Shown here: piece after piece, positions 1-64,000 of the stretch | How the letters are laid out: the number at the start of each line of letters is the position of its first letter | How positions within the stretch are numbered: the first letter of the stretch is position 1 | From: Plantibacter sp. PA-3-X8 | GTDB taxonomy: Bacteria; Actinomycetota; Actinomycetes; Actinomycetales; Microbacteriaceae | Assembly: GCF_003856975.1 (NCBI RefSeq) | Contig: NZ_CP033107.1 | Location: forward strand, 3,720,001 to 3,784,000 | Reading direction: 5' to 3' | Length of the DNA: 64,000 bases | Program-made: the position numbers and the translations under genes | Notes under the pieces: generated by a model | What the model was told of the DNA's origin: nothing | Databases searched by the model: none | Seen by the model: only the letters and a program-made list of their open reading frames with translations

Positions 1-84
1 TGACATGGCTGCGATTCCGTGGTTATGATGCTCCCGACCCGGTGCACCGACGCACGGGCCTCATCACATCGATCGGACCACCTC

Positions 85-813
85 ATGACTGACTTCAACG
101 GCCGCACCATCCTCGTCACGGGAGCGAGCGGCGGCATCGGCGGCGCGACCGTCCGCCACCTCGTCGCAGCGGGCGCGCAGGTGATCGCCTCCGGTCGCAA
201 CGTCGAGCACCTCGACGCCATCGCCGCCGAGACGGGCGCCGAACCGCTGCCCTTCGACCTCACCTCGGAGGACAGCATCCGCGACGCGATCGAGGGACGC
301 GACATCTGGGGCGTCGTCAACTCCGGCGGTTGGGGCGGCGAGATCGCCTCCCCACAGGAGACCGACATCGACGTGTTCGACAAGGTCATCAGCATCAACG
401 CACGCGGGTCGCTGCTCGTCACCAAGTACGCGTCCCGCGAGATGATCCGCCAAGAGCGCGGCGGGGCGATCGTCAACGTCTCGAGCCAGGCGAGCCTCGT
501 CGCACTCTCCGGCCACATCTCCTACGGCTCGTCGAAGGCCGCGCTCGACAACATCACGCGGGTCTCGGCCCTGGAACTCGGGAAGTACGGCATCCGGGTC
601 AACGCCGTCAACCCGACGGTCGTGATGACGCCGATGTCCGCCTGGTACTGGGGCCGCCCCGACATCGAAGGCCCCTTCCTCGAGGCGATGCCGCTCGGCA
701 AGTGGGCCACCGAGGACGACATCGCCGGCCCGATCACCTTCCTGCTGAGCGACGCCGCCGGCATGATCTCGGGCGTCTCGCTGCCGATCGACGGCGGCTA
801 CACCGCGCGCTGA
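85..813 (+). CDS. SDR oxidoreductase, L-xylulose/carbonyl reductase-like
   Basis: A 242-residue classical short-chain dehydrogenase/reductase, cytoplasmic, NAD(P)-dependent. Visible: the Rossmann dinucleotide motif TGASGGIG near residues 11-18, an NSGG equivalent of the NNAG motif, a Ser in VNVSSQ and the catalytic YGSSK pair. The C-terminal half (NAVNPTVVMTPM, then MPLGKW and SGVSLPIDGGY) matches the dicarbonyl/L-xylulose reductase branch, so a ketose/polyol interconversion is the best guess; the actual substrate is unknown. The ATG at 85 is chosen because the Rossmann strand begins right after it; an upstream in-frame ATG at 19 would add 22 unrelated residues. A LacI-type regulator follows 36 bases downstream on the same strand, which suggests a sugar or polyol catabolic unit continuing to the left of the window. 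Confidence 0.85.
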   Translation: MTDFNGRTILVTGASGGIGGATVRHLVAAGAQVIASGRNVEHLDAIAAETGAEPLPFDLTSEDSIRDAIEGRDIWGVVNSGGWGGEIASPQETDIDVFDKVISINARGSLLVTKYASREMIRQERGGAIVNVSSQASLVALSGHISYGSSKAALDNITRVSALELGKYGIRVNAVNPTVVMTPMSAWYWGRPDIEGPFLEAMPLGKWATEDDIAGPITFLLSDAAGMISGVSLPIDGGYTAR

Positions 814-849
814 CCCGATCCGGCAGGACCGAACGGGAGGGACCCGAGC

Positions 850-1833
850 ATGGCCACGATGCGCCAGATCGCCGCAGCCGCCGGCGTGAGCGCGAAGACG
901 GTCTCGCGGGTCTTCAACGACGACCCGCACGTCCTCCCGGCGACCCGAGAACGGGTCGAGTCGATCATGCGGGAGCTCGACTACGTGCCGAACTCCCTCG
1001 CGACGGCGTTCCGCTCGGGCCGCCCGTCGGTCATCGGGGTCGCCGTCCCCGACATCGTCGACCCGTTCTTCGCGGAGATCGCGCGTGCGGTGGAGCGGAC
1101 GGCGCGCGATCACGACATGTCGACGCTCGTGACGAGCCTCGGCGACGACCCGGACCGCGAGCGCTCGGTCCTCGAGCCGATGCTCCGGCGTCAGCTGGCC
1201 GGGGTGGTGCTCGCGCCGATCAGCGACGACCAGAGCTCGCTGAGTGCATGGGCGTCGCGGACGCCGTTCGTGTTCGTCGACCGCGCGCCAGGCGGGCTCG
1301 CTGCCGACGCGTTCACGCAGGACGACTTCGGTGGGGCGTTCACGGCGACGACCCACCTCGTCGAGCACGGCCACAGCCGGATCGGTTTCGTCGGCGACGA
1401 GCTGGCCCTGCCGACGACCGCCCAGCGGCTGCGCGGGTACCGGGCGGCACTCACCGAAGCCGGGCTGCCCGCCGACGAGGAGCTCATCGCCCTCGGTGCG
1501 GCGACCCGCGAAGGGGCGGCGCGTGCGCTGGCGGCGATCGACTCGCAGGCGACTGCTCTCTTCTCGTCGAACGCCGTCTGCACGATGGCGTTGCTACCCG
1601 CACTCGCCGAGCAACCGCTCCCACTCGTCGCGTTCGGCGACTTCCCCCTGGCCGAGCTCCTGCGACCGTCGGTGTCCGTGATCACGCAGGACCCGGAGGC
1701 CCTCGGCCGACTCGCTGCGGAACGGATCATCGATCGCCTCGACCGCCCCGACGCGCGATACCGCCGGAGCACGGTCCTCCCGGTGCACCTCGTCGAGCGC
1801 GACTCCTGTCGGGTATCGCCTGCGGTGCTCTGA
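850..1833 (+). CDS. LacI-family transcriptional regulator
   Basis: 327 residues with the usual LacI layout: an N-terminal helix-turn-helix (IAAAAGVSAKTVSRVFND), hinge helix around residues 45-58 (NSLATAFRSG), and a periplasmic-binding-protein-like effector domain ending with the ITQDP element typical of the family. It likely represses sugar genes and is released by a sugar ligand. A GGGAGGG ribosome site sits 5-10 bases before the ATG. It follows the SDR gene closely and probably is co-transcribed with it. Effector is unknown. Downstream, a run of short repeats (1876-1945) separates it from a convergent gene. Confidence 0.88.
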   Translation: MATMRQIAAAAGVSAKTVSRVFNDDPHVLPATRERVESIMRELDYVPNSLATAFRSGRPSVIGVAVPDIVDPFFAEIARAVERTARDHDMSTLVTSLGDDPDRERSVLEPMLRRQLAGVVLAPISDDQSSLSAWASRTPFVFVDRAPGGLAADAFTQDDFGGAFTATTHLVEHGHSRIGFVGDELALPTTAQRLRGYRAALTEAGLPADEELIALGAATREGAARALAAIDSQATALFSSNAVCTMALLPALAEQPLPLVAFGDFPLAELLRPSVSVITQDPEALGRLAAERIIDRLDRPDARYRRSTVLPVHLVERDSCRVSPAVL

Positions 1834-1875
1834 GCCGTCGGCTCCGAGCCGCCCCGGTCGGGCCCTGACATCCCC

Positions 1876-1945
1876 GGTCCCTGAACCATCCCGGTCCCTG
1901 AGCGATCCCGGTCCCTGAGCCTGCCCGGTCCCTGAGCCTGTCGAA
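1876..1945. repeat. Short tandem repeat of REP half-element, 17-bp period
   Basis: Four copies of GGTCCCTGA begin at 1876, 1893, 1910 and 1927, an exact 17-base period; the last copy extends into the full element ending in CCTGTCGAAGGG. All copies have the same orientation. It lies between convergent genes (LacI ending 1833, amidohydrolase ending 2002), where it could serve as transcription-stopping structure. This is the first of six REP-type clusters in the window. Confidence 0.85.
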
Positions 1946-2001
1946 GGGCGCACGCGAACGCCCCGAAGACTCGACCGGCTCGGGAACCGAAACCGGCCGG
2001 C

Positions 2002-2943
2002 CTAGTAGCTCAACGTCGCCGGCGCGAGCTCCGCGGTCTGGTCGCCGACGCGGCTCGGGTCGCGCGGGTCGAGGCGACGGACCTCGCCGACGTCCGCGAG
2101 TTCGTCGAGCTCGATCCAGAAGATGTTCGGACTCCGTGTCGAGCCGAAGTAGTAGACCAGGTTCGTGAGGTCGGCACCGGCGCGCCACCAGGTCGGGTAC
2201 ACGTCGCCCGTCGAGTACGGCGCGCCGTACGGCACCGACACGTTCGCGATGAGCTGGAAGACGCCCGCGACCGCCTCGACGGTGTCCGCCGGCTCCGGCA
2301 GGTAGTGGAGGAAGTAGGAGGCGCGCACGAACCGGTCGACCGAGGTGATGTCGCCGGGAGGCGGCAGTTCACCGCCGAACAGCCGGTAGCGGTCGCGGTT
2401 GGCGAGCTGCTCGTCGAGGCTCGGCGAGTTCGCCATCACGGTGAACTCGCGGCCGTGGTGGACGACGAGCCGGCCGTCGATCGGCTCGATGATCGCCGAG
2501 TCACCCGAGGCGTCCTCGATCGCGATGTGGATCCCCATCTGCAGGCCGCGGAACATCGGGGACGTGATGCGGACGGTGTCGATGTCGGCGATCGCTTCGG
2601 CGACCGAGGCGTAGCTGTCGAGGAGGTACTGCACCCACAGCGCGTTCGAGACCGTCGGACGGCCGTCGGGCTCGGCGAACGTCACGTCCTCCGGGTCGAG
2701 GTAGAGCGCGTGTGCTCCGAGGCCCGCCGTGTTCAGGCCGTCGACGGTCCCCATCCCCCACATGCTCGTGACGACACTGCCGTACCGGGAGGTCCACCGG
2801 TGCGAGGTGGCGTCATCCGTGCCACCTCGGTCGGTACCGCTCGGGACGAACCACAGCTCGGGTTCGTCGCTCTCCGACCAGTCCATGCAGCGGCTGACCG
2901 TCTTGGCGACCGCGTTGTCGTTCCAGAAGATTCGAGTGCACAC
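2002..2943 (-). CDS. Linear amide C-N hydrolase (choloylglycine hydrolase/penicillin V acylase family)
   Basis: 313 residues. The sequence starts Met-Cys-Thr-Arg, placing Cys2 as the N-terminal nucleophile expected after Met removal in Ntn hydrolases of this family. Further family marks are CMDWS near residue 19 (conserved Asp), a G-G-T/N-type central region (GMGTVDGLNTAGLG) with the Asn that shapes the oxyanion hole, and the ANSPSLDEQ segment with the VMAN motif. There is no signal peptide, so the enzyme is probably cytoplasmic. Family members hydrolyse linear amides such as bile salts, penicillin V or N-acyl homoserine lactones; the substrate here cannot be told. It is transcribed alone and convergent to the LacI gene. 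Confidence 0.85.
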   Translation of the reverse strand: MCTRIFWNDNAVAKTVSRCMDWSESDEPELWFVPSGTDRGGTDDATSHRWTSRYGSVVTSMWGMGTVDGLNTAGLGAHALYLDPEDVTFAEPDGRPTVSNALWVQYLLDSYASVAEAIADIDTVRITSPMFRGLQMGIHIAIEDASGDSAIIEPIDGRLVVHHGREFTVMANSPSLDEQLANRDRYRLFGGELPPPGDITSVDRFVRASYFLHYLPEPADTVEAVAGVFQLIANVSVPYGAPYSTGDVYPTWWRAGADLTNLVYYFGSTRSPNIFWIELDELADVGEVRRLDPRDPSRVGDQTAELAPATLSY

Positions 2944-2982
2944 GCGCTGAGCGTACCCCGCGCGTGGTGCCCACCGGAGGGG

Positions 2983-3534
2983 CTATCGCCCACGCAGTGC
3001 GGCCGCCTCACTGAGCCAGCGGCTGTAGAGGTCCCAGGGGTCGACGTCGCCGGCGACCGAGGCGATGTGGGCGAGCAGTCGGGGCGACCCCGTGAACCAT
3101 TCGGAGCGTTCGAGGCGCTCGCGGGCGAACTGTTCGTGACGCGCACGCTCGACGTGCCGGTCACCGCGTTCGAGCGCGAGCAGTTCGTCATGCCAGATCG
3201 CGGCGAACCGCTGGCGAGGGTTCGTCGTGGTGCCGATCTTCACGCGGTCGCCGTGGCGGAGGTAGTAGACGACGTCGATCCGCGGCCGGGCGAGGTCGTC
3301 GTCGGGCACGTCGCCATGCCGCCACTCGCACGTGGCGCACAACCACGCGGACGGGTAGTGACGGCCGAGCCGCGAGCCGCACATGATGCACGGCGACGGC
3401 AGGGCGTCGACCACACCCCAACGGCGCTCCGCCCAGTCGGCGGCGAGGGCCAGGTGATCCTCGCAGAGCGTGACAGGCGCGTCGACCGGTGCCGCGGCGT
3501 CGCACCCGGGTTGTACGCATCGTCTGTGGGGCAT
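2983..3534 (-). CDS. GIY-YIG-type (T5orf172-like) protein with zinc-finger-like Cys cluster
   Basis: 183 residues taken from the ATG at 3534 (MPHRRC). A longer frame begins inside a REP repeat at 3609 and is not credible. The N-terminal part carries CxxxGC and two CxxC pairs (CIMCG, CATCEW), probably a zinc-binding module. The C-terminal part has VVYYLRHGDRVKIGTTTNPRQR, split here as VYYLR, then VKIGTT and RQRF, matching the GIY-YIG/T5orf172 (MUG113) core, followed by ARHEQFARERL with an acidic residue. Such proteins are DNA-binding or nuclease-like and often phage or mobile-element associated. Both flanks hold REP elements or lie next to them. No partner is visible; the function is unproven. 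Confidence 0.75.
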   Translation of the reverse strand: MPHRRCVQPGCDAAAPVDAPVTLCEDHLALAADWAERRWGVVDALPSPCIMCGSRLGRHYPSAWLCATCEWRHGDVPDDDLARPRIDVVYYLRHGDRVKIGTTTNPRQRFAAIWHDELLALERGDRHVERARHEQFARERLERSEWFTGSPRLLAHIASVAGDVDPWDLYSRWLSEAAALRGR

Positions 3535-3577
3535 CTCCCGAGTGTCCCCCACCCCGCCGACACCGACCTCCAACCCC

Positions 3578-3759
3578 GGTCCCTGAGCCTGTCGAAGGGC
3601 ACACGGCAAAACCCCAACCCTTCGACAAGCTCAGGGACCGAACGATTGCGCCGGCAGGGACCGGCTGGGTGAGCGAACAAACGACCGACTCCAACCCCGG
3701 TCCCTGAGCCTGTCGAAGGGCCAACGGCAAAACCCCGCCCTTCGACAAGCTCAGGGACC
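3578..3759. repeat. Two REP inverted-repeat units, 121-bp period
   Basis: Two units begin at 3578 and 3699. Each has a left arm GGTCCCTGAGCCTGTCGAAGG and, about 20 bases on, a right arm CCTTCGACAAGCTCAGGGAC: an inverted pair that could form a stem of 22 base pairs with one mismatch. The spacer after the first pair (GCCGGCAGGGACCGGCTGGG, then GTGAGCGAACAAACGACCG) is a diverged version of the spacer in the 138-bp array downstream. The rest of the interval 3535-3878 between the divergent GIY-YIG genes shows no other gene. Confidence 0.9.
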
Positions 3760-3878
3760 GATCGGGCGAAGCGGCAGGGGCGAGCGAAGGTCCTCCACAA
3801 CTCCCCCATGATCCGAGAGCGTCCACCGTCGGAGGTCAGCGCAGACCGACAGGATCGAAGTCCTGCGAGGCTTCCCGG

Positions 3879-4205
3879 ATGCCCCACGTCTACATCCTCA
3901 AATGCGCCGACGGATCCTTCTACACCGGCAGCACCATCGACCTTGCTCGACGAGTCGCCGAGCACATGGACGGCCTCGGAGCGACCTACACCCGCGAGCG
4001 ACTGCCCGTCACACTCGTCTGGTCGGCCGAGTACGACCGCGTGGACGACGCGTTCTTCATCGAGAAACGTCTTCAGGGGTGGAGCCGGGCGAAGAAGCAA
4101 GCAGTGATCGACGGGCGGTTCGACGACCTCCCGCGTCTCAGCTGCTCGCGGATCACCGCATGGCGCGATCCAGAACCCGGAACGGACCCGGTGGCCGGTC
4201 CCTGA
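3879..4205 (+). CDS. GIY-YIG nuclease-domain protein (YhbQ/UPF0213-like)
   Basis: 108 residues covering little more than one GIY-YIG domain: VYILKC and FYTGST give the paired GIY and YIG strands, RRVAEH the conserved Arg, and FIEKRLQGWSRAKKQ the Glu-containing helix that binds the catalytic metal. Family members (YhbQ, SLX1-like) are small structure-specific endonucleases. The frame terminates inside the first arm of the tandem repeat array: the last residues Gly-Pro and the stop are read from GGTCCCTGA at 4197-4205, so the repeat defines the C-terminus. The gene is flanked on both sides by REP repeats, as is the neighbouring GIY-YIG gene. Confidence 0.85.
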   Translation: MPHVYILKCADGSFYTGSTIDLARRVAEHMDGLGATYTRERLPVTLVWSAEYDRVDDAFFIEKRLQGWSRAKKQAVIDGRFDDLPRLSCSRITAWRDPEPGTDPVAGP

Positions 4206-5181
4206 GCTTGTCGAAGGGCACACGAACAGAGCCCACCCTTCGACAAGCTCAGGGACCGAACGGTTGGGCTGGCAAAGGACCGGCTGAGTGAGCGGACAGG
4301 GACCGACCGTTCAGAAACGACCGAATCCGACCCCGGTCCCTGAGCCTGTCGAAGGGCACACGGACAGAGCCCGCCCTTCGACAAGCTCAGGGACCGAACG
4401 GTTGGGCTGGCAAAGGACCGGCTGAGTGAGCGGACAGGGACCGACCGTTCAGAAACGACCGAATCCGACCCCGGTCCCTGAGCCTGTCGAAGGGCACACG
4501 GACAGACCCCACCCTTCGACAAGCTCAGGGACCGAACGGTTGGGCTGGCAAAGGACCGGCTGAGTGAGCGGACAGGGACCAACCATTCAGAAACGACCGA
4601 CTCCGACCCCGGTCCCTGAGCCTGTCGAAGGGCACACGGACAGACCCCACCCTTCGACAAGCTCAGGGACCGAACGGTTGGGCTGGCAAAGGACCGGCTG
4701 AGTGAGCGGACAGGGACCGAACGTTCAGCAACGATCGACTCCGACCCCGGTCCCTGAGCCTGTCGAAGGGCACACGGACAGACCCCACCCTTCGACAAGC
4801 TCAGGGACCGAACGGTTGGGCTGGCAAAGGACCGGCTGAGTGAGCGGACAGGGACCGAACGTTCAGCAACGATCGACTCCGACCCCGGTCCCTGAGCCTG
4901 TCGAAGGGCACACGGACAGACCCCACCCTTCGACAAGCTCAGGGACCGAACGGTTGGGCTGGCAGGGACCGGCTGAGTGAGCGGACAGGGACCGAACGTT
5001 CAGCAACGATCGACTCCGACCCCGGTCCCTGAGCCTGTCGAAGGGCACACGGACAGACCCCACCCTTCGACAAGCTCAGGGACCGAACGGTTGGGCTGGC
5101 AAGGACCGATTCGTTGCGCTGTCAGGGACCGAACAACAAGCGAGCGGACAGGGAGCGCCCTTCGACAAGCTCAGGGGCCGG
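4197..5181. repeat. Tandem array of seven 138-bp REP units
   Basis: Left arms start at 4197, 4335, 4473, 4611, 4749, 4887 and 5024: five exact 138-base steps and one of 137 (one base lost where GGCAAAGGACC became GGCAGGGACC). Each unit holds a left arm (CCTGAGCCTGTCGAAGGG; the first copy has CTTG), the short link CACACGGACAGACCCCA, a right arm CCCTTCGACAAGCTCAGGG, and a spacer with GGTTGGGCTGGCAAAGGACC and a variable CGTTCAG(A/C)AACGA segment. The array fades into partial repeats from 5085 to 5181. Neighbouring copies are nearly identical, pointing to recent amplification. It fills the 1-kb convergent gap between the GIY-YIG gene and the dehydrogenase; no credible gene lies in it. Confidence 0.95.
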
Positions 5182-5235
5182 CCAGCGCGCTCCCGGCTGG
5201 GAGACGGTCGGGTGGCCTCCCAGCCGATGCGCACG

Positions 5236-6414
5236 TCACAGCGCGATCGCGCGACCCTCCTCGTGGGAGCGGATCGCCGCTCGGTAGATGTCGTGCGTGA
5301 GCGCCGCCTCCTCGGGGCGCGCCGCCCCGAACCGGTCGCCGAGCGAGCCGTGCCGCTCGGCGAGGAACACGGCCCACATCTGGAGGATCGTGTCGGAGAA
5401 CCCGGACTCGAAGTTCGGCCCGGTCACCGTCGGCCAGACCGACTGGCTGCCCGCGTCGAGCTGCTGCCACACCTGCTCCCGGCCGCCACCCGGGATGTCC
5501 CGCACCGCGAACACCTCGACGAGCTTCGGGTTCTTCGTGCTGAACCGGACCCCGCCGTCGAGACCGATCGCCTCGAACTCCCACGTGTTCTTCTGCCCGG
5601 GATCGATGCGCTTCGTCTCGGTCGTGAGCGGGAAACGGACACCGTCGTGGGTCGCCCAGCTGTGCAGCACGGCATTGTCCCAGGTGTCGCACGGCACGAG
5701 CGAACCGTCGGGGCCGGGACGCTCGGTGACGATGTTCTGCAGTACCCCGTACACGCTCTCGGGTGCCCAGCCGAGCCGCAGCGGCACGTGCCAGGTGTGC
5801 ATCCCGAGGTCGTTCATCACGCCGGCCTCACCGCAGAACTGCGTCTGGCGCTTCCAGTTGATCTGCTTGCCCCGATCGATGTCGCTCGAGTGCAGGAAGC
5901 TGTTGCGCGCCTCGACGATCGTGCCGAGCGCTCCGGACCGCACGTAGTCGATCGCCAGCTGCGCACCCGGGAAGAACGGCATCTCACTCGAACACCGGAC
6001 GAAGCTCTCCGGGTGCTCGGCCATCGCCGCGAGGACGGACTGCGCGGCCGCCGCGTCGATCCCGAACGGCTTCTCCGCCAGGAGACCCTTCCCAGCGCGG
6101 ATGACGTCGGTGTAGATCTGCTCGTGGAGGTCGTGACGCACGGCCACGTAGACGACGTCGACCGACGGGTCGGCGAGCAGCTCGTGGTAGTCCGTGGTCT
6201 TCGTGACGACGGTGTCGATCTCGTCGAACCAGTCGAGCGCCGCCGGATTGATGTCGCAGACGGCCGTCAGTCGCGGTCGCACCGGGTGGTCGATGAGTGC
6301 CGGCCAGCGCTGGATGGCCGCGGCGATCTCGCGCCCCATGAGTCCGCCGCCGATGATCGCGACGTTGACGCGCTCCGCCGTCGCCCGGTCGGCCGTCACC
6401 TGGTCGGCGCTCAT
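5236..6414 (-). CDS. Gfo/Idh/MocA-family oxidoreductase
   Basis: 392 residues. The NAD(P)-binding Rossmann motif VAIIGGGLMGREI lies at residues 18-30, and the conserved EKP motif (LLAEKPFG) that shapes the sugar-dehydrogenase active site is near residue 115; WNDLGMHTWH-type sequence (NDLGMHTWH) provides the His/Asp region. Members oxidise or epimerise sugars, inositols and their derivatives in the cytoplasm. Its ATG overlaps the stop of the aldolase gene by four bases (6411-6414), so the two are translationally coupled in one operon read from the operator at 7323. With the kinase and regulator on the other side, it belongs to a sugar-degradation cluster of unknown substrate. Confidence 0.85.
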   Translation of the reverse strand: MSADQVTADRATAERVNVAIIGGGLMGREIAAAIQRWPALIDHPVRPRLTAVCDINPAALDWFDEIDTVVTKTTDYHELLADPSVDVVYVAVRHDLHEQIYTDVIRAGKGLLAEKPFGIDAAAAQSVLAAMAEHPESFVRCSSEMPFFPGAQLAIDYVRSGALGTIVEARNSFLHSSDIDRGKQINWKRQTQFCGEAGVMNDLGMHTWHVPLRLGWAPESVYGVLQNIVTERPGPDGSLVPCDTWDNAVLHSWATHDGVRFPLTTETKRIDPGQKNTWEFEAIGLDGGVRFSTKNPKLVEVFAVRDIPGGGREQVWQQLDAGSQSVWPTVTGPNFESGFSDTILQMWAVFLAERHGSLGDRFGAARPEEAALTHDIYRAAIRSHEEGRAIAL

Positions 6415-7253
6415 GCGCGAGCCGCCTCGAGGATCGCGAGGCCGGCATCGGCGTCGGCGCCGTCGTGCAGCACCGCCATGAGTGCCGCGGTGATGGCGGC
6501 CGGGTGCTCGTGCTGGATGATGTTGCGGCCGTAGACGATGCCGCTGACCCCGGCGTCGAGGACGGCGACCGTGCGCTCCAGCAGGGTCCGGTCGTCGACG
6601 CGACCGCCACCACGGACGAGGACGGGGATGTCGCCGGCGACCTGCACGACACGCGCGTACTCGGTGATGTCGCTACTCGGATCGGCCTTGATGAGGTCGG
6701 CGCCGAGTTCGACCGCCTGGCGCACGAGGGTGACGATCTTCTCGATGTCGCCGTCGACCTGGTACCCGCCGGCCGTCGTGTTGTCCTGCATGACGAGCGG
6801 TTCGATCATGAGCGGCATCCCGTACCGGGTCGCTTCGCGGCGCAGGGCCATGATCGAGCGGATGTTCGCCTCGCGGACCTCGGGGTGGTCGGGGATCTGC
6901 ATGAGGTTGACGCACACGGCGACGGCGTCGAGCCGGACGGCCTCCTCGATCGCGTGCGGCACGTGGTGGCTGTAGAGGATCGAGTCGAGCGGGTTGCCGT
7001 AGACGTTCGCGACGTCCGTCCGCAGGACGAGCGCCGGCTTGTCCTTGCCGGGGACCTGCTGCAGGAGACGGGCCTGGCCGAGGGTCAGCTGGACGGCGTC
7101 CGGGCCCGCGGCGACGAGGGTGCGGACGACCTCGCCCATGTCCTCGATGCCGGTGATGAACGAACGCTCGCCGAAGAACCCGTGGTCGACGGCGACGTCG
7201 AGCGCGCGACCTGATCGGGCGTTGAAGAGACGATTGAGGCGGTACAGCGACAT
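6411..7253 (-). CDS. Class I (DeoC/FbaB/LsrF-type) aldolase
   Basis: 280 residues starting MSLYRLNRLF; an AGGAG site precedes this ATG by 8 bases, whereas a longer frame to 7328 would run through the operator. It is a TIM-barrel aldolase of the DhnA/LsrF branch: VDHGFFG (phosphate loop strand), MIEPL, ADLIKADPS where Lys of IKAD is the likely Schiff-base lysine, and VRGGGR plus VYGRNI as C-terminal phosphate-binding loops. It should cleave a phosphorylated ketose in the cytoplasm, plausibly the product of the PfkB kinase encoded divergently at 7379. It is first gene of the minus-strand operon with the Gfo/Idh enzyme. Confidence 0.83.
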   Translation of the reverse strand: MSLYRLNRLFNARSGRALDVAVDHGFFGERSFITGIEDMGEVVRTLVAAGPDAVQLTLGQARLLQQVPGKDKPALVLRTDVANVYGNPLDSILYSHHVPHAIEEAVRLDAVAVCVNLMQIPDHPEVREANIRSIMALRREATRYGMPLMIEPLVMQDNTTAGGYQVDGDIEKIVTLVRQAVELGADLIKADPSSDITEYARVVQVAGDIPVLVRGGGRVDDRTLLERTVAVLDAGVSGIVYGRNIIQHEHPAAITAALMAVLHDGADADAGLAILEAARA

Positions 7254-7308
7254 TGCGGCGGCTCCTGATCGTGACGGGGAGGGTTTCCGAATCGTCCCTC
7301 GGTGTGTC

Positions 7309-7337
7309 ACAGTAGTGGCCTGAGACAACGTTGTCTA
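7309..7337 (-). promoter_or_regulatory. Promoter with embedded LacI-type operator between aldolase and kinase
   Basis: A perfect 14-base palindrome AGACAACGTTGTCT lies at 7323-7336 with the central CG usual for LacI operators. On the minus strand it overlaps a good sigma-70 promoter: -35 TAGACA (complement of 7332-7337), 17-base spacer, -10 TACTGT (complement of 7309-7314). Repressor bound here would block the aldolase operon and could also act on the kinase gene 43 bases to the right. The LacI gene at 8481 is the obvious candidate regulator. Confidence 0.7.
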
Positions 7338-7378
7338 GCTTGCGCCGGGTCAGCCCCGGGGCGAAGAACGGAGGGTCC

Positions 7379-8455
7379 ATGGGCGAGATCGTCGTCGCCG
7401 GCCACATCTGCGTCGACCTGTCGCCAGGGCTGAGCGCGAACGCACGCATCGATCCGGGCGCCCTCATCGACACCGGCCCGCTCCGCATCTCCCTCGGTGG
7501 CTGCGTCGCGAACACCGGCCTGGCCCTCGCCGATCTCGGGAGCACGGTCCGCCTGCACGCGACCGTCGGCGACGACGAGCTCGGAGCGATCGTCGCGTCG
7601 CGCATCGCCGCGCACGACCGACTGCACCCGGCGCTCGAGGTCACCGACCGGGCCGCGACCTCCTACAGCGTGGTCGTCGAGCCCGCCGGCCTCGACCGGA
7701 CCTTCTGGCACCACACGGGCGCCAACGAGGTGTTCACCGGCGAGCACCTGGCCGTCGGCGACGCGGACCTCGTCCACCTCGGCTATCCCCCGCTGCTCCC
7801 CGGGATCGTCGCCGACGACGCGACGCCGCTCGCGAGGCTGCTCGAACGGATCCACCGACACGGTGCGACCACCTCGATGGACCTCGCCGTCGTCGACCCC
7901 ACGAGCGCCGTCGGCCATCTGGACTGGGAGGCGATCCTCCGGCGCACCCTGCCGCTGACCGACGTCGTGAGTCCCAGCGTCGACGACCTGTGTTCGGCGC
8001 TCGGCACGCTCCGCCTCCCGGCCGGGACCAGTGCATCACCGCTGGCCCAAGCCGCGGCGTTCGCGGACCTCCTGCTCGCCTGGGGTGCCGGCGTCGTGGC
8101 GATCTCGGCCGGCGAGGACGGGCTACTCCTCCGGGCCGCCGGTGTCGACCGCCTGCGCCTGGGCGGACGGATGCTCGCACCGCTCGCCGAGGCCTGGGCA
8201 GACGTCGACCTCGTCGCGCCGCCCGTCCCCGCACCCGCGTTCGTGTCGACCAACGGCGCCGGGGACGCGTCGACCGCCGGCCTGCTGTTCGCGATGTCAC
8301 GCGGTGCCGCACCGGCTGACGCGGCGGAGCTCGCGGGCGCGAGTGCCGCTGCGACGATCGCCGGGCGCCGGCCGACGGCGTCCGAGATCACCCGACTGCG
8401 ACCCGGACTCAGAGGCCTCTTCGCGGTCGCGGGGGCGGACGAGCCGATCGCGTGA
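7379..8455 (+). CDS. PfkB-family carbohydrate kinase
   Basis: 358 residues of the ribokinase/PfkB fold: N-terminal GHICVDLSPG (cf. GxxxxDxxP), the GGCVANTGLALADLG substrate-binding signature near residue 40, and the C-terminal STNGAGDASTAGL signature with the catalytic Asp of GAGD. It phosphorylates a sugar or sugar acid with ATP in the cytoplasm. Start at 7379 has a GGAGG site 6 bases upstream. It is longer than simple fructokinases and differs from the kinase at 50766. The LacI gene follows 25 bases after its stop, and the aldolase operon diverges from the shared operator, so kinase and aldolase probably act in sequence. Confidence 0.85.
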   Translation: MGEIVVAGHICVDLSPGLSANARIDPGALIDTGPLRISLGGCVANTGLALADLGSTVRLHATVGDDELGAIVASRIAAHDRLHPALEVTDRAATSYSVVVEPAGLDRTFWHHTGANEVFTGEHLAVGDADLVHLGYPPLLPGIVADDATPLARLLERIHRHGATTSMDLAVVDPTSAVGHLDWEAILRRTLPLTDVVSPSVDDLCSALGTLRLPAGTSASPLAQAAAFADLLLAWGAGVVAISAGEDGLLLRAAGVDRLRLGGRMLAPLAEAWADVDLVAPPVPAPAFVSTNGAGDASTAGLLFAMSRGAAPADAAELAGASAAATIAGRRPTASEITRLRPGLRGLFAVAGADEPIA

Positions 8456-8480
8456 TCTCGCATACGCCAGGATGGTGAGC

Positions 8481-9503
8481 ATGCGCAGCTCCCGACCCCC
8501 GACCATGAACGACGTCGCCGCGGCGGCCGGGGTGGGGCTGAAGACGGTGTCGCGGTACGTGAACGGCGCGACGAACATCAACCAGGAACTGTCGGAACGG
8601 ATCGGCGCGGCGATCGAGGCCCTCGGCTACCGGCACAACCTGGCGGCCGCGAGCATCCGGCCCGGGCGGTCCAGCAAGGTCATCGGGCTGATCATCAGCG
8701 ACCTGGCGAACCCCTATTACTCCGTGTTGGCACGCTCGGTGGAGCGCGTGTGCACGGAACACGGCTACCTGCTGATGTCCGCGAGCTCCGAGGAGGACGC
8801 CGACCGGCACCGACTCCTCGTCGACCGGCTCGTCGCGCAGCGCGTGGACGGCCTCGTCGTCGTGCCACCACGGCAGGCGACCACGGCCTGGGCGACAAGC
8901 ACGGTCGTGCACGTCCCGATGGTGCTCGTCGACCGCCCGACCGGGCCGCTCGAGTCGGTCGAGGTGCACACGGTGCTCGCCGACAACGCGGGCGGGGCGA
9001 CCCGCGCGACCGCGGCCATGCTCGCCGCGGGCGCACGACGGGTCGCGTTCCTCGGCGACTCACTCGAGCTGTACACGATGCGCGAGCGACTCGCCGGCTA
9101 CCACCGGGCGCTGGCTGAGGCCGATCTCGGCGGCGCGACGGGGACGAGGCCGATCGAGCCGATCGCCTCCGACGGCGCACACTCCGTCGAGGACGCTGCG
9201 GCGGTCGTGGCGGGGTTCCTGGCGTCGGGCGAGGTCGACGCCATGTTCGCCGCGAACAACCGGGCCGCGATCGGGGCCATGCAGGCGTTCGCGACGGCGG
9301 GCCGACGGCTGCCGCTCGTCGGGTTCGACGACTTCGAGGCGGCACCGCTCGTGACGCCGGCGGTGTCGGTGGTGGCGCAGGACGTGGCGCTCATGGGCCG
9401 GGTCGCGGCGGAGACCCTCCTCGCACTCATCGCCGGCGAGGCGGGACCGCCCGTGACCCACACGCTGGACGTGCGTCTGGAGCTGCGCGGCTCCGAGCGC
9501 TGA
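8481..9503 (+). CDS. LacI-family transcriptional regulator of the kinase/aldolase cluster
   Basis: 340 residues: HTH MNDVAAAAGVGLKTVSRYVN, hinge NLAAASIRPG, then the ligand-binding domain with IGLIISDLANPYY and the C-terminal VVAQDV element. The ATG at 8481 is preferred over 8472 because an AGGA site lies 8 bases before it. Its place directly after the kinase gene, and the LacI-style palindrome at 7323 in front of both operons, suggest autogenous local control; ligand unknown. It is followed by a REP-type repeat cluster. Confidence 0.87.
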   Translation: MRSSRPPTMNDVAAAAGVGLKTVSRYVNGATNINQELSERIGAAIEALGYRHNLAAASIRPGRSSKVIGLIISDLANPYYSVLARSVERVCTEHGYLLMSASSEEDADRHRLLVDRLVAQRVDGLVVVPPRQATTAWATSTVVHVPMVLVDRPTGPLESVEVHTVLADNAGGATRATAAMLAAGARRVAFLGDSLELYTMRERLAGYHRALAEADLGGATGTRPIEPIASDGAHSVEDAAAVVAGFLASGEVDAMFAANNRAAIGAMQAFATAGRRLPLVGFDDFEAAPLVTPAVSVVAQDVALMGRVAAETLLALIAGEAGPPVTHTLDVRLELRGSER

Positions 9504-9505
9504 CG

Positions 9506-9858
9506 CCCTTCGACAAGCTCCGGGACCGGAAGAAGTGCACCCGGACCGCCCTTCGACAAGCTCAGGGACCGGAAGAGGTGCTCCGGGACCGGCGGGGCAT
9601 TCACGGACCGAGGGAAGCGACCCCCGAGTACGAAGAAACCGCACACGGAGAACCGCTCCCTGAGCCTGTCGAAGGGCACACGAGAAGACGCCGCCCTTCG
9701 ACGAGTGCAGGGACCGGGGACGGGTGCTCAGGGACCGGAAGAAGTGTTCCCGGACGCCCTTCGACAAGCACAGGGACCGGAAGGGGTGCTCAGGGACCGG
9801 AGGGGGTGCTCAGGGACCGGAGGGGGCGCTCAGGGACCGGAAGAGGCGCTCAGGGACC
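9506..9858. repeat. REP-type repeat cluster with 20-bp tandem tail
   Basis: This 346-base convergent gap between LacI and the GH3 gene holds no gene. It contains right arms CCCTTCGACAAGCTC near 9506 and 9549, a left arm CCTGAGCCTGTCGAAGGG near 9660, two degenerate right arms near 9693 and 9758, and from 9787 a tandem stretch of TGCTCAGGGACCGGAGGGGG with an exact 20-base period and nearly four copies. The last copy overlaps the end of the GH3 reading frame. Confidence 0.88.
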
Positions 9859-11622
9859 AGCGGGGTACGTGAGGCCGTGGCCGAAACGGAAGAGCGGGTC
9901 CTCGGTGTCGTAGGGGACGTCGGACCGACTCGCCTCGACGGCCGCCATCGAGCGCGGCAGGTCGAACGGCAGCCGGCCCTCCGGCAGCGCCCGACCGAAC
10001 ACGACGTCGAGGAACGCCGCGTCACTGCCGCCGAAGCTCGCGACGAGCGCCGCGACCGCGTCCACCACCCCGGTGAGGATCGCCGGTCGGTTGAGATGCA
10101 TGTCGAGTACGGTCGGCACCGTCAGCGCGAGCACGCGCAACCGCTCGACCTCGTCGGCCGGGATGTCGAGGGAGCCTGCGTGGAACATGGCCTCGAAGCC
10201 GCCGGGCCGCGGTTCGTACGGCGTCTGCATGCGCACGAGGGCGACGTCCGCCGAAGCCGGATCCGCGACGACCTCGCCGTACACGCCCGCGATCTCGGGA
10301 TCGACGCCCTCGAGGTACAACCGCGGACGCGGCGAGCGCACCGGCAGCGTCTCCTCCACGTTCGTCAGGACGGTGAACGCGCGGCGCTGTGCGGCCTCGC
10401 CGGCGGCGACGAAGTCCGCGCGGCCGACGATCCCACTCGCGGCGCCCGCGTCCACGTACGGCTGCTCGAAGAGCCCGAGCACGAACTTCTCGCGCAGGAG
10501 TCGGCGCACCGAGGCGTCGATGCGGTCCTCGGTGATGCGCCCCTGCTCGACGAGTTCGACGACGAGCTCGGGTCGGGCCTCGCCACCGAACTGGTCGCAA
10601 CCGGCCTGCAGGATGCGCTCGACCCGGGACAGCTCGTCGAGGTGCTCCAGGCCCCATGCCCGTGCGGGCATGTCCTGACCCATGATCGACGTGTCGGTGA
10701 CGAGTCCCCAGTCGGTGCAGACGATACCTGCGAAGCCGAGCTCCTCGCGGAGGAGCCCGGTGATGATCCCGTGGTTGAAGGCGAAGGCGACCTCCTCGTG
10801 CTCGGTCCCGACGGGCATGCCGTAGTACGGCATCATCTGCGCGGCTCCGGCGGCGATCGCGGCGCGGAACGGGATGAGGTGGTAGTCGAAGTTGTCGCCG
10901 GGGTACACCTGTTCGCGCCCGTAGGCGAAGTGCGGGTCCTCCCCGTCGAGCTGGGGCCCACCACCCGGGAAGTGCTTCGTCATCGTGGAGACCGACTGCG
11001 GCCCGAGTTCGGCACCCTGGAACCCTCGGATGTAGCCGGCGACGAGTTCGGCACTGAGCTCGGCGTCCTCACCGAACGTGCCACCGATGCGCGACCAGCG
11101 CGGTTCAGTCGCGAGGTCGACCTGCGGGTGGAGCGCCAGCCGGATCCCGACGGCGAGGTACTCCTGCCGCGCGGTGTCGGCGAACGCCTCGACGAGGTCG
11201 ACCGATCCGATCGCCGCGAGGCCGAGCGTCTCGGGCCACTGCGAGAAGGCGCCCGCGCGGGCCGCCGTCCCCACGTTGTCGGTGAAGTGGTTGCGCGGGT
11301 CGGTCGACAGCGTGACCGGGATGCCGAGTCGCGTGCGCGACGCGCGCTCCTGCAGGGCGTTGGTCCACTCGGCGAGCGCCGTCGTGTCGGGCGCGGTGCC
11401 GAGGACGTTGAAGTGGGACATGAGCTGCTCGCCGATCATGTGCTCGCCACTCGCGAGTCCCATGTGCGGGTTCGCCTCGTCGATGGGCCCCGGGGCGATC
11501 ATCGTCTGGAAGAGCATGCCGGCCTTCTCGGCGACGGTCATCCGTCCGAGGAGGTCCTCCACCCGGTCCTCCACCGGCAGGCTCGCGTCGCGGTAGGGCA
11601 GCGCCGGTTCATGCTCGCTCAT
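9850..11622 (-). CDS. Glycoside hydrolase family 3 protein (beta-glycosidase)
   Basis: 590 residues without a signal peptide, so cytoplasmic. The N-terminal GH3 barrel shows KAGMLFQ, the KHFPGGG motif, and GIVCTDWG near residue 304 whose Asp is the expected nucleophile. The second alpha/beta sandwich domain follows (residues about 400-590); a third fibronectin-like domain found in many GH3 enzymes is absent. The KFVLGLFEQPYVD segment is typical of the linker. Likely a beta-glucosidase or beta-xylosidase acting on imported oligosaccharides; the specificity is not evident. The final Gly-Pro and the stop codon come from a REP copy (complement of 9850-9858). Start at 11622 is chosen over longer options that run through the upstream operator. 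Confidence 0.87.
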   Translation of the reverse strand: MSEHEPALPYRDASLPVEDRVEDLLGRMTVAEKAGMLFQTMIAPGPIDEANPHMGLASGEHMIGEQLMSHFNVLGTAPDTTALAEWTNALQERASRTRLGIPVTLSTDPRNHFTDNVGTAARAGAFSQWPETLGLAAIGSVDLVEAFADTARQEYLAVGIRLALHPQVDLATEPRWSRIGGTFGEDAELSAELVAGYIRGFQGAELGPQSVSTMTKHFPGGGPQLDGEDPHFAYGREQVYPGDNFDYHLIPFRAAIAAGAAQMMPYYGMPVGTEHEEVAFAFNHGIITGLLREELGFAGIVCTDWGLVTDTSIMGQDMPARAWGLEHLDELSRVERILQAGCDQFGGEARPELVVELVEQGRITEDRIDASVRRLLREKFVLGLFEQPYVDAGAASGIVGRADFVAAGEAAQRRAFTVLTNVEETLPVRSPRPRLYLEGVDPEIAGVYGEVVADPASADVALVRMQTPYEPRPGGFEAMFHAGSLDIPADEVERLRVLALTVPTVLDMHLNRPAILTGVVDAVAALVASFGGSDAAFLDVVFGRALPEGRLPFDLPRSMAAVEASRSDVPYDTEDPLFRFGHGLTYPAGP

Positions 11623-11695
11623 GGGTGGTCCGTTTCTCGTCAGTGAGTGGGGCGGCGTCGGGATCACCCGGGCTCGGGCGAGCCGGAAGCGAAAA

Positions 11696-11718
11696 CCGAA
11701 CTCCGTTCGGGAACGGAG
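11696..11718. promoter_or_regulatory. Inverted-repeat operator upstream of the GH3 gene
   Basis: Two overlapping dyads: CCGAAC-N3-GTTCGG (11696-11710) and CTCCGTTC-GG-GAACGGAG (11701-11718, eight-base perfect arms). They lie 74-96 bases upstream of the GH3 start in a 136-base gap before the esterase gene, whose stop faces this gap. A repressor site for the glycosidase is the likely meaning; no adjacent regulator gene is available to assign it to. Confidence 0.5.
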
Positions 11719-11758
11719 CGTGACTCCAGTATGCCCGCTGACGAGGATCACGCAAGAC

Positions 11759-12712
11759 TCAGTCGGCGTGATTCCCCATGGCGCGCAGCCCGTCGGCCAG
11801 CCAGTCCAGCGACGGGGAGACGCCTGGCGCGACCGGATGGCGATTGAGGTGGCCATGGAGGACGCCTGGCTCGAGCCGACTGCGGACGGGAGCACCGGCG
11901 GCCTCCGACGCCGCGATGAGCAGCTCCCCCGACGGCCGGAGGTCGTCGAACTCCGAGAGCAGGACCGACAGCGGCGGGCGGTCCGGGGTCACGGGGACGA
12001 TTCCCGGCAGCGCGAGCTCGGGCACGTCCTCCAGCCGACCGACGTAGTTCCCGACCATCCAGTCGATCGACTCGGTCGGGAACCGCATGAAGTCCGGGAG
12101 GACCGCCATCTCGGCCAGGACGTCCGCGGGCAGGGCTGGCACGACGGCGTGCAGGAACGGGTAGGCCAGCAGCACGGCGTCCGCACGTCGATCGCTGCGG
12201 AGTGACGCGGCGAGCGCGAGGGCCGCTCCGGCGCTGGCCCCACCGATGGCCGTCCGCGCACCGGGAACGGCCGACCGCTCGTCGTCGAGCTGCTCCCAGA
12301 CCGCGAGCACGTCGTCGAGCGGCACCGGGTATCGCGTCGTGCCGTCCGCCAGTCGATAGTCGACGGAGACGACCTCGGCACCCGCTCGCGCCGCCAGTTC
12401 GGCGCTCACGACGTGCGCCTCCGGCCAGTCGAGCGTCCCCGCCGCGAAGCCGCCGCCGTGCACCCAGAGGAGGGCGACACCACTGGGGTCGGCCGGGACG
12501 TAGCGTCGGATCGGGACCGTGCCGTGCGGACCGTCGACGACCTCGTCGGTGATCACCACTTCGCTCGGTGGACTCCACGGCCCGTCGTCACCGTATGCGA
12601 CGAGTCGTTCCTGGAACTCCTCGTCGAGGGTCCCACCGGCGGCAGCGCGATCGGCGTTCGAGAACCCGTCGAAGAGGCTCAGGCGGTCGCGGTAGTACGG
12701 ATCGAGTGACAT
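11759..12712 (-). CDS. Alpha/beta hydrolase, HSL-family esterase
   Basis: 317 residues. It has the hormone-sensitive-lipase hallmarks: oxyanion motif HGGGFAAG near residue 89, nucleophile elbow GGASAGAA with Ser near 160, an acidic residue in the FDDLRPSGE region and a His in LEPGVLHGH. Cytoplasmic carboxylesterase on short acyl esters or a deacetylase for plant-derived sugars are both possible. It lies upstream of the GH3 gene on the same strand with 136 bases between them, enough for a separate promoter. Confidence 0.85.
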   Translation of the reverse strand: MSLDPYYRDRLSLFDGFSNADRAAAGGTLDEEFQERLVAYGDDGPWSPPSEVVITDEVVDGPHGTVPIRRYVPADPSGVALLWVHGGGFAAGTLDWPEAHVVSAELAARAGAEVVSVDYRLADGTTRYPVPLDDVLAVWEQLDDERSAVPGARTAIGGASAGAALALAASLRSDRRADAVLLAYPFLHAVVPALPADVLAEMAVLPDFMRFPTESIDWMVGNYVGRLEDVPELALPGIVPVTPDRPPLSVLLSEFDDLRPSGELLIAASEAAGAPVRSRLEPGVLHGHLNRHPVAPGVSPSLDWLADGLRAMGNHAD

Positions 12713-12761
12713 GCGCCGAGCCTACCCAGCAGACTCGGTCGACTCAGCCGACTCAGCCGAC

Positions 12762-13127
12762 TCAGACCACGATGCCGCCGACGCGGTGGAGGTAGACGTC
12801 GATGGCGTCCCGGCTCTCCTGGATGCAGCCGAGCTTCGCGTCCAGTCGCTCGCGATGCTCGAGCAACCGCTCCAGCACCTCCGCCGAGGGCGTCACCTGG
12901 TAGATCGTGTCGTCGTCCTCGAAGCAGGGCAGGACCTGGAGGATGAGCGCGGTCGGCATGCCGACGCCGATCAGCTCGCGGATGCGCTGCACCTTCGCGA
13001 CGAGGTGGTCCCCGTACTCGCGGTACCCGTTCGGGCAGCGGGTCGGGCGCAGCAACCCCTGTTCCTCGTAGTACCGGAGCAGCCGCGGCGTGCTCCCGGT
13101 GGCCGCCGCCAGTTCGCCGATGCGCAT
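12762..13127 (-). CDS. MerR-family transcriptional regulator
   Basis: 121 residues starting MRIGELAAATGSTPRLLRYY, the canonical MerR winged HTH, followed by the GLLRPTR and NGYREY wing and a dimerisation helix (LEHRERLDAKLG). The only C-terminal Cys is in LPCFED, so metal sensing is not obvious; drug or stress sensing fits the divergent MFS exporter at 13249. The gap between them carries a palindrome. A 9-base direct repeat GACTCAGCC occurs downstream (12733-12765). Confidence 0.85.
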   Translation of the reverse strand: MRIGELAAATGSTPRLLRYYEEQGLLRPTRCPNGYREYGDHLVAKVQRIRELIGVGMPTALILQVLPCFEDDDTIYQVTPSAEVLERLLEHRERLDAKLGCIQESRDAIDVYLHRVGGIVV

Positions 13128-13213
13128 GCAAGACCCCTTCGACCGAGTTGTGTCCTCTTGGAGCAGCCGTCGGTGCCGGGCGGATATTCCCGGGGCATCC
13201 TCGTCGGCTTGAC

Positions 13214-13231
13214 CCTGCCACCAGTGGCAGG
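13214..13231. promoter_or_regulatory. Palindrome in MerR/MFS intergenic region
   Basis: CCTGCCAC-CA-GTGGCAGG is an inverted repeat with perfect eight-base arms, directly following a TTGACC at 13209 and ending 17 bases before the MFS start codon. It resembles the dyads MerR proteins bind in long-spacer promoters, although I cannot place a convincing -10 box after it. The MerR protein encoded at 12762 is the probable ligand. Confidence 0.5.
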
Positions 13232-13248
13232 CCGGGAGACTCACCGAC

Positions 13249-14445
13249 ATGACCACCGACAGCGTGCGCACGGCACGATCCACGACCCCTCCTGCCACCG
13301 GAACCCGCTCTCCCCTCCCGACCGCGCTGCTCCTCGCCGCCGTCGGATTCGTGACGCTCCTCACCGAGGTGCTCCCGGCCGGGGTCCTCCCGGCGATGGC
13401 CGCCGACCTGGGCGTCTCGGAGTCGATCGCGGGCCAGAGCGTCGCCGTCTTCGCACTCGGTTGCATCGTCGCCGCGATCCCGCTCAGCCGTGCCCTCGCG
13501 AAGCTCGACCGCCGGACGGTCGTACTGCTCGCCCTGATCGTCTCGGCGCTCGCGAACGCCGGCACGGCCGTCGCGCCCGAGCTGCTCACGCATCTCGCGA
13601 CCCGGTTCGTCGCGGGGCTCGTGGCCGGCGTCGTCTGGGCGATGCTCCCGGGGTACACGCGCGGGTTCTCCACCCCGGAGCGGTTCGGCTCCACACTCGG
13701 CGTCGTGCTGTCCGGTGCCACACTCGGCTTCGCGCTCGGCGTCCCGGCCGGCGCGGTCCTCGGTGAGGAGTTCGGTTGGCGCACGGTGTTCGGGATCGTC
13801 GCTGCCACCACCGCGCTCCTCGGCGTGCTCGCGGTCGTCGTCGCTCCTCGCGTGGCAGGCAGCGCCCCCGGGCGTTCGACGCGCATGGGTGCGGCGCTCC
13901 GCATCCCCGCGGTCGTGACGATCCTCGTCGCCCTCGCCGTCTGCATCATCGGCCAGAACATCGCGTACACCTACCTCGCACCGGTCCTGTCCTCCCGCGG
14001 GACGCCCGTGCCGCTCGGGGTGCTCCTCGCGACCTTCGGTGTGGCGTCGGTCGTCGGCACGCTCGGTGCCGGACGGCTGGCGAACCTGCGCCTCGGGATG
14101 ACCATCCTCACGGCCGCCTTCCTCGGGACCGTCGGCCTCGCCGTCGTGGCCTGGGATCCGCCGGTCGTCGTCCTCCTCACCGCCGCGGCAGGCTGGGGGC
14201 TCGCCTTCGGCGCCTACTCCGTGCTCTTCCAGGTGGCGATCGCCCGGGTCGCCGGGAACGCTGCTGACGCGGCACAGTCGGCGCTCGTCACGGTCTGGAA
14301 CTGCTCGATCGCCACCGGCGGGGCGGTCGGCGGGATCATCCTCGGCACCTGGGGCCCGGCCCTGCTCCTCCCGGCAGCCGCCGTGCTGACCGTCGTCGCC
14401 ATCCCCCTCTGCACCGTGATCGCACGCGCCGTCCGCCGCGGGTGA
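13249..14445 (+). CDS. MFS transporter, DHA1/AraJ-like exporter
   Basis: 398 residues with 12 predicted membrane helices and no signal peptide. The loop after helix 2 (RALAKLDRRTVVL) is the MFS motif A region, and LPAGVLPAMAADLGVS in helix 1 is typical of the AraJ/YdhP drug or sugar-efflux branch. Probable role: proton-driven export of drugs or metabolites across the cytoplasmic membrane, controlled by the divergent MerR regulator. It runs toward the siderophore reductase gene with 50 bases between the stop and the next start. Confidence 0.85.
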   Translation: MTTDSVRTARSTTPPATGTRSPLPTALLLAAVGFVTLLTEVLPAGVLPAMAADLGVSESIAGQSVAVFALGCIVAAIPLSRALAKLDRRTVVLLALIVSALANAGTAVAPELLTHLATRFVAGLVAGVVWAMLPGYTRGFSTPERFGSTLGVVLSGATLGFALGVPAGAVLGEEFGWRTVFGIVAATTALLGVLAVVVAPRVAGSAPGRSTRMGAALRIPAVVTILVALAVCIIGQNIAYTYLAPVLSSRGTPVPLGVLLATFGVASVVGTLGAGRLANLRLGMTILTAAFLGTVGLAVVAWDPPVVVLLTAAAGWGLAFGAYSVLFQVAIARVAGNAADAAQSALVTVWNCSIATGGAVGGIILGTWGPALLLPAAAVLTVVAIPLCTVIARAVRRG

Positions 14446-14495
14446 ACGACGGAGGACCCGGCACGCCAGCGCCTGGTCCTCCTAGACTCGATGCG

Positions 14496-15347
14496 ATGCC
14501 CGTCCCGTTCCTGCATTCGCCGAACATCCTGTTCGACACCGTCGTGGACCGCACGGAACGACTGTCGCCCGGCTTCCTCCGCCTCACCCTCGCCGGCGCC
14601 TCGCTCGCCGACTTCGCCCCGTACGAGCGGGACCAGCGGATCAAGATCCTGCTGCCGGGAGACGACGGCGCCTACCCGGAAGGACTCCACGACGGCCTGC
14701 CGGAGCACGCGTGGCGGCGCACCTGGCGCGCACTCCCATCGGCGGACCGTCCGGTGATGCGCAGCTACACGGCCCATCGCGTCAGGCCGGCGCAGCAGGA
14801 GGTCGACCTCGACGTGTTCATCCACGAGCCGGCCGGCCCGGCCAGTCGATGGGCGCTCGGCGCGCGGGTGGGCGACCGGCTGCTCGTCTCGGGTCCGGAC
14901 GTCCGTCGCGGAGACCCGACACACGGCGTCCAGTGGGCGCCCGGCACTGCGACGACCGTGCTCATCGCCGCCGACGAGACGGCCTTCCCCGCCGTCCACG
15001 GGATCCTGCGCTCTCTCGACGACCACGTCCGCGCCCACGTCCTCCTCGAGCTCGGCGACCCCGCCGACACCGCCCTGCTCGGGCCGCTGCTCGAGCGTCA
15101 CACGGTCGAGGTCCATGAACGGGCCGGGCAGGCGGGCGGTGACGCGCTCGTCGCCGGCGTCGAACAGTGGCTCCGGACACACGGGTCGTCGGCGGCGACA
15201 CTGGGCACCGGCTTCGCCGCCTGGCTGGTGACCGAGAGCACCCGGATCCCCCTCCTGCGCGCTGCGACGACCGACCACGGGATCGACCCGGAGCGCGTCC
15301 ACGGGCAGGGCTACTGGAACGCCCGCCCCAGAGCCACACCCGAATGA
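14496..15347 (+). CDS. Siderophore-interacting FAD-binding protein (ferric-siderophore reductase)
   Basis: 283 residues of the SIP/ViuB family. The flavin-binding motif is in RPVMRSYTAHRVR, the second FAD/NAD(P)H region in IAADETAFPAVHGIL, and the family ending in GYWNARP is present. It should reduce ferric siderophores in the cytoplasm to release iron. The ATG at 14496 (MPVPFLHSPN) is chosen: it follows a TAGACT -10 box by few bases, as in leaderless genes, while a GTG at 14442 overlapping the MFS stop has no ribosome site. An iron box and iron-transport genes follow. Confidence 0.85.
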   Translation: MPVPFLHSPNILFDTVVDRTERLSPGFLRLTLAGASLADFAPYERDQRIKILLPGDDGAYPEGLHDGLPEHAWRRTWRALPSADRPVMRSYTAHRVRPAQQEVDLDVFIHEPAGPASRWALGARVGDRLLVSGPDVRRGDPTHGVQWAPGTATTVLIAADETAFPAVHGILRSLDDHVRAHVLLELGDPADTALLGPLLERHTVEVHERAGQAGGDALVAGVEQWLRTHGSSAATLGTGFAAWLVTESTRIPLLRAATTDHGIDPERVHGQGYWNARPRATPE

Positions 15348-15364
15348 AGGTTATGCTTGCCTTA
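15348..15364. promoter_or_regulatory. Putative DtxR/IdeR iron box
   Basis: AGGTTATGCTTGCCTTA starts right at the end of the siderophore reductase gene and resembles the actinobacterial iron box (TTAGGTTAGGCTAACCTAA consensus) at most conserved positions. TATGCT inside it can serve as a -10 box for the lipoprotein gene at 15404. Iron-dependent repression of the siderophore transport genes is inferred. Confidence 0.55.
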
Positions 15365-15403
15365 CTCGGTCGCATGCGTCGCGACCCGTTCGAAAGGTGA
15401 TCC

Positions 15404-16339
15404 GTGCCCCTCCCCCTCGCCCATCGTCGACGTCTCGTCGCCGTCGCCGCCCTCTCCATCGCCGCCCTCGGCCTCTCCGCCTGCAGCAGCTCGAGCGCCT
15501 CGACCCCCTCGGACACCGCGACGAGCGCGACCCACGTCATGGAGCACGCCCACGGCGAGACCAGCATCCCCGACGCACCCAAGCGGGTCGTCGTCCTCGA
15601 ACCGGTGCAGCTCGACACGACCGTCGCGCTCGGCATCACCCCGGTGGGCGCGGCGGTGCTGAACGAGACCGCCGGCGTCCCCGCCTACCTCGGCGAGCAG
15701 GCCGCCGACATCCCCACCGTCGGGACCGTGGCGGAGCCGAACGTGCAGCTGATCGCCGCCGCGAAGCCCGACCTCATCATCGGCACCGAGTCGCGGCACT
15801 CCGCCCTGTACGACCAACTGTCCGAGATCGCGCCGACCGTGTTCATGGCGACGCAGACCGACCCCTGGCGCGACAACGTGCAGTTCGTCGCCGAGGCACT
15901 CGGTGACCCGGACGGCGCGGACGAGCTCCTCGACGCCTACGACGCACGCTGCGCGGAGATCGCAGACGAGCATGACACGGCCGGCAAGACGGCACAGCTG
16001 ATCCGCCCCCGCGACGGCGTCCTGACGCTCTACGGCCCGACCTCCTTCGCCGGCAGCACCCTCGAGTGCGCCGGGTTCACGACGCCCGAACACGCCTGGG
16101 AGGACATCTCCCTCGACCTCTCCCCCGAGCGCGTGCTCGAGGCGAAGGCCGACCAGGTCTTCGTGACGAGCGTCGATCCCGACGACACCTCGACGCTGCC
16201 CGCCTCCCTCACCGCGAACACGGACGCCTTCCCCGAGCTGCACCTCGTCGACCAGTCGTTCTGGATCACCGGCGTCGGCCCCCTCGGCGGTATGGCCGTC
16301 CTCGACGACCTCGACCGGCTGCTCTCCGACGGTTCGTGA
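15404..16339 (+). CDS. Iron-siderophore ABC transporter substrate-binding lipoprotein
   Basis: 311 residues with GTG start and a GAAAGG site upstream. The signal peptide has a run of Arg, a hydrophobic core and lipobox LSAC with Cys27, so the mature protein is a surface lipoprotein. The fold is the FecB/FepB type: PKRVVVLEP, then TVALGITPVG and KPDLIIGT, with ISLDLSPERVLEAKAD near the C-terminus. Several His residues near the N-terminus of the mature protein (HVMEHAHGE) might bind metal. It overlaps the first permease by a GTGA junction, so the three genes form one operon. Confidence 0.88.
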   Translation: MPLPLAHRRRLVAVAALSIAALGLSACSSSSASTPSDTATSATHVMEHAHGETSIPDAPKRVVVLEPVQLDTTVALGITPVGAAVLNETAGVPAYLGEQAADIPTVGTVAEPNVQLIAAAKPDLIIGTESRHSALYDQLSEIAPTVFMATQTDPWRDNVQFVAEALGDPDGADELLDAYDARCAEIADEHDTAGKTAQLIRPRDGVLTLYGPTSFAGSTLECAGFTTPEHAWEDISLDLSPERVLEAKADQVFVTSVDPDDTSTLPASLTANTDAFPELHLVDQSFWITGVGPLGGMAVLDDLDRLLSDGS

Positions 16340-17391
16340 CGAAGCCGACCGCGATCCTGAACGCCCGCGACACCTCGGTGGGACGGCGGGCGCCGCGGCG
16401 ACACCGCCTGCTCATCCCACTACTCGCGGGCGTCGCGGCGCTCGCGGTCGCCGTCCTCCTGTCGCTGTTCGTCGGCGCGAACCCGATCGCTCCGGATGAC
16501 GTCCGTGCGGCGCTCCTCGGCACGGGCTCGGACGAGGCGAACTTCGTCGTGTGGGATCAGCGGGTGCCGCGCACGGTCGCGGCGCTGGCCGTCGGTGCGG
16601 CCCTCGGCGTCGCTGGCGCGCTCATGCAGGCGTTCACCCGGAATCCGCTCGCCGACCCCGGCATCCTCGGCGTCAACGCCGGGGCAGGCTTCGCGGTCGC
16701 CGTCGGCCTGGCGTTCCTCGGTGTCCGAGCGCCGGGCGACATCGCCTGGCTCGCCTGCGGTGGGGCGCTCGTCGTCACCCTCGTCGTGTACGCGATCGGT
16801 TCCGGCGGGCGTGAGCAGTCCTCCACCGCCCGCCTCACCGTCACGGGTGTCGCGTTCGGCGCCGTACTCGCCGGGCTGACGACGGGGATCGCCATCACCC
16901 ACCCCGACGCGTTCGACCGGATGCGCGGCTGGAACGCCGGCAGCCTGCTCGAACGCGACCTCGGTGTCGTCGTGCCGGTCCTCCCCTTCCTCGCCGTGGG
17001 GCTCCTCCTGGCCGCGGCGAGCGCACGGAGCCTGAACGCGATCGCCCTCGGCCCGGACGTCGCCAGAGCACAGGGCGTCAGCGTCACGCGCAGCCGCATC
17101 CTGGTGCTCGCCGCGGTGACCCTGCTCGCCGGTGGCGCCACCGCGATCGCCGGGCCGATCGCCTTCGTCGGCCTCGTCGTGCCCCACCTCGTGCGCTGGT
17201 CGGTCGGCAGTGATCAGCGCCGCATCCTCGGGGGTTCGGTCCTCGTCGGCTGCGTCCTCGTGCTGTGCTCCGACGTCGTCGGACGGATCGCGGTGCTCCC
17301 AGGTGAGATGCCCGTCGGGCTCGTGACCGCGTTCGTCGGGGCGCCCGTCCTCATCGCGCTCGCCCGACGCAGAACGGCCTCGGGACTGTGA
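16336..17391 (+). CDS. FecCD-family siderophore ABC permease 1
   Basis: 351 residues from a GTG start whose last bases are the stop of the binding protein (GTGA). About nine to ten membrane segments; RVPRTVAALAVGAALGVAGA and FTRNPLADPGILG are diagnostic of the FecC/FecD/BtuC family, as is GPIAFVGLVVPHLVR, the loop that contacts the ATPase. It imports ferric siderophore across the cytoplasmic membrane together with the second permease. The next gene overlaps by four bases. Confidence 0.9.
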   Translation: MTKPTAILNARDTSVGRRAPRRHRLLIPLLAGVAALAVAVLLSLFVGANPIAPDDVRAALLGTGSDEANFVVWDQRVPRTVAALAVGAALGVAGALMQAFTRNPLADPGILGVNAGAGFAVAVGLAFLGVRAPGDIAWLACGGALVVTLVVYAIGSGGREQSSTARLTVTGVAFGAVLAGLTTGIAITHPDAFDRMRGWNAGSLLERDLGVVVPVLPFLAVGLLLAAASARSLNAIALGPDVARAQGVSVTRSRILVLAAVTLLAGGATAIAGPIAFVGLVVPHLVRWSVGSDQRRILGGSVLVGCVLVLCSDVVGRIAVLPGEMPVGLVTAFVGAPVLIALARRRTASGL

Positions 17392-18416
17392 GCACGACAC
17401 GGGAACGGGAGACCGCACGTCCGATCAACGGACGCCGACCGGCACGACGGACCCTCCTCGTCTGCGCCGCCGCACTCCTGGCGATCGTCGTCGCGGGGAT
17501 CGCCGGTCTCGCGCTCGGCGACTACCCGCTGACCACCGACGAGGTGATCGGCGTCCTCACCGGACGCGTCGACGGCCTGGCGCGCACCGTCGTCCTGGAC
17601 TGGCGACTGCCCCGCGTGCTCGCGGCGATCGGCTTCGGCGCAGCGCTCGGTGTCTCGGGAGCGATCTTCCAGACGCTCACCCGGAATCCGCTCGCGAGCC
17701 CCGACATCATCGGCCTCGCGAACGGTTCGTTCACCGGGATGCTCGTCGCGCTCCTCCTCCTCGGCGGCAGCTGGCCGGCGTTGATGGCCGGGTCGCTGCT
17801 CGGCGGTCTGGCTGCCGCGGTCGCGATCTTCATCCTGGCCCTCCGCCAGGGCTTGTCGGGCTTCCGCTTCATCGTCGTGGGCATCGGCGTCTCGGCCATG
17901 CTCGCCGCGTTCAACAGTTGGCTGTTGCTCCGGGCCGACCTCGACGTCGCGCTCTTCGCGGCGGCCTGGGGCGCTGGGACGCTCAACACCGCGACCGCGA
18001 CCGTCGTCTGGCCGGCACTCGCGTGCCTCGTGGTGCTCTTCGCGGTCCTGCCGTTCGCCGCCCGCGCGCTCCGCCAGCTCGAACTCGGTGACGACGTGGC
18101 TGCCGCGACCGGGGTGCGCCTCACCCGTGAACGCGCCATCCTCATCGGCCTCGCGGTCGCGCTGGTGAGCGCGGTGACCGCGGTCGCCGGCCCGATCGCG
18201 TTCATCGCCCTGGCCGCTCCGCAGATCGCCCGCCGGCTGACCCGCTCGCCGGGCATCCCGCTGGTCGCGACGGGGCTCGTCGGCGGCGTCCTGCTCCTCG
18301 CATCCGACCTCGTGGCCCAGCATCTGATCCCGCTGACGGTGCCGGTCGGCGTCGTCACGGTGGTCGTCGGCGGGCTGTACCTCACGCAGTTGCTGCTCCG
18401 GGAACGCCGGCGCTGA
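17388..18416 (+). CDS. FecCD-family siderophore ABC permease 2
   Basis: 342 residues, GTG start overlapping the preceding stop (GTGA). Same family marks as its partner: RLPRVLAAIGFGAALGVSGA, TRNPLASPDIIG and GPIAFIALAAPQIARRL. It should heterodimerise with permease 1. No ATP-binding protein follows: the next gene is a small minus-strand regulator only 18 bases beyond. The transporter must borrow an ATPase encoded elsewhere or has lost its own. Confidence 0.9.
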   Translation: MSTTRERETARPINGRRPARRTLLVCAAALLAIVVAGIAGLALGDYPLTTDEVIGVLTGRVDGLARTVVLDWRLPRVLAAIGFGAALGVSGAIFQTLTRNPLASPDIIGLANGSFTGMLVALLLLGGSWPALMAGSLLGGLAAAVAIFILALRQGLSGFRFIVVGIGVSAMLAAFNSWLLLRADLDVALFAAAWGAGTLNTATATVVWPALACLVVLFAVLPFAARALRQLELGDDVAAATGVRLTRERAILIGLAVALVSAVTAVAGPIAFIALAAPQIARRLTRSPGIPLVATGLVGGVLLLASDLVAQHLIPLTVPVGVVTVVVGGLYLTQLLLRERRR

Positions 18417-18434
18417 CGGTCGGTACCGGACCAC

Positions 18435-18674
18435 TCAGCGGGCGTCGTCGAGCTCCAGCAGTTCGCCGACCGTGCAGTCGAGCACCCGGCAGATCGCCGT
18501 CAGCGTCGAGAACCGGATCGCCTTCGCTCGGTCGTTCTTCAGCACGGACAGGTTCACCACGCTCACCCCGACGAGCTCGCTGAGCCGGGCGAGGGTGAGA
18601 CCACGGTCGGCGAGCAACCGGTCGAGGTTGCAGTGCACGCCGGTCGCGACGTCCTCCTCGGGCGCCGGCACCAT
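18435..18674 (-). CDS. Small XRE-family (Cro/CI) regulator
   Basis: 79 residues, essentially one helix-turn-helix domain: LDRLLADRGLTLARLSELVG, then VSVVNLSVLKNDRAKAIRF and the ending CTVGELLEL. This compact type (YozG-like) is commonly paired with a DUF2975 membrane protein, as here: its ATG shares one base with the stop of the upstream gene (TGATG), so it is translationally coupled. It probably regulates its own operon, whose promoter contains dyads of ATCGAT. Confidence 0.85.
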   Translation of the reverse strand: MVPAPEEDVATGVHCNLDRLLADRGLTLARLSELVGVSVVNLSVLKNDRAKAIRFSTLTAICRVLDCTVGELLELDDAR

Positions 18675-19339
18675 CAGACGAGTCCCTCGGTGTCGGCGCG
18701 CAGGCGCTCACCGGCGCGGAAGGCGATCGCGAGGCCGCCGACCGCCATGGCGACGAAGAACGGGATCCAGGTGAGCGGGTAGGGGGTTCCTTCGACGGCG
18801 CCGTCGGTCGCGGCCGCGAGCGCGCCGTTGGACGCCATCGTGCCGAACCAGGTGTCCGCGATCCACCCGCAGAGGATGGCGATGGAGGCGATCGAGAGCA
18901 GCCGTGCGTTCCCGGGCGCGAAGGCATCGCCACGCAGCAGGCGGCGGAAGAAGCGGAACGCGCAGACGATGACCACGAGGTTCGCGATCGCCGGCAGGAT
19001 CGCGGCGAGCAGCACGCACACGAAGGTCACCACCGGGAGGTCGGCCACGACGACCGAACCCTGGTCGATCGTGAAGGCGCCGGCCGCTGCCGCACCCGGC
19101 AGGACTGCATCGACGGCGTCGAAGAACACGGGCACCCGGGTCCCGTCGGTGCCGAAGACGTCGAGCAGCCGGAGGACGAGCGTGACGACGACAGCCCCTG
19201 CCGCGACGACGGCGGCACCGAGCACGGACACGAGGTCGTTGCGGTTGGAGCGCTCGGTCTTCGCAGCCTGCCAGGCCGCGTGGTCGAAGGCGGACGGCGT
19301 CGGGCGATCGGTGGACTCGGGCATGATCATCACATCCAT
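18674..19339 (-). CDS. DUF2975 family membrane protein
   Basis: 221 residues with four predicted membrane helices (around residues 38-60, 95-120, 150-170 and 190-210 of the longest form) and a Ala-rich lumenal loop. DUF2975 proteins have no known biochemical function but occur with small XRE regulators, as at 18435. Start is uncertain: in-frame ATGs at 19339, 19330 and 19324 are close together without a clear ribosome site. The gene is preceded by an AT-rich, dyad-rich promoter that stands out against the surrounding GC. Confidence 0.78.
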   Translation of the reverse strand: MDVMIMPESTDRPTPSAFDHAAWQAAKTERSNRNDLVSVLGAAVVAAGAVVVTLVLRLLDVFGTDGTRVPVFFDAVDAVLPGAAAAGAFTIDQGSVVVADLPVVTFVCVLLAAILPAIANLVVIVCAFRFFRRLLRGDAFAPGNARLLSIASIAILCGWIADTWFGTMASNGALAAATDGAVEGTPYPLTWIPFFVAMAVGGLAIAFRAGERLRADTEGLV

Positions 19340-19370
19340 ATCGATTGTCGTTGGTATCGATAAACGATAT
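19338..19370. promoter_or_regulatory. AT-rich dyad promoter of the DUF2975/XRE operon
   Basis: An ATATCG start at 19338 and a CGATAT end at 19370 frame two copies of ATCGAT (19340-19345, 19356-19361), giving several nested inverted repeats in one of the few AT-rich stretches of the window. It abuts the start codon of the DUF2975 gene. Autoregulation by the small XRE protein is inferred from position. Confidence 0.5.
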
Positions 19371-19424
19371 GCCGAGACCGATCAGAACGCAAGAGGGGGC
19401 GGAGAGCACGTCCACCCGACCGGA

Positions 19425-19757
19425 TCACCCGGGCGGCGACTCGTCGAGCGCCTCGAGCTGACGCAGCGCCGCCTCGGCGCGCTCGAGTCGATCAGCCGCC
19501 GGCTCCTCCCACCACTTCGGGCCGCGTTCACCGAGCCCGTGCTTGGCGAGGCCGACGCGACGGCGGGCAGCAGCGACAGCGTCGTCGTCACCCGCCCGCT
19601 TCGCGACGCCGACGCCCGAGCGCCCGCGGCCGAGATGGGACTGCAGGGACGCGACGAGCTCCGACGGCAGACTCGGATCCGTCCGGCGCCAGCGCCTGCC
19701 GTTCACGACGAACCAGTGCTCGTCCTCCGCCGGCCCGTCGTCCGATCGCGGCGTCAC
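19425..19757 (-). CDS. Conserved actinobacterial small protein, function unknown
   Basis: 110 residues from the GTG at 19757, chosen because GGGAGG precedes it by six bases; a GTG at 19793 would add 12 residues but has no ribosome site. The sequence is charged: HWFVVNGRRWRRTDP, then SHLGRGRSGV, KRAGDDDAV and a C-terminal helix RLERAEAALRQLEAL. Proteins like this are widespread in Microbacteriaceae and sometimes carry the unsupported label 'biopolymer transporter Tol'. No membrane segment or catalytic motif is visible; I assign no function. Confidence 0.7.
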   Translation of the reverse strand: MTPRSDDGPAEDEHWFVVNGRRWRRTDPSLPSELVASLQSHLGRGRSGVGVAKRAGDDDAVAAARRRVGLAKHGLGERGPKWWEEPAADRLERAEAALRQLEALDESPPG

Positions 19758-19838
19758 GGGTGCCTCCCGGAGACGACGCAGGGCCCGGCCCACCGCGAAT
19801 GCGGACGAGACCGGACCCTGGAGGTCATGACGACGCGA

Positions 19839-20147
19839 TCAGCCGTTCTTGACGGCGTCGAGCACGCCCGCCCAGCCGAAGGCGGAGATGGCGTCGGCGA
19901 AGGTCGAGTCGCCTCGTCCCTCGCCGATCTGCTTGCCCGAGGCGTCGCGGACGACGACCGTGTGGTCCTTCTCGGCCTCGGTGCCGTTGCCCTCCTCGAT
20001 GAAGTCGATGTGGATCTCGCTGTCGCCGAGGGTGCCGGTGACCGTGGTCGTGGCGTCCTTCTCGGTGGTCTTCGTCGTGAGGAACGGACCGCCGCCAAGT
20101 GCCGCGAGCGCCTCGTTGATCTGGTTCGTGAGCGATGAGGTGTTCAT
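19839..20147 (-). CDS. Hypothetical protein
   Basis: 102 residues, soluble and acidic, rich in Thr and Gly in the first half (TTKTTEKDATTTVTGTL) and ending FADAISAFGWAGVLDAVKNG. An AGGGAGAG ribosome site lies five to ten bases before the ATG. I recognise no domain. The repeated short strands (VTGTLGDSEIHIDFIEE, HTVVVRDASGKQIGE) look like a small beta-sheet protein. It stands alone between the previous small gene and a 283-base gap. Confidence 0.6.
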   Translation of the reverse strand: MNTSSLTNQINEALAALGGGPFLTTKTTEKDATTTVTGTLGDSEIHIDFIEEGNGTEAEKDHTVVVRDASGKQIGEGRGDSTFADAISAFGWAGVLDAVKNG

Positions 20148-20240
20148 GTGTCTCTCCCTACGGTGGTGAAGCGTCCAGGGTAGTGAGCGGACCCGGGAAC
20201 GGCGGGAGCATGGCGCTCGCGCACGAGATGTGCGATGGGG

Positions 20241-20290
20241 CGACTGGAGACGCCGACTGGAGTCGGCGATCGGACACGACGACCGGAGTC
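20241..20290. repeat. Cluster of CGACTGGAG-type repeats with 18-bp palindrome
   Basis: Three related copies CGACTGGAG, CGACTGGAG and CGACCGGAG begin at 20241, 20254 and 20279. The middle copy sits in a perfect palindrome CGCCGACT-GG-AGTCGGCG at 20251-20268. It occupies the 283-base gap between the divergent hypothetical gene and the PPOX-fold gene and may be an operator or a folded leader element. Confidence 0.45.
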
Positions 20291-20430
20291 GCCGCAGGAG
20301 CAGAAGATCCGTCTCACGTCAACGGTCGGCACCATCCAAGTGCGGTCGGAGCCGCGAGTCGTAGGCTGCGAGCCACGCAGACCGGCACCCCGACATCGAC
20401 GGGCCGGTCGACGAGACGAAGGAGACCCCC

Positions 20431-20916
20431 ATGGCCGGAGACACCGACCCCTACACGACCCTCAACAAGCTGCTCGCGGACTTCCGCTTCGCGATGCTCA
20501 CCACGGTGGACCTCGACGGCAAGCTCGTCGCCCACCCGCTCACCGTCCAGGAGCGCGAGTTCGACGGCGACCTGTGGTTCATCGTCGGCAAGGACGCCTC
20601 CGCCGTCCAGCAGCTCGACGTCAACCCGAACGCCGGCGTCACGCTGAGCTCGGACAGCTCATGGGTGTCGCTCGCCGGCACCGCCGAGCTCGTCGAGGAC
20701 CACGCCAAGCTGGAAGAGCTCTGGAACAGCGTCGTCGAGGCCTGGTTCCCGGACGGCCCCTCCGACCCGCGCGTCGGTCTGCTGAAGTTCTCGGCCGACA
20801 GCGCCGAGTACTGGGACAGCCCCGGCGGCAAGATCGCGACCGCCGTCGCGTTCGTGAAGTCGAAGGTCACCGGCGAGACCTACGACGGCGGCGACAACGC
20901 GAAGCTCGACCTGTAA
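20431..20916 (+). CDS. Pyridoxamine 5'-phosphate oxidase-fold (general stress protein 26-like) protein
   Basis: 161 residues of the split-barrel flavin-binding fold: FRFAMLTTVDLDGKLVAHPL, shown here in parts as MLTTVD and LVAHPLT, then DLWFIVGK and VTLSSDSSWVSLAGTAE, and a C-terminal EYWDSPGGKIA. This is the COG3871 (GSP26) group, which binds FMN or FAD and is stress induced; enzymatic role is not established. A strong GAAGGAG site precedes the ATG. It is monocistronic and convergent to the MocR gene. Confidence 0.83.
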   Translation: MAGDTDPYTTLNKLLADFRFAMLTTVDLDGKLVAHPLTVQEREFDGDLWFIVGKDASAVQQLDVNPNAGVTLSSDSSWVSLAGTAELVEDHAKLEELWNSVVEAWFPDGPSDPRVGLLKFSADSAEYWDSPGGKIATAVAFVKSKVTGETYDGGDNAKLDL

Positions 20917-20937
20917 CGAACGGTCGCCTGGACACCG

Positions 20938-22350
20938 TCAGGCGCGTTCGTCCGCCAGGACACCGCCGAGGATGCGGGCCGCCTCATCGAAGCGACCCGC
21001 GTCCTCGCCGGAGTAGTTGACCCGGAGGTAGGACCCCGCGGGCTCCGCCGGGAACCACTCGGTGCCGTCGGAGACGATGAGCCCACGGCTCTCGCAGGTG
21101 CGGACCACGCGCGGCACATCGGTGCCTTCCGGGAGCCGCAGCCACAGGTTCAGTCCACCGAGCGGCAGCCGCTCGAGGTGCGCCGTCGGGGCGTGCTCTC
21201 GCAGGCTCGCGACGAGCAGGTCCCGCCGGGCCCGGAGGAGCGGTCGCAGACCACGGAGGTGCGACCGCCACCCGGGCTGGGTGACCACGTCGAGGGCCGC
21301 GGCCTGCAGGACCCCACTGATGTACATCGACTCGGCGGCCAGGTCGGCCAGGATCCGGTCGTGGGCGGGCCCCCGCGCGATGACGGCGGCGACCCGCAGC
21401 GCCGGCGAGACGCTCTTGGTCAGCGACCGCAGGTAGATGACGTGTCCGTCGTCGTCGAGCGCGGCGAGCGGCCGGGCATCGACGTCGATCGCGAGGTCGT
21501 GCGCCCAGTCGTCCTCGATGAGGAACGCGCCGTGCCGCCGGACGGTCTCGAGGATCGCGACCCCCGTCTCCGGCGACCAGCGGCCGCCGGTCGGATTCGC
21601 GAAGGTCGGCTGTGCGTAGAACGCCCGCGCACCGGTGTCCTGGAACGCGCGCTCCACGACGTCCGGGTCCGGTCCGTCCGGGCCGGTCGGCACGGGGACC
21701 AGCGTCACACCCGCCTGCTCGGCCGCGAGGATCGCACCCCAGTAGCTCGGCGACTCGATGAGCATCGGCTGCCCCGGGCCGACGAGTGCCCGGAAGATCG
21801 AGCTGAGTCCGCTCTGGCTGCCGGAGATCACGATGACGTCCCGCGCGGTCGGCGGCGTGACCCCGGGCGGTGCGGCTTCCGCGAGGTCGGCTGCGAACCA
21901 CGCCTGGAGTTCCGGCGACCCGGCCGCCGGTGATCGGGTCATCGCCACGTCGGTGCGGGCGGCACGCGCGAGCGCGGCGCGGACCAGCCGTTCAGGCAAC
22001 AGTTCTCGGGCGGGGTATCCGGAGTGCATCGCGATCGCGGCGGGTGCGACCGACCGTTGCGCCGAGGAGAGCGCGCCAGAGCGCCACGGCAGCGCGCCGA
22101 GCGCAGCGGTCTGCCAGCCGTAGTCCACCGACCGCGCCGGACGAGCCGCACGCACGAAGGTGCCGACGCCCGGCCGACTCTCGATGAGCCCTCGGCCGGC
22201 GAGCTGGCGCATCGCGTTCTGGACGGTGACGGGGCTCGCTGCGAACTCGGCGGTCAACGCCCGATTGGAGGGCACGCGTGCACCCGGAGGTGCCGCTGCG
22301 ATCCAAGCGGTCATGGCGGCGACGATCCGCCCGGTGCTATCGTTGTCCAT
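20938..22350 (-). CDS. MocR/PdxR-family regulator (GntR HTH fused to aminotransferase)
   Basis: 470 residues: an N-terminal GntR winged helix (VPSNRALTAEFAASPVTVQN, about residues 25-70) and a fold-type I aminotransferase domain with SGSQSGLSSIF, PTFANPTGG, IEDDWAHD and the PLP-lysine region LRSLTKSVSPALR. MocR proteins use PLP or a PLP-derived aldimine as effector and frequently control vitamin B6 or amine-related genes and exporters. The start codon (complement of 22348-22350) overlaps the ATG of the divergent EamA gene, so the regulator's DNA site must lie within coding sequence of one or both genes. Confidence 0.9.
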   Translation of the reverse strand: MDNDSTGRIVAAMTAWIAAAPPGARVPSNRALTAEFAASPVTVQNAMRQLAGRGLIESRPGVGTFVRAARPARSVDYGWQTAALGALPWRSGALSSAQRSVAPAAIAMHSGYPARELLPERLVRAALARAARTDVAMTRSPAAGSPELQAWFAADLAEAAPPGVTPPTARDVIVISGSQSGLSSIFRALVGPGQPMLIESPSYWGAILAAEQAGVTLVPVPTGPDGPDPDVVERAFQDTGARAFYAQPTFANPTGGRWSPETGVAILETVRRHGAFLIEDDWAHDLAIDVDARPLAALDDDGHVIYLRSLTKSVSPALRVAAVIARGPAHDRILADLAAESMYISGVLQAAALDVVTQPGWRSHLRGLRPLLRARRDLLVASLREHAPTAHLERLPLGGLNLWLRLPEGTDVPRVVRTCESRGLIVSDGTEWFPAEPAGSYLRVNYSGEDAGRFDEAARILGGVLADERA

Positions 22351-22396
22351 GAGTCCACAGAGTAGCGTTATCGTGACGCCGGCGCGAGTGTTATCC
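22338..22396. promoter_or_regulatory. TATC direct repeats across overlapping divergent starts
   Basis: TATCG occurs at 22338-22342 and 22369-22373 (in GTTATCG), and TATCC at 22392-22396 (in GTTATCC), all in the same direction. The last two, 23 bases apart, are about two helical turns, as for the direct repeats MocR proteins recognise. -10-like boxes TATCGT (plus strand) and TACTCT (minus strand) lie 6-9 bases before the respective start codons, so both genes may be leaderless. Confidence 0.45.
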
Positions 22397-23263
22397 CGCA
22401 GCGGGCTCGGCTGGGGCTTCCTCGGCGTCCTGGCGTTCTCCTTCACGGTCCCCGTCACGAAGGTCGCACTCGTCGGACTCTCGCCACTCTTCATCGGTTC
22501 CGGGCGCGCGGTCATCGCAGCCCTGCTCGCCGCGATCACCCTCGCAACTCTGCGAGCCCGACGACCGACCGGCGTGCAGTGGGCTCGCGTCGCGATCGTC
22601 GCCGGCGGCGTCGTCGTCGGATTCCCGCTCCTGACCTCCTTCGCGCTGACCACCGCTCCCGCCGGTCACAGCGCCGTGGTGATCGGCCTCCTCCCGGCGG
22701 CGACGGCGGTCGCCGCCGTCCTGCGGGGCGGCGAGCGCCCGACGCGTCGCTTCTGGATCTTCGCGGGGTCTGGCGCGGTCGCGGCGATGCTGTTCGCCTC
22801 GGTGCAGCACGGCGGCCTCGCGCCGCTGGCCTGGTCGGACCTCCTCCTCCTCGGCGCCGTCGTCGCGGCCGCCGTCGGCTACGCGGAGGGCGGACTGCTC
22901 GCCCGGGAGCTGGGCTCCTGGCAGACGATCTCCTGGGCGCTCGTCGTGGCAGCACCGCTCATGGTCGCCCTCACAGCGCTGTCGGTCGTCCAGCAGCCAC
23001 CGACCGCAGCCATCGGCAGCTGGCTGGCGTTCGGCTACCTCGGCGTCGTGAGCATGTTCCTCGGCTTCTTCGCCTGGTATCGCGGACTCGCGATCGGCCC
23101 GATCGCCCGGGTCAGCCAGATCCAACTCCTCCAGCCGGTGCTGAGCATCGTCTGGGCGGCCCTCATCCTCCGCGAGCGACTCGACTGGGCCACCGTGCTC
23201 GGCGGGCTCGCGGTCATCCTGTGCGCCGGCCTCGCCGTCCGCACCCGTGTCGACCGGAAGTGA
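22349..23263 (+). CDS. EamA-family (DMT) transporter
   Basis: 304 residues with ten predicted membrane helices in two EamA halves (the second around SWALVVAAPLMVAL to the C-terminal AVILCAGLAV). Typical ending RERLDWATVLGGLAVI. Drug/metabolite exporters of this type often sit divergent to MocR regulators and may export amino acids or B6-related compounds. The ATG at 22349 shares its bases with the MocR start codon (CATG palindrome); an in-frame GTG at 22388 is an alternative start that would lose 13 residues outside the membrane domain. PaiB-like gene follows after 7 bases. Confidence 0.85.
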   Translation: MSPQSSVIVTPARVLSRSGLGWGFLGVLAFSFTVPVTKVALVGLSPLFIGSGRAVIAALLAAITLATLRARRPTGVQWARVAIVAGGVVVGFPLLTSFALTTAPAGHSAVVIGLLPAATAVAAVLRGGERPTRRFWIFAGSGAVAAMLFASVQHGGLAPLAWSDLLLLGAVVAAAVGYAEGGLLARELGSWQTISWALVVAAPLMVALTALSVVQQPPTAAIGSWLAFGYLGVVSMFLGFFAWYRGLAIGPIARVSQIQLLQPVLSIVWAALILRERLDWATVLGGLAVILCAGLAVRTRVDRK

Positions 23264-23270
23264 CCCCACC

Positions 23271-23888
23271 ATGCGCCACACCCCCACGTACCTGATGACC
23301 GACGTCGACGAGGTCAAGCGCCTCATCCGCAACCACCCGTGGGCGACGTTCGTCTCGCCCGCGAGCACCGGTCTCGTCGCCTCCCACTATCCGGCGATCC
23401 TCGAGGAGGACCGGGACGAGCTGTCGATCGTCAGCCACTTCGGCCGACCGGACGAGCACTCGCACGAGCTCGGCGAGCACGAGATCCTCGTCATCATCCA
23501 GGGACCGCACGACTACGTCTCGCCGAGCTGGTACCCGGAGGGCCAGCTGATCCCGACGTGGAACCACGTCACCGCGCACCTGTACGGCACGCCGGAGGTC
23601 CTCAGCGAGGACGAGAACTACGAGATGCTCTCGCGACTCACCGACCACTTCGAGGACCACCAACCGGACGGCCGCCACCTGTCCCAGGACGAGGCCGGCA
23701 CCCGGCGCGCAGCGAAGGGGACGGTCGGCCTCCGGATGCGCGTGACCCGCTTCGACGCCCGTGCGAAGCTCAGTCAGAACAAGACGCCCGAGGTGGTCGA
23801 CGACATCACCGCGCACCTTGCGGAGCGGAATCCGGCACTGGCCGAGGAGATGCGCCGTCAGCAGGATCGGCAGCCGGAGGGGCACTGA
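23271..23888 (+). CDS. FMN-binding PaiB-family protein
   Basis: 205 residues with the PaiB signature: SHYPAIL near residue 42, GPHDYVSPSWYP near 83, TWNHVTAHLYG, and the C-terminal KLSQNKTPE. PaiB (FMN-binding split barrel) was described in Bacillus as a negative regulator of sporulation and degradative enzymes and is a likely FMN-dependent protein. Seven bases after the EamA stop, it is probably co-transcribed and under the MocR regulator. Its last 83 bases overlap the 3' end of the opposite-strand EamA gene. Confidence 0.87.
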   Translation: MRHTPTYLMTDVDEVKRLIRNHPWATFVSPASTGLVASHYPAILEEDRDELSIVSHFGRPDEHSHELGEHEILVIIQGPHDYVSPSWYPEGQLIPTWNHVTAHLYGTPEVLSEDENYEMLSRLTDHFEDHQPDGRHLSQDEAGTRRAAKGTVGLRMRVTRFDARAKLSQNKTPEVVDDITAHLAERNPALAEEMRRQQDRQPEGH

Positions 23889-24831
23889 CCCGACGGGCAC
23901 TGACCCGACGGGCATCGACGCGACCGCGGGCGTCGCTCACGAGCACGAGGGCGACGCCCGCCGCACTGAGCAGGAACCCGCCGGCCGTCAGGAGCGTGAA
24001 CGGCTCCCGGAACAGGAGCGCACCCGCAACGGCGGTCGTCGGCGCGACCAGGAACAGGAGCGCGTTGAGGACCGTGACCCCGATGCGACGCAGCAGCCAC
24101 CAGTAGAGCCCGTAGGCCGACAGCGTCGGGACGAGCGCGAGGAAGAGCGTCGTGAGCCAGAAGGTCGCGTCGCCCGGCGGCACCGCCTCACCGGTCGCGA
24201 GGGCGAGCACGGCGAGGAGCACCATGGTCGCCGTCGCGTGGACGGTGAGCGTGAGGAGGACCGGGGCTCGGTGCGGCGAGCGCCGTTCCAGGATCGTCGC
24301 GGTGATGAGGCTGACCATGGCCAGTGCGGGCAGGGCGTAGGCGATCGGCGGTGCGTCCGAGGCGCCGAACTGGGACTGCACGATGAGGAACACCCCGACT
24401 GCGCCGATCCCGAGCCCCAACCATTGAGCGCCCGGGACCCGCACGTGCAGCAGCGGTCCGGCGAGCGCCGCGATGACGAGCGGCTGGACGGCGTCGATGA
24501 GCGCGGTCGTCCCGGTCGAGATGCCCACGGCGACCGAGGCGTAGACGAACACGACGTAGCCGAACTGCGCGAACAGGCCGATGACGAGCTGCGACCGCAC
24601 CTGTGCCCGGGTGGCGTTCCGCCACTGCCCGCTGAGCAGTAGCACGATCGCGAGCCCCACGGCGAGCGGTACGAACCGCCAGAGGAGCACGGTGAGCACC
24701 GGCACGTCCTCGGTTCCGATCTTCGCGACGATGAACCCGGAGCTCCACGCGAGGACGAACCCGATCGCCGCGAGGGGGACGATGACCGCGCGGATCGCGT
24801 GGATCACAGGTATACCGATCTGTTTACTCAT
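23806..24831 (-). CDS. EamA-family (DMT) transporter
   Basis: 341 residues: ten membrane helices from about residue 14 to 290, then an unusual 50-residue hydrophilic tail rich in Arg, Ala and Pro (DARRVSARRVSAPP). The tail is encoded across a short DNA duplication and overlaps the PaiB coding region by 83 bases on the opposite strand. The ATG at 24831 follows a TATACT -10 box by six bases, so a leaderless transcript is likely. The divergent TetR regulator and paired operators at 24811-24855 indicate control by TetR; exported compound unknown. Confidence 0.85.
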   Translation of the reverse strand: MSKQIGIPVIHAIRAVIVPLAAIGFVLAWSSGFIVAKIGTEDVPVLTVLLWRFVPLAVGLAIVLLLSGQWRNATRAQVRSQLVIGLFAQFGYVVFVYASVAVGISTGTTALIDAVQPLVIAALAGPLLHVRVPGAQWLGLGIGAVGVFLIVQSQFGASDAPPIAYALPALAMVSLITATILERRSPHRAPVLLTLTVHATATMVLLAVLALATGEAVPPGDATFWLTTLFLALVPTLSAYGLYWWLLRRIGVTVLNALLFLVAPTTAVAGALLFREPFTLLTAGGFLLSAAGVALVLVSDARGRVDARRVSARRVSAPPAADPADGASPRPVPDSAPQGAR

Positions 24832-24857
24832 CCCCGCAGTATACAGACTGGTATAGT
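24811..24857. promoter_or_regulatory. Paired TetR operators and divergent leaderless promoters
   Basis: Two copies of TATAC-N6-GT(A/T)TA face each other: TATACCGATCTGTTTAC at 24811-24827 and, inverted, GTATACAGACTGGTATA at 24839-24855. The second contains both -10 boxes: TATAGT (24852-24857) six bases before the tetR ATG and TATACT on the minus strand (complement of 24838-24843) six bases before the EamA ATG. TetR binding would shut both genes. Confidence 0.68.
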
Positions 24858-24863
24858 CTTCGC

Positions 24864-25451
24864 ATGACGGTCGACACTCCAGAGCTCGCACCCCTCACGC
24901 CGGGCGCCCGACGCGTGCTCGACGCCGCCTCCGTGCTCTTCTACGAGAACGGCATCCACGCGGTCGGCGTCGACACCATCGCGGAGGCGGCCGGGGTCAC
25001 GAAGAAGACGCTCTACGACCGCTTCGGCAGCAAGGAGGCCCTCGTGCTCTCCTACCTGCAGCATCGCGACGCGCGCTGGCGCGTCTGGGTCGACGAGTTC
25101 CTCGCCCGGCACCCGGAACCCGGGATCGACCGGGTCCTCGCGATCTTCGACGCGGCGATCGACTGGTCGGACGACAACAGCCCCAAGGGCTGCAGCGCCG
25201 TCAACGCACGCGCGGAGATCCCCGACCACGCGACGAGCGGCCTCGTCCTCCCCGAGGTCACCCGACAGAAGCAGTGGCTGCTCGACCGCTTCGCCGAGCT
25301 CATCACCGAAGCCGGCCTGTCGGACCCCGGAGCGCGCGCCCGCGAACTCATGCTGCTGTACGAGGGCGCCATCGTGACGGTCGGGATGCGCACCTTCCGC
25401 GAACCGTTCGAGACCGCCCGCGCGATCGCCCGTCGGCTCCTGGCCGCCTGA
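24864..25451 (+). CDS. TetR-family transcriptional regulator
   Basis: 195 residues with N-terminal HTH (IAEAAGVTKKTLYDRFGSKEAL, given in parts: IAEAAGV and YDRFGSKEAL) and a ligand-binding helical domain containing SPKGCSAVNA around residue 107, a pattern seen in TetR proteins that sense electrophiles or drugs. It likely represses itself and the divergent EamA exporter through the TATAC-N6-GTATA sites. The ATG sits six bases after the -10 box. Confidence 0.88.
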   Translation: MTVDTPELAPLTPGARRVLDAASVLFYENGIHAVGVDTIAEAAGVTKKTLYDRFGSKEALVLSYLQHRDARWRVWVDEFLARHPEPGIDRVLAIFDAAIDWSDDNSPKGCSAVNARAEIPDHATSGLVLPEVTRQKQWLLDRFAELITEAGLSDPGARARELMLLYEGAIVTVGMRTFREPFETARAIARRLLAA

Positions 25452-25505
25452 CCGGAGCCGGACCCGGCCTGTCGGCGACCACCCGACATCGCGTAGGGTC
25501 TCGGG

Positions 25506-26297
25506 ATGGACTTCACCGACGACGCCACCGCCGCCGACCGCATCGCCATCATCACCGGGGTAGGGCGCCGCCGCTCGATCGGGGCGGGACTCGCCACCGG
25601 TCTCGCCGCGGACGGCTGGAACCTCGTCCTCAACGCCTGGCGGCCCTACGACGAGCGCCTCGGCTACGAGCGGACCCCCGACGACCCCGAGTCGATCGCC
25701 GACGAGTGCCGTGCGCTCGGTGTCACCGTCGAGCTCGTGTTCGGTGACCTCGCCGACCCGGCGTTCCCGGCCGAACTCGTCGGGCGGGCTGCGCAGTTGG
25801 GTCCCGTGTCGGGGCTCGTCATGTCGCACTGCGAGTCGGTGGACAGCTCGATCCTCACGACGGACCTCGACAGCTGGGACCGCCACTTCGCCGTGAACGC
25901 GCGGGCGACGTGGCTCCTCATCAAGGCCTTCGCCGAACAGCTCCCCGTGCAGGAGGCACCGCCCCGAGTGGCCGGTCGCATCATCGCCCTCACGAGCGAT
26001 CACACCGTGCACAACCTCCCCTACGGCGCCAGCAAGGGCGCGCTCGACCGCATCGTCACCGCAGCGGCAGTGGAACTGGGCGACCGCGGGGTGCGGGCGA
26101 ACGTCATCAACCCGGGTCCGATCGACACGGGTTGGATGACCGACGACATCCGCCGCTGGGGAGCCGAGGCGACGCCCGCCGGCCGGCTCGGAACGCCGTC
26201 CGACACCGCCGACCTCGTCCGCTTCCTGTTCTCGCCGGCGGGCTCCTGGATCAACGGCCAGGTCCTCTCGAGCAACGGCGGGTTCAACGTCGGCTAG
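25506..26297 (+). CDS. SDR-family oxidoreductase (atypical glycine motif)
   Basis: 263 residues. The cofactor motif is ITGVGRRRSIGAG near residues 16-28, a variant of TGxxxGxG with several Arg residues that would favour NADPH or a phosphorylated cofactor. The Asn of the NNAG region is replaced (MSHCES), active-site Ser may be in TSDHT, and YGASK supplies Tyr and Lys. NPGPIDTGWM and the C-terminal INGQVLSSNGGF are standard. A TAGGGT box five to ten bases before the ATG suggests a leaderless mRNA. Substrate unknown. Its stop overlaps the convergent methyltransferase by four bases. Confidence 0.83.
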   Translation: MDFTDDATAADRIAIITGVGRRRSIGAGLATGLAADGWNLVLNAWRPYDERLGYERTPDDPESIADECRALGVTVELVFGDLADPAFPAELVGRAAQLGPVSGLVMSHCESVDSSILTTDLDSWDRHFAVNARATWLLIKAFAEQLPVQEAPPRVAGRIIALTSDHTVHNLPYGASKGALDRIVTAAAVELGDRGVRANVINPGPIDTGWMTDDIRRWGAEATPAGRLGTPSDTADLVRFLFSPAGSWINGQVLSSNGGFNVG

Positions 26298-27202
26298 GGG
26301 CGTCGCTCCCGGCCGACCCGCGCACGGATGTCGGCGATGTCGGCCGGCATGATCCGGCAGCAGCCGCCGATGATCGTCGCCCCGGCCTCCAGCCAGGCCT
26401 CCACCTCGCCGACCCCGGCGGCTCCGCGCCAACAGCGGGCGTCGGCGTCCCAGCGCTCGCCCGAGTTCGGATAGACCACCACCGCCTTGTCCGTCACGGA
26501 CCGCGCAGCGGCGATGGCCGGGAGGACCTCGTCCGGGTGCGAGCAGTTGACACCGACGGCCTGGAACTCGTCGATCCCCTCGACCAGTCGGAAGCCCTCC
26601 GCCATCGGTTCACCCGAGCGCAGACGACCGCCCTCCACCGTGAACGACAACCATGCAGGCACTCCCGAACCCCGCACCAGTTCGGCGAGCGCCGTCGCCT
26701 CGTCGAGCGTCGGGATGGTCTCGAGGGCGAGGAGGTCGGGGCCGGCGTTGGCCAGCACCGCCAGACGCCGCTCGTGCCACTGCCGCAGCTCGGTCCGACT
26801 GAGGCCGGAGGCCCCCTGGTACTCCGAGCCGTCGCCGAGCGTCGCGCCATATGGACCGACCGACGCGGCGACGAGGAGCAGGCCGTCGGGGTCCGATTCC
26901 GACCGCGTGTCGCGCGCCGCACGCGCCAGTTCGACGCTGCACCGCAGGAGCCGTTCGGTCTCTTGAACCGAGATGCCGATCCGCTCGAACGCCTCGAAGC
27001 CGACCTGGTATGACGAGGTGATGGCGATCTGCGCACCGGCGGCGAAGAACTCCCGATGAGCGTCCAGAATGGCCCGTGGCTCCTCAAGCAGCAGACGAGC
27101 GCTCCACAGCGCGTCGGAGAGGTCGTGCCCTCGTGCCTCGAGCAGCGTTCCGAGACCGCCGTCGAGGGTCCAGACACCGCTCCGAACATCCATGCCGTCC
27201 AT
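26294..27202 (-). CDS. mmuM: Homocysteine S-methyltransferase
   Basis: 302 residues from the ATG at 27202, preceded by GGAG eight bases upstream (an ATG at 27193 is possible too). The pterin-independent homocysteine methyltransferase fold is clear: LDGGLGTLLEARG near the start, TSSYQ, ALETIP, VGVNCSHP with the first zinc-ligand Cys, and IIGGCCRIMP with the Cys pair completing the Zn(Cys)3 site. It transfers a methyl group from S-methylmethionine or SAM to homocysteine, making methionine in the cytoplasm. It is a single gene convergent to the SDR. Confidence 0.9.
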   Translation of the reverse strand: MDGMDVRSGVWTLDGGLGTLLEARGHDLSDALWSARLLLEEPRAILDAHREFFAAGAQIAITSSYQVGFEAFERIGISVQETERLLRCSVELARAARDTRSESDPDGLLLVAASVGPYGATLGDGSEYQGASGLSRTELRQWHERRLAVLANAGPDLLALETIPTLDEATALAELVRGSGVPAWLSFTVEGGRLRSGEPMAEGFRLVEGIDEFQAVGVNCSHPDEVLPAIAAARSVTDKAVVVYPNSGERWDADARCWRGAAGVGEVEAWLEAGATIIGGCCRIMPADIADIRARVGRERRP

Positions 27203-27243
27203 TGTGCCCGCTCCACCGCGGGGAGGGGCGCCACTGGACACCT

Positions 27244-27258
27244 GGTATTGTCTATACC
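27244..27258. promoter_or_regulatory. Inverted repeat upstream of the MHS transporter
   Basis: GGTATTGTCTATACC is a dyad with five-base arms GGTAT/ATACC in the 228-base gap between the divergent methyltransferase (start 27202) and transporter (start 27431). It resembles short GntR-type sites. The rest of the gap shows no gene. Confidence 0.35.
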
Positions 27259-27430
27259 CGTCCAGAGCCGAGAGGACGCGTTCTCCCCGAGAACGACCCG
27301 CCACCCGACGTGCAGCTCCCCCGAGCTCCGTGCCAGTGCAGCATGGCGATCCTCCGGCATTTCTCGGGCACTGAGCGACTACGCGAGTGCCGAATGATTC
27401 AACACGACTGTCAGGAAACGAGTACTACTT

Positions 27431-29017
27431 GTGAACTCCAGCGACAACGCGGCATCATCGTCCCCCGCATCCCCCTCCCCCAAGACCGGCCGGAAGCCGG
27501 CCCGCAAGACCAGGCGCCTCCGCGTCGACGACGTCCTCGTCGTGAAGCGGTCGCGCATCCGCACCGCCATCTCGGGCACCGTCGTCGGCAACTTCATGGA
27601 GTGGTTCGACTTCGGCATCTACGGCTACCTCGCGGTCACGATGACCGTCGTCTTCACCGAGGGACTCCCTCCTGAGGCCGGCATCCTCGTCACCCTGTTC
27701 GGGTTCGCCGTGTCGTTCCTCGTGCGTCCGCTCGGCGGGCTCGTGCTCGGACCACTCGGCGACAAGATCGGCCGGAAGAAGATCCTCTTCCTCACGATGT
27801 CGATGATGGCCGCGGCCACCGCGCTCATCGGCGTGCTGCCGACCGCCGCCCAGATCGGGCTGTGGGCCATCGCCCCGCTGTACCTCCTCAAGATGGTCCA
27901 GGGCTTCTCGACCGGTGGTGAGTACGCCGGCGCTTCCACCTACGTCGCCGAGTTCTCACCGGACCGTCGCCGCGGGTTCTGGGCCTCCTGGCTCGACGTG
28001 GGGTCCTACGTCGGCTTCGCGGCCGGTGCCGGGACCGTCGCCCTCACCACGCTGATCGCGGAGGGCCTCGCCGGCCCCGACGCCATGACCGAGTTCGGTT
28101 GGCGCATCCCGTTCCTCATCGCCCTGCCGCTCGGTGCGGTGGCGGTGTGGTTCCGCCTCAAGATCCCCGAGACTCCGGCCTACGAGGTCGCCGAGACCGC
28201 CGGCGGGATCGAGTCCGAGCACGAGGACCCCATGGCCCGCCAGGGTGTCTTCGGGATCTTCCGTCACTTCTGGCGCCAGATCCTCATCGCGATGGCGATC
28301 GTCGCCGCGACGAACACCGCCGGCTATGCACTCACGAGCTACATGCCGACCTACCTCGAGAAGGACGTCGGCGTCTCCAACCTGACGGCCGCGGTCGCGA
28401 CCATCCCGGTCCTGCTGATCATGTCCGCCTGCCTGCCGCTCGTCGGCCGCATGTCCGACAAGCTCGGTCGCAAGCCCGTCTACCTCATGGCCGTCGGTGC
28501 GACCCTCGCCCTCATGGTGCCGGCGTTCGCGGTCATGCAGATCGGTGAGATCTGGGCCATCTTCATCGCCCTCTTCATGGTGGCCGCCCCGGTCGCGCTG
28601 TGGGCGGGACCGTCCGCGGCCTCGCTGCCGGCGTTCTTCCCGACGGCGTCCCGCTTCGGCGCGATGGCGATCGCCTACAACCTGTCCGTCTCGCTCTTCG
28701 GCGGCACGACGCCGCTGTTCAGCGAGTTCCTCATCCAGCTCACCGGCAACACCTTCATGCCCGCGTTCTACATCATGTTCTTCGCGGCTGTGGCGGGCGT
28801 CGGCGTGCTCACGATGCGGGAGACGGCTCGTCGTCCGCTCATCGGCTCGGTGCCGACGGTCGAGACGAAGGCCGAGGCGGTGGAACTCGTCAAGGGGCAG
28901 GACGACAACCCGCTCATCGACACCCACACGATGCCACTCGACATCCTGCCGCCCGCGTCGACCAGCGGTGCCGCGGCGGACGGCCAGGACGGACGCGTCA
29001 CGACGCCCGTCGGCTAG
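27431..29017 (+). CDS. MFS metabolite:H+ symporter (MHS/ProP-like)
   Basis: 528 residues, GTG start. A hydrophilic Lys/Arg-rich N-terminus precedes twelve membrane helices. The MHS-family pattern is explicit: GNFMEWFDFGIYGY in helix 1, GDKIGRKKIL as motif A, GFSTGGEYAGA, and the repeated motif A copy SDKLGRKPVYLMA in the middle. ProP-type carriers import compatible solutes such as proline and glycine betaine; related members carry dicarboxylates or shikimate. A long C-terminal tail of about 75 residues follows the last helix. Its last 20 bases overlap tatB on the other strand. Confidence 0.88.
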   Translation: MNSSDNAASSSPASPSPKTGRKPARKTRRLRVDDVLVVKRSRIRTAISGTVVGNFMEWFDFGIYGYLAVTMTVVFTEGLPPEAGILVTLFGFAVSFLVRPLGGLVLGPLGDKIGRKKILFLTMSMMAAATALIGVLPTAAQIGLWAIAPLYLLKMVQGFSTGGEYAGASTYVAEFSPDRRRGFWASWLDVGSYVGFAAGAGTVALTTLIAEGLAGPDAMTEFGWRIPFLIALPLGAVAVWFRLKIPETPAYEVAETAGGIESEHEDPMARQGVFGIFRHFWRQILIAMAIVAATNTAGYALTSYMPTYLEKDVGVSNLTAAVATIPVLLIMSACLPLVGRMSDKLGRKPVYLMAVGATLALMVPAFAVMQIGEIWAIFIALFMVAAPVALWAGPSAASLPAFFPTASRFGAMAIAYNLSVSLFGGTTPLFSEFLIQLTGNTFMPAFYIMFFAAVAGVGVLTMRETARRPLIGSVPTVETKAEAVELVKGQDDNPLIDTHTMPLDILPPASTSGAAADGQDGRVTTPVG

Positions 29018-29483
29018 CGGGTTCGTCGACGCGTTCGTCGAGGACGACGCGTTCGGTGAGCATGATCGGGGCGGGTGCGCGGTGCGCATCCGCCCCGTCG
29101 CGTCCGACCCGCTCGAGGAGCGCGGCCTGCCAGCCGCCGCTCGCGACCGGCTTCTCCGGGGCAGACGGTACGGTCGGCTCCACCTGCGCCTCCGACGTCG
29201 TCGACTGCTCGAGCTGCGCGACCGGCCCACGCTCCTCGACGAGCGCCTCCTGGATGATCCGTCGGGGATCGAACTGTCGAGGGTCGAGACGTTTCCACTC
29301 GGTCGGGTCGAATTCCGGTCCGAGTTCCTCGGCGGCTCGCGCCTTGGTCGTGGCGACGAGGTCGCGGACGGTGCGGACGAGCACCCCGAGTCGCTCGGCG
29401 TACACCGGCAACTGTTTCGGGCCGATGAGCACGGCCGCGAGGACGCCGATGACGATCAGCTTGTCCATGGTGAGTCCGAACAC
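28998..29483 (-). CDS. tatB: Sec-independent translocase subunit TatB-like
   Basis: 161 residues: a single N-terminal membrane helix (MDKLIVIGVLAAVLIGPKQLP), given in parts as DKLIVIG and IGPKQLPVY, with the conserved Gly-Pro hinge, then an amphipathic helix (YAERLGVLVRTVRDLV) and an acidic soluble tail. This is the TatA/TatB family; the length and hinge fit TatB. TatB helps recognise twin-arginine substrates. It is the last of three closely spaced minus-strand genes, after tatA and a Tat-exported lipoprotein, and lies away from a tatC gene. Confidence 0.83.
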   Translation of the reverse strand: MFGLTMDKLIVIGVLAAVLIGPKQLPVYAERLGVLVRTVRDLVATTKARAAEELGPEFDPTEWKRLDPRQFDPRRIIQEALVEERGPVAQLEQSTTSEAQVEPTVPSAPEKPVASGGWQAALLERVGRDGADAHRAPAPIMLTERVVLDERVDEPASRRAS

Positions 29484-29498
29484 GATGCGCTCCGATGA

Positions 29499-29690
29499 TC
29501 AGGCGGCAGGGGTGTCGGCGCGGGTGTCTGCGCGCGTGTCTGCGTCGGCCGACACCTCGTCCTTCAGGATGCGCGCCGACTGCCCGACGCTGCGGGCGAG
29601 GCTGGGGAGTTTCGCCGCGCCGAAGAACAACAGGATGACGGCGAGGACGATGAGGGCGTGCCAGCCGGTGAGGTTCTGGAGGAATCCCAT
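29499..29690 (-). CDS. tatA: Sec-independent translocase subunit TatA
   Basis: 63 residues with the TatA pattern: membrane helix [19 protein letters not shown] (FFGAAKLP being the hallmark), amphipathic helix [16 protein letters not shown] and a short acidic tail containing a duplicated ADTRADTR. It forms the pore component of twin-arginine export. It begins 56 bases after the stop of the dioxygenase-like Tat substrate and is followed by tatB after 15 bases. Confidence 0.88.
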
Positions 29691-29746
29691 GACGGGTCCT
29701 TTCGGGTCGATGCGGGTCGGGACGGGAATGCGTGGAGGTGCCGCGG

Positions 29747-30727
29747 TCAGCGTCCGCTCGGCGGCGTTCCACCGCCGCCAGCCCCGCCACCACCGGACGG
29801 AGCGGCACCGGCGGTCGGCGTCGTCGTGGTGTCCACCCGGACCGTGAGCGCCACCTGGTATCCCGAGGTCGCGTCGCCCGTCACCGTCGCGAGCTGCAGG
29901 GCACCGCCGTCGTCACCGAAGACGTTGTCGTCGTCGAGACTCACCTGGGCGAGGTTCCCGCTCGAACCGTCGTAGCCGGACAGCGCGTAGACGGTGTCGC
30001 ACGCCGCCTGCGGCAGGGCGACCTGCGAGGTCGCGATGGCGTTCGCGGAGTCGGAGATGTCCGCGACCGTGGGGTACACCTCGAAGTGGATGTGCGGCCA
30101 CCGGCCCGAGTAGCAGGCCGGGAAGATCGAGGTGTACGAGACGGTCCCCGAGCTGTCGGCGACCTGGACGCCGCGGAGGTAGGTCTCGTCCTCGATCCCG
30201 TCGGAGTACATCGAGTAGCCGCCCGATGCGTCGCAGTGCCAGACGTACACGGCGACATCGGTGAACGGGGCGTCACCGTTCGCCATGTCGAGGATGGTCA
30301 GCGAGAGGGCCATGGGGACCCCGCTCGCGGTGGTCCCGGACCCGATGCTCGACCGGATGTCGCTGCGGACGATGCCGGACTCCTCGAGCACGTCGGCTCC
30401 GTTCGAGCCGTCGCCCGGGTAGGGCCCCGCGGTCTCGTCGGGGATCTCGCCCGATGGGAGGTCGCCGGTCGCCGTCGCGGTGCTCGTGCCGGAACTCGCG
30501 GCGCCCGTGCTCATGCTGCTGCTGCCGGACGCCCCGGTGGAGCAGGCGGCGAGCGCGACGGCCCCGACCCCGGCGCCCACGAGGCTCAGCACCGTGCGTC
30601 GGCTGACGAGGGTCCCGAGGTCGAACGCGACGCCCTGGTCGACGACCTCCTCGTCTGCCCGGTCGAGCAGGCGCCCCTCGTAGGCCGGGCCGTCCGGGGT
30701 GGTCTCGGGTGTCGGGATCCTGCTCAT
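29747..30727 (-). CDS. Tat-exported intradiol-dioxygenase-like lipoprotein
   Basis: 326 residues. After a 40-residue cytoplasmic lead comes a twin-arginine signal [12 protein letters not shown] followed by a lipobox LAAC, so the mature protein is anchored outside the membrane. A Ser/Thr-rich linker leads to an intradiol ring-cleavage fold: ETAGPYPG (first Tyr), [12 protein letters not shown], and [15 protein letters not shown] carrying the second Tyr and the two His of the Fe(III) site. Known members cleave catechols between the hydroxyls; extracellular versions are described but their substrates (lignin-derived catechols, for example) are unclear. The C-terminus ends in a Gly/Pro stretch. 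tatA and tatB follow directly. Confidence 0.85.
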
Positions 30728-30862
30728 GGTGCGCCTCGCCTTCGTCTGCGATCGGTGGTCTCGATCGGTCGTGAGACGAGCATCGGCGTGCCGGCTATGG
30801 GCTTCCTCTGAGCCGTCCATACGTCGTCGATGGTTCTGCTGGGTGATTGCCGAGTCCGCTGA

Positions 30863-31138
30863 TCAGCGCGGGGTGGCCTTGAGCCCGTTGGGCGGTCCGT
30901 CGCGGTCGGAGGTGGTGCGCGGCACGTCATACCGGACGAGCGCATCGGCGCGTTCCAGGCTCGGCTGCACGCTCATCAACACCCGCTTGAGCGGATCGAT
31001 GTCCCAGGCGATGACGAAGTACGCGTCGGCGCCGCCCCGATCCCGGCGCCGTTCGATGACCGCCTTCGGGATCACCGGGTCGTTCCGCATCACGAGCCAC
31101 GTGTCGTGGTCGAGGCGGATCGGACGCGGGCGGGTCAT
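30863..31138 (-). CDS. Small protein of unknown function under SOS control
   Basis: 91 residues, MTRPRPIRLDHDTWLVMRND then a basic helix (IERRRDRGGADAYFVI) and a SVQPSLERADALVRYD segment. No known domain is recognised. The striking feature is a perfect LexA box four bases upstream of the ATG, which predicts DNA-damage induction. The ATG at 31138 is preferred to one at 31216, which would place the LexA box inside the coding region. Confidence 0.65.
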   Translation of the reverse strand: MTRPRPIRLDHDTWLVMRNDPVIPKAVIERRRDRGGADAYFVIAWDIDPLKRVLMSVQPSLERADALVRYDVPRTTSDRDGPPNGLKATPR

Positions 31139-31141
31139 ATG

Positions 31142-31157
31142 TCGAACATACGTTCGA
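31142..31157. promoter_or_regulatory. LexA (SOS) box
   Basis: TCGAACATACGTTCGA matches the actinobacterial LexA consensus TCGAAC-N4-GTTCGA at all twelve fixed positions. It lies directly upstream of the 91-residue gene on the minus strand; the TATGTT on that strand within it may be the -10 box. It is about 120 bases from the divergent GH32 start, so it should mainly govern the small gene. Confidence 0.8.
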
Positions 31158-31188
31158 ATGTCGCGTGGGGCAAGTCGACGATCGAGCT

Positions 31189-31258
31189 GCTTAACTTTGC
31201 TTAACCGCTTGACCACCTTCTCGGCATCCCGCTACGGTAACTGCGTAACCGATTAACC
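31189..31258 (+). promoter_or_regulatory. Putative promoter and two LacI-like operators of the levan locus
   Basis: A promoter TTGACC (31209-31214), 18-base spacer, TACGGT (31233-31238) precedes the GH32 gene. It is bracketed by two related degenerate sites with central CG: TTAACCGCTTGA (31201-31212, overlapping the -35) and GTAACCGATTAACC (31245-31258), centres 45 bases apart, much like the two operators at 52781/52828. An extra GCTTAAC copy lies at 31189. The LacI protein at 36071 is the likely binder. Confidence 0.42.
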
Positions 31259-31277
31259 ACTCACTGCAGAGGACGTC

Positions 31278-32768
31278 ATGAACCAACGAGGGTTCCACCA
31301 GCCGAACGGCGCATGGGTCGGAGACGTCATCCCCTGGCAGGAGGACGGTGTCTTCCACCTCCTCTACCTGCACGAGTCGCGTCGCGTGCCCAAGATCGGC
31401 ATGCCGTGGCATCGCGTGACCACCCGGAACCTCGTCGACTTCGACGACCTCGGCGAGGCACTGGCGTCGGGCGGACCGTCCGCGCCGGACTTCAACGTCT
31501 ACACGGGCAGCGTCGTCCTGGGCCCCGACCGGGTCCACCACGTCTTCTACACGGGACAGCACCCGGAGCGCCGCGGTGCCGACGGTCTGGCGCTGCAACT
31601 CGTCATGCACGCCGTCAGCACCGACGGCATGCGCACCTGGGAACGCCGGGAGGCCGACACCTTCGGCGCCACCGCAGGATATGAGACCGCCGACTGGCGG
31701 GACCCCTTCGTCTTCTGGGACGAGGACGCGGCCGTCTGGCGGATGCTCATCACCGCCCGGCACGCACACGGCCCGGAACGGCGTCGCGGCGTCATCGCCC
31801 AGTGCACCTCCACGGATCTCTCGACCTGGGAACCCGTCGAGCCGTTCTGGGACCCGCGCCGCTACATCGCCCACGAGTGCCCCGAGGTCTTCCAGTGGGG
31901 CGACTGGTGGTACCTCGTGTACTCCGAGTTCAGTGAGTCGTTCACGACGCGCTACCGGATGTCGCGCACCCTGCACGGACCCTGGATCGTCCCCGAGCAC
32001 GACACGCTCGACGGACGCGCCTACTACGCGGCGAAGTCCGCCGCCCGCGACGGACGCCGGTTCTTCTTCGGCTGGATCGCCTCGCGTGAGGGAGCCCACG
32101 ACGCCGGCGCCTGGCAGTGGGCCGGCACCATGTCGGTCCTCGAAGCGGAGCAGCGTGCCGACGGCACCCTCGCCTTCCATCCGCCCACCGAACTCAGCGA
32201 CACCTTCGCGCCCGCCGACGAGCCGACGGACACCGTCGTCGCCCCGGGCACGGTCCTGAGCGCCCCCGACGGGTACGCCGACGCCCTGTCGGCCGTGGAC
32301 GCACCGAGTTCCTTCCGACTGGTCGCCCGGTTCGACATCGCCCCCGGCACGACCGAGTGCGGCGTCCTCCTCCGGGCGAGCGACGACGGCGACGAGGGCT
32401 ACGTCCTGCGCCTGGAGCCGAAGCGCGACCGCCTCGTGTTCGACCGCTGGCCCCGCTCCAGCACCGGCACGGAGCAGTGGCAGATCTCGGGCGACGTCCC
32501 GTTCGTCGTCGAACTCGAACGCCCCTGCCACCTCGCCCCCGGCTTGCACGAGCTCGAGGTGATCGTCGACGGCGACCTCTGCGTCGCGACCGTCGACGAC
32601 GCGGTCGTCCTCAGCACGCGCCTCTACGACCGACCGAGCGGTCGCGTCGGCATCTTCGTCGGTGAAGGGACCGTCACCGTCGAGGCGTGCACGCTCCTGG
32701 AACGCGACGGCGGCGACTCCGACGACGACCCCACCTCACACCGACTCCTCACCAGCACCACGTCCTGA
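31278..32768 (+). CDS. Divergent GH32-clan glycosidase, cytoplasmic
   Basis: 496 residues. A five-bladed propeller of clan GH-J is indicated by the first strand NGAWVGDVIPW with Asp16 in the nucleophile position (in place of the usual NDPNG), WRDPFVF (transition-state stabiliser) and HECPEVF (acid/base Glu). The C-terminal part, from about residue 350, is a beta-sandwich as in GH32. No signal peptide is present. It opens a seven-gene plus-strand run with ABC transporter, LacI, a standard GH32 and a levan fructotransferase, so an intracellular role on a fructan fragment (inference: perhaps difructose dianhydride) is plausible. AGAGGA precedes the ATG. Confidence 0.82.
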   Translation: MNQRGFHQPNGAWVGDVIPWQEDGVFHLLYLHESRRVPKIGMPWHRVTTRNLVDFDDLGEALASGGPSAPDFNVYTGSVVLGPDRVHHVFYTGQHPERRGADGLALQLVMHAVSTDGMRTWERREADTFGATAGYETADWRDPFVFWDEDAAVWRMLITARHAHGPERRRGVIAQCTSTDLSTWEPVEPFWDPRRYIAHECPEVFQWGDWWYLVYSEFSESFTTRYRMSRTLHGPWIVPEHDTLDGRAYYAAKSAARDGRRFFFGWIASREGAHDAGAWQWAGTMSVLEAEQRADGTLAFHPPTELSDTFAPADEPTDTVVAPGTVLSAPDGYADALSAVDAPSSFRLVARFDIAPGTTECGVLLRASDDGDEGYVLRLEPKRDRLVFDRWPRSSTGTEQWQISGDVPFVVELERPCHLAPGLHELEVIVDGDLCVATVDDAVVLSTRLYDRPSGRVGIFVGEGTVTVEACTLLERDGGDSDDDPTSHRLLTSTTS

Positions 32769-32849
32769 TCCCGACACCACGCTCCGCCCTGCTGCACCAC
32801 CACCCGCACACCCGCACCCACCTGTGATCGATCAACGGAGATTCCGACC

Positions 32850-34211
32850 ATGCCAACCACCGCACGCCCCCGCACCATGCGCCCCACCCGCAGCACCGCC
32901 TTCGTGGCGCTCGTCGCCGCTGCAGCGCTCGCCCTCTCCGGCTGCGCCGGCGGATCGAGTGCCACGGACCCGACCGACGTCGACCCGAAGGGCGACATCG
33001 TCCCCCGCGAGATCTCGTGGCTGCTCTCCCGCCCGGCCGACGGCGGGGTGATCACCGCCATGGAGCAGATAGCCGACGAGTACGCGAAGGACCACCCCGG
33101 CTTCTCGCTCAACCTCATCACGACGCCCGACCGCCCGTCCTACATCCAGAAGTACGAGACCCTCGCGGCCGCGAACAAGCTCCCCGAGCTCTTCGACACC
33201 GACGCGACCCCGTTCGCGCAGAAGCTCGCGAAGCAGGGCCGGATGGTCGACGTCGACCTGCTCCTCGAGGACCTCGGTCTCGCCGACTCCTACCGCGAGG
33301 CGGCGCTCAACTACCAGCGGTTCGACGACGGTTCGCTGTACATGGTGCCGTTCGAGTTCCAGCTGGAGTTCTTCTGGTACAACCGCTCGCTCCTCGAGGA
33401 CGCCGGTGTCACCGTCCCGGCCACGCTCGACGACTTCCCCGCCATGTGCAAGGCGCTCCGCGCCAAGGGCGTCACCCCGATCGCACTCGACGGTCAGGAC
33501 CAGTGGCCGCTCGAGCGCTACATGGCCTACTACCCGTTCCGGATGGCGGGTCCCGAGTACATCCAGGACCTGAAGGCCGGGAAGGCCTCCTTCTCAGACC
33601 CGGCAGGAAAGGCCGCGGCCGAGTGGCTGTACGACCTCGGGCAGGCCGGCTGCTTCCAGGAGGGCTTCTCCTCGACCGGTTACGCGGACGCGCAGGCGCT
33701 CTTCACCTCGGGGAAGGCCGCGGTCTACAACATCGGCACCTGGGAACTCTCGAACCTCGCGACGGATGCGCTCGACCCCGGCGTCCGTGACGCGGTCGGC
33801 ACCTTCACGCTGCCGACCATCGACGGTGCCGTCACCGCCGACAACGAGTACGTCACCCCCTCCGGCATCGGCATGGCCGTGAACGCGAAGACGTACGACC
33901 CGCTCGTCCGCGACTTCCTCGCATTCGCCCTCGAGCGCTACCCGGAGCTCTACGCGGCGACTGGCGCGCTGTCGCCGACGACCTCCGCGCAGACCACCGT
34001 CCCCGCGAACGCGACCGAGCTGTACGCCAGCTCCGTGGCGCAGGCCGACGGCGTCGGACCGGCGATCGCGATGCCCTGGGACACCCAGCTCGACCCGGCC
34101 ACGAACACCCGACTCCAGCAGGAGCTGACCCTGCTCGTGCAGGGCGACATCACGCCGGACGAGTTCATCACGACGATGGATGCGGCCCTCACGGAGAACG
34201 TCGATGACTGA
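32850..34211 (+). CDS. ABC sugar transporter substrate-binding lipoprotein (levan locus)
   Basis: 453 residues with an Arg-rich lead and lipobox LSGC (Cys32). The mature part is a family 1 extracellular solute-binding protein: ITAMEQIADEYAKDHPGFS, YNRSLLEDAGV, TPIALDGQ and GKAAVYNIGTWE are typical for oligosaccharide binders. It captures sugar outside the membrane for the two permeases that follow; its stop overlaps the first permease start (ATGACTGA). A GGAG site precedes the ATG. Ligand probably a fructan-derived di- or oligosaccharide, from context only. Confidence 0.9.
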   Translation: MPTTARPRTMRPTRSTAFVALVAAAALALSGCAGGSSATDPTDVDPKGDIVPREISWLLSRPADGGVITAMEQIADEYAKDHPGFSLNLITTPDRPSYIQKYETLAAANKLPELFDTDATPFAQKLAKQGRMVDVDLLLEDLGLADSYREAALNYQRFDDGSLYMVPFEFQLEFFWYNRSLLEDAGVTVPATLDDFPAMCKALRAKGVTPIALDGQDQWPLERYMAYYPFRMAGPEYIQDLKAGKASFSDPAGKAAAEWLYDLGQAGCFQEGFSSTGYADAQALFTSGKAAVYNIGTWELSNLATDALDPGVRDAVGTFTLPTIDGAVTADNEYVTPSGIGMAVNAKTYDPLVRDFLAFALERYPELYAATGALSPTTSAQTTVPANATELYASSVAQADGVGPAIAMPWDTQLDPATNTRLQQELTLLVQGDITPDEFITTMDAALTENVDD

Positions 34212-35163
34212 GCTCACCCAGAGCGCGGTGGGCGCGGCATCCGCCCGCCCACCGCGGCGGCGGAAGCCGATGTCCACCTCGATGCTGCCCCGCCGGTCGA
34301 CCCTGTCGGTGCTCGTGTTCCTCGTGCCGCCGCTCGTCCTCTACGGTGTCGCGGTGCTCCTGCCGATCGTGCAGTCGCTGTTCCTCAGCCTCTTCTCGTG
34401 GGACGGCATCACGGACATGGCGTTCGTCGGACTCGACAACTACGTGAAGATGCTCACCCGGGACGACGTGTTCTGGACCTCCTTCGGCAACGCCCTCGGC
34501 TACCTCGCGATCTGTCTGGTGCTCCAGCTCGGCGGCGCGCTCCTCGTCGCCGGGCTGCTCACGGCCCTCCCCCGGGCCCGCGAGCTCGTCAAGACGCTCT
34601 ACCTCCTGCCGGCCGTCATCTCCACGGTCGCGATCGCCATCCTGTTCCAGCGGCTGTACGCGCTCGAACCGGTCGGGCTGATCAACCAGCTGCTCGCGTG
34701 GGTCGGCCTCGGCGACCTCCAGACGGCCTGGCTGTCGAACGTGCAGACCGTCCTCGCGGCCGTGTCGATCCCGGAGGGCTGGCGGTTCACCGGCCTGTAC
34801 ATGCTCATCATCTACGCCGCCCTCATGGCCGTACCCCGCGACCTCGAGGAGGCCGCCAGGCTGGACGGCGCCTCCTGGTGGCAGATCTTCTGGCGGATCC
34901 GCTTCCCGTACATCCGGCCGGTGTGGATCACGACGACGGTCATGGCGACGACCTTCGCGCTCCGCGGCTTCGACATCCCGTACCTGCTGACGAACGGCGG
35001 GCCCGGTCAGTCGTCCGAGCTGCTGACCACGTACATGTACAAGACGGCGTTCGTCCACACGGACTACGGCTACGCCAGCGCGATCTCCATGTTCATCGTC
35101 GTCGAGTGTCTCGTCGCCGTCGGCCTCATCTTCCTGCTGCTCCGACGGAAGGACAAGTCATGA
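34204..35163 (+). CDS. ABC sugar permease, MalF/UgpA type
   Basis: 319 residues from the ATG at 34204, which overlaps the binding-protein stop by eight bases. Six membrane helices; the EAA loop reads EEAARLDGASWWQIFWRI, with the Gly that docks to the ATPase. Together with the next permease it forms the membrane channel of the levan-locus importer. The following gene begins at the ATGA junction 35160-35163. Confidence 0.9.
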   Translation: MTELTQSAVGAASARPPRRRKPMSTSMLPRRSTLSVLVFLVPPLVLYGVAVLLPIVQSLFLSLFSWDGITDMAFVGLDNYVKMLTRDDVFWTSFGNALGYLAICLVLQLGGALLVAGLLTALPRARELVKTLYLLPAVISTVAIAILFQRLYALEPVGLINQLLAWVGLGDLQTAWLSNVQTVLAAVSIPEGWRFTGLYMLIIYAALMAVPRDLEEAARLDGASWWQIFWRIRFPYIRPVWITTTVMATTFALRGFDIPYLLTNGGPGQSSELLTTYMYKTAFVHTDYGYASAISMFIVVECLVAVGLIFLLLRRKDKS

Positions 35164-36074
35164 CCGCCACCCTCCCCGCCCGGCCGACCGAACACGTCGC
35201 GCCCCCGGTAGCGCCGACACCGAAGCGGAAACCCCGGCACACCCCGCGCGTGCGGGTGCAGCGGACGATCCTCACCGTGACCGTCGTCGCGATCGTGATC
35301 GTCCAGGTCTACCCGCTCGTCTGGTTGCTGCTCACGAGCTTCCGGACGGCGGCGGATTTCGCCGGTGGCAACCCCTTCGCGTTACCGTCCGAGTGGACGC
35401 TCGAGAACTACGCGCGGGCGTTCTCGACCGGCAACCTCGGGCTGAACATCGTCAACAGCCTGATCGTCACCCTCGGGTCGAGTGTCCTGATCGTCATCGC
35501 CGGCATGATGGCGGCGTACGCGCTCCAGGTCCTCGGGTTCCGGTTCAGCGGGCTCGTCCGCGGCCTGTTCCTCCTCGGCATCATCGTGCCCGTGCAGATC
35601 GCCCTCGTCCCGCTGTTCATCGACTACTCGCAGGTCGGCTTGCTCGACACCCACCTGTCGATGATCATCCCGCTGGCGGCGTTCGCCCTGCCGATGGCGG
35701 TGTACCTGTTCTCCTCGTTCTACGAGTACATCCCGAGGGAGATGTACGAGGCCGCGTCGCTCGACGGGGCGGGTCCGTACCGGATCTTCGGCCAGATCAC
35801 CTTCCCGCTCTCGGTCAACACGATCATCACCGTCGTGCTCGTCAACAGCATCTTCATCTGGAACGACTTCATCTTCGCGAACACCTTCGTGCTCTCGGAC
35901 GGATTGAAGACCATCCCGCTCGGCCTGCAGAACTACATCGGGGCGATGGGGAACACTGATTGGACGGCGACGTTCGCCGCCGTCTGCGTCACGGTCACAC
36001 CGCTGCTGCTGGTGTTCCTCGTGTTGAACAAAGCGATGATCAGCGGCCTCGAGAGCGGAGCGACCAAGGGATGA
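35160..36074 (+). CDS. ABC sugar permease, MalG/UgpE type
   Basis: 304 residues, ATG overlapping the previous stop. Pro/Arg-rich lead, six membrane helices, EAA loop YEAASLDGAGPYRIFGQI, and helix WNDFIFANTF typical for MalG-like subunits. Its stop overlaps the start of the LacI gene (ATGA, 36071-36074), an unusual tight coupling of transporter and repressor. No ATPase gene exists in the cluster. Confidence 0.9.
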   Translation: MTATLPARPTEHVAPPVAPTPKRKPRHTPRVRVQRTILTVTVVAIVIVQVYPLVWLLLTSFRTAADFAGGNPFALPSEWTLENYARAFSTGNLGLNIVNSLIVTLGSSVLIVIAGMMAAYALQVLGFRFSGLVRGLFLLGIIVPVQIALVPLFIDYSQVGLLDTHLSMIIPLAAFALPMAVYLFSSFYEYIPREMYEAASLDGAGPYRIFGQITFPLSVNTIITVVLVNSIFIWNDFIFANTFVLSDGLKTIPLGLQNYIGAMGNTDWTATFAAVCVTVTPLLLVFLVLNKAMISGLESGATKG

Positions 36075-37111
36075 GCAGCACCGACCAGCCGAAGCCCGGC
36101 GCGGACCACCCGAAGAACACCTCGGGCATCACGATGCGCGACGTCGCGAAGGCCGCCGGCGTCTCCGTGGCGACCGTCTCGCACGTCGTCAACGACAAGC
36201 CGGGGTCGCGGATCGGCGAGGACGCGAAACGTCGGGTGCACGAGGCGGTGGCGGAGCTCGGCTACCGGCCGAACGCCCTCGCAAAGACGCTGTCCCAGGG
36301 GCACTCACGGTTCATCGGCCTCGTCGCCGACGCGATCGCGACGACCCCGTTCGCCGGCCAGATCATCCACGGCGCCCAGGACGAGGCGTGGCGCCACGGC
36401 TACGTCCTGCTCGTCGCCAACACCGACGGCAACACGGCCGCCGAGGTGGAGGCCATCGCGATGATGCTCGAGCACCAGGTCCGCGGGATCCTCTACTCGA
36501 CCTGGTTCCACCACGAGATCACCGTGCCGGATGCGCTCCTCCAGACCGACACCGTGCTCGTCGACTGCTACGCCGCCGGCAGCGGGCTCCCGGCCGTCGT
36601 CCCCGATGAGGAGCAGGGCGGGCGGACCGCGACCGAGGCGCTGCTCGCGGCCGGTCACCGACGGATCGCCTTCGTCAACACGACGACCCCCTCACCGGCA
36701 CAGACCGGCCGGCTCGCCGGGTACCGCTCGGCGTTGCAGGCGGCGGGGGTGGCCTTCGACGACGCCCTCGTGTTCCCGGCCTCACCGGAGCAGGAGGGCG
36801 GATACGCGGCGACCGCCGAGGTCGTCGACTCGGGCGCCACCGCGGTGTTCTGCCACAACGACCGTGTCGCGATGGGACTCTACGACGGACTGCGGGAGCA
36901 CGGACTGCGGATCCCCGACGACATGGCCGTCATGGGGTTCGACAACCAGGACGTCATCGCCGCCCACCTCCGGCCACCGCTGTCGACGGTCGCCCTCCCC
37001 CACTACGAGCTCGGGGCTGCCGGTGTCCGTCGGCTGCTCGGTCTCGACGCCGCGCTGCCCGCCGGGCCGCAGCTCATCGCCTGCCCGGCCGTCCCGCGGC
37101 ACTCCGTCTGA
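36071..37111 (+). CDS. LacI-family regulator embedded in the levan operon
   Basis: 346 residues; HTH MRDVAKAAGVSVATVSHVVN at about residue 21, hinge NALAKTLSQG, effector domain with FIGLVADAIATTPFAG and the C-terminal region LSTVALPHYELG. It is translationally coupled to the transporter (ATGA) and followed after 10 bases by GH32, so the repressor is made within the operon it probably controls, giving negative feedback. Binding candidates are the sites around 31205 and 31250. Confidence 0.88.
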   Translation: MSSTDQPKPGADHPKNTSGITMRDVAKAAGVSVATVSHVVNDKPGSRIGEDAKRRVHEAVAELGYRPNALAKTLSQGHSRFIGLVADAIATTPFAGQIIHGAQDEAWRHGYVLLVANTDGNTAAEVEAIAMMLEHQVRGILYSTWFHHEITVPDALLQTDTVLVDCYAAGSGLPAVVPDEEQGGRTATEALLAAGHRRIAFVNTTTPSPAQTGRLAGYRSALQAAGVAFDDALVFPASPEQEGGYAATAEVVDSGATAVFCHNDRVAMGLYDGLREHGLRIPDDMAVMGFDNQDVIAAHLRPPLSTVALPHYELGAAGVRRLLGLDAALPAGPQLIACPAVPRHSV

Positions 37112-37121
37112 GGGCGCGACC

Positions 37122-38564
37122 GTGCACGACGAACAGCACGCCCTTCCACGGCCCCGCTTCCACCTGACGCCCGAGCGGAACTGGATGAACGACCCGAACG
37201 GCTTGGTCTTCCACCGCGGGCGGTGGCACGCGTTCTTCCAGTACAACCCGGAGGGTGGCGACTGGGGCAACATGAGCTGGGGTCACGCCTCGAGCGTCGA
37301 CCTGCAGCACTGGGAGGAGCATCCGGTCGCCCTGCGGTACACCACCGAGGAGCAGGTGTACTCGGGATCGGTGGTCGCCGCGGGTCCCGGCGGACGCCTC
37401 ACGGCGTACTACACGAGCGTGTCCACCGACGGTCGGCAGGCGCAGTCCCGGGCGACCAGTGACGACGACGGGCTCACCTGGCAGCGCGACCCGGAGAACC
37501 CGATCCTCGACCGCGGCTCGCACGCGTTCCGCGACCCGAAGATCATCCGGTACGAGGACGCCGCGGGCTTCCGTTGGATCATGCTGACGGTGGAAGCCGT
37601 GGAGCGTCAGGTCCTCGTGTACTCCTCCACCGACCTCCGAACCTGGGAGCACGTCAGCACCGTCGGTCCGTTCGGTCCCACCGGCGTCGTGTGGGAGTGC
37701 CCCGACCTCATCCAGCTCGCGGTCGACGGCCGCCCGGACGAGCTCCGGTGGGTCCTGCTCCTCAGCACCAACCCGATCGGCGACGCGCAGGACCCGGACG
37801 GATCGTCGATGAGCTATCTCGTCGGCGACTTCGACGGCACGGTGTTCACGCCTGAGCGGGCCGAGCTGCAGCGGCTCGACCACGGTCGGGACTTCTACGC
37901 GGCGGTCGGGTTCGACGGCGCTCCGGACGGCGAAGCGGTGATCCTCGGCTGGATGGGCAATTGGCGCTACGCGGCCGACCTCCCCGCCTCGCCGTGGCGG
38001 GGCGCGATGTCGCTCCCCAGACGCCTCTCCTTGACCACGGTCGACGGCCGGCCGCGACTCGTGCAGGAGCCGCCGGCCTTCGTCCGGGAACGACTGGCCG
38101 CGATCGAACCGACGACCGTCGCCCTGTCCTCGGACGCCGTCGACCTGGCGCTCGATGGCGACGGCGTGGTCGAGTTGCGCTGGGATCCGTCGATCACGGG
38201 TGAGCTGCGGCTCCGACTGACGGCCGACACCGGCGGAGCGGTCCTCATCGTCCACGACCCGGCGGCGGCGTCACTCTCCGTCGCCCGGTCGGGCGGTGCC
38301 ATGGACACGGTGCACCCCGACTTCGCCTCGACGAGCATCGTCCCGCTCGCCGGCGACCGTCCGGCGCGGCTCCTCCTCAGCCTCGACGGCCCGCTGCTCG
38401 AGCTGTTCGTCGACGGCGGTCTCGCCACCGTCTCCGACCTCGTCCTCCTGGGGAGCGGACGACCGACGCTGACCCTCGCGAGCGAACGCGCCAGTCCCGT
38501 CTCGGTGGCCGTCGCCGTCCTCGACCGGGTGCCAGCCACCGACCAGGCGCACGCGCCCGCCTGA
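37122..38564 (+). CDS. GH32 beta-fructosidase, intracellular
   Basis: 480 residues, GTG start ten bases after the LacI stop. All three catalytic motifs are intact: WMNDPNG with nucleophile Asp24, FRDPK with the stabilising Asp, and WECPD with the acid/base Glu; FFQYNP and WGHASS are also standard. The C-terminal beta-sandwich extends from about residue 320, including ELFVDGG near the end. Without a signal peptide it should act in the cytoplasm on imported fructosides (levanbiose, sucrose or fructo-oligosaccharides), releasing fructose. Confidence 0.9.
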   Translation: MHDEQHALPRPRFHLTPERNWMNDPNGLVFHRGRWHAFFQYNPEGGDWGNMSWGHASSVDLQHWEEHPVALRYTTEEQVYSGSVVAAGPGGRLTAYYTSVSTDGRQAQSRATSDDDGLTWQRDPENPILDRGSHAFRDPKIIRYEDAAGFRWIMLTVEAVERQVLVYSSTDLRTWEHVSTVGPFGPTGVVWECPDLIQLAVDGRPDELRWVLLLSTNPIGDAQDPDGSSMSYLVGDFDGTVFTPERAELQRLDHGRDFYAAVGFDGAPDGEAVILGWMGNWRYAADLPASPWRGAMSLPRRLSLTTVDGRPRLVQEPPAFVRERLAAIEPTTVALSSDAVDLALDGDGVVELRWDPSITGELRLRLTADTGGAVLIVHDPAAASLSVARSGGAMDTVHPDFASTSIVPLAGDRPARLLLSLDGPLLELFVDGGLATVSDLVLLGSGRPTLTLASERASPVSVAVAVLDRVPATDQAHAPA

Positions 38565-38646
38565 GCAGTCCTCCACCGCACGATCCAGCACCATCCCCGC
38601 CACGGGTGCCTTCGGCGCGCCCGCGGCACCGACGAAAGGAACCGCA

Positions 38647-40224
38647 ATGACGCACGACCTCTCCCGCCGGACCGTCCTCCAGGGCGCCGGCCTCGGGGCG
38701 CTCGCCCTGTTCGCGAGTGCCGGCACACCCCTCGCCGCACAGGCGCAGACCACCGCACAGGCGCAGGCCTCGCTCAGATCGGTGTTCCACATGACGCCAC
38801 CGTCGGGGTGGCTCTGCGACCCGCAACGACCGGTGTTCACGAACGGCGCCTACCAGCTGTACTACCTGCACTCCGGCCAGAACAACGGCCCGGGCGGTTG
38901 GGATCACGCGACGACGACCGACAGCGTCGCCTTCACCCACCACGGGACGGTCATGCCGCTGCAGCCGGACTTCCCGGTGTGGTCGGGATCCGCCGTCGTC
39001 GACACCGCGAACACCGCCGGTTTCGGGGCGGGCGCGGTCATCGCCCTCGCGACGCAGCCTACGGACGGCGTCCGGAAGTACCAGGAGCAGTACCTCTACT
39101 GGTCGACGGACGGCGGCTTCACGTTCACGATGCTCCCCGACCCGGTGATCGTGAACACCGACGGACGTGCGGCCCAGACCACGGCGGAGATCGAGAACGC
39201 CGAGTGGTTCCGGGACCCGAAGGTCCACTGGGACGCGGCCAGGAACGAATGGGTGTGCGTCATCGGTCGGGCGCGCTACGCGGCCTTCTACACCTCGCCC
39301 GATCTCACGACCTGGCAGCTGCAGCACAACTTCGACTTCCCGAACCACGACCTCGGCGGCATCGAGTGCCCGGACCTGTTCCAGATGCGAGCGGGTGACG
39401 GCAGCTGGCACTGGGTGCTGGGCGCCAGCATGGACGCCTACTCGATCGGCCTGCCGATGACCTACGCCTACTGGACGGGCACCTGGGACGGGACGCGGTT
39501 CACGGCCGACGACCTCACCCCGCAGTGGTTGGACTGGGGCTGGGACTGGTACGCCGCCGTCACCTGGCAGAAGGCGGAGTCGCCCGACGACCGCCGGCTC
39601 GCGATCGCCTGGATGAACAACTGGAAGTACGCGGCCCGCGACGTCCCCACCGACGCCTCGGACGGCTACAACGGCCAGAACTCCGTCGTCCGGGAGCTAC
39701 GACTCGAGGCGCAGTCCGGTGGTCGGTACAGCCTGCTCAGCTCACCCGTGGACGCCCTGGCCGGGTATGCGACCTCGACCGTCTCCCTCCCGGACCAGAC
39801 GGTCACCGGGAGCGCCGTCCTGCCCTGGAGCGGCCGAGCGTACGAGATCGAGCTCGACCTCACCTGGGACACCGCGTCCAACGTCGGTCTCTCCGTCGGG
39901 CGCTCGGCGGACGGCTCCCGCCACACCAACATCGGGAAGGCCGGGGCCGAGCTCTACGTCGACCGCTCACCGTCCGACCTGGCCGGCTTCTCGCTGCAGC
40001 CGTACACGCGGGCCGCAGCACCGATCGACGCGGCTGCACGCTCGGTCCACCTGCGGGTCTTCGTCGACACCCAGAGCGTCGAGGTCTTCGTCAACGCCGG
40101 TCACACCGTCGTCTCGCAGCAGGTGCACTTCGCCGAGGGCGACACGGGGATCTCGCTCTACACCGATGGCGGCCCACTGACCGCCTCGGGGATCACGATC
40201 CGCGAGTTCGGCACGGCGATCTGA
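38647..40224 (+). CDS. lftA: Secreted levan fructotransferase (DFA IV-forming), GH32
   Basis: 525 residues with a Tat signal (SRRTVLQGAGLGALALFASA) ending near residue 35. The mature enzyme is GH32 but with the first motif changed to WLCDPQRP (Asp58 as nucleophile), then WFRDPK and GIECPD. Segments such as YQLYYLHSGQNNGPGGWDHA (in parts QLYYLHS and GPGGWDHA), AIAWMNNWKYAARDVPTD and HLRVFVDTQSVEVFVN match the Arthrobacter levan fructotransferase group, which degrades levan to di-D-fructose-2,6':6,2'-dianhydride (DFA IV). A close alternative is a levanbiose-producing levanase. It is the only secreted hydrolase of the cluster. GAAAGGA precedes the ATG; an 82-base gap separates it from the GH32 gene. 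Confidence 0.85.
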   Translation: MTHDLSRRTVLQGAGLGALALFASAGTPLAAQAQTTAQAQASLRSVFHMTPPSGWLCDPQRPVFTNGAYQLYYLHSGQNNGPGGWDHATTTDSVAFTHHGTVMPLQPDFPVWSGSAVVDTANTAGFGAGAVIALATQPTDGVRKYQEQYLYWSTDGGFTFTMLPDPVIVNTDGRAAQTTAEIENAEWFRDPKVHWDAARNEWVCVIGRARYAAFYTSPDLTTWQLQHNFDFPNHDLGGIECPDLFQMRAGDGSWHWVLGASMDAYSIGLPMTYAYWTGTWDGTRFTADDLTPQWLDWGWDWYAAVTWQKAESPDDRRLAIAWMNNWKYAARDVPTDASDGYNGQNSVVRELRLEAQSGGRYSLLSSPVDALAGYATSTVSLPDQTVTGSAVLPWSGRAYEIELDLTWDTASNVGLSVGRSADGSRHTNIGKAGAELYVDRSPSDLAGFSLQPYTRAAAPIDAAARSVHLRVFVDTQSVEVFVNAGHTVVSQQVHFAEGDTGISLYTDGGPLTASGITIREFGTAI

Positions 40225-40230
40225 GGCGAG

Positions 40231-40263
40231 CGCGGTCGGGCGCGGCGACGGTGCCCGACCGCG
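40231..40263 (+). terminator. Hairpin terminator after lftA
   Basis: CGCGGTCGGGC and GCCCGACCGCG form a perfect 11-base-pair stem with an 11-base loop, seven bases after the lftA stop. No T-run follows, as is common in actinobacteria. It plausibly ends the levan operon. Confidence 0.7.
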
Positions 40264-40335
40264 TCCGACGGGTGCGCTCGGTAGGCTTGACGTTCCTTCC
40301 GGCGGGATCGCCGGACAACAGGAGATGGGGATACC

Positions 40336-40818
40336 GTGAAGCACGCCGCGTCGTACGCGATCGGGCTCGCGCTGAGCCTGGTCTACGTCTCCCTGGTGGG
40401 CGTGCTGTCGATCCAGATCTCCGGTCTCGCCGGTGGCGCGGTGTTCGACCTCAGCAACACCCTGACGGCTGTCACCGAACCGAACGCCGGCCTGCTGCAG
40501 GTGCTCGGTATCGCCGTGGCGAGCGGAGCGGTGCTGTGGCTCCTGATGCGGCGCGGGACCACGGGGACGGACGTGCAACGCTTCCTGCGACTCGGCTTCG
40601 GCACGGGAACGCTCGTGCAGATCGCCGTCTGTGTCGCCCTCCTCGCCGGTCGGTTCTCCGTCTTGGACCTGAATCAGGGTCCGGCGAAGTGGCTCGAGGG
40701 CTGGATCACCTCCGGCGCCTCGAACTCGGCCGTCCACGTCGTCCTCATCGTGACGGTGTACCTGATCGTGACGAGGCGACACCGTACCGGCGGCACAGCA
40801 CAGACGTCGCCGGCCTGA
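40336..40818 (+). CDS. Small four-helix membrane protein, unknown
   Basis: 160 residues, GTG start with AGGAG about 11 bases upstream. Four predicted membrane helices (around residues 5-27, 52-72, 90-110 and 135-152) separated by short loops; the C-terminus is basic and cytoplasmic. I recognise no family motif. It lies beyond the levan terminator and so is probably transcribed independently. Confidence 0.65.
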   Translation: MKHAASYAIGLALSLVYVSLVGVLSIQISGLAGGAVFDLSNTLTAVTEPNAGLLQVLGIAVASGAVLWLLMRRGTTGTDVQRFLRLGFGTGTLVQIAVCVALLAGRFSVLDLNQGPAKWLEGWITSGASNSAVHVVLIVTVYLIVTRRHRTGGTAQTSPA

Positions 40819-40896
40819 CCGACAGGACGCCGTCCCGCGCCGTGCCCCAGCGCCCCAGAACCTGCGGCGCCCGCATCCATGCGTCAGGATGGACGG

Positions 40897-41484
40897 ATGG
40901 ATCTCCAGAGCCTCGCCGAACACGGACGTTGGACGACAGCCCCTGCGGCGGTGACGACGGAACCGGACGGTTCCCTGCTCGTCACCGCCGTCGAGGGCAG
41001 TGACGCCTGGCGGCACACCTCCTACGGTTTCGTCCACGACACGGAGCATGCGCTGATCGCGCCGATGCAGCGACGGGCGGCGATCGAGGTGTCGTTCGTC
41101 CTCGACGGCTCCGAGCAGTTCGATCAGGCCGGTGTGTTCCTCCGCGCCTCGGAATCGACGTGGATCAAGGCCGGGGTCGAGGTGTCCGACGGGGTCGCCC
41201 AGCTCGGCGCGGTCGTCACGCACGGCACCTCCGACTGGTCGGTGGCACCGGTCCCCGACTGGCTCGGACGAACGGTCACCGTGCGCGCGAGCCGCGACGG
41301 CGACGCCGTCACCGTGCGCGCCCGGGTGGACGACGAGGACTGGCGACTGGTCCGCGTCGCCCACCTCGACCCGGATGTCGACGTCGAGGCGGGACTCTTC
41401 TGCGCGGCCCCGACGCGGGCCGGCCTCACCGTGCGGTTCACCGCCGTCCGTCTCGGACCGCCGGACGACGCGCTCCACGGCTGA
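40897..41484 (+). CDS. DUF1349 family protein (concanavalin-like lectin fold)
   Basis: 195 residues from the ATG at 40897 (AGGATGG upstream); an ATG at 40879 is in frame but less well placed. Marks of DUF1349: AAIEVSFVLDGSEQFDQAGVF (in parts IEVSFVL and FDQAGVFLR), TWIKAGVEVSDG, TSDWSVAPVP and a C-terminal strand RVAHLDPDVDVEAGLFCAAP (in parts RVAHLD and VEAGLFCAAP). Such proteins adopt a beta-sandwich and may bind carbohydrates; no catalytic residues known. Its last 47 bases overlap the 3' end of the WYL regulator on the other strand. Confidence 0.82.
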   Translation: MDLQSLAEHGRWTTAPAAVTTEPDGSLLVTAVEGSDAWRHTSYGFVHDTEHALIAPMQRRAAIEVSFVLDGSEQFDQAGVFLRASESTWIKAGVEVSDGVAQLGAVVTHGTSDWSVAPVPDWLGRTVTVRASRDGDAVTVRARVDDEDWRLVRVAHLDPDVDVEAGLFCAAPTRAGLTVRFTAVRLGPPDDALHG

Positions 41485-42445
41485 CGGTCTGCGCGGTCGC
41501 GGCATTGCGCTCCGCGAGCTGCGCGAACGCGGTGACGAGCTCGGGCGGCTCGACGACGTCGATGGCGGTGTCGAAGCGGTTGAGGGAGGCGGCGAGCGCC
41601 ACCCACGACCAAGCCCCGGCGGTGTAGCGCGTGCGGTCCGGGCCGAGGGGCTCGGCGGTGCCGTCGCCCACGAACGGTCGGACCGCCTCGAACGGCAGGT
41701 GGAGCACGACGGTGCCGACACAGGGCCAGGCATCGGTCTGCTCGGATCCTTTGAACCTCGCCGCCACGAACGTCTGCACGTCTCCACCTGGCACCTCGCG
41801 CGGACGGAACCGCGGTCCGGGCGGCGTCCTCGGCACGATGCGGTCGGCGCGGAAGATCCGCCAGTCGTCGCGGTCGAGGTCCCAGGCCACGAAATACCAG
41901 CGCCCCTGGGAGGTGACCAGGTGGTGTGGCTCGACGCGCCGAGGGGGTTCCGGATCATCGTCGGATCGCCCGAACCGGAGCACCTCCCGCGCGCGGATGG
42001 CCGCGGACAGCGCGAGGAGGACCGGCACGGCCACCTGGGGCGTCGGTCCGTCGCCGGCTCGGGGCACTGAGGCGACGTCGAGGGCGTCGAGTCGATGCCG
42101 CAGCCGCGACGGCAGGACCTGTCTCACGGTCGTCAGTGCTCGGAGCGCGGGCTCCTCGAATCCGGATCCCGCGACGGCCGTGGTCTGGAGGGCGATGGCG
42201 AGCGCGACGATCTGCTCGTCATCGAAGAGCAGCGGCGGGAGTTCGCTCCCGGCGTCGAGGTGGTACCCGCCGTCCGGCCCCATCGTGGCCTCGATGCGAT
42301 ACCCCATCTCGCGGAGCCGGTCGACGTCGCGGCGGATCGTTCGGTGGCTGACGTCCAGCCGGTCGGCGAGCAGGGCACCCGGCCAGTCGCGCCGCGCCTG
42401 CAGGAGCGAGAGCAACTGCAGGAGTCTGGAGGTGGGTGAGGCCAT
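41438..42445 (-). CDS. HTH-WYL transcriptional regulator
   Basis: 335 residues. An N-terminal DeoR-like HTH (ADRLDVSHRTIRRDVDRLRE) is followed by a WYL domain (RWYFVAWDLDRDDWRIFRADRI, in parts RWYFVAWD and WRIFRADR) and a WCX C-terminal region. The domain order is HTH_11-WYL-WCX as in actinobacterial PafBC-like and YafY-like regulators. Start at 42445 because the HTH begins soon after. It is divergent from the VOC gene at 42544 and its target is probably that gene. The extreme C-terminus overlaps DUF1349 tail to tail. Confidence 0.87.
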   Translation of the reverse strand: MASPTSRLLQLLSLLQARRDWPGALLADRLDVSHRTIRRDVDRLREMGYRIEATMGPDGGYHLDAGSELPPLLFDDEQIVALAIALQTTAVAGSGFEEPALRALTTVRQVLPSRLRHRLDALDVASVPRAGDGPTPQVAVPVLLALSAAIRAREVLRFGRSDDDPEPPRRVEPHHLVTSQGRWYFVAWDLDRDDWRIFRADRIVPRTPPGPRFRPREVPGGDVQTFVAARFKGSEQTDAWPCVGTVVLHLPFEAVRPFVGDGTAEPLGPDRTRYTAGAWSWVALAASLNRFDTAIDVVEPPELVTAFAQLAERNAATAQTVSRGARRPAVRDGRR

Positions 42446-42543
42446 GGTGCGAGCGTAGTCCGAGTGCAGGACATGATCTGTCCTAGACGCCTGGGACAGT
42501 GGTGCTCGACCGGGAGGAGCCCGGCACGACTCGAGGAGCACGC

Positions 42544-43002
42544 ATGAGCATCACGACCACGACCCACCTCAACTTCCAGGGCGACGCCCGCGCTGCGCTG
42601 GAGTTCTACCAGTCCGTCTTCGGCGGGCGGACGACGATCGCGAGCTACAGCGACTTCGGGATGCCGAAGGACGCCCCGGGCGCCGACCTGGTCGTCTTCG
42701 GTCAGATCGAATCCGAGGACGGCTTCCGGGTGATGGCGTACGACAGCCCCGGAGCTCCGGCGGCGTCACTGACCGGCACCGGAACGACCCGCCGCGAGCA
42801 CGGGACGACGGTCACCGAGCAGTCCTGCTTCGTCGCGGTGCGTGGCGAGACGCTCGCGGAGGTCGAGGTGTTCTGGAACCGACTCGTCGTCGGAGGTTCG
42901 GTCGTCGAGGAGCTCGCCGCATCCGCCTGGAGCCCCGGCTTCGGCATGGTGACCGACCGGTTCGGTGTCACATGGGTGCTCGACGTCGCGGCGGCCGGCT
43001 GA
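42544..43002 (+). CDS. VOC-family (PhnB-like) protein
   Basis: 152 residues: HLNFQGDARAALEFYQSVFG at the N-terminus is the PhnB/3-demethylubiquinone-type glyoxalase fold, with FVAVRGETLAEVEVFWNRL as the second module and FGMVTDRFGVTWVLDV at the end. PhnB-like VOC proteins lack assigned reactions; metal ligands are not obvious. Upstream, TGGGACAG and CAGGACATG (both near 42460-42500) may belong to the promoter shared with the WYL regulator. Confidence 0.85.
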   Translation: MSITTTTHLNFQGDARAALEFYQSVFGGRTTIASYSDFGMPKDAPGADLVVFGQIESEDGFRVMAYDSPGAPAASLTGTGTTRREHGTTVTEQSCFVAVRGETLAEVEVFWNRLVVGGSVVEELAASAWSPGFGMVTDRFGVTWVLDVAAAG

Positions 43003-43031
43003 GGCGTCCACGCACGTCCTGTGAGATGGAG

Positions 43032-43070
43032 AACGGGCCGGTGCGGACATCTCGTCCGCGCCGGCCCGTT
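43032..43070. terminator. Bidirectional hairpin terminator
   Basis: AACGGGCCGGTGCGGAC and GTCCGCGCCGGCCCGTT form a 17-base-pair stem (one G-T pair) around a 5-base loop, midway between the convergent VOC (stop 43002) and DUF805 (stop 43090) genes. Confidence 0.78.
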
Positions 43071-43089
43071 CCGGTCGTCAGGTTGCGAC

Positions 43090-43680
43090 TCAGCGCACCG
43101 TGTCGAACCGCTGACCCTCTGGCTTCGATGGCAGGAGGACGAGGACGAACAGGATGAGGCCACCGACCGACGGGATGAGCGAGAGGAAGTAGAACGGGCC
43201 GGGGAAGTTGGCGTCGTGCAGGCGGCGCCAGGCGAGGGCCAGGTTCGGGACGATGGTCGCCAGCCCGATGAGGCAGAGGAGCACGAAGCCCGTCAGGATC
43301 AGCGGAGCAGCCTCGGGGATCTCGAGGATGCCGGGCTGGGTGTAGTACGTCCGTGCGCCCGGGCTACTGTCGAACACGACGGCCTCGCGCTGCGCGGCAG
43401 CCGACGTCGCGCCGATCAGGAAGCCCGTGAAGAAGAGGATGTTCGGGATGAGCGCGACGAGGAAGACGAACAGCGTGGCCCACCAGTACTCGCTCCGCGA
43501 GGCGCGGCCGGTGAAGGTCGCGTACTTGCGGAGGTAGCGCTTGATGGCCTGCGGGAAGGTCGCCCCGTACAGCGGGAGCGTCAGATCCTCCGGGGAGGCG
43601 GCGCCGCGGATCGGAGCGGGCGCGTACGGCTGCCCGTACGCCGGCGTCGCGGGGTATTCAGGGGTGGTGTTGGAACTCAT
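43090..43680 (-). CDS. DUF805 family membrane protein
   Basis: 196 residues. A Pro/Tyr-rich cytoplasmic lead (TPAYGQPYAPAP) is followed by the DUF805 core: KYATFTGRASRSEYWWATLF, three to four membrane helices, and WRRLHDANFPGPFYF, the family signature RRLHD. Function is unknown; such proteins are small inner-membrane proteins (YhaH-like). Start at 43680 is used because longer frames pass through the upstream control region. REP repeats occupy its upstream side. Confidence 0.85.
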   Translation of the reverse strand: MSSNTTPEYPATPAYGQPYAPAPIRGAASPEDLTLPLYGATFPQAIKRYLRKYATFTGRASRSEYWWATLFVFLVALIPNILFFTGFLIGATSAAAQREAVVFDSSPGARTYYTQPGILEIPEAAPLILTGFVLLCLIGLATIVPNLALAWRRLHDANFPGPFYFLSLIPSVGGLILFVLVLLPSKPEGQRFDTVR

Positions 43681-43865
43681 GGTGTCTTTCGATCGAGGTA
43701 CACGGTACTGAGATCCTGGCATAACACATGACCACTCAAGAACAACTTGCGCCACCGACTGACTTCGGGCATGCTCCGCGGCATTTCGATGATCCCTCTA
43801 CCGACCCCTGAGTGGCCCCTCCGATCACTGAGCACTCCCCTCTGGCGCCCGAGCACCCCCCCCCC

Positions 43866-43985
43866 GGTCCCTGAGCCTGTCGAAGGGCAAACGAGGAACC
43901 TCTCGCTCCGGCGACCCTCTCCCGGTCCCTGAGCAACCCCCTCCGGTCCCTGAGCAACCTCCTCCGGTCCCTGAGCTTGTCGAAG
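43866..43985. repeat. REP-type elements, same-orientation cluster
   Basis: GGTCCCTGAG starts at 43866, 43924, 43944 and 43964. The first and last extend to the full element (CCTGTCGAAGGG / CTTGTCGAAGGG); the last three are a 20-base tandem (GGTCCCTGAGCAACCCCCTCC type). All point the same way, unlike the inverted pairs at 3578 and 4197. It sits 75-190 bases before the HNH gene; the remaining 379-base gap 43681-44059 holds no gene. Confidence 0.9.
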
Positions 43986-44059
43986 GGCACACGAGGAAAC
44001 TTCCACAACCAACTCGACTCGGCATCTGGAATGTCAGTGGTCCATGATGGACTTGTTCC

Positions 44060-45331
44060 ATGACCGAGACCACCCCAACCGCGACCCGCGCAGGCGACGA
44101 GTACGCCGCGCAGCTCGCGGAGTTCTCGGACGAGTGGACTGAGATCCACCGGCAACAAGCCGTCCTGGACGCACGGAAGGCGCGCCTCCTGGCCCGCTCC
44201 GCCGCCTACGCGGACGCCTTCGCGGACGCCACGGTCCCGGCCATCTTCCCGCCGGCCGAGCGTCAGGCCCTCTCCCGCCGGTCGACCTGTGCAGCCCTCG
44301 CCATGGCGACCCGAATACCGGAACGGACGATCCAGCGTGCGACCAACGACGCCGAACGTCTCGTCAACGAGGCACCAGCCGTGCTCGCATCGCTGGAGGC
44401 AGGCCGTATCTCGGCGCGGCATGCGCAAGCGATCACCGACCAGCTCTGCGACGTCCCGACCACGGGCCGGGCAGTGTTCCTCGAGCAAGTCCTTCGCGAG
44501 GCGGAGCGCATGACCGCCGCAGGACTCAAGAACCGCGCTCGCGTGCTCCGCGAACGACTCCACCCCGAGTCCATTACCGCCCGAGCGGTCCGCTCCGAGG
44601 CTGACCGCCGCGTCGAGTTCGAGCCAGCAGCGGACGGCATGGCGTGGGTGCACCTGTTCACCACGGCACCGATCGCGCAGGGCATCATCGAGCGCGTCGA
44701 AGCAGCGGCGGCGGAGTCGCGCGCTGCCGGCGACACCCGCACGTGCGCACAACTGCAAGCCGACGCCCTGGCAGCACTCGCCCTCACCGGCGTGACCCCG
44801 GACGACGTGATGTCGAGCCCGGTGCTCCCGCATCCCATCGAAGTGCAGGAGCACATCAAGCCCACGGTGCAGATCACGGTCCCGGCGCTCAGCATGGCGG
44901 GCGTGAGCGATGCCCCGGCGATGCTCGACGGGTACGGCCCGATCGACCCCGAGACCGCGGCTCGCATCGCGGTGAACGCACCAAGCTTCACCAGGATCCT
45001 CGTCCAGCCGGAAACCGGCGCCGTCCTCTCCGTCGGGCGGAATCAATACCGGGTCCCGGCCGACCTGCAACGCGCGGTCCGCCTCCGGGACGGCACCTGT
45101 CGCGCACCAGGCTGCGGCAGGCGAGCCAGAGCCTGCGACCTCGACCACTCGGTCGCGTGGGAAGACGGCGGCACCACAGATGTCGGCAATCTCGCCTGCC
45201 TCTGCCGACATCACCACCGCTTGAAGCACCTCCCCGGGTGGGACCTCGAGCATCGGCCTGGCGGGGTCCTCGACTGGACGACACCCGACGGGAAGCAGTA
45301 TCGGACCGAACCGGACCCCGCACCGTTCTGA
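44060..45331 (+). CDS. DUF222-HNH endonuclease-like protein (13E12-type)
   Basis: 423 residues. The N-terminal two-thirds is DUF222 (helical, with RIPERTIQRATNDAERLV and ISARHAQAITDQL), and the C-terminus is an HNH module: RLRDGTCRAPGCGRRARACD (in parts RLRDGTCRAPGC), DLDHSVAWEDGG, and NLACLCRHHHRLKH. Cys pairs and His residues needed for the zinc and the catalytic metal are present. This is the family of the mycobacterial 13E12 repeat proteins, which are multicopy in actinobacteria and of unproven function. Both flanks carry REP elements, as with the two GIY-YIG genes near the left end. Confidence 0.87.
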   Translation: MTETTPTATRAGDEYAAQLAEFSDEWTEIHRQQAVLDARKARLLARSAAYADAFADATVPAIFPPAERQALSRRSTCAALAMATRIPERTIQRATNDAERLVNEAPAVLASLEAGRISARHAQAITDQLCDVPTTGRAVFLEQVLREAERMTAAGLKNRARVLRERLHPESITARAVRSEADRRVEFEPAADGMAWVHLFTTAPIAQGIIERVEAAAAESRAAGDTRTCAQLQADALAALALTGVTPDDVMSSPVLPHPIEVQEHIKPTVQITVPALSMAGVSDAPAMLDGYGPIDPETAARIAVNAPSFTRILVQPETGAVLSVGRNQYRVPADLQRAVRLRDGTCRAPGCGRRARACDLDHSVAWEDGGTTDVGNLACLCRHHHRLKHLPGWDLEHRPGGVLDWTTPDGKQYRTEPDPAPF

Positions 45332-45339
45332 CCGTTTCC

Positions 45340-45605
45340 GGTCCCTGGGCTGCGCCGCACTGAGCCTGTCGAAGTGTCGAAGGGTTCCTCGTGGGCACTT
45401 CGACAAGCTCAGCGACCGAGAAAGGTGTGCCCGAACCGTTTCGGTCCCTGAGCCTGTCGAAGGGTTCCTCGTGCGCACTTCGACAAGCTCAGCGACCGGG
45501 AAAGGTGCGCCCGGAACGACGAGGCGTCCTCGTGGACACTTCGACAAGCCCAGTGACCGGAGGAGGTTCACCGGGAACGCCTCGGTCCCTGAGCCTGTCG
45601 AAGGG
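45340..45605. repeat. REP-type cluster after the HNH gene
   Basis: Left arms of the type CCTGAGCCTGTCGAAGGG occur near 45360, 45450 and 45588, and right arms CACTTCGACAAGCTCAG(C) near 45403, 45477 and 45538; here the right arm ends GCGACCG instead of GGGACCG, so these copies belong to a diverged subfamily. The first unit contains an insertion (GTCGAAGTGTCGAAGGG). No gene is visible in 45332-45770. Confidence 0.85.
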
Positions 45606-45703
45606 CAGCCGGGTCGTGACACCTCAGTGAGCGGAAGAGGTCCACCCGGGGTGCTCCCGGCACCTCTGCCGGCCAGAGCGCGCTCCGAGCCGCACCACGT
45701 CCT

Positions 45704-45742
45704 GGAAAGCGCTTGCCGAGCGGGCGCTCGCACCGGTAACCT
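45704..45742 (+). promoter_or_regulatory. LacI-type operator and promoter of the BNR_4 gene
   Basis: GGAAAGCGCTTGCC (45704-45717) is a near-perfect LacI/CcpA-style palindrome with core AAGCGCTT. It overlaps a promoter TTGCCG (45713-45718), 18-base spacer, TAACCT (45737-45742), placing the gene under carbohydrate-responsive repression. No lacI gene is adjacent. Confidence 0.6.
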
Positions 45743-45770
45743 CGTCCGGAACCCCACCCGGAAGGTCGCG

Positions 45771-47114
45771 ATGCTGCGCCGAAACGACACCTCCACCACG
45801 CCGATCGTCGTCAACGACAACGCCGCCTGGTGCTGGTTCCAGGACGAGCGCGCACTCGTCGATCCGACCTCGAACCTCCTCGTCGTCGGCTCGATCGCGT
45901 CAACGGGCGGCGTCGACGGCGAGCAGCGCGGCGGCAACGTCGAGGTCACCGTCGTCGACCTCAGCACCGGCACCGCCGACGTCGTCGTCCTGCACGAACG
46001 TCTGGAGTCCGACGACCACGACGTCCCGGCCCTCTGGCGGCGGCGCGACGGGCGCTGGCTCGCGATGTACACCCGTCACAAGACCGACGACCTCACCCGC
46101 TGGCGCATCAGCGAACCACACGACCCACGCCACTGGGGGCCCGAGCACACGTTCGACTGGAGCGCCTACACGGGCGGACTCGGCGTGACGTACTCGAACC
46201 TCCACGAACTCGACGGCCGCCTGTACTGCTTCGCCCGCGCCGTCAACGACGACCAGTGCGCGCTCGTGTCGGACGACGACGGCGACACCTGGAGCTACGC
46301 CGGCAAGCTGTTCACCCGACCGAAGGTCGGCTACGTCAACGGCTACACGCGCTACGCCTCCTCCCCCGGGCGCATCGACCTCATCACCACCGACCACCAC
46401 CCACGCGACTACGACAACAGCGTCTACCACGGCTTCCTCGACGCCGACGGGCTCCACCGAACCGACGGTGCCGTCGTCGACCCGCATCCGTTGCGTGGCG
46501 ACGCACCATCGCAGGTCGAGCTCACCACCCTCGTCGCCGCCGGATCACGAATGCCCGACGGCGGTAGCTGGGCCGGCGACCTGCTCTCCCACTGCTGGAC
46601 CGTCGACGTGCGACGAGCCCCCGACGGCACCGTGGCCGCCGTCGTCTCCGCCCGCGCCGACGACGGACCAGCGCATCCGGACGCGGCGGCCGAACGACTC
46701 CGGCCCGTCCTGGACCACCGGTTCCTGTTCGCCCGCCTGACGCCCGGCGGCTCCTGGCAGGTACACCCACTCGCCCTCGCCGGCCCCGGACTCCTCCCGC
46801 ACGAGCAGGACTACACCGGACTCGCCACCATCGACCCGGACGACCTCGACTCGCTCTACGTCTCGACGCCGATCGATCCCCGAGACGACCAACCGCTCGC
46901 CCACCACGAGATCTTCCACGGTCGCACCGACGACGACGGGGCGACCTGGGCCTGGACGCCGGTCACGGAACGCTCGGACATCGACAACCTGCGGCCGATC
47001 GTCGCGCCCGGCGACCCCTCGACCGTCTCGCTCCTCTGGTTCCGCGGGGACATGGCGAGCTCGCAGGACTACCGGTGCGAGGCCGTCCTGCTCCGGCTGC
47101 CGCGCACCGGGTGA
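45771..47114 (+). CDS. BNR_4 repeat-containing protein (putative polysaccharide-active enzyme)
   Basis: 447 residues, GGAAGG site before the ATG. The sequence is a beta-propeller of the BNR_4 group: AAWCWFQDERALVDP near residue 20, DDHDVPALWRRRDGRWLAMYTRH (in parts HDVPALW and WLAMYTRH), VTYSNLHEL, DGDTWSYAGKLF and TDHHPRDYDNSVYHG (in parts). Relatives include ulvan lyase-type and other putative carbohydrate-active proteins, often annotated only as 'BNR repeat'. No signal peptide is present, which argues for an intracellular oligosaccharide as substrate. A LacI-type operator upstream supports a sugar role. Confidence 0.8.
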   Translation: MLRRNDTSTTPIVVNDNAAWCWFQDERALVDPTSNLLVVGSIASTGGVDGEQRGGNVEVTVVDLSTGTADVVVLHERLESDDHDVPALWRRRDGRWLAMYTRHKTDDLTRWRISEPHDPRHWGPEHTFDWSAYTGGLGVTYSNLHELDGRLYCFARAVNDDQCALVSDDDGDTWSYAGKLFTRPKVGYVNGYTRYASSPGRIDLITTDHHPRDYDNSVYHGFLDADGLHRTDGAVVDPHPLRGDAPSQVELTTLVAAGSRMPDGGSWAGDLLSHCWTVDVRRAPDGTVAAVVSARADDGPAHPDAAAERLRPVLDHRFLFARLTPGGSWQVHPLALAGPGLLPHEQDYTGLATIDPDDLDSLYVSTPIDPRDDQPLAHHEIFHGRTDDDGATWAWTPVTERSDIDNLRPIVAPGDPSTVSLLWFRGDMASSQDYRCEAVLLRLPRTG

Positions 47115-47121
47115 CGACCAG

Positions 47122-47433
47122 TCACTCGGGCCAGGACACCTCGCCGCTGAAGTCCGGGTGCTTGCGGAGGTAGGCCTGGATGAAGGGGCAGTACGGCACG
47201 ATCGTCAGTCCTCGCTCGACCGCATCGTCGAGCGCCGCGGCGGCGAGGACGCTGCCGAGCCCCTGCCCACCGAAGTCCGGATCGATCTCGGTGTGGGTGA
47301 AGAGGATGCGACCCGGTTCCTCCCGGTACCCGGCGATCCCTGCGACGCGCTCCCCCACGAGGATCTCGTACTCGTGACGCTCGTCGTTGCGGACGACCTG
47401 CGGGCCGTCCTCGGGTGTGCTCGATGTCGACAT
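47122..47433 (-). CDS. Small GNAT-like N-acetyltransferase (NATD1 type)
   Basis: 103 residues from the ATG at 47433. The NATD1/YidJ-like minimal acetyltransferase fold is indicated by FTHTEIDPDFGGQGLGSVLA, the acetyl-CoA loop being GGQGLGS, and the C-terminal VPYCPFIQAYLRKHPDF (in parts CPFIQAYLRKHPDF). Substrate unknown. It ends seven bases from the convergent BNR gene. Confidence 0.85.
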   Translation of the reverse strand: MSTSSTPEDGPQVVRNDERHEYEILVGERVAGIAGYREEPGRILFTHTEIDPDFGGQGLGSVLAAAALDDAVERGLTIVPYCPFIQAYLRKHPDFSGEVSWPE

Positions 47434-47508
47434 CGGGGCTCCCTTCCGTTCGTCCCCCACTGTACGTCGAGCGATCCGTCATGTGCTGTTTACGCAGCGG
47501 CCGATTCC

Positions 47509-47557
47509 GCAACGTGCCGGAAACACGCGCACAGGCCATCGGAAACACGCCGGTGTC
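47509..47557 (+). promoter_or_regulatory. Putative GlnR box upstream of amt
   Basis: GCAAC-N6-GAAAC (47509-47524) and GAAAC-N6-GTGTC (47542-47557) are spaced so that the two GAAAC motifs are exactly 22 bases apart, the spacing of actinobacterial GlnR a/b sites (gTnAc-N6-GaAAc, repeated). The intermediate half-site is degenerate. Nitrogen control of the ammonium transporter is inferred. Confidence 0.45.
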
Positions 47558-47611
47558 ACGCTGGGCGCACCCGACGCGCTCCAGCCGCGTCCCTGCGGAG
47601 AGGCACCTCGA

Positions 47612-48880
47612 ATGGATCAAGGAAACACAGCGTTCATCCTGATATCAGCGGCACTCGTGCTGCTCATGACACCAGGGCTCGCGTTCTTCTACGGCGGCCT
47701 GGTCAAGGCGAAGAGCGTCATCAGCATGATGATGATGAGCTTCGGCGCACTCGGCCTCATCGGCGTCCTCTGGGTGCTCTACGGGTACGCGATCGCGTTC
47801 CCCGGCTCCGAAGGCACCGTCGCCCCCTGGGCGATCGACACCGGGAACATCGGCCTGACCGCCGCCCTCGAGACGCCTGAGGGAGCGGCCTACCCGCCAC
47901 TCGCCTTCGTCGCCTTCCAGGCCACCTTCGCGATCATCACCGTCGCCCTCGTCTCCGGCGCCATCGCCGACCGCGCGAAGTTCGGCTCCTGGATGATCTT
48001 CGCCGGCATCTGGGCGACCGTCGTCTACTTCCCCGTCGCGAGCTGGGTGTTCAACTTCGGCCTCGCCGACGACGGCAGCTTCGCCTACGGCGGTTGGATC
48101 ACGCACGGCCTGCAGGACGTCTTCGGCGTCGGCGTCATCGACTTCGCCGGTGGCACCGCGGTCCACATCAACGCCGGTGCTGCAGCCCTCGCCCTCGCGC
48201 TCGTCCTCGGCCGCCGCGTCGGATTCAAGAAGGGCGTCCACATCCCCCACAACCCGCCGTTCGTCCTCCTCGGCGCCGGTCTGCTCTGGTTCGGCTGGTT
48301 CGGCTTCAACGCCGGTTCGGAACTGGCGGCCGACGGCACCGCGGCACTCGTGTTCGTCAACACCATCGCGGCCCCGGCAGCAGCCCTGCTCGCCTGGCTC
48401 GTCGTCGAGAAGATCAAGGACGGCAAGCCGACCTCCGTCGGTGCCGCGTCGGGTGCCGTCGCCGGTCTCGTCGCGATCACTCCGGCGTGCGGTTCGCTGC
48501 ACCCGATCTGGGCCATCGTCCTCGGCCTCGTCGCCGGTGTCGTGTGTGCCCTCGCCATCGAGCTGAAGTTCAAGCTCGGCTTCGACGACTCGCTCGACGT
48601 CGTGGGCATCCACCTCGTCGGCGGCCTCATCGGCACCCTGTACCTCGGCTTCTTCGCCAACGGCACCGGCCTCTTCATGGGTGGTGACGCTTCGCAGCTG
48701 CTCGTCCAGGCGATCGCCGCGTTCGCCGTCCTCATCTACTCCTTCGTGCTCGCCTTCATCATCGGCTTCGCGATCGAGAAGACGATCGGCTTCCGCGTGA
48801 AGAACGAGGACGAGATCGCCGGCATCGACACCGTGGTCCACGGTGAAGAGGGATACGTCCTGGTCGACACCAAGGCCTGA
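47612..48880 (+). CDS. amt: Ammonium transporter (Amt/AmtB)
   Basis: 422 residues with eleven membrane helices; the ATG at 47612 begins MDQGNTAFILISAALVLLM. Typical elements: TPGLAFFYGGLVKAKS, FAGGTAVHINAG with the first pore His, WFGWFGFNAGSEL, TPACGSLHPIW and GIHLVGGLIG with the second pore His. It conducts ammonium/ammonia across the cytoplasmic membrane. No glnK or glnD follows, which differs from the common actinobacterial amt-glnK-glnD order. GlnR-like half-sites lie 55-100 bases upstream. Confidence 0.93.
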   Translation: MDQGNTAFILISAALVLLMTPGLAFFYGGLVKAKSVISMMMMSFGALGLIGVLWVLYGYAIAFPGSEGTVAPWAIDTGNIGLTAALETPEGAAYPPLAFVAFQATFAIITVALVSGAIADRAKFGSWMIFAGIWATVVYFPVASWVFNFGLADDGSFAYGGWITHGLQDVFGVGVIDFAGGTAVHINAGAAALALALVLGRRVGFKKGVHIPHNPPFVLLGAGLLWFGWFGFNAGSELAADGTAALVFVNTIAAPAAALLAWLVVEKIKDGKPTSVGAASGAVAGLVAITPACGSLHPIWAIVLGLVAGVVCALAIELKFKLGFDDSLDVVGIHLVGGLIGTLYLGFFANGTGLFMGGDASQLLVQAIAAFAVLIYSFVLAFIIGFAIEKTIGFRVKNEDEIAGIDTVVHGEEGYVLVDTKA

Positions 48881-48926
48881 TCCACCGGCCTGAACGACCT
48901 GCCCGACCCGACCCGACGAGGACGAG

Positions 48927-49550
48927 ATGCGCGGAGCAGCTGGACCCGAACCGGCTGCCACCCCCGCTCATCTCGTCCTCGTCGACGTCGCGTCACGACC
49001 ACCGGCCGACCCGGGCCGGCCCCGGCTCGTCCGGTTCGCCGACCTCGTGCGGCAACCACTCGACCGCGGCCGAGGAAGCGTGCGAGACGTCTGGACGAGC
49101 ACCGACGTCGACCGCCGCATCCGCTGGCGACTGCAGGTCGTCGAGCTCCGTGACGCCGCCGGGCTCATCGCCGCTCCCGACGACATGAACCACGCGATCG
49201 TCGGCTTCGCAGGCCCACAGGTCGCGGTCCGCGCGGGTGGGAACGAGCTGAACGGCCCCGGACGCATCCTGCACCGCGACGAGGTCCTGACCGTCCGAGA
49301 GGCCTCGGTGCGCCTCTCGAGGCCGCGGCTGCGGGCCTCGGGGTCGAGCTCGATGATCCTGCTGAGCTACAGCACCTCGGAGGACCCGCCGACGCTGAAC
49401 TTCGAGCAGCCGGAGACCGCGCACGATCCCGCCGACGGCCTGCGGATCACCCTCGCCCTGCGCGGTCCGATCCGGCGCGGCGACGGCGAGGTCCCGCAGG
49501 GTGCCGCCCTCGTCTCCGCTCCCCTCGCGGTTCCGCCGCGCTACCGCTGA
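48927..49550 (+). CDS. Hypothetical protein
   Basis: 207 residues, GAGGA site before the ATG. No domain recognised. Notable stretch HAIVGFAGPQVAVRAGGNELNG in the middle (in parts FAGPQVAVRAGGNEL), otherwise rich in Arg and Pro with few hydrophobic helices. Codon use is ordinary for the window, and the frame is long, so it is probably real. Its 3' end overlaps the DUF4188 gene of the opposite strand by ten bases. Might be a recent, narrowly distributed gene. Confidence 0.5.
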   Translation: MRGAAGPEPAATPAHLVLVDVASRPPADPGRPRLVRFADLVRQPLDRGRGSVRDVWTSTDVDRRIRWRLQVVELRDAAGLIAAPDDMNHAIVGFAGPQVAVRAGGNELNGPGRILHRDEVLTVREASVRLSRPRLRASGSSSMILLSYSTSEDPPTLNFEQPETAHDPADGLRITLALRGPIRRGDGEVPQGAALVSAPLAVPPRYR

Positions 49551-50044
49551 CCGCTACCGCGGACCGGCGTCCGGCCGTCGGCGAACCGCTGTCGCGCGTG
49601 CTGCTGCCGCGACCCGACCGGCACCGCCTCGGTCGCCGCGGGGAGCCCCATGGACGGCGTCGACACGTAGATACTCTCGGCGCGGTCGACGAGGAACGTC
49701 TCGTGCCAGACGCCGACGGCCTTCGGAGCAGACCGGGCGCGCTTGTTGAACCGCGACCAGGCAGGCCGATGGGCGGAGGCCGGTGCCGACGCGTAGGCGT
49801 AGAGCTTGTCGATCGACGACCAGTACTGCACGAGGTACGGGCCGCTGGAACCGAGCAGGATGTGCGAACCGAGGAGCCCGGACTCCGGGTCGGACATGAG
49901 CTCCTGCAGCATGCGCGGCATGTCACCGAAGATCGGGAGCCATTTGTCCACCCGCCACCACTGGTTGATGGTCATCCCGATGTGGAACACGACGAGCTCC
50001 CCCTCGTGACGATGGGTGATTCGGCCGACGACGACGCGTGACAT
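49541..50044 (-). CDS. DUF4188 family protein
   Basis: 167 residues from the ATG at 50044 with AGGAG upstream. The family pattern is visible: FHIGMTINQWWRVDKWLPIF (in parts GMTINQWWRVDKWLP), MPRMLQEL, SGPYLVQYWSSIDKLYAYA (in parts YLVQYWSS), HRPAWSRFNKR and VGVWHETF. DUF4188 proteins are dimeric alpha/beta barrel-like, possibly heme or small-molecule binding; annotated sometimes as monooxygenases. A divergent MerR gene with intervening dyads points to regulation by MerR. Confidence 0.83.
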   Translation of the reverse strand: MSRVVVGRITHRHEGELVVFHIGMTINQWWRVDKWLPIFGDMPRMLQELMSDPESGLLGSHILLGSSGPYLVQYWSSIDKLYAYASAPASAHRPAWSRFNKRARSAPKAVGVWHETFLVDRAESIYVSTPSMGLPAATEAVPVGSRQQHARQRFADGRTPVRGSGQR

Positions 50045-50059
50045 AGACTGCTCCTGTTC

Positions 50060-50097
50060 GATAGTGACGCTATCCAAGTTGGATAGTAGCACTATCC
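50060..50097. promoter_or_regulatory. Four GATAG/CTATC half-sites between DUF4188 and merR
   Basis: GATAG at 50060, CTATCC at 50070, GGATAG at 50081 and CTATCC at 50092 alternate in orientation. The central pair makes CTATCCAA-G-TTGGATAG (50070-50086), perfect apart from the centre, and the right pair GGATAGT-AGC-ACTATCC (50081-50097) has perfect seven-base arms. The MerR protein at 50114 is the likely binder; both genes would be affected. Confidence 0.62.
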
Positions 50098-50113
50098 AGA
50101 CGAGGAGGACAGC

Positions 50114-50746
50114 ATGAGGATCTCGGAACTCGCGGCAGTGTCCGAGGTGCCGGTGGCCACCATCAAGTACTACCTGCGCGAGCAACTCCTCCCGGAGGGC
50201 GAGCGCACCTCGGCGACCCAGGCGAGCTACGGCGACGCCCACGTGTCCCGGCTCCGCGTGATCCGCGCACTGCTCACTGCCGGCGTGAGCATCGCGGAGA
50301 CCCGGAACGTCGTCGCCGCGCTGGACTCGCCGCCGGCGGGTCCGTACGACCTCCTCGGCGTCGCCCACACCGCTGTCACCCCGCGCTCGAGTGGTCCGGT
50401 CGACACGACCCGCGCACTGGAGCTCTACGAACGACTCGGCGGGATCGAGGCGCAATGCGATCCCGGACTCCTCGCCGGCCTGGCCGGAGCCCTGGACGCC
50501 CTGGAACGAGCCGGCTTCACCATGCCACCCGCAGTCCTCGACCGCTATGTCGACGCAGCGCGCCGCATCGCCGAAGCCGAGATCGACGGCATCCCGGCGG
50601 ACTCACCCGAGCTCGCGGTGCAGTACATCGTGCTCGGCACCGTGCTCACCGAACCACTGATCCTCGCCCTCCGTCGGGCGGCCCAGCAGGTGGTGTCGTC
50701 GGAGCGCTTCGCCGGGACGGAACTCCCGCCGTCCGAGTCGTCCTGA
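50114..50746 (+). CDS. MerR-family regulator with C-terminal helical domain
   Basis: 210 residues: MRISELAAVSEVPVATIKYYLREQLLPEG is the MerR HTH and first wing (in parts ELAAVSEVPVATIKYYLRE), followed by a C-terminal helical region of about 110 residues (LAGLAGALDALERAGFTMPP) that resembles the MerR type with a TetR-like sensor. No Cys for metal binding. A GAGGAGGA site precedes the ATG. It probably controls the divergent DUF4188 gene and itself. Confidence 0.83.
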   Translation: MRISELAAVSEVPVATIKYYLREQLLPEGERTSATQASYGDAHVSRLRVIRALLTAGVSIAETRNVVAALDSPPAGPYDLLGVAHTAVTPRSSGPVDTTRALELYERLGGIEAQCDPGLLAGLAGALDALERAGFTMPPAVLDRYVDAARRIAEAEIDGIPADSPELAVQYIVLGTVLTEPLILALRRAAQQVVSSERFAGTELPPSESS

Positions 50747-50765
50747 CGCGCAGACGTCGTGCGCC

Positions 50766-51683
50766 TCAGGCGTCGAGTTCCGCCGAGGTGGGCGGGTTCG
50801 CTCCTGGCCGCGACACCGTGATGCTCGCGGCCCGCGCGGCGCGGTCGAGCAGCTGCTGCAGCACCTCCTCGGACACCTCGCGAAGTCGCTCCTCGGCCCC
50901 GGGCCCAGCGATACCGGCAGTCAGCAGTCCGTCGATCAGCGCACCCATGAACGTGTCGCCGGCACCGACGGTGTCGGCCACCTGCACCCGCGGCGTCTCG
51001 ATCTCGAGCACGGAACCGTCTCTGACCGCGACCGCCCCGTCACCACCCATCGTCACGACCACGAGTCCCGGCCCGGCCGCGACCCATTCCCGAGCGGCGT
51101 CGACCGGTGCCACACCGGGCAGCAGGAACGCGACGTCCTCGTCACTCGCCTTCACGACGTGGGCGCGCGCGATGCAGTCGAGGGCCGCCTGGCGGACGCG
51201 GGCCGCGTCGTCGATGAGTGATGGCCTGATGTTCGGGTCGTAGGTGATGAGCGCCGAGGGACGACGCGTCTCGACCAGCTCGCGCAGACGGTCGGCACTC
51301 GGCTCGAGGACCGAGGCGATCGAGCCGGTGTGGACGACGGCGGCGTCCGGCGCACCCGAGGCCTCCAGATCGAGCGAGAGGTCGAACTCGTAGGTGGCCG
51401 CCCCCTCGGAGTCGAGGGTCGCCTGAGCTGTGGACGTCCGACCGGTCGGAGCCGACACGAGGGTCACCGCGGACGCGTCGAGCCAGGAGCGGATCGCCGC
51501 GCCGCGCTCGTCGTCGCCCACATGGGTCACCAAGGCCGGGGCACGGCCCAGCCGACCGAGGGTGATCCCGACGTTCGCCGGGCTGCCGCCGGGGCTCTCC
51601 GCCTGCGTCCCGTCGAGCCGCCGGACGATGTCGATGAGGGTCTCGCCGGCGAGGAGGACGTCGGTCTTGGGGGCTGCGTGCAT
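50766..51683 (-). CDS. PfkB-family fructokinase
   Basis: 305 residues of the ribokinase fold: GETLIDIVRR, the AESPGGSPANVGITLGRLG substrate signature and the DTVGAGDTFMGALIDGL signature with the catalytic Asp. Short length and the SPGGSPANVA-like start resemble bacterial fructokinases. It likely phosphorylates the fructose freed by the GH32 enzyme at 56140. It lies 37 bases downstream of the LacI gene and may be co-transcribed with it, so the kinase would be produced in the minus-strand arm of the fructoside locus. Confidence 0.85.
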   Translation of the reverse strand: MHAAPKTDVLLAGETLIDIVRRLDGTQAESPGGSPANVGITLGRLGRAPALVTHVGDDERGAAIRSWLDASAVTLVSAPTGRTSTAQATLDSEGAATYEFDLSLDLEASGAPDAAVVHTGSIASVLEPSADRLRELVETRRPSALITYDPNIRPSLIDDAARVRQAALDCIARAHVVKASDEDVAFLLPGVAPVDAAREWVAAGPGLVVVTMGGDGAVAVRDGSVLEIETPRVQVADTVGAGDTFMGALIDGLLTAGIAGPGAEERLREVSEEVLQQLLDRAARAASITVSRPGANPPTSAELDA

Positions 51684-51720
51684 GGCATCTCTCTCTGCTG
51701 GGTGCGAGGGTCGGGTGGCG

Positions 51721-52761
51721 TCAACCGGCGTCGGTCGACACCGCGGCGATGAGCGAGTCGCGCTCGATGATCGGCATCGTGACCAGCTCGTGCCCGAGGG
51801 CGTGCTGACCGAGGAGCATCGAGGCTCCGAGCGCGCCGATCTCCTGGTAGGGCAGCCGCGCGGTGGTGAGGCCCGGGCGCAGGTAGCCGGCGAGGATCTC
51901 GTCGTCGAAGGAGACGACGGAGACGTCCTGCGGGATCCGACGCCCCTGTTCGAGCAGCACCTGGTAGGCACCGAAGGCGACGCCGTCGTTCGCGGCGAGG
52001 ATCGCCGTGACGTCCGGGTGGCGCTCGAGGAGCGTCGCCGTCGCCTCGTAACCGGGTTCCGGCTGCCACTCGACGATGTCGACCCGAGCAGGTTCGATCC
52101 CGGCCTCCGCGAACGCCGCGGCGATGCCCGCGAAGCGGAGTGCCACCGTCGCCGTCTGTCGCGGATCGTTGATGACGTCCTGCGGCAGGTCGCCGACCAC
52201 GCCGATCCGTCGGTGACCCGCGTCGACGAGCCGCTTCGCGACCGCGTACCCGGCAGCTCGTTCGTCGGGCAGGACGTTCGCGTGTCCCGAGGAGGACGCT
52301 CCGTTGAGCACCACGACGGGGACACCGGTCGAGGTGGCGGGGAGGTCGATGAGGCGGGCGCCGAGGAGGCCGATGAGGATGCCGTCGACGCGGTGGTCGA
52401 TCATCGTCTCGAAGGCGCGGGCGAGGCCGCCCTCGATCCCCTCGGTCTCCGCGATGAGCATCGTGTGGTCGTGGGTCTTCGACACCTCGAGCGCGCCGCC
52501 GATGAGCCCTGAGGCGTGCCGGGTGAGCGTGACCTCGTCGGAGATGAACCCGATCGTCCTGGTCTTCCCGCGGCGCAGCACCTGGGCCGCGGGGTTCGGG
52601 CGGTAGTCGAGCTCCGCCGCGGCGGCGCGGACCCGCTCGACGGCGTCCGCGGACAGCCGGGAACCGGGGCGGTCGTTCATGATCATGCTCACCGCGGCCT
52701 TGGACATGCCCGCGCGCTCCGCGACGTCCGCCAGGGTCGTGCGGCGGCGTTGCGTGGACAT
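51721..52761 (-). CDS. LacI-family regulator of the fructoside locus
   Basis: 346 residues: HTH LADVAERAGMSKAAVSMIMND, hinge NPAAQVLRRGKTRTIG and the PBP-like effector domain (HANVLPDERAAGYAVAKRLV, in parts NVLPDERAAGYAV). It is divergent from the ABC transporter/GH32 operon and separated by two near-identical operators, so autoregulation together with repression of that operon is likely, the effector being a fructose-containing sugar. Confidence 0.88.
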   Translation of the reverse strand: MSTQRRRTTLADVAERAGMSKAAVSMIMNDRPGSRLSADAVERVRAAAAELDYRPNPAAQVLRRGKTRTIGFISDEVTLTRHASGLIGGALEVSKTHDHTMLIAETEGIEGGLARAFETMIDHRVDGILIGLLGARLIDLPATSTGVPVVVLNGASSSGHANVLPDERAAGYAVAKRLVDAGHRRIGVVGDLPQDVINDPRQTATVALRFAGIAAAFAEAGIEPARVDIVEWQPEPGYEATATLLERHPDVTAILAANDGVAFGAYQVLLEQGRRIPQDVSVVSFDDEILAGYLRPGLTTARLPYQEIGALGASMLLGQHALGHELVTMPIIERDSLIAAVSTDAG

Positions 52762-52780
52762 GACACTCCCTCGTGCGGTT

Positions 52781-52798
52781 TGCTGAATCAGTTCAGCA
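52781..52798. promoter_or_regulatory. LacI operator O1
   Basis: TGCTGAA-TCAG-TTCAGCA, perfect seven-base arms, 20 bases upstream of the lacI start on the minus strand. The second copy lies 47 bases away centre to centre. Between them TATGTT at 52817 is a plausible -10 box for the transporter operon. Confidence 0.78.
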
Positions 52799-52827
52799 TA
52801 TCGCGCGGAGCTGTGTTATGTTTCGAC

Positions 52828-52845
52828 TGCTGAATCCGTTCAGCA
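52828..52845. promoter_or_regulatory. LacI operator O2
   Basis: TGCTGAA-TCCG-TTCAGCA, same arms as O1. It sits six bases after the TATGTT -10 candidate, i.e. at the transcription start region of the transporter operon, so binding would block initiation; both sites together may form a loop. Confidence 0.8.
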
Positions 52846-52911
52846 CCTCCATTCACGGCTCATCGTCCGCGCCCTGCGAACGGTCGGCCCCGATTTCGCA
52901 GGAGCAACAAC

Positions 52912-54294
52912 GTGGTTGATCTGAGTCGCAGGGCGGCACTCGCCCTGCTCGGTCTCGGTCTGGCGGGCACGGCCATCTCCTGGCCGCGCCTCACCGGCGG
53001 AGACATCCCCGGCCGAGGTGACGACGCCCTCACCGTCGCCCTCTTCGGCACCGCCCAGGACGCCGCCGCCCGGCAGTCGCTCGTGGACGGCTTCCAGAAG
53101 CTGCACCCCGACATCCCCGTCCGGATCATCGCGATCCAGGGCCAGGACTGGGGCAACTTCTTCGCCAAGATCCTCACGATGGTCGCGGCCGGCACCCCGC
53201 CGGACATCGTGTCGGTCGCCACGGAGGGCACCCAGCTGTTCGCCGAGCGCCTCGCCCACCCGATCGACGAGTACGTGCAGCGCGACGCCGCCGAACTGCA
53301 GGAGTACTTCGACGACGTGAACCCCTCGCTCATCGAGTCGTTCATGTACAAGGGCAATCTGTTCCAACTGCCGGACAACTTCAACGCGGCGAACATGTAC
53401 TACAACACCTCCGCGTTCGAGCGGGCCGGCCTCGAGCGTCCGCGTGACGACTGGTCGGTCGACGACTTCTTCGCCGTCGGCCGCACCATGCAGGCCAGCG
53501 CCCCCGGATCGTTCCTCCCCTACTTCTGGAACAACCGGCTCTGGGGCGGTGTCGTGCCCTGGTTGTACATCAACGACACGAGCTTCCTCACCGAGGAGAA
53601 GGCACCCGGCGGCGACTGGATGTGGTCCAAGTTCTACCCGGACGAGACCCCTCGTGGTGGTGGGTACCTGTGGGAGAACGCCGACGCGCTGAGCGACCGC
53701 ACCGTCGAGAGCTTCGAAGTCCTGCAGCGCATGGTCTCCGAAGGGATCGCCGCGAACCCCGCCCAGGGCGGCGGCAACGAGCTCGTCTCGCTCTTCTCCC
53801 GCGGCTCGGTCGGCATGACGCCGGCCGGCGGGTTCTGGGTCAAGGGACTCAACGACGCCGGCCTCGGCGACGACGAGTACGACGTCACCTACTTCCCGAA
53901 GATGCGCGGACAACGCCACCAGTTCGGAGCCGGCGGCTACGCGATGATGCAGACCTCCGAACGCAAGGACGAGGCGTGGGAGTGGATGAAGTACTGCATC
54001 TCCGTCGAGGGCATGTCGATCGCGCACAGCCAGCCCGACTCGTCGCTGCCCCGGCGCTCACTCAACGCCCAGCTGTACGGCGGTGACATCGGACCGAAGC
54101 ACTGGGAGGTCTTCTACGACACCCTCGACCGGTTCCCGACGACCGGACCGATGCCCGCGCCGCCCCAGCAGGCCGCCGTCGAGTCGGCCCTCATCAAGAA
54201 CGTGGTCGGCGCGATCACGAACGGCCCGAACGGCGTCCGCCGCGGGCTCGAGACGATGCAGCGGGACCTCGAGCTCGCGCTGAAGGGACGATGA
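52912..54294 (+). CDS. ABC sugar transporter substrate-binding protein (fructoside locus), Tat-like signal
   Basis: 460 residues, GTG start with AGGAG upstream. The N-terminus has SRRAALALLGLGLAG, a twin-arginine-like signal, but no Cys lipobox follows, unusual for a Gram-positive solute-binding protein; the hydrophobic segment could stay as a membrane anchor. The mature domain is family 1: LVDGFQKLHPDIPVRII (in parts), DIVSVATEGTQLFAE, NMYYNTSAFERAGL and GYAMMQTS. It delivers a fructoside to the two permeases; stop overlaps the next start (ATGATG). Confidence 0.86.
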   Translation: MVDLSRRAALALLGLGLAGTAISWPRLTGGDIPGRGDDALTVALFGTAQDAAARQSLVDGFQKLHPDIPVRIIAIQGQDWGNFFAKILTMVAAGTPPDIVSVATEGTQLFAERLAHPIDEYVQRDAAELQEYFDDVNPSLIESFMYKGNLFQLPDNFNAANMYYNTSAFERAGLERPRDDWSVDDFFAVGRTMQASAPGSFLPYFWNNRLWGGVVPWLYINDTSFLTEEKAPGGDWMWSKFYPDETPRGGGYLWENADALSDRTVESFEVLQRMVSEGIAANPAQGGGNELVSLFSRGSVGMTPAGGFWVKGLNDAGLGDDEYDVTYFPKMRGQRHQFGAGGYAMMQTSERKDEAWEWMKYCISVEGMSIAHSQPDSSLPRRSLNAQLYGGDIGPKHWEVFYDTLDRFPTTGPMPAPPQQAAVESALIKNVVGAITNGPNGVRRGLETMQRDLELALKGR

Positions 54295-55244
54295 TGGCAC
54301 TGCAGTCACCGACGGCGACCCGGGCACTGGTCGTCCCGCCCGAGGCGAAGACCGGCCGCCGACGTCCCGCGCCGCGCGGGAGCCGCCTGCTCGTCTGGGT
54401 GTTCCTCGCCCCCACGCTGATCGGCCTCGGACTCTTCAGCTTCGTCCCGATCATCGGGTCGTTCGTCCTCGCCTTCTTCCGGTGGGACATCATCTCGGCA
54501 CCCGAGTTCGTCGGCGTCGGCAACTTCGTCGACCTCGCCGCCAACCCCACGGTGCGCGTGTCCTTCCTGAACACGGTCGGCTTCGTGGTCGTGGCGGTGA
54601 CGCTCCAGCTCGCCGTCGCGCTCCTGCTCGCGATCCTCGTGCAGTCGCGGATGCCGGAATGGCTGCGTACCTTCTTCCGCTCCGCGCTGTTCTTCCCGTT
54701 GGTGCTGTCGGCCGCATCCGTGTCGCTCGTGATGTCGTACCTGTTCAACCAGGAGTTCGGCCTCGTCAACGAGTTCCTCGGGCTCTTCGGCGTCGGGAAC
54801 ATCGGCTGGCTGACGACCGGGTTCGGGGCGAAGATCGTCGTCCTCCTCGTCTACGTGTGGCAGAACTTCGGCTTCACCTTCCTGCTGTTCATCGGCGGAC
54901 TCGCCGCGATCCCGCGCGAGGTCTACGAGGCGTCGTCGCTCGACGGCGCGTACGGCTGGAGCCAGTTCCGGAACGTCACCCTGCCCCTCGTGAGCCCCAC
55001 CATGCTCGTCGCGTCCGTCATGGCCATCATCAGCGCCCTGCAGATCTTCGACCAGCCGTACGTCCTCACGCGAGGTGGGCCGGGAGACGACACCCGTACC
55101 GCGGTGATGGTGATCTACGAGTCCGCATTCCAGCAGCTCGACTTCGGTCTCGCCGCAGCGATCGGCATCGTGCTGACGCTCCTGATCATGCTCGTCACCG
55201 CCGCACAGTTCCGGCTGAGCAAGCGTTTCGTCTTCTACGGATGA
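54291..55244 (+). CDS. ABC sugar permease 1 (fructoside locus)
   Basis: 317 residues, ATG overlapping the binding-protein stop. Six membrane helices, EAA loop YEASSLDGAYGWSQFRNV and the FDQPYVLTRGGPG periplasmic region typical of MalF/UgpA-like subunits. Coupled by an ATGA junction to permease 2. Confidence 0.9.
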   Translation: MMALQSPTATRALVVPPEAKTGRRRPAPRGSRLLVWVFLAPTLIGLGLFSFVPIIGSFVLAFFRWDIISAPEFVGVGNFVDLAANPTVRVSFLNTVGFVVVAVTLQLAVALLLAILVQSRMPEWLRTFFRSALFFPLVLSAASVSLVMSYLFNQEFGLVNEFLGLFGVGNIGWLTTGFGAKIVVLLVYVWQNFGFTFLLFIGGLAAIPREVYEASSLDGAYGWSQFRNVTLPLVSPTMLVASVMAIISALQIFDQPYVLTRGGPGDDTRTAVMVIYESAFQQLDFGLAAAIGIVLTLLIMLVTAAQFRLSKRFVFYG

Positions 55245-56086
55245 GGTCCCAGATGTCCATCGCAGCAGTCACCCCCGACTCGTCACGCCGCCGACTCGCC
55301 ACGGCCGGGAAGTTCCTCGTCCTCGTCATCGCCGCGTTCCTCACACTCGCGCCCGTCGTGTGGACGCTCATCACGGCGCTCACCCCCGCGAACGTCGACA
55401 CCGGGCAGACCGAGTTCGGCCCGGGCGCGTTCATCGACGTCTTCCAGAAGATCCCGATCCTGCTCTACACGTGGAACAGCGCGCTGGTGACGCTCCTCAT
55501 CGCGGCCGGGCAGATGCTCAGCGCGGCGATGGCCGGCTACGTCTTCGCGCGCTTCGACTTCGGCGGCAAGCGCATCCTGTTCGGCCTCATCCTCGCCACG
55601 ATGATGGTGCCGATGCAGGTGACGATCGTCCCCGTGTTCATGCTCATCCGCGGCATGGGCCTGTCGGACACGCTCCTCGCGCTCATCATCCCGATGATCC
55701 CGACGGCGTTCGGCACGTTCCTCATGCGGCAGTACTTCATGGGGTTGCCGCCGGAGCTCGCCGAGGCGGCGCAGATCGACGGGGCGGGACCGTGGAAGAT
55801 CTTCTTCCGCATCTACCTGCCGCTCGCCGCCCCGGGCCTCGCGATCGTCGGCATCCTCGCGTTCAACTACCACTGGAACGAGTTCTTCCGGCCATTGATC
55901 CTGACGATCAGCGAGCAGAACTTCACCCTCCCGCTCGGGCTCGTGACCCTGCAGGGCAACCTCGGTACCGGGTCGGTCGCAACCGTCCTCGCCGGTGTCG
56001 TCCTGTCCATGATCCCGGCTGCGCTGGTCTTCGTCTTCGGCCAGAAGCCGCTGCGCGAAGGGCTCACCGCCGGCGTCAGCAAGTGA
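55241..56086 (+). CDS. ABC sugar permease 2 (fructoside locus)
   Basis: 281 residues from the ATG at 55241 that overlaps the previous stop; an ATG at 55253 with GAGG six bases before it is the alternative. Six membrane helices and the EAA loop AEAAQIDGAGPWKIFFRI identify the MalG/UgpE type; WNEFFRPLILT is standard. It pairs with permease 1. As in the levan locus no ATPase gene accompanies it. Confidence 0.9.
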   Translation: MRSQMSIAAVTPDSSRRRLATAGKFLVLVIAAFLTLAPVVWTLITALTPANVDTGQTEFGPGAFIDVFQKIPILLYTWNSALVTLLIAAGQMLSAAMAGYVFARFDFGGKRILFGLILATMMVPMQVTIVPVFMLIRGMGLSDTLLALIIPMIPTAFGTFLMRQYFMGLPPELAEAAQIDGAGPWKIFFRIYLPLAAPGLAIVGILAFNYHWNEFFRPLILTISEQNFTLPLGLVTLQGNLGTGSVATVLAGVVLSMIPAALVFVFGQKPLREGLTAGVSK

Positions 56087-56139
56087 CCAGCACCACCGCC
56101 CTCCCCTCGATCCGACTGATCTCGAACCGAAAGGAAGCC

Positions 56140-57447
56140 ATGACCGGCCTCCACGCAACGCACGTCCTCGACCGCGGCTTCCCGCTGCTGCACCCGCGAC
56201 CCGAGGCCGGGTGGTTGAACGATCCGAACGGCATCATGTTCGTCGACGGTCGCTGGCACGTCTTCTTCCAATACAACCCGGGGTCGGCCCGGCACGAGGA
56301 CATCCACTGGGGTCACGTGAGCTCGCCGGACCTGCTCGCCTGGGAGGAGCACCCGGTGGCCCTGGCACCCCGCCCGGGCACCACCGACGGCTTCGGCTGT
56401 TGGAGCGGCGTCGGGGTCGTCGACCAGGGCCGGCCGTCCGTCGTCTACTCGGGCGCGCGTGACCGGCACGGGTTCTCGGAGGTCGTCGTCGTCCACGGCT
56501 CGGCGGATGCGCAGGACTGGACCGGCGAACGCATCGTCGCTGCCGGGCTCCCCGCCGATGAGCGTGTGACGATGGTGCGCGACCCGTTCCTCTTCGAGCT
56601 GGGTGGGCGCCGCTGGGCGATCCAGGGCGCCGGCCGCTCCGACGTCGGTGGCGCACTACTCCTCTACGGCGTCGACGACCTCGACGCCTGGACCGAGGAG
56701 GGATACCTGCTGACGGCCGAGGCACCGGTCGTCTCGGAGCTCGCTCCGTGCGAAGGGTGGGAGTGCCCGCAGCTCGTGCGGGTCGGCGACGACTGGGTGC
56801 TGCTGGTGTCGCTGTGGCTCGATGGCCAGCCGCACCGCGGGGTGGCCTGGGTCCTCGGGTCGATGGAGCTCGACGAGGCCACCGGGCGACCCGTGTTCAG
56901 CGCCCGCCGGACCGGCATCATCGACGAGGGGTCGAGCTTCTACGCACCGCAGGCCGTGCAGTCCGACGGCTCGGACGGACAGTCGGAGCGGGTGCTGCTC
57001 TGGGGCTGGGCGCAGGAGATCGCTCCCGATGGCGTGCGCGGCCGGACGCAGGCGGACACCGACGAGCAGGGTTGGTCGGGCATGCTGACGTTCCCGCGCG
57101 AGCTCGTGGTCCGGGGCGACGAGGTCGAGCTGATCCCGGCGCGGGAGCTGACGGGACTCCGGGCCGAGGTCATCGGCGCGGCGGAACTCCCTGATCAGGC
57201 GGAGGTGCGACTCACGGGCGCAGGCGCGGCCTCCCTCGAGCTGTCGGGTTCGGACACGCAGCTGATCTGGCACGGCGAGCTGGCCGACGGGGACGAGGTC
57301 CGGATCCTCATCGACGCGTCGATCGTCGAGATCCACCACACCGGGCACCCCGCTCGGACGTTCCGGGCGTATCCGGCCGACGCCGAGCGGTACGCCGTGC
57401 GACACGACGCGACCGTGCGAGCCGAGGCCTGGTCCCTGGAGGTCTGA
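56140..57447 (+). CDS. GH32 beta-fructosidase/sucrase of the fructoside locus
   Basis: 435 residues, AAGGAAG before the ATG, no signal peptide. Motifs: WLNDPNG (Asp28 nucleophile), VRDPF (stabiliser, with Phe in place of Lys), WECPQ with the acid/base Glu, and FFQYNP. The C-terminal domain is short (about 100 residues), ending EIHHTGHPARTF-like. It resembles cytoplasmic sucrases and fructo-oligosaccharide hydrolases and would release fructose for the PfkB kinase at 50766. It is the last gene of the operon. Confidence 0.88.
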   Translation: MTGLHATHVLDRGFPLLHPRPEAGWLNDPNGIMFVDGRWHVFFQYNPGSARHEDIHWGHVSSPDLLAWEEHPVALAPRPGTTDGFGCWSGVGVVDQGRPSVVYSGARDRHGFSEVVVVHGSADAQDWTGERIVAAGLPADERVTMVRDPFLFELGGRRWAIQGAGRSDVGGALLLYGVDDLDAWTEEGYLLTAEAPVVSELAPCEGWECPQLVRVGDDWVLLVSLWLDGQPHRGVAWVLGSMELDEATGRPVFSARRTGIIDEGSSFYAPQAVQSDGSDGQSERVLLWGWAQEIAPDGVRGRTQADTDEQGWSGMLTFPRELVVRGDEVELIPARELTGLRAEVIGAAELPDQAEVRLTGAGAASLELSGSDTQLIWHGELADGDEVRILIDASIVEIHHTGHPARTFRAYPADAERYAVRHDATVRAEAWSLEV

Positions 57448-57468
57448 CGGCCTGAGCGACTCCCGCGC

Positions 57469-57510
57469 GACGCCGCCGGCCGATGCAACCACGCATCGTC
57501 CGGCGGCGTC
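57469..57510 (+). terminator. Strong hairpin terminator
   Basis: GACGCCGCCGG-C-CGATGC and GCATCG-T-CCGGCGGCGTC pair over 17 positions around a small loop, 22 bases after the GH32 stop. No T-run. It ends the fructoside operon. Confidence 0.78.
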
Positions 57511-57551
57511 AAGGTGTACGCCCAGGTTCTTCGAACGCGTAGCGTCCCCCT

Positions 57552-58118
57552 ATGACGACCGTCGAGACGCTGGACCCCACTGCCATCGAACGCACCGAGC
57601 TGAGCCTGCGCCGGGCAAAGCGGCCGACGTCGATCCTCGCGGGTCCGTATGGTCACCCACTCCATGCGGTCGCCGTCACGATCCCGATCGGTGCATGGAC
57701 GGCGAGCCTCGTGTTCGACCTCGCCTCACGCTTCGTCGACGATCCGAAGTCGTTCGCGCGCGGGGCGACCTGGCTCGTCGGGATCGGTCTCGTCGGCGCA
57801 TCCGGAGCAGGGACGCTCGGACTCATGGACCTGCGCACCATCGACCGTGGCACCCCCGCCCGACGGATCGCCCTCACCCACCTCGTGGCGAACGTCGCCG
57901 CGGTCACCCTGTTCACCGGCAGCCTGATCATCCGGGCCCGATCACCGCACCACCGAGCGGGCGTCGCAGGCGTCCTGTGCAGCGTGCTCGGGTACGGCCT
58001 CGTCGGGCTGTCGGGCGTGCTCGGCGGCGAACTCACCTATCGCTACGGCGTGCGGGTCGCCGACGAGGAGACCCAGCGCAGCGGCTACGCGCAGAAGCAG
58101 GCGCTTCCGGCGCACTGA
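57552..58118 (+). CDS. DUF2231 family membrane protein
   Basis: 188 residues with four membrane helices. HPLHAVAVTIPIGAW and the C-terminal SGVLGGELTYRYGVRV are typical of DUF2231, in which conserved His residues suggest metal or heme contact; role unknown. It starts 42 bases after the terminator, so it is an independent unit, convergent with the LuxR gene. Confidence 0.85.
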   Translation: MTTVETLDPTAIERTELSLRRAKRPTSILAGPYGHPLHAVAVTIPIGAWTASLVFDLASRFVDDPKSFARGATWLVGIGLVGASGAGTLGLMDLRTIDRGTPARRIALTHLVANVAAVTLFTGSLIIRARSPHHRAGVAGVLCSVLGYGLVGLSGVLGGELTYRYGVRVADEETQRSGYAQKQALPAH

Positions 58119-58152
58119 GCGCGACCCGCGTCGGATCCGCCCCACTCCACGT

Positions 58153-59784
58153 TCACCGCTCGGTCGGGAGCAGTCCCAGCCGCCGTGCGGTGGCCAGTGC
58201 GTCCTCACGGGAGTCGACGCCGAGCTTCCGGTAGACGTTCCGGAAGTGGAACTTCACCGTGTTCGCGGACACGTACAGCGCCTGAGCGATGTCCTGCCGG
58301 GTCCGACCCTCCGCGGAGAGCTGGAGGATCCGGCGCTCGGTGGCGGTGAGCTCCACGAGCTGCACGGTCTCCGGCGTCGGCTCGGGGCTCGAAGCGAGCG
58401 TCCGCTCGATCCGCGCATGGGTCTCGCTGGGCGACATCGTGCCGAGGAGGTGTCGAAGCGGCCTGCGTGGCGCGACCACGAACGGTGTGAGCATCCCGGT
58501 CCGCGCCGTCGTCGCGATCGCCTGCAGGAGATGCCGCCGACCGTCCTCGTCCGAGTCGTCGGCGAGCGCCGAGGTGATGAGCAGCTCCGTCTGCGCACCG
58601 GCGTCGATGTGCTCCTCTGCGAGCCCGGCGGTGGCGAGTTCCCGCGCGAGGGGTTTGCGGTCGGTCAGGAGCGCGAGCCGCGAGGCGACCGCGGCGGTGT
58701 GGGCGTTCCGGTCACGGCCGTCGAGGAGGACGCTGGCCTCCGTCGGACGGTCGAGGGCGAGGAGGAGTGACGCTTCCACGGCGTCGAGGAGTCGCTCCGA
58801 CCCGGCATGACGCAGGCTGCGACCGGCGAACACCCGGGTGCGTTCGATGAGCTGCAGCGCCGCCCGTCGATCACCCCAGAGGAGTGCGTGCTGCGCCTGC
58901 GCGTAGGTGATGAACGGTGCCCAGGACCGCTCGCGGTTGACCTGGAGCTCCAGCGTCGCGAGCGCCGCCTCCGCCGCCGCCCGGTCGACACGGGCGATGG
59001 CGATCAAGGCCCGGGCGATGGCACCCGACAGTTGGACCAGCGGGACCATCCACCCGTGCGCGCCGCCCCCGTCGTCGTGGCGTCCGAGCCAGCGGTCCGC
59101 CTCCACGATCTCGCCGCGCACCGCGTAGAGCAGGGCGAGCTTGCCGGAGGCGTCACCGCCGTTCCGGCCGTCCCACGACTCGTGTCGGAGCTCGTACGCC
59201 TCGCGGAGCACGAGGCTCGCCTCGTGGAGGTCACCTACGAGCAGTTTCGTGATCCCCACCTGCAACAGGGCGGTGGGGACGCGGGGCGCGAACTCGGTCG
59301 GGCGGTGCACGCGGGCCCGTCGCGCGAGCTCCTCGGTGATCCGCGCGTAGTGCAACGCGCGCTGGTGCCGACCGTGCACGCGGTAGGCGATCATGAACGC
59401 CGTCGATGCGCTCAGGCTGATGCGCGCGAGCTCGGTGCGAGCTCGGTCCCGGAGGTCGTCGGGATCGGTCGGGAGCTGGAACCGCCCCACCGACTGGTCG
59501 AGTGCGTCGGTCTCCCCACGGATGTTGAGCCGGATCTCCCGGACGGCGAAGACGATGGGGTGGTTCGAGAGCACGCGCGCCGGGAGCGCCTGCAGCGCAC
59601 GGTCGAGCGTCGCGAGGTCGAGCGCCATGAGGATCCCCCACTCGTACTCGATCACCGAGACGACCGTGTCCCAGTCCTCCTCCTGGATGGCCGTGGTGAG
59701 GAGACGGGTGACCGGGGCGACGTCCGTGGGGTGGAGGAACCCCGCCCCGAGGGAGGGAAAGTACCTATTCCGACCGATGTGCAC
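58153..59784 (-). CDS. LuxR-family regulator with TPR-like domain (MalT-like, without ATPase)
   Basis: 543 residues, GTG start a few bases after TAGGGT, so probably leaderless. About 450 residues of helical repeats (for example ALHYARITEELARRARVHRP, in parts HYARITEELARRAR) are followed by a C-terminal LuxR HTH: LTATERRILQLSAEGRTRQDIA and VSANTVKFHFRNVYRKLGV (in parts). MalT-type regulators normally carry an N-terminal STAND ATPase; it is missing here, leaving only the sensor repeats and HTH. Divergent from the surface-protein gene at 59960, it is the likely regulator of it. Confidence 0.83.
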   Translation of the reverse strand: MHIGRNRYFPSLGAGFLHPTDVAPVTRLLTTAIQEEDWDTVVSVIEYEWGILMALDLATLDRALQALPARVLSNHPIVFAVREIRLNIRGETDALDQSVGRFQLPTDPDDLRDRARTELARISLSASTAFMIAYRVHGRHQRALHYARITEELARRARVHRPTEFAPRVPTALLQVGITKLLVGDLHEASLVLREAYELRHESWDGRNGGDASGKLALLYAVRGEIVEADRWLGRHDDGGGAHGWMVPLVQLSGAIARALIAIARVDRAAAEAALATLELQVNRERSWAPFITYAQAQHALLWGDRRAALQLIERTRVFAGRSLRHAGSERLLDAVEASLLLALDRPTEASVLLDGRDRNAHTAAVASRLALLTDRKPLARELATAGLAEEHIDAGAQTELLITSALADDSDEDGRRHLLQAIATTARTGMLTPFVVAPRRPLRHLLGTMSPSETHARIERTLASSPEPTPETVQLVELTATERRILQLSAEGRTRQDIAQALYVSANTVKFHFRNVYRKLGVDSREDALATARRLGLLPTER

Positions 59785-59894
59785 GGGTCAACCCTAGGTG
59801 ACCCTCACCTGTCGGGGAACACCCGGGGCAGGATGCGGGGTGGTCTTTGGCCGATCCGCCCGGAACGCGTCGGGGTTGCCGCTCTACTGATCCT

Positions 59895-59919
59895 CGGCCC
59901 CACAGCTGGGGCCAGGTTT
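59895..59919 (+). terminator. Hairpin plus T-tract in the leader of the surface-protein gene
   Basis: GGCCCCA-CAGC-TGGGGCC (59895-59912) is a perfect seven-base-pair stem followed by AGGTTTT, the form of an intrinsic terminator, yet it lies 47 bases upstream of the surface-protein start codon. It could attenuate that gene, or terminate transcription entering from the left. Confidence 0.5.
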
Positions 59920-59959
59920 TCGGCGGGCGCACCGCCGCTTCACGGGGAAGGCAGCACAC

Positions 59960-62900
59960 ATGCAGCAGCACACGGGTCGAAGGAGTCACCGCGCACGGTG
60001 GCGGAACCGGTGGGGGGCACCGTCCGCCGGTCGCGCGACCATGGGGATCATCGGGGTGACCGTCCTGTCGGCCCTCTCGCTCGTCGGGGTCGGCTCGAGC
60101 GCGCAGGCGCTGCCCGGGACCCCGGGGACGCCGCAGTCGGGATCGATCGTCTACGCCGAGGACTTCGAGAACGGAGCGACGTCGCCGACGTACATCGAGG
60201 ACTACGTCGGCGCCGACGGCACGCGCTACACCGCGGACGCCTCCTGGCGCGACCACGCCCAGTGCAACGGCAACGTGACGAGCTTCGCCTCGTCAGCGGA
60301 GCCGCAGTGTTTCGCGGAATCGGCGTCCGGTGAAGGACGCACGCGGCAGCTCGCCTGGGCCCTCGGCGCCGGCGACACGACCAACCACTCCGTGAGCGCC
60401 TGGACGTCGCAGCAGAACCTCACCATGAACCCGCCGAACGCGGTCGAGTTCGCGACCGTCGACCCGATCGCGCTCACAAGCGCCGGCCGGTTCCTCACGA
60501 CCTCGGTGGACCTCGCCGCGGTGTCCTGCAACGCGTCGCAGCAGCCCGTCCTCGAGTTCTTCCTCACCGACGACCAGGGCGACGCGCACTCCGTCGGTGC
60601 CGTCAACGGGTGCACCGCAGCCGGTTCCCGCTCCGTCACCGCGCCGGCGACCGGTGCGGCCGGGGCGGAGAACGTCCGCGTCGGCACCTACGTCTCGCCG
60701 GGAGCCGTCCTGCTCCCCGGGGCGACCGTCGGCATCGTCGCCCGCAACCTGACCGGCGGCGGCACGGCCGGCAACGACCACGCCTTCGACAACATCCAGG
60801 TGCTCGACGTCTCCCCGCAGTTGGACAAGTCGTTCAGCCCGGCGAGCGTCGTCGCCGGTGAGACGTCCACGCTGACCCTCACGATCACGAACACCGACGA
60901 GCTCGCGGCGAAGAACGGCTGGTCCTTCACGGACGCGCTGCCCGCCGGCCTGACGATCGCCGACGGCGACGCCTCGACCACCTGCCCGTCGGGTGTGGTC
61001 ACCGCGCCCGAGGGCGGCTCGTCGATCGACGTCACCGGGAACCTCAGCCAGGGCATGACCTCCTGCGCCGTCACCGTCGAGGTCACGTCGCCCGTCGCCG
61101 GGACGTTCACGAACGGTCCCGACAACATCACGAGCGTGGGCCTCAACCCGCCGGCCGACGCCACGGTCGAGTTCGTGCCGCAGGCTCCCGCGATCACCGT
61201 CGTGAAGTCCGCGTCACCCGCTGCTGCGGAGTACGCCGTCGGCGACGAGATCACCTACTCCTTCCTCGTCACCAACACCGGCAACGTGCCGCTCACCGAC
61301 GTCCAGGTCGACGAGGGCGCGTTCACCGGGACCGGTGACCTCTCCGACGTCGTCTGCCCGCCGGGAGCGGCGACGCTCGCCCCCGCGGCGGCCGTCACCT
61401 GCGAGGCCACCTACACGATGACGCAGGCCGACATCGATGCCGGGACCGTCTCCAATTCGGCCACCGCGACCGGGACCCCGCCGCAGGGCCAGCCACCGGT
61501 CTCACCGCCGTCCGAGGTCACCATCCCGGGCGTGGCCCAGGCCCCGGCGCTCACCGTCGCGAAGTCGGCGACGCCGACGACGGTCGCGAACGCCGGCGAG
61601 GACGTCACCTACTCGTTCCTCGTCACCAACACCGGCAACGTCACCCTCTCCGACGTCTCGATCATCGAGGGCGACTTCACCGGCACCGGCGAGCTCTCCG
61701 ACGTGGTCTGCCCGGCCGCAGCCGACTCGCTCGCCCCGGCGGCGACCGTCACCTGCGAAGCGAGCTACACGGTCACGCAGGCCGACGTCGACGCCGGCTC
61801 GGTGACCAACTCGGCGACCGCGACCGGCACCCCGCCGGCAGGCGGCACTCCCCCGGTCTCACCGCCGTCGGAGACCACGGTCGAGTTCCCCGCCGCGCCC
61901 GCCATCACGGTGGCGAAGTCCGCGACGCCGACCACGGTCGCGAACGCCGGCGAGGACGTCACCTACTCGTTCCTCGTCACCAACACCGGCAACGTCACGC
62001 TGACGAACGTCGGGGTCGTCGAGGGCGACTTCACCGGCACCGGTGAGCTGTCCCAGGTCGTCTGCCCGCCGGCGGCCGGCTCGCTCGCTCCCGCCGCGAC
62101 GGTCACCTGCGAGGCCACCTACACGGTGACCCAGGCCGACGTCGATGCGGGATCGGTCACGAACAGCGCGACCGCGACCGGCACCCCGCCGAACGGTGGC
62201 ACTCCCCCGGTCTCGCCGCCGTCGGAGACCACCGTCGCGTTCCCGGCGACACCCGCCATCACGGTCGTGAAGTCGGCCGATGCGATGGCCCAGGACGGCC
62301 TCGCGGTCGGCCAGGTCGTCACCTACTCCTTCCTCCTCACCAACACCGGGAACGTCACGCTGACGAACCCGACGGTGGTGGAAGGGGAGTTCTCCGGCGC
62401 CGGCGAGCTGTCCGACGTCGTCTGCCCGGCCGAAGCCGCTTCGTTGGCACCGGGCGCGACGATCACCTGCGAGGCCACCTACACGGTCGTGCAGGCCGAC
62501 GTCGACGCGGGGCTGATCACGAACTCGGCGACCGCGACGGCGACGCCGCCGAACAGCGTGAACGGTGTCCCGCCGGTCTCGCCGCCGTCCGAGGTCACGA
62601 TCCCGTCGCCGCCCGTCCCCGGCCTCTCGGTGGTCAAGACGGCCGACGTCGAGCGGGCCACGACTGCGGGACAGGTCATCACCTACTCGTTCCAGGTGAC
62701 GAACACCGGCAACGTCACGCTGCGTGACGTCGCGGTCGAGGAAGGTGACTTCACCGGCACCGGGACGCTCGCCGCGATCGCCTGCCCGACGGGCACGGCG
62801 CTCCTCGCCCCCGGGCTCCAGGTCGTCTGCACCGCGACCTACACGGTCACCCAGGCGGACCTGAACGCGGGCTCGATCCACAACACCGCGTTCGGGACCG

Positions 62901-63079
62901 GCGTGACGCCGGGCGGCGAGTCGTTCACCTCCGACCCGTCCACGGCGACCGTGAGCACGCCGGGTCCGGTGCTCGCCTCGACCGGTACGACCGTCGCACC
63001 ACTGGTGGTCGGAGCGGCGATCCTGCTGCTGCTCGGTACCGGACTCGTCATCCGACGCCGCCTCGTCACCGGGCGCTGA
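59960..63079 (+). CDS. Repeat-rich LAXTG-anchored surface protein
   Basis: 1039 residues. A long Arg-rich signal peptide (cleavage near residue 50, SAQA) leads to an N-terminal globular domain with several Cys (residues about 50-280), a DUF11-like domain (280-400, LTITNTD), five tandem Ig-like DUF7507 repeats (about 405-1000) and a sorting signal LASTG, membrane helix and RRR tail. LASTG fits the LAXTG motif of class E sortases in high-GC Gram-positives. Each repeat has YSFLVTNTGNV and a Cys pair (DVVCP / VTCEA) suitable for disulfides. It is probably a cell-wall-anchored adhesin or stalk protein. Confidence 0.9.
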   Translation: MQQHTGRRSHRARWRNRWGAPSAGRATMGIIGVTVLSALSLVGVGSSAQALPGTPGTPQSGSIVYAEDFENGATSPTYIEDYVGADGTRYTADASWRDHAQCNGNVTSFASSAEPQCFAESASGEGRTRQLAWALGAGDTTNHSVSAWTSQQNLTMNPPNAVEFATVDPIALTSAGRFLTTSVDLAAVSCNASQQPVLEFFLTDDQGDAHSVGAVNGCTAAGSRSVTAPATGAAGAENVRVGTYVSPGAVLLPGATVGIVARNLTGGGTAGNDHAFDNIQVLDVSPQLDKSFSPASVVAGETSTLTLTITNTDELAAKNGWSFTDALPAGLTIADGDASTTCPSGVVTAPEGGSSIDVTGNLSQGMTSCAVTVEVTSPVAGTFTNGPDNITSVGLNPPADATVEFVPQAPAITVVKSASPAAAEYAVGDEITYSFLVTNTGNVPLTDVQVDEGAFTGTGDLSDVVCPPGAATLAPAAAVTCEATYTMTQADIDAGTVSNSATATGTPPQGQPPVSPPSEVTIPGVAQAPALTVAKSATPTTVANAGEDVTYSFLVTNTGNVTLSDVSIIEGDFTGTGELSDVVCPAAADSLAPAATVTCEASYTVTQADVDAGSVTNSATATGTPPAGGTPPVSPPSETTVEFPAAPAITVAKSATPTTVANAGEDVTYSFLVTNTGNVTLTNVGVVEGDFTGTGELSQVVCPPAAGSLAPAATVTCEATYTVTQADVDAGSVTNSATATGTPPNGGTPPVSPPSETTVAFPATPAITVVKSADAMAQDGLAVGQVVTYSFLLTNTGNVTLTNPTVVEGEFSGAGELSDVVCPAEAASLAPGATITCEATYTVVQADVDAGLITNSATATATPPNSVNGVPPVSPPSEVTIPSPPVPGLSVVKTADVERATTAGQVITYSFQVTNTGNVTLRDVAVEEGDFTGTGTLAAIACPTGTALLAPGLQVVCTATYTVTQADLNAGSIHNTAFGTGVTPGGESFTSDPSTATVSTPGPVLASTGTTVAPLVVGAAILLLLGTGLVIRRRLVTGR
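61180..62960 (+). repeat. Five tandem 354-360 bp intragenic repeats
   Basis: The coding repeats for the DUF7507 domains have periods of 354, 354, 360 and about 366 bases (the segment CTACTCSTTCCTCSTCACCA recurs at about 61255, 61609, 61963, 62323 and 62680). Repeats 2 and 3 are nearly identical at DNA level over long stretches, implying recent duplication or gene conversion. Confidence 0.85.
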
Positions 63080-63095
63080 CCCGGACCTGACCGAT

Positions 63096-63129
63096 CGGGC
63101 GGGTCGAGCCTTCGGGCTCGGCCCGCCCG
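63096..63129 (+). terminator. Hairpin terminator after the surface-protein gene
   Basis: CGGGCGGGTCGAGCC and GGGCTCGGCCCGCCCG form a stem of about 15 base pairs (one G-T) with a three- to four-base loop, 17 bases after the stop, followed by TCGTCCTTCC. Confidence 0.78.
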
Positions 63130-63162
63130 TCGTCCTTCCACCACCACTACCCTGTTGAGGCC

Positions 63163-63723
63163 ATGAGATCCGCGACCACCACGACCCTGCTGCGCTGTGC
63201 GGCCTTCGGCGCCGTCGGTGCCGTCATCCTCTTCCTCGTCAGCCCGCTGACGTCGACCGCCGCGGTGCTCAACCCCGTGCTCTACGCCGCGATCGCCGCC
63301 GTCACGATGGTGATGCCGATGCTCGCCAGGCGCTGGACGGGCGTCCCCGGTGCGACGGTGCTCACCGCAGCCGTCACCGGGCTCCTCGCACTGCCCGTCA
63401 CGGCCCTCGGCCCGGCGATCATCGTCGCGCTCGTCGTTCCGGCAGCCGCGCTCGACCTGGTGCTCGCCCGCCGCCGTCACCCCGCCCGCGTGACGACCTG
63501 GCTTGCGGCCGCGGCCGGCGGCGTCGCGATCTGGGCGCTGTCCTTCGCGGTGATCTCGCCCGACCTCATCTCGCCGGTGCTCGTCATCGTGCTGCTCGCG
63601 GTCCGCGTCGTGAGCTACGTCCTCGCCATGGAGCTGGCCGGTCTCGTCGCCGGACGCCTCCGCCGATCCGGCGTGCGATCAATGCGTGGCGGGGACGCCC
63701 GCCGAGGATCCTCCGACGCCTGA
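63163..63723 (+). CDS. Membrane protein resembling ECF transporter S components
   Basis: 186 residues with six predicted membrane helices and a basic tail. The overall layout (first helix after a short lead, a YAAIAAVTMVMPMLARR-type second block, and a hydrophilic C-terminus) resembles YkoE/MptD-like substrate-binding S components of ECF vitamin transporters, but no ECF ATPase is seen in the remaining 277 bases of the window. A TACCCT box lies just upstream of the ATG. Family assignment is tentative. Confidence 0.5.
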   Translation: MRSATTTTLLRCAAFGAVGAVILFLVSPLTSTAAVLNPVLYAAIAAVTMVMPMLARRWTGVPGATVLTAAVTGLLALPVTALGPAIIVALVVPAAALDLVLARRRHPARVTTWLAAAAGGVAIWALSFAVISPDLISPVLVIVLLAVRVVSYVLAMELAGLVAGRLRRSGVRSMRGGDARRGSSDA

Positions 63724-63729
63724 TCCGCG

Positions 63730-64000
63730 TCAGCCTTCGACAGCCGCGTTCCACCGGCGTCGTCCCGGGTCGGCGTCCCACTCCTCCAGCACCGCTGCTC
63801 CGGAGGCGACCGGGAAGGTCGTGATCAGGCGCTCGTCGATGCCGTACACGAGCGCGACGGCGTCGGTGTCCGTCGGGTCGCCGAGCGCCAGACGCATCCG
63901 ACCGGACGGGCCGTCGGCCGTCCGTACCGGTCGTGCGAGCAGGTCCTGCGCGGCCGCCGTCACCCGCGACAGCAGGGACGACGCCCGGGCCCACGGGACG
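63730..64000 (-). CDS. Partial gene, right edge of window
   Basis: An open frame on the minus strand ends at 63730 and runs past the right edge; at least 89 residues are visible, ending WDADPGRRRWNAAVEG. Sequence VYGIDERLITTFPV and ARPVRTADGPSGRMR (in parts) gives no domain I recognise. The apparent start inside the window (GTG at 63963) is not needed, because the frame stays open to 64000 with plausible upstream residues. Its stop is seven bases from the convergent membrane-protein gene. Confidence 0.55.
   Translation of the reverse strand, partial: VPWARASSLLSRVTAAAQDLLARPVRTADGPSGRMRLALGDPTDTDAVALVYGIDERLITTFPVASGAAVLEEWDADPGRRRWNAAVEG

What the first reader, a model, noticed from the sequence alone, without database searches (positions are those of the whole stretch)
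31278..40224. Levan-to-difructose-dianhydride utilisation locus
The order is divergent GH32, ABC importer, LacI, intracellular GH32 and Tat-exported levan fructotransferase. A secreted LFTase would convert levan to DFA IV, a dianhydride not cut by usual beta-fructosidases. The ABC importer and two different intracellular GH32-clan enzymes then form a complete route for it, and the unusual enzyme at 31278 is a candidate DFA IV hydrolase. I am not aware of a characterised pathway with this set of genes.
Basis: partly seen in the sequence, partly recalled or inferred. Interest (0 to 1): 0.75.

Follow-up and report, generated by a model that had tools for sequence, protein, structure and literature searches.

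The report
Operon for eating cyclic levan sugar
A plant-associated actinobacterium carries one operon that appears to turn the polymer levan into an unusual ring-shaped disaccharide outside the cell, import it and split it inside; the likely ring-opening enzyme is a new candidate that still has to be tested.

Summary
The gene set is real: 31278-40224 is a + strand operon of seven genes: A, divergent GH32 without signal peptide; B-D, ABC importer; E, LacI; F, exo-type GH32; G, Tat-signal levan fructotransferase (LFTase), 82% identical to the solved Pseudarthrobacter ureafaciens enzyme. Two LacI-type operators precede A. Of 58 LFTase loci with 9 kb on both sides, 57 carry A-B-C-D-E (16 genera), but only 23 carry F. 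So A, not F, is LFTase's constant intracellular partner. A keeps the GH32 triad; by sequence and fold its nearest solved relative is the endo-levanase BT1760, well ahead of the exo-enzymes, and it lacks the exo-type NDPNG/Gln signature. That suits DFA IV, whose fructoses are both O6-substituted like internal levan residues. Best reading: LFTase makes DFA IV outside, the importer takes it up, A opens it to levanbiose, and A, F or a housekeeping fructosidase finishes. LFTase comes and goes around the A-E core, suggesting scavengers. No activity was measured; A might instead cut imported levan oligosaccharides. No DFA IV hydrolase turned up in the open-licence papers searched; DFA III and DFA I pathways are precedents.

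The parts
31201..31212 (+). LacI-type operator 1, TTAACCGCTTGA (palindromic consensus TTAANCGNTTAA)
   Evidence: One mismatch to the pattern. Pairs of such sites (up to 2 mismatches each) 40-47 bp apart lie upstream of A in 58 of 64 LFTase loci that have A, against 2 of 280 upstream regions of B-F and 0 of 3200 base shuffles.
31245..31256 (+). LacI-type operator 2, GTAACCGATTAA, 44 bp after operator 1
   Evidence: With at most 1 mismatch the pattern has 5 palindromic places in the genome: these two, two at 982045/982112 (67 bp apart) and one at 439250.
31278..32768 (+). Gene A: divergent GH32 (496 aa), no signal peptide seen, catalytic D16, D142, E200; proposed DFA IV hydrolase (DFA IV to levanbiose)
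32850..34211 (+). Gene B: solute-binding lipoprotein of an ABC sugar importer
   Evidence: PF01547 E 1.2e-29; lipobox LSGC (read); 57 of 58 LFTase loci.
34204..35163 (+). Gene C: ABC importer permease 1
   Evidence: PF00528 E 2.9e-20; 57 of 58 loci.
35160..36074 (+). Gene D: ABC importer permease 2 (no ATPase gene among the seven)
   Evidence: PF00528 E 1.7e-16; 57 of 58 loci.
36071..37111 (+). Gene E: LacI-family regulator
   Evidence: PF00356 and PF13377; 57 of 58 loci.
37122..38564 (+). Gene F: intracellular exo-type GH32 (480 aa, GTG start, NDPNG...FFQ), proposed levanbiose / fructo-oligosaccharide hydrolase, optional
   Evidence: PF00251 E 1.4e-82; best PDB hit exo-inulinase 8i12; NDPNG and Gln kept in 31 of 31 F of 500 bits or more; F in 23 of 58 loci.
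38647..40224 (+). Gene G: levan fructotransferase (LFTase, GH32; D58, D190, E240) with a Tat-type leader, proposed levan to DFA IV
   Evidence: 82% identical to 4fff P. ureafaciens LFTase over 481 residues; twin-arginine leader (read).

Best explanation
The operon is a three-stage 'cyclise, import, open' pathway for levan. Stage 1 (inferred from 82% identity to a solved LFTase): G is exported by Tat and turns levan into DFA IV, the 2,6':6,2' cyclic dianhydride of two fructoses, plus some short levan. Stage 2 (inferred from genes and conservation): lipoprotein B with permeases C and D, and an ATPase from elsewhere, import DFA IV. Stage 3 (inferred): A, a cytoplasmic GH32 enzyme with an endo-levanase-like catalytic site, opens one of the two beta-2,6 bonds and gives levanbiose; A itself, F, or a housekeeping fructosidase then gives two fructoses. 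E is a LacI-type repressor acting on two tandem operators before A (inferred). Why A: in DFA IV each fructose carries a substituent on O6, as inside a levan chain; exo-fructosidases have a funnel for one terminal fructose, while an endo-levanase binds further fructoses on the minus side of the cut. Shown here: anatomy, conservation, operator-like sites, intact triad, endo-levanase-like predicted fold. Not shown: any activity, binding, transport or regulation. Relatives with A-E but no LFTase are read as scavengers of DFA IV or levan fragments made by neighbours.
For: G is 396/481 identical to 4fff; 4ffg is that enzyme with DFA-IV (title). A-B-C-D-E in 57 of 58 LFTase loci with 9 kb both sides, F in 23. 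In 398 family genomes A in 34, LFTase in 18, both in 16 (Fisher 2e-17); in 396 order genomes, with A at 49% identity or more and LFTase at 57% or more, 18, 10 and 7 (1e-8). A stands beside LFTase also where the importer is not the orthologous one (L233). Operator pairs before A in 58 of 64 loci, control 2 of 280. Triad invariant in 48 homologs. Nearest solved structure BT1760 by a wide margin. GDxIP and Leu in 82 of 82 A rows, Leu also in 78 of 78 readable G, NDPNG and Gln in 31 of 31 F; BT1760 and LevB1 also carry Leu there (alignments). 11 of 25 A+/LFTase- genomes have just two GH32 genes of 60 bits or more, both in the locus (counted). Precedents for DFA III and DFA I: PMC8605356 section 15, PMC11538131 passages.
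Against: No activity, binding or growth data. A occurs without LFTase in 25 of the 47 genomes put on the tree, so A's substrate need not come from an LFTase. The best structural relative, BT1760, is an endo-levanase that does not cut levanbiose (PMC6560043 section 8), and two BT1760 residues that held the tail of MES at +1 (Gln239, Arg244) have no counterpart in A in the pairwise alignment. The 57 of 58 come from related genera, so they are fewer independent events. LFTase presence is only weakly clustered on the A tree (12 changes against 15.9 in shuffles). The role of the exo-type Asn and Gln in holding O6, and LFTase's use of an O6-substituted fructose at -1, are recalled, not from a call.
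Confidence: 0.64

Rival explanations
1. A is an intracellular levan-oligosaccharide hydrolase (levantriose and longer, perhaps levanbiose), and the importer carries linear levan oligosaccharides left by LFTase or by other organisms. DFA IV is then not the main imported sugar, or is opened by another enzyme.
For: The nearest solved relative of A is a true endo-levanase on linear levan. A occurs without LFTase in 25 of 47 genomes. A-like genes of 33-42% identity stand in importer-type loci with no LFTase match over 40 bits in 6 of 7 loci looked at.
Against: A-E accompany LFTase in 57 of 58 loci, and LFTase is reported to turn levan into DFA IV with 73-76% yield (PMC6245366 passages). BT1760 does not cut levanbiose. 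Something must open DFA IV, and among the genes scored no other intracellular hydrolase is constant.
Confidence: 0.23
2. F or a housekeeping beta-fructosidase opens DFA IV, and A has a side role such as levanbiose cleavage or hydrolysis of branched remnants.
For: F lies directly before G in the window and shares the operon. LFTase genomes often have further GH32 genes elsewhere.
Against: F is absent from 35 of 58 LFTase loci and keeps the full exo signature in 31 of 31; exo-enzymes have a funnel for a single sugar (PMC6560043 section 9).
Confidence: 0.08
3. G is not DFA IV-forming here but behaves as an endo-levanase or levanbiohydrolase, so the locus is an ordinary levan oligosaccharide operon.
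For: The wider family mixes activities: endo-levanase LevB1 matches G with 360 bits.
Against: 82% identity to the characterised LFTase; the window's G reads CDPQRP, as do 76 of 78 readable G, whereas LevB1 and the Bacillota relatives read NDPQ.
Confidence: 0.05

Closest known systems
DFA III pathway of Arthrobacter and Blautia (GH91 DFA III hydrolase, GH32 beta-fructofuranosidase, ABC importer; GH91 inulin fructotransferase outside in Arthrobacter)
   Same: Cyclic disaccharide of two fructoses, ABC import proposed, intracellular opening to a linear disaccharide, GH32 finishing step (PMC8605356 section 15, PMC11538131 passages).
   Different: Here the polymer is levan, both the forming enzyme and the proposed opening enzyme are GH32, and the dianhydride is the all-beta 2,6':6,2' form.
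DFA I cluster of Bifidobacterium dentium / Streptomyces davawensis (GH172 synthase/hydrolase, GH32, LacI, ABC importer)
   Same: LacI + ABC importer + cyclic-disaccharide hydrolase + GH32 (PMC8605356 passages).
   Different: No GH172 match in this genome; different linkage and hydrolase family.
Levan fructotransferase of Pseudarthrobacter (Arthrobacter) ureafaciens, 4FFF-4FFI
   Same: Gene G, 82% identical.
   Different: In what I could read only the secreted enzyme is characterised; a downstream pathway was not described there.
Bacteroides BT1760 endo-levanase and its levan utilisome
   Different: BT1760 is a secreted surface endo-enzyme; A has no visible signal peptide, travels with an ABC importer and lacks counterparts of BT1760's Gln239/Arg244.

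Membership tests
Levan fructotransferase (EC 4.2.2.16, GH32), gene G | GH32 N and C domains with D, RDP, EC(P) triad | tested here: met
   PF00251 and PF08244; D58, D190, E240
Levan fructotransferase (EC 4.2.2.16, GH32), gene G | Close kinship to a characterised LFTase rather than to endo-levanases | tested here: met
   945 bits to 4fff against 360 bits to LevB1; 82% identity
Levan fructotransferase (EC 4.2.2.16, GH32), gene G | Export | tested here: inconclusive
   Twin-arginine leader read in the sequence; export itself cannot be tested here
Levan fructotransferase (EC 4.2.2.16, GH32), gene G | Forms DFA IV from levan | not testable with these tools
   Needs an assay
GH32, gene A | Five-bladed propeller plus beta-sandwich with catalytic D, D, E | tested here: met
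   predicted fold aligned over 446 residues with GH32 structures
BT1760-type endo-levanase, gene A | Sequence and fold nearest to BT1760 | tested here: met
BT1760-type endo-levanase, gene A | Secreted or surface enzyme with access to polymer | tested here: not met
   Nucleophile at residue 16; in 66 of 80 ortholog frames the first ATG lies 15 residues before it, at most 44 in any; 4 have no ATG before it
BT1760-type endo-levanase, gene A | Residues Gln239 and Arg244 (named in PMC6560043) | tested here: not met
   Phe218 and a gap lie opposite them in the pairwise alignment (read by eye)
BT1760-type endo-levanase, gene A | Random internal cleavage of levan | not testable with these tools
   Needs an assay
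Exo-acting beta-fructosidase / invertase, gene A | NDPNG motif and Gln of F-F/Y-Q | tested here: not met
   GDxIP and Leu in 82 of 82 rows
DFA IV hydrolase, gene A | Hydrolyses DFA IV | not testable with these tools
   No assay; no described family found to compare with
Three-stage cyclic disaccharide pathway (DFA III / DFA I type) | Extracellular forming enzyme, importer, intracellular hydrolase in one locus | tested here: inconclusive
   First two by homology, the third is a candidate only
GH172 (DUF2961) DFA I hydrolase locus | PF11175 gene | tested here: not met
   0 matches in the window's genome
GH91 DFA III locus | GH91 gene | not tested
   No GH91 model was searched; none of the seven operon genes matches anything but the families

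The most novel reading that the evidence does not exclude
Gene A founds a missing enzyme class, a GH32 DFA IV hydrolase: an endo-levanase catalytic site moved into the cytoplasm and tuned to a cyclic disaccharide. With its importer and operators it forms a widespread private-sugar system of Actinomycetota in which LFTase carriers are producers and LFTase-less relatives are scavengers, with a second, differently assembled cassette (single-domain GH32-like A2 plus other permeases and LacI) beside LFTase-like genes that lack A.
Probability: 0.5. Interest if true: 0.72.

Novelty: new variant of a known kind. Interest (0 to 1): 0.6.

Why it matters
LFTase has been studied since the 1980s as a way to make DFA IV, a sugar reported as nondigestible, yet in the papers I could search no enzyme is described that takes DFA IV apart. 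A conserved candidate would close the levan branch of the dianhydride pathways, give a tool for DFA IV assay and synthesis, and make a question testable: does turning a shared polymer into a ring that few can open privatise it, and are LFTase-less neighbours cheaters?

Tried and rejected
Considered and set aside: (1) 'divergent' as orientation: all seven genes are on +. (2) F as key enzyme: absent from 35 of 58 loci. (3) Levansucrase in the same genome as levan source: no PF02435 match, so levan would come from others or plants. (4) GH172 involvement: no match in this genome. (5) The importer as proof of the sugar: B has only general sugar-binding relatives in the PDB (best 4g68, 130 bits). 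(6) Plasmid mobility: 7 plasmid records at 33-50% identity to A; not informative for the close group. (7) Promoter and terminator scans found nothing. (8) Paper searches for a DFA IV hydrolase or pathway: (0 papers); only open-licence PMC papers are held, and the LFTase structure paper (PMC3438955) is not. (9) The Foldseek 'pdb' search never ran; the pdb_via second look did. (10) Placing DFA IV in the model was not possible; no coordinates lie in the Python box. (11), on the exo-type Asn/Gln, found nothing relevant. (12) looked for statements on who digests DFA IV and gave only 'nondigestible' in an abstract.

Rows dropped before counts: of 76 loci, 6 with no LFTase of 390 bits (Halobacillus, Paenibacillus, Calditrichaceae; no A-E cluster scored there), then 12 with under 9 kb on one side (A seen in 7 of these 12; in the other 5 the contig ends on the side where the cluster would continue). 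Thresholds were set. The one exception of 58, L150, has an LFTase match to residues 130-519 only. One search counts rows of loci L064-L152 with A at 250, F at 500 and G at 450 bits or more; a few genomes are in it twice (L075/L141, L077/L136, L079/L139 have equal contig lengths). The genome samples and 59/60 share some genomes. In one search a locus is 'diverging' if A and G lie on opposite strands; in one, L132, they do not share a spacer. In one search rows are best-matching stop-free pieces with X letters removed; L216 is a long branch and L215 is short.
Full report
WHAT IS THERE. The window is bases 3720001-3784000 of a 4.08 Mb single-contig genome; the nearest named relatives of its proteins are from Plantibacter. 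Between 31278 and 40224 lie seven + strand genes with short gaps or overlaps: A (GH32, 496 aa), B-C-D (solute-binding lipoprotein and two permeases, no ATPase), E (LacI), F (GH32, 480 aa), G (GH32 with a twin-arginine leader). Families are from Pfam and NCBIfam. The genome has no levansucrase match and no GH172 match.

THE SECRETED ENZYME. G matches the solved levan fructotransferase of Pseudarthrobacter ureafaciens over residues 45-525 with 945 bits, 396 of 481 residues identical; next is endo-levanase LevB1 with 360 bits. One of the LFTase entries holds DFA-IV, one levanbiose (titles). Around the nucleophile G reads CDPQRP; so do 76 of 78 readable G rows of the first loci (the other two read CDV and CDG). 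Four further LFTases of 502-855 bits read SDPQ, second copies in three loci read GDPQ, and the four Bacillota relatives in the table read NDPQ like LevB1. That this G makes DFA IV is an inference from close homology.

THE COMPANION THAT STAYS. A scan of public genomes with G gave 76 loci. Scored with the seven window proteins, 70 hold an LFTase of at least 390 bits and 58 of these have 9 kb on both sides. A, B, C, D and E are each present in 57 of these 58, and all five together in 57; F in only 23. By record titles the 57 come from 16 genera: Plantibacter, Microbacterium, Agromyces, Clavibacter, Subtercola, Arthrobacter, Paenarthrobacter, Pseudarthrobacter, Glutamicibacter, Cellulosimicrobium, Oerskovia, Sanguibacter, Isoptericola, Brachybacterium, Actinomyces and Nocardioides. 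Of the 70, two layouts dominate: A-B-C-D-E-F-G collinear (19) and E-D-C-B-A diverging from G without F (30). The exception, L150 (Actinomyces oris), has an LFTase match to residues 130-519 only. The scan chose loci by G alone, so the constancy of A is not built in; but the genera are related and the independent events are fewer than 57.

GENOMES NOT CHOSEN BY EITHER GENE. In 398 genomes of the family, A (E to 1e-120) is in 34, LFTase in 18, both in 16 (Fisher p 2e-17). In 396 genomes of the order the calls' own tallies at 1e-60 are 30 and 23; counting A at 49% identity or more and LFTase at 57% or more they are 18 and 10, with 7 in common (p 1e-8). The two samples share some genomes. Where A and LFTase lie on one contig they are within about 10 kb. 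In L233 A stands beside an LFTase although importer and regulator are not the orthologous ones, so the link is A to LFTase and not just a frozen operon.

REGULATION. Two LacI-type palindromes, TTAACCGCTTGA at 31201 and GTAACCGATTAA at 31245, precede A. The pattern TTAANCGNTTAA with at most one mismatch has five palindromic places in the genome: these two, two at 982045/982112 and one at 439250. Pairs 40-47 bp apart with at most two mismatches per site occur upstream of A in 58 of 64 LFTase loci (27 of 32 with A and G on one strand, 31 of 32 on opposite strands), against 2 of 280 upstream regions of B-F in the same loci and 0 of 3200 base shuffles. Loci without a pair are L104, L119, L136, L137, L141 and L149. 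In 20 of the 32 opposite-strand loci a second pair, usually sharing one site with the first, lies in the same stretch and could serve G; that E binds these sites is inferred.

WHY THAT FITS DFA IV. DFA IV is di-beta-D-fructofuranose 2,6':6,2'-dianhydride (PMC6245366 passages). Each fructose is thus linked through C2 and substituted on O6, like an internal levan residue. A retaining enzyme able to open it must accept an O6-substituted fructose at -1, which an endo-levanase does and an exo-fructosidase should not. This is inference; the role of the exo-type Asn and Gln in holding O6 is recalled. Against a plain endo-levanase reading stand the cytoplasmic place of A and the lack of counterparts of BT1760's Gln239 and Arg244 (read by eye).

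PRODUCERS AND SCAVENGERS. On a tree of 47 A proteins from the two genome samples, 22 with and 25 without LFTase, the label changes 12 times, at least 8 forced by well-supported branches; shuffled labels need 15.9 on average, so it is weakly clustered. LFTase thus seems to be gained or lost repeatedly around A. Of the 25 LFTase-less carriers, 11 have just two GH32 genes of 60 bits or more, both in the locus (counted), and in the 7 of these whose F was printed I see no signal peptide. Such cells appear unable to cut fructan outside with a GH32 enzyme and must take up something small made by others. This fits DFA IV, but also levan oligosaccharides. The other 14 carry more GH32 genes, some perhaps secreted; this was not examined.

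A SECOND CASSETTE. The five genomes with an LFTase-like gene but no A (G417, G504, G255, G165, G179) all have, within about 5 kb of it, a single-domain GH32-like protein, A2, with permease-like and LacI-like neighbours. Among the other 47 genomes A2 is in 10 (6 of 22 with LFTase and A, 4 of 25 with A alone; Fisher 0.001). The LFTase-like genes of the five are not clean LFTases: NDPQ in two, CDVQ and CDGQ in two, and the N-terminal part not matched in one. Three loci carry A and A2 side by side (L078, L142, L236). The window's own genome has an A2 gene with SBP, permease and LacI matches, without LFTase, at 2773116.

COMPARISON WITH THE KNOWN. PMC8605356 (section 15 read; passages) describes three-stage pathways via DFA III and DFA I and names none for DFA IV there. 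PMC11538131 (passages) shows the DFA III gene cluster of Blautia. Searches for a DFA IV hydrolase or pathway found none, in a library limited to open-licence papers. The present locus works like these pathways, but its opening enzyme is only a candidate.

VERDICT. Observation confirmed. Interpretation partly supported and sharpened: A is the core partner, F is optional. Confidence in A as DFA IV hydrolase within this pathway about 0.64 (set at 0.66 before the fact check, lowered slightly for the weak clustering of LFTase on the A tree and the SDPQ and GDPQ variants of the LFTase motif); the main rival is a cytoplasmic levan-oligosaccharide hydrolase.

Noticed in passing
window 51721-57447: Second carbohydrate cluster: LacI on -, then SBP, permease(s) and a GH32 enzyme without a Pfam C-terminal domain match on +.
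   Followed up: partly
L260 (G000:C1:2764000-2783900), A2 at G000:C1:2773116-2774042 on -: Own genome also carries an A2 gene with SBP-, permease- and LacI-like neighbours far from the LFTase.
   Followed up: partly
L250, L251, L081, L082, L083: The five genomes with an LFTase-like gene but no A all have A2 near it; A2 too has Leu in place of the exo-type Gln.
   Followed up: partly
L245 (G212:C1:624000-643900), about 7.1-11.3 kb: A GH172 (DUF2961, DFA I hydrolase family) gene sits between an LFTase-like gene and an A-like gene of 42% identity: a possible mixed dianhydride cluster.
   Followed up: partly
L239-L242: Small genomes of one genus (code f4/g10, probably Bifidobacterium, a guess from size and family) have an A-like gene (33-37%) next to a LacI with about 390 bits to E and permeases that are only distant to C and D.
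   Followed up: no
L079, L080: Two loci carry a second LFTase-like gene with GDPQ instead of CDPQ on the other side of the cluster; L079 has the contig length of Brachybacterium sp. SGAir0954.
   Followed up: no
window 59960-63079: Large frame (1039 aa) with five DUF7507 repeats.
   Followed up: no
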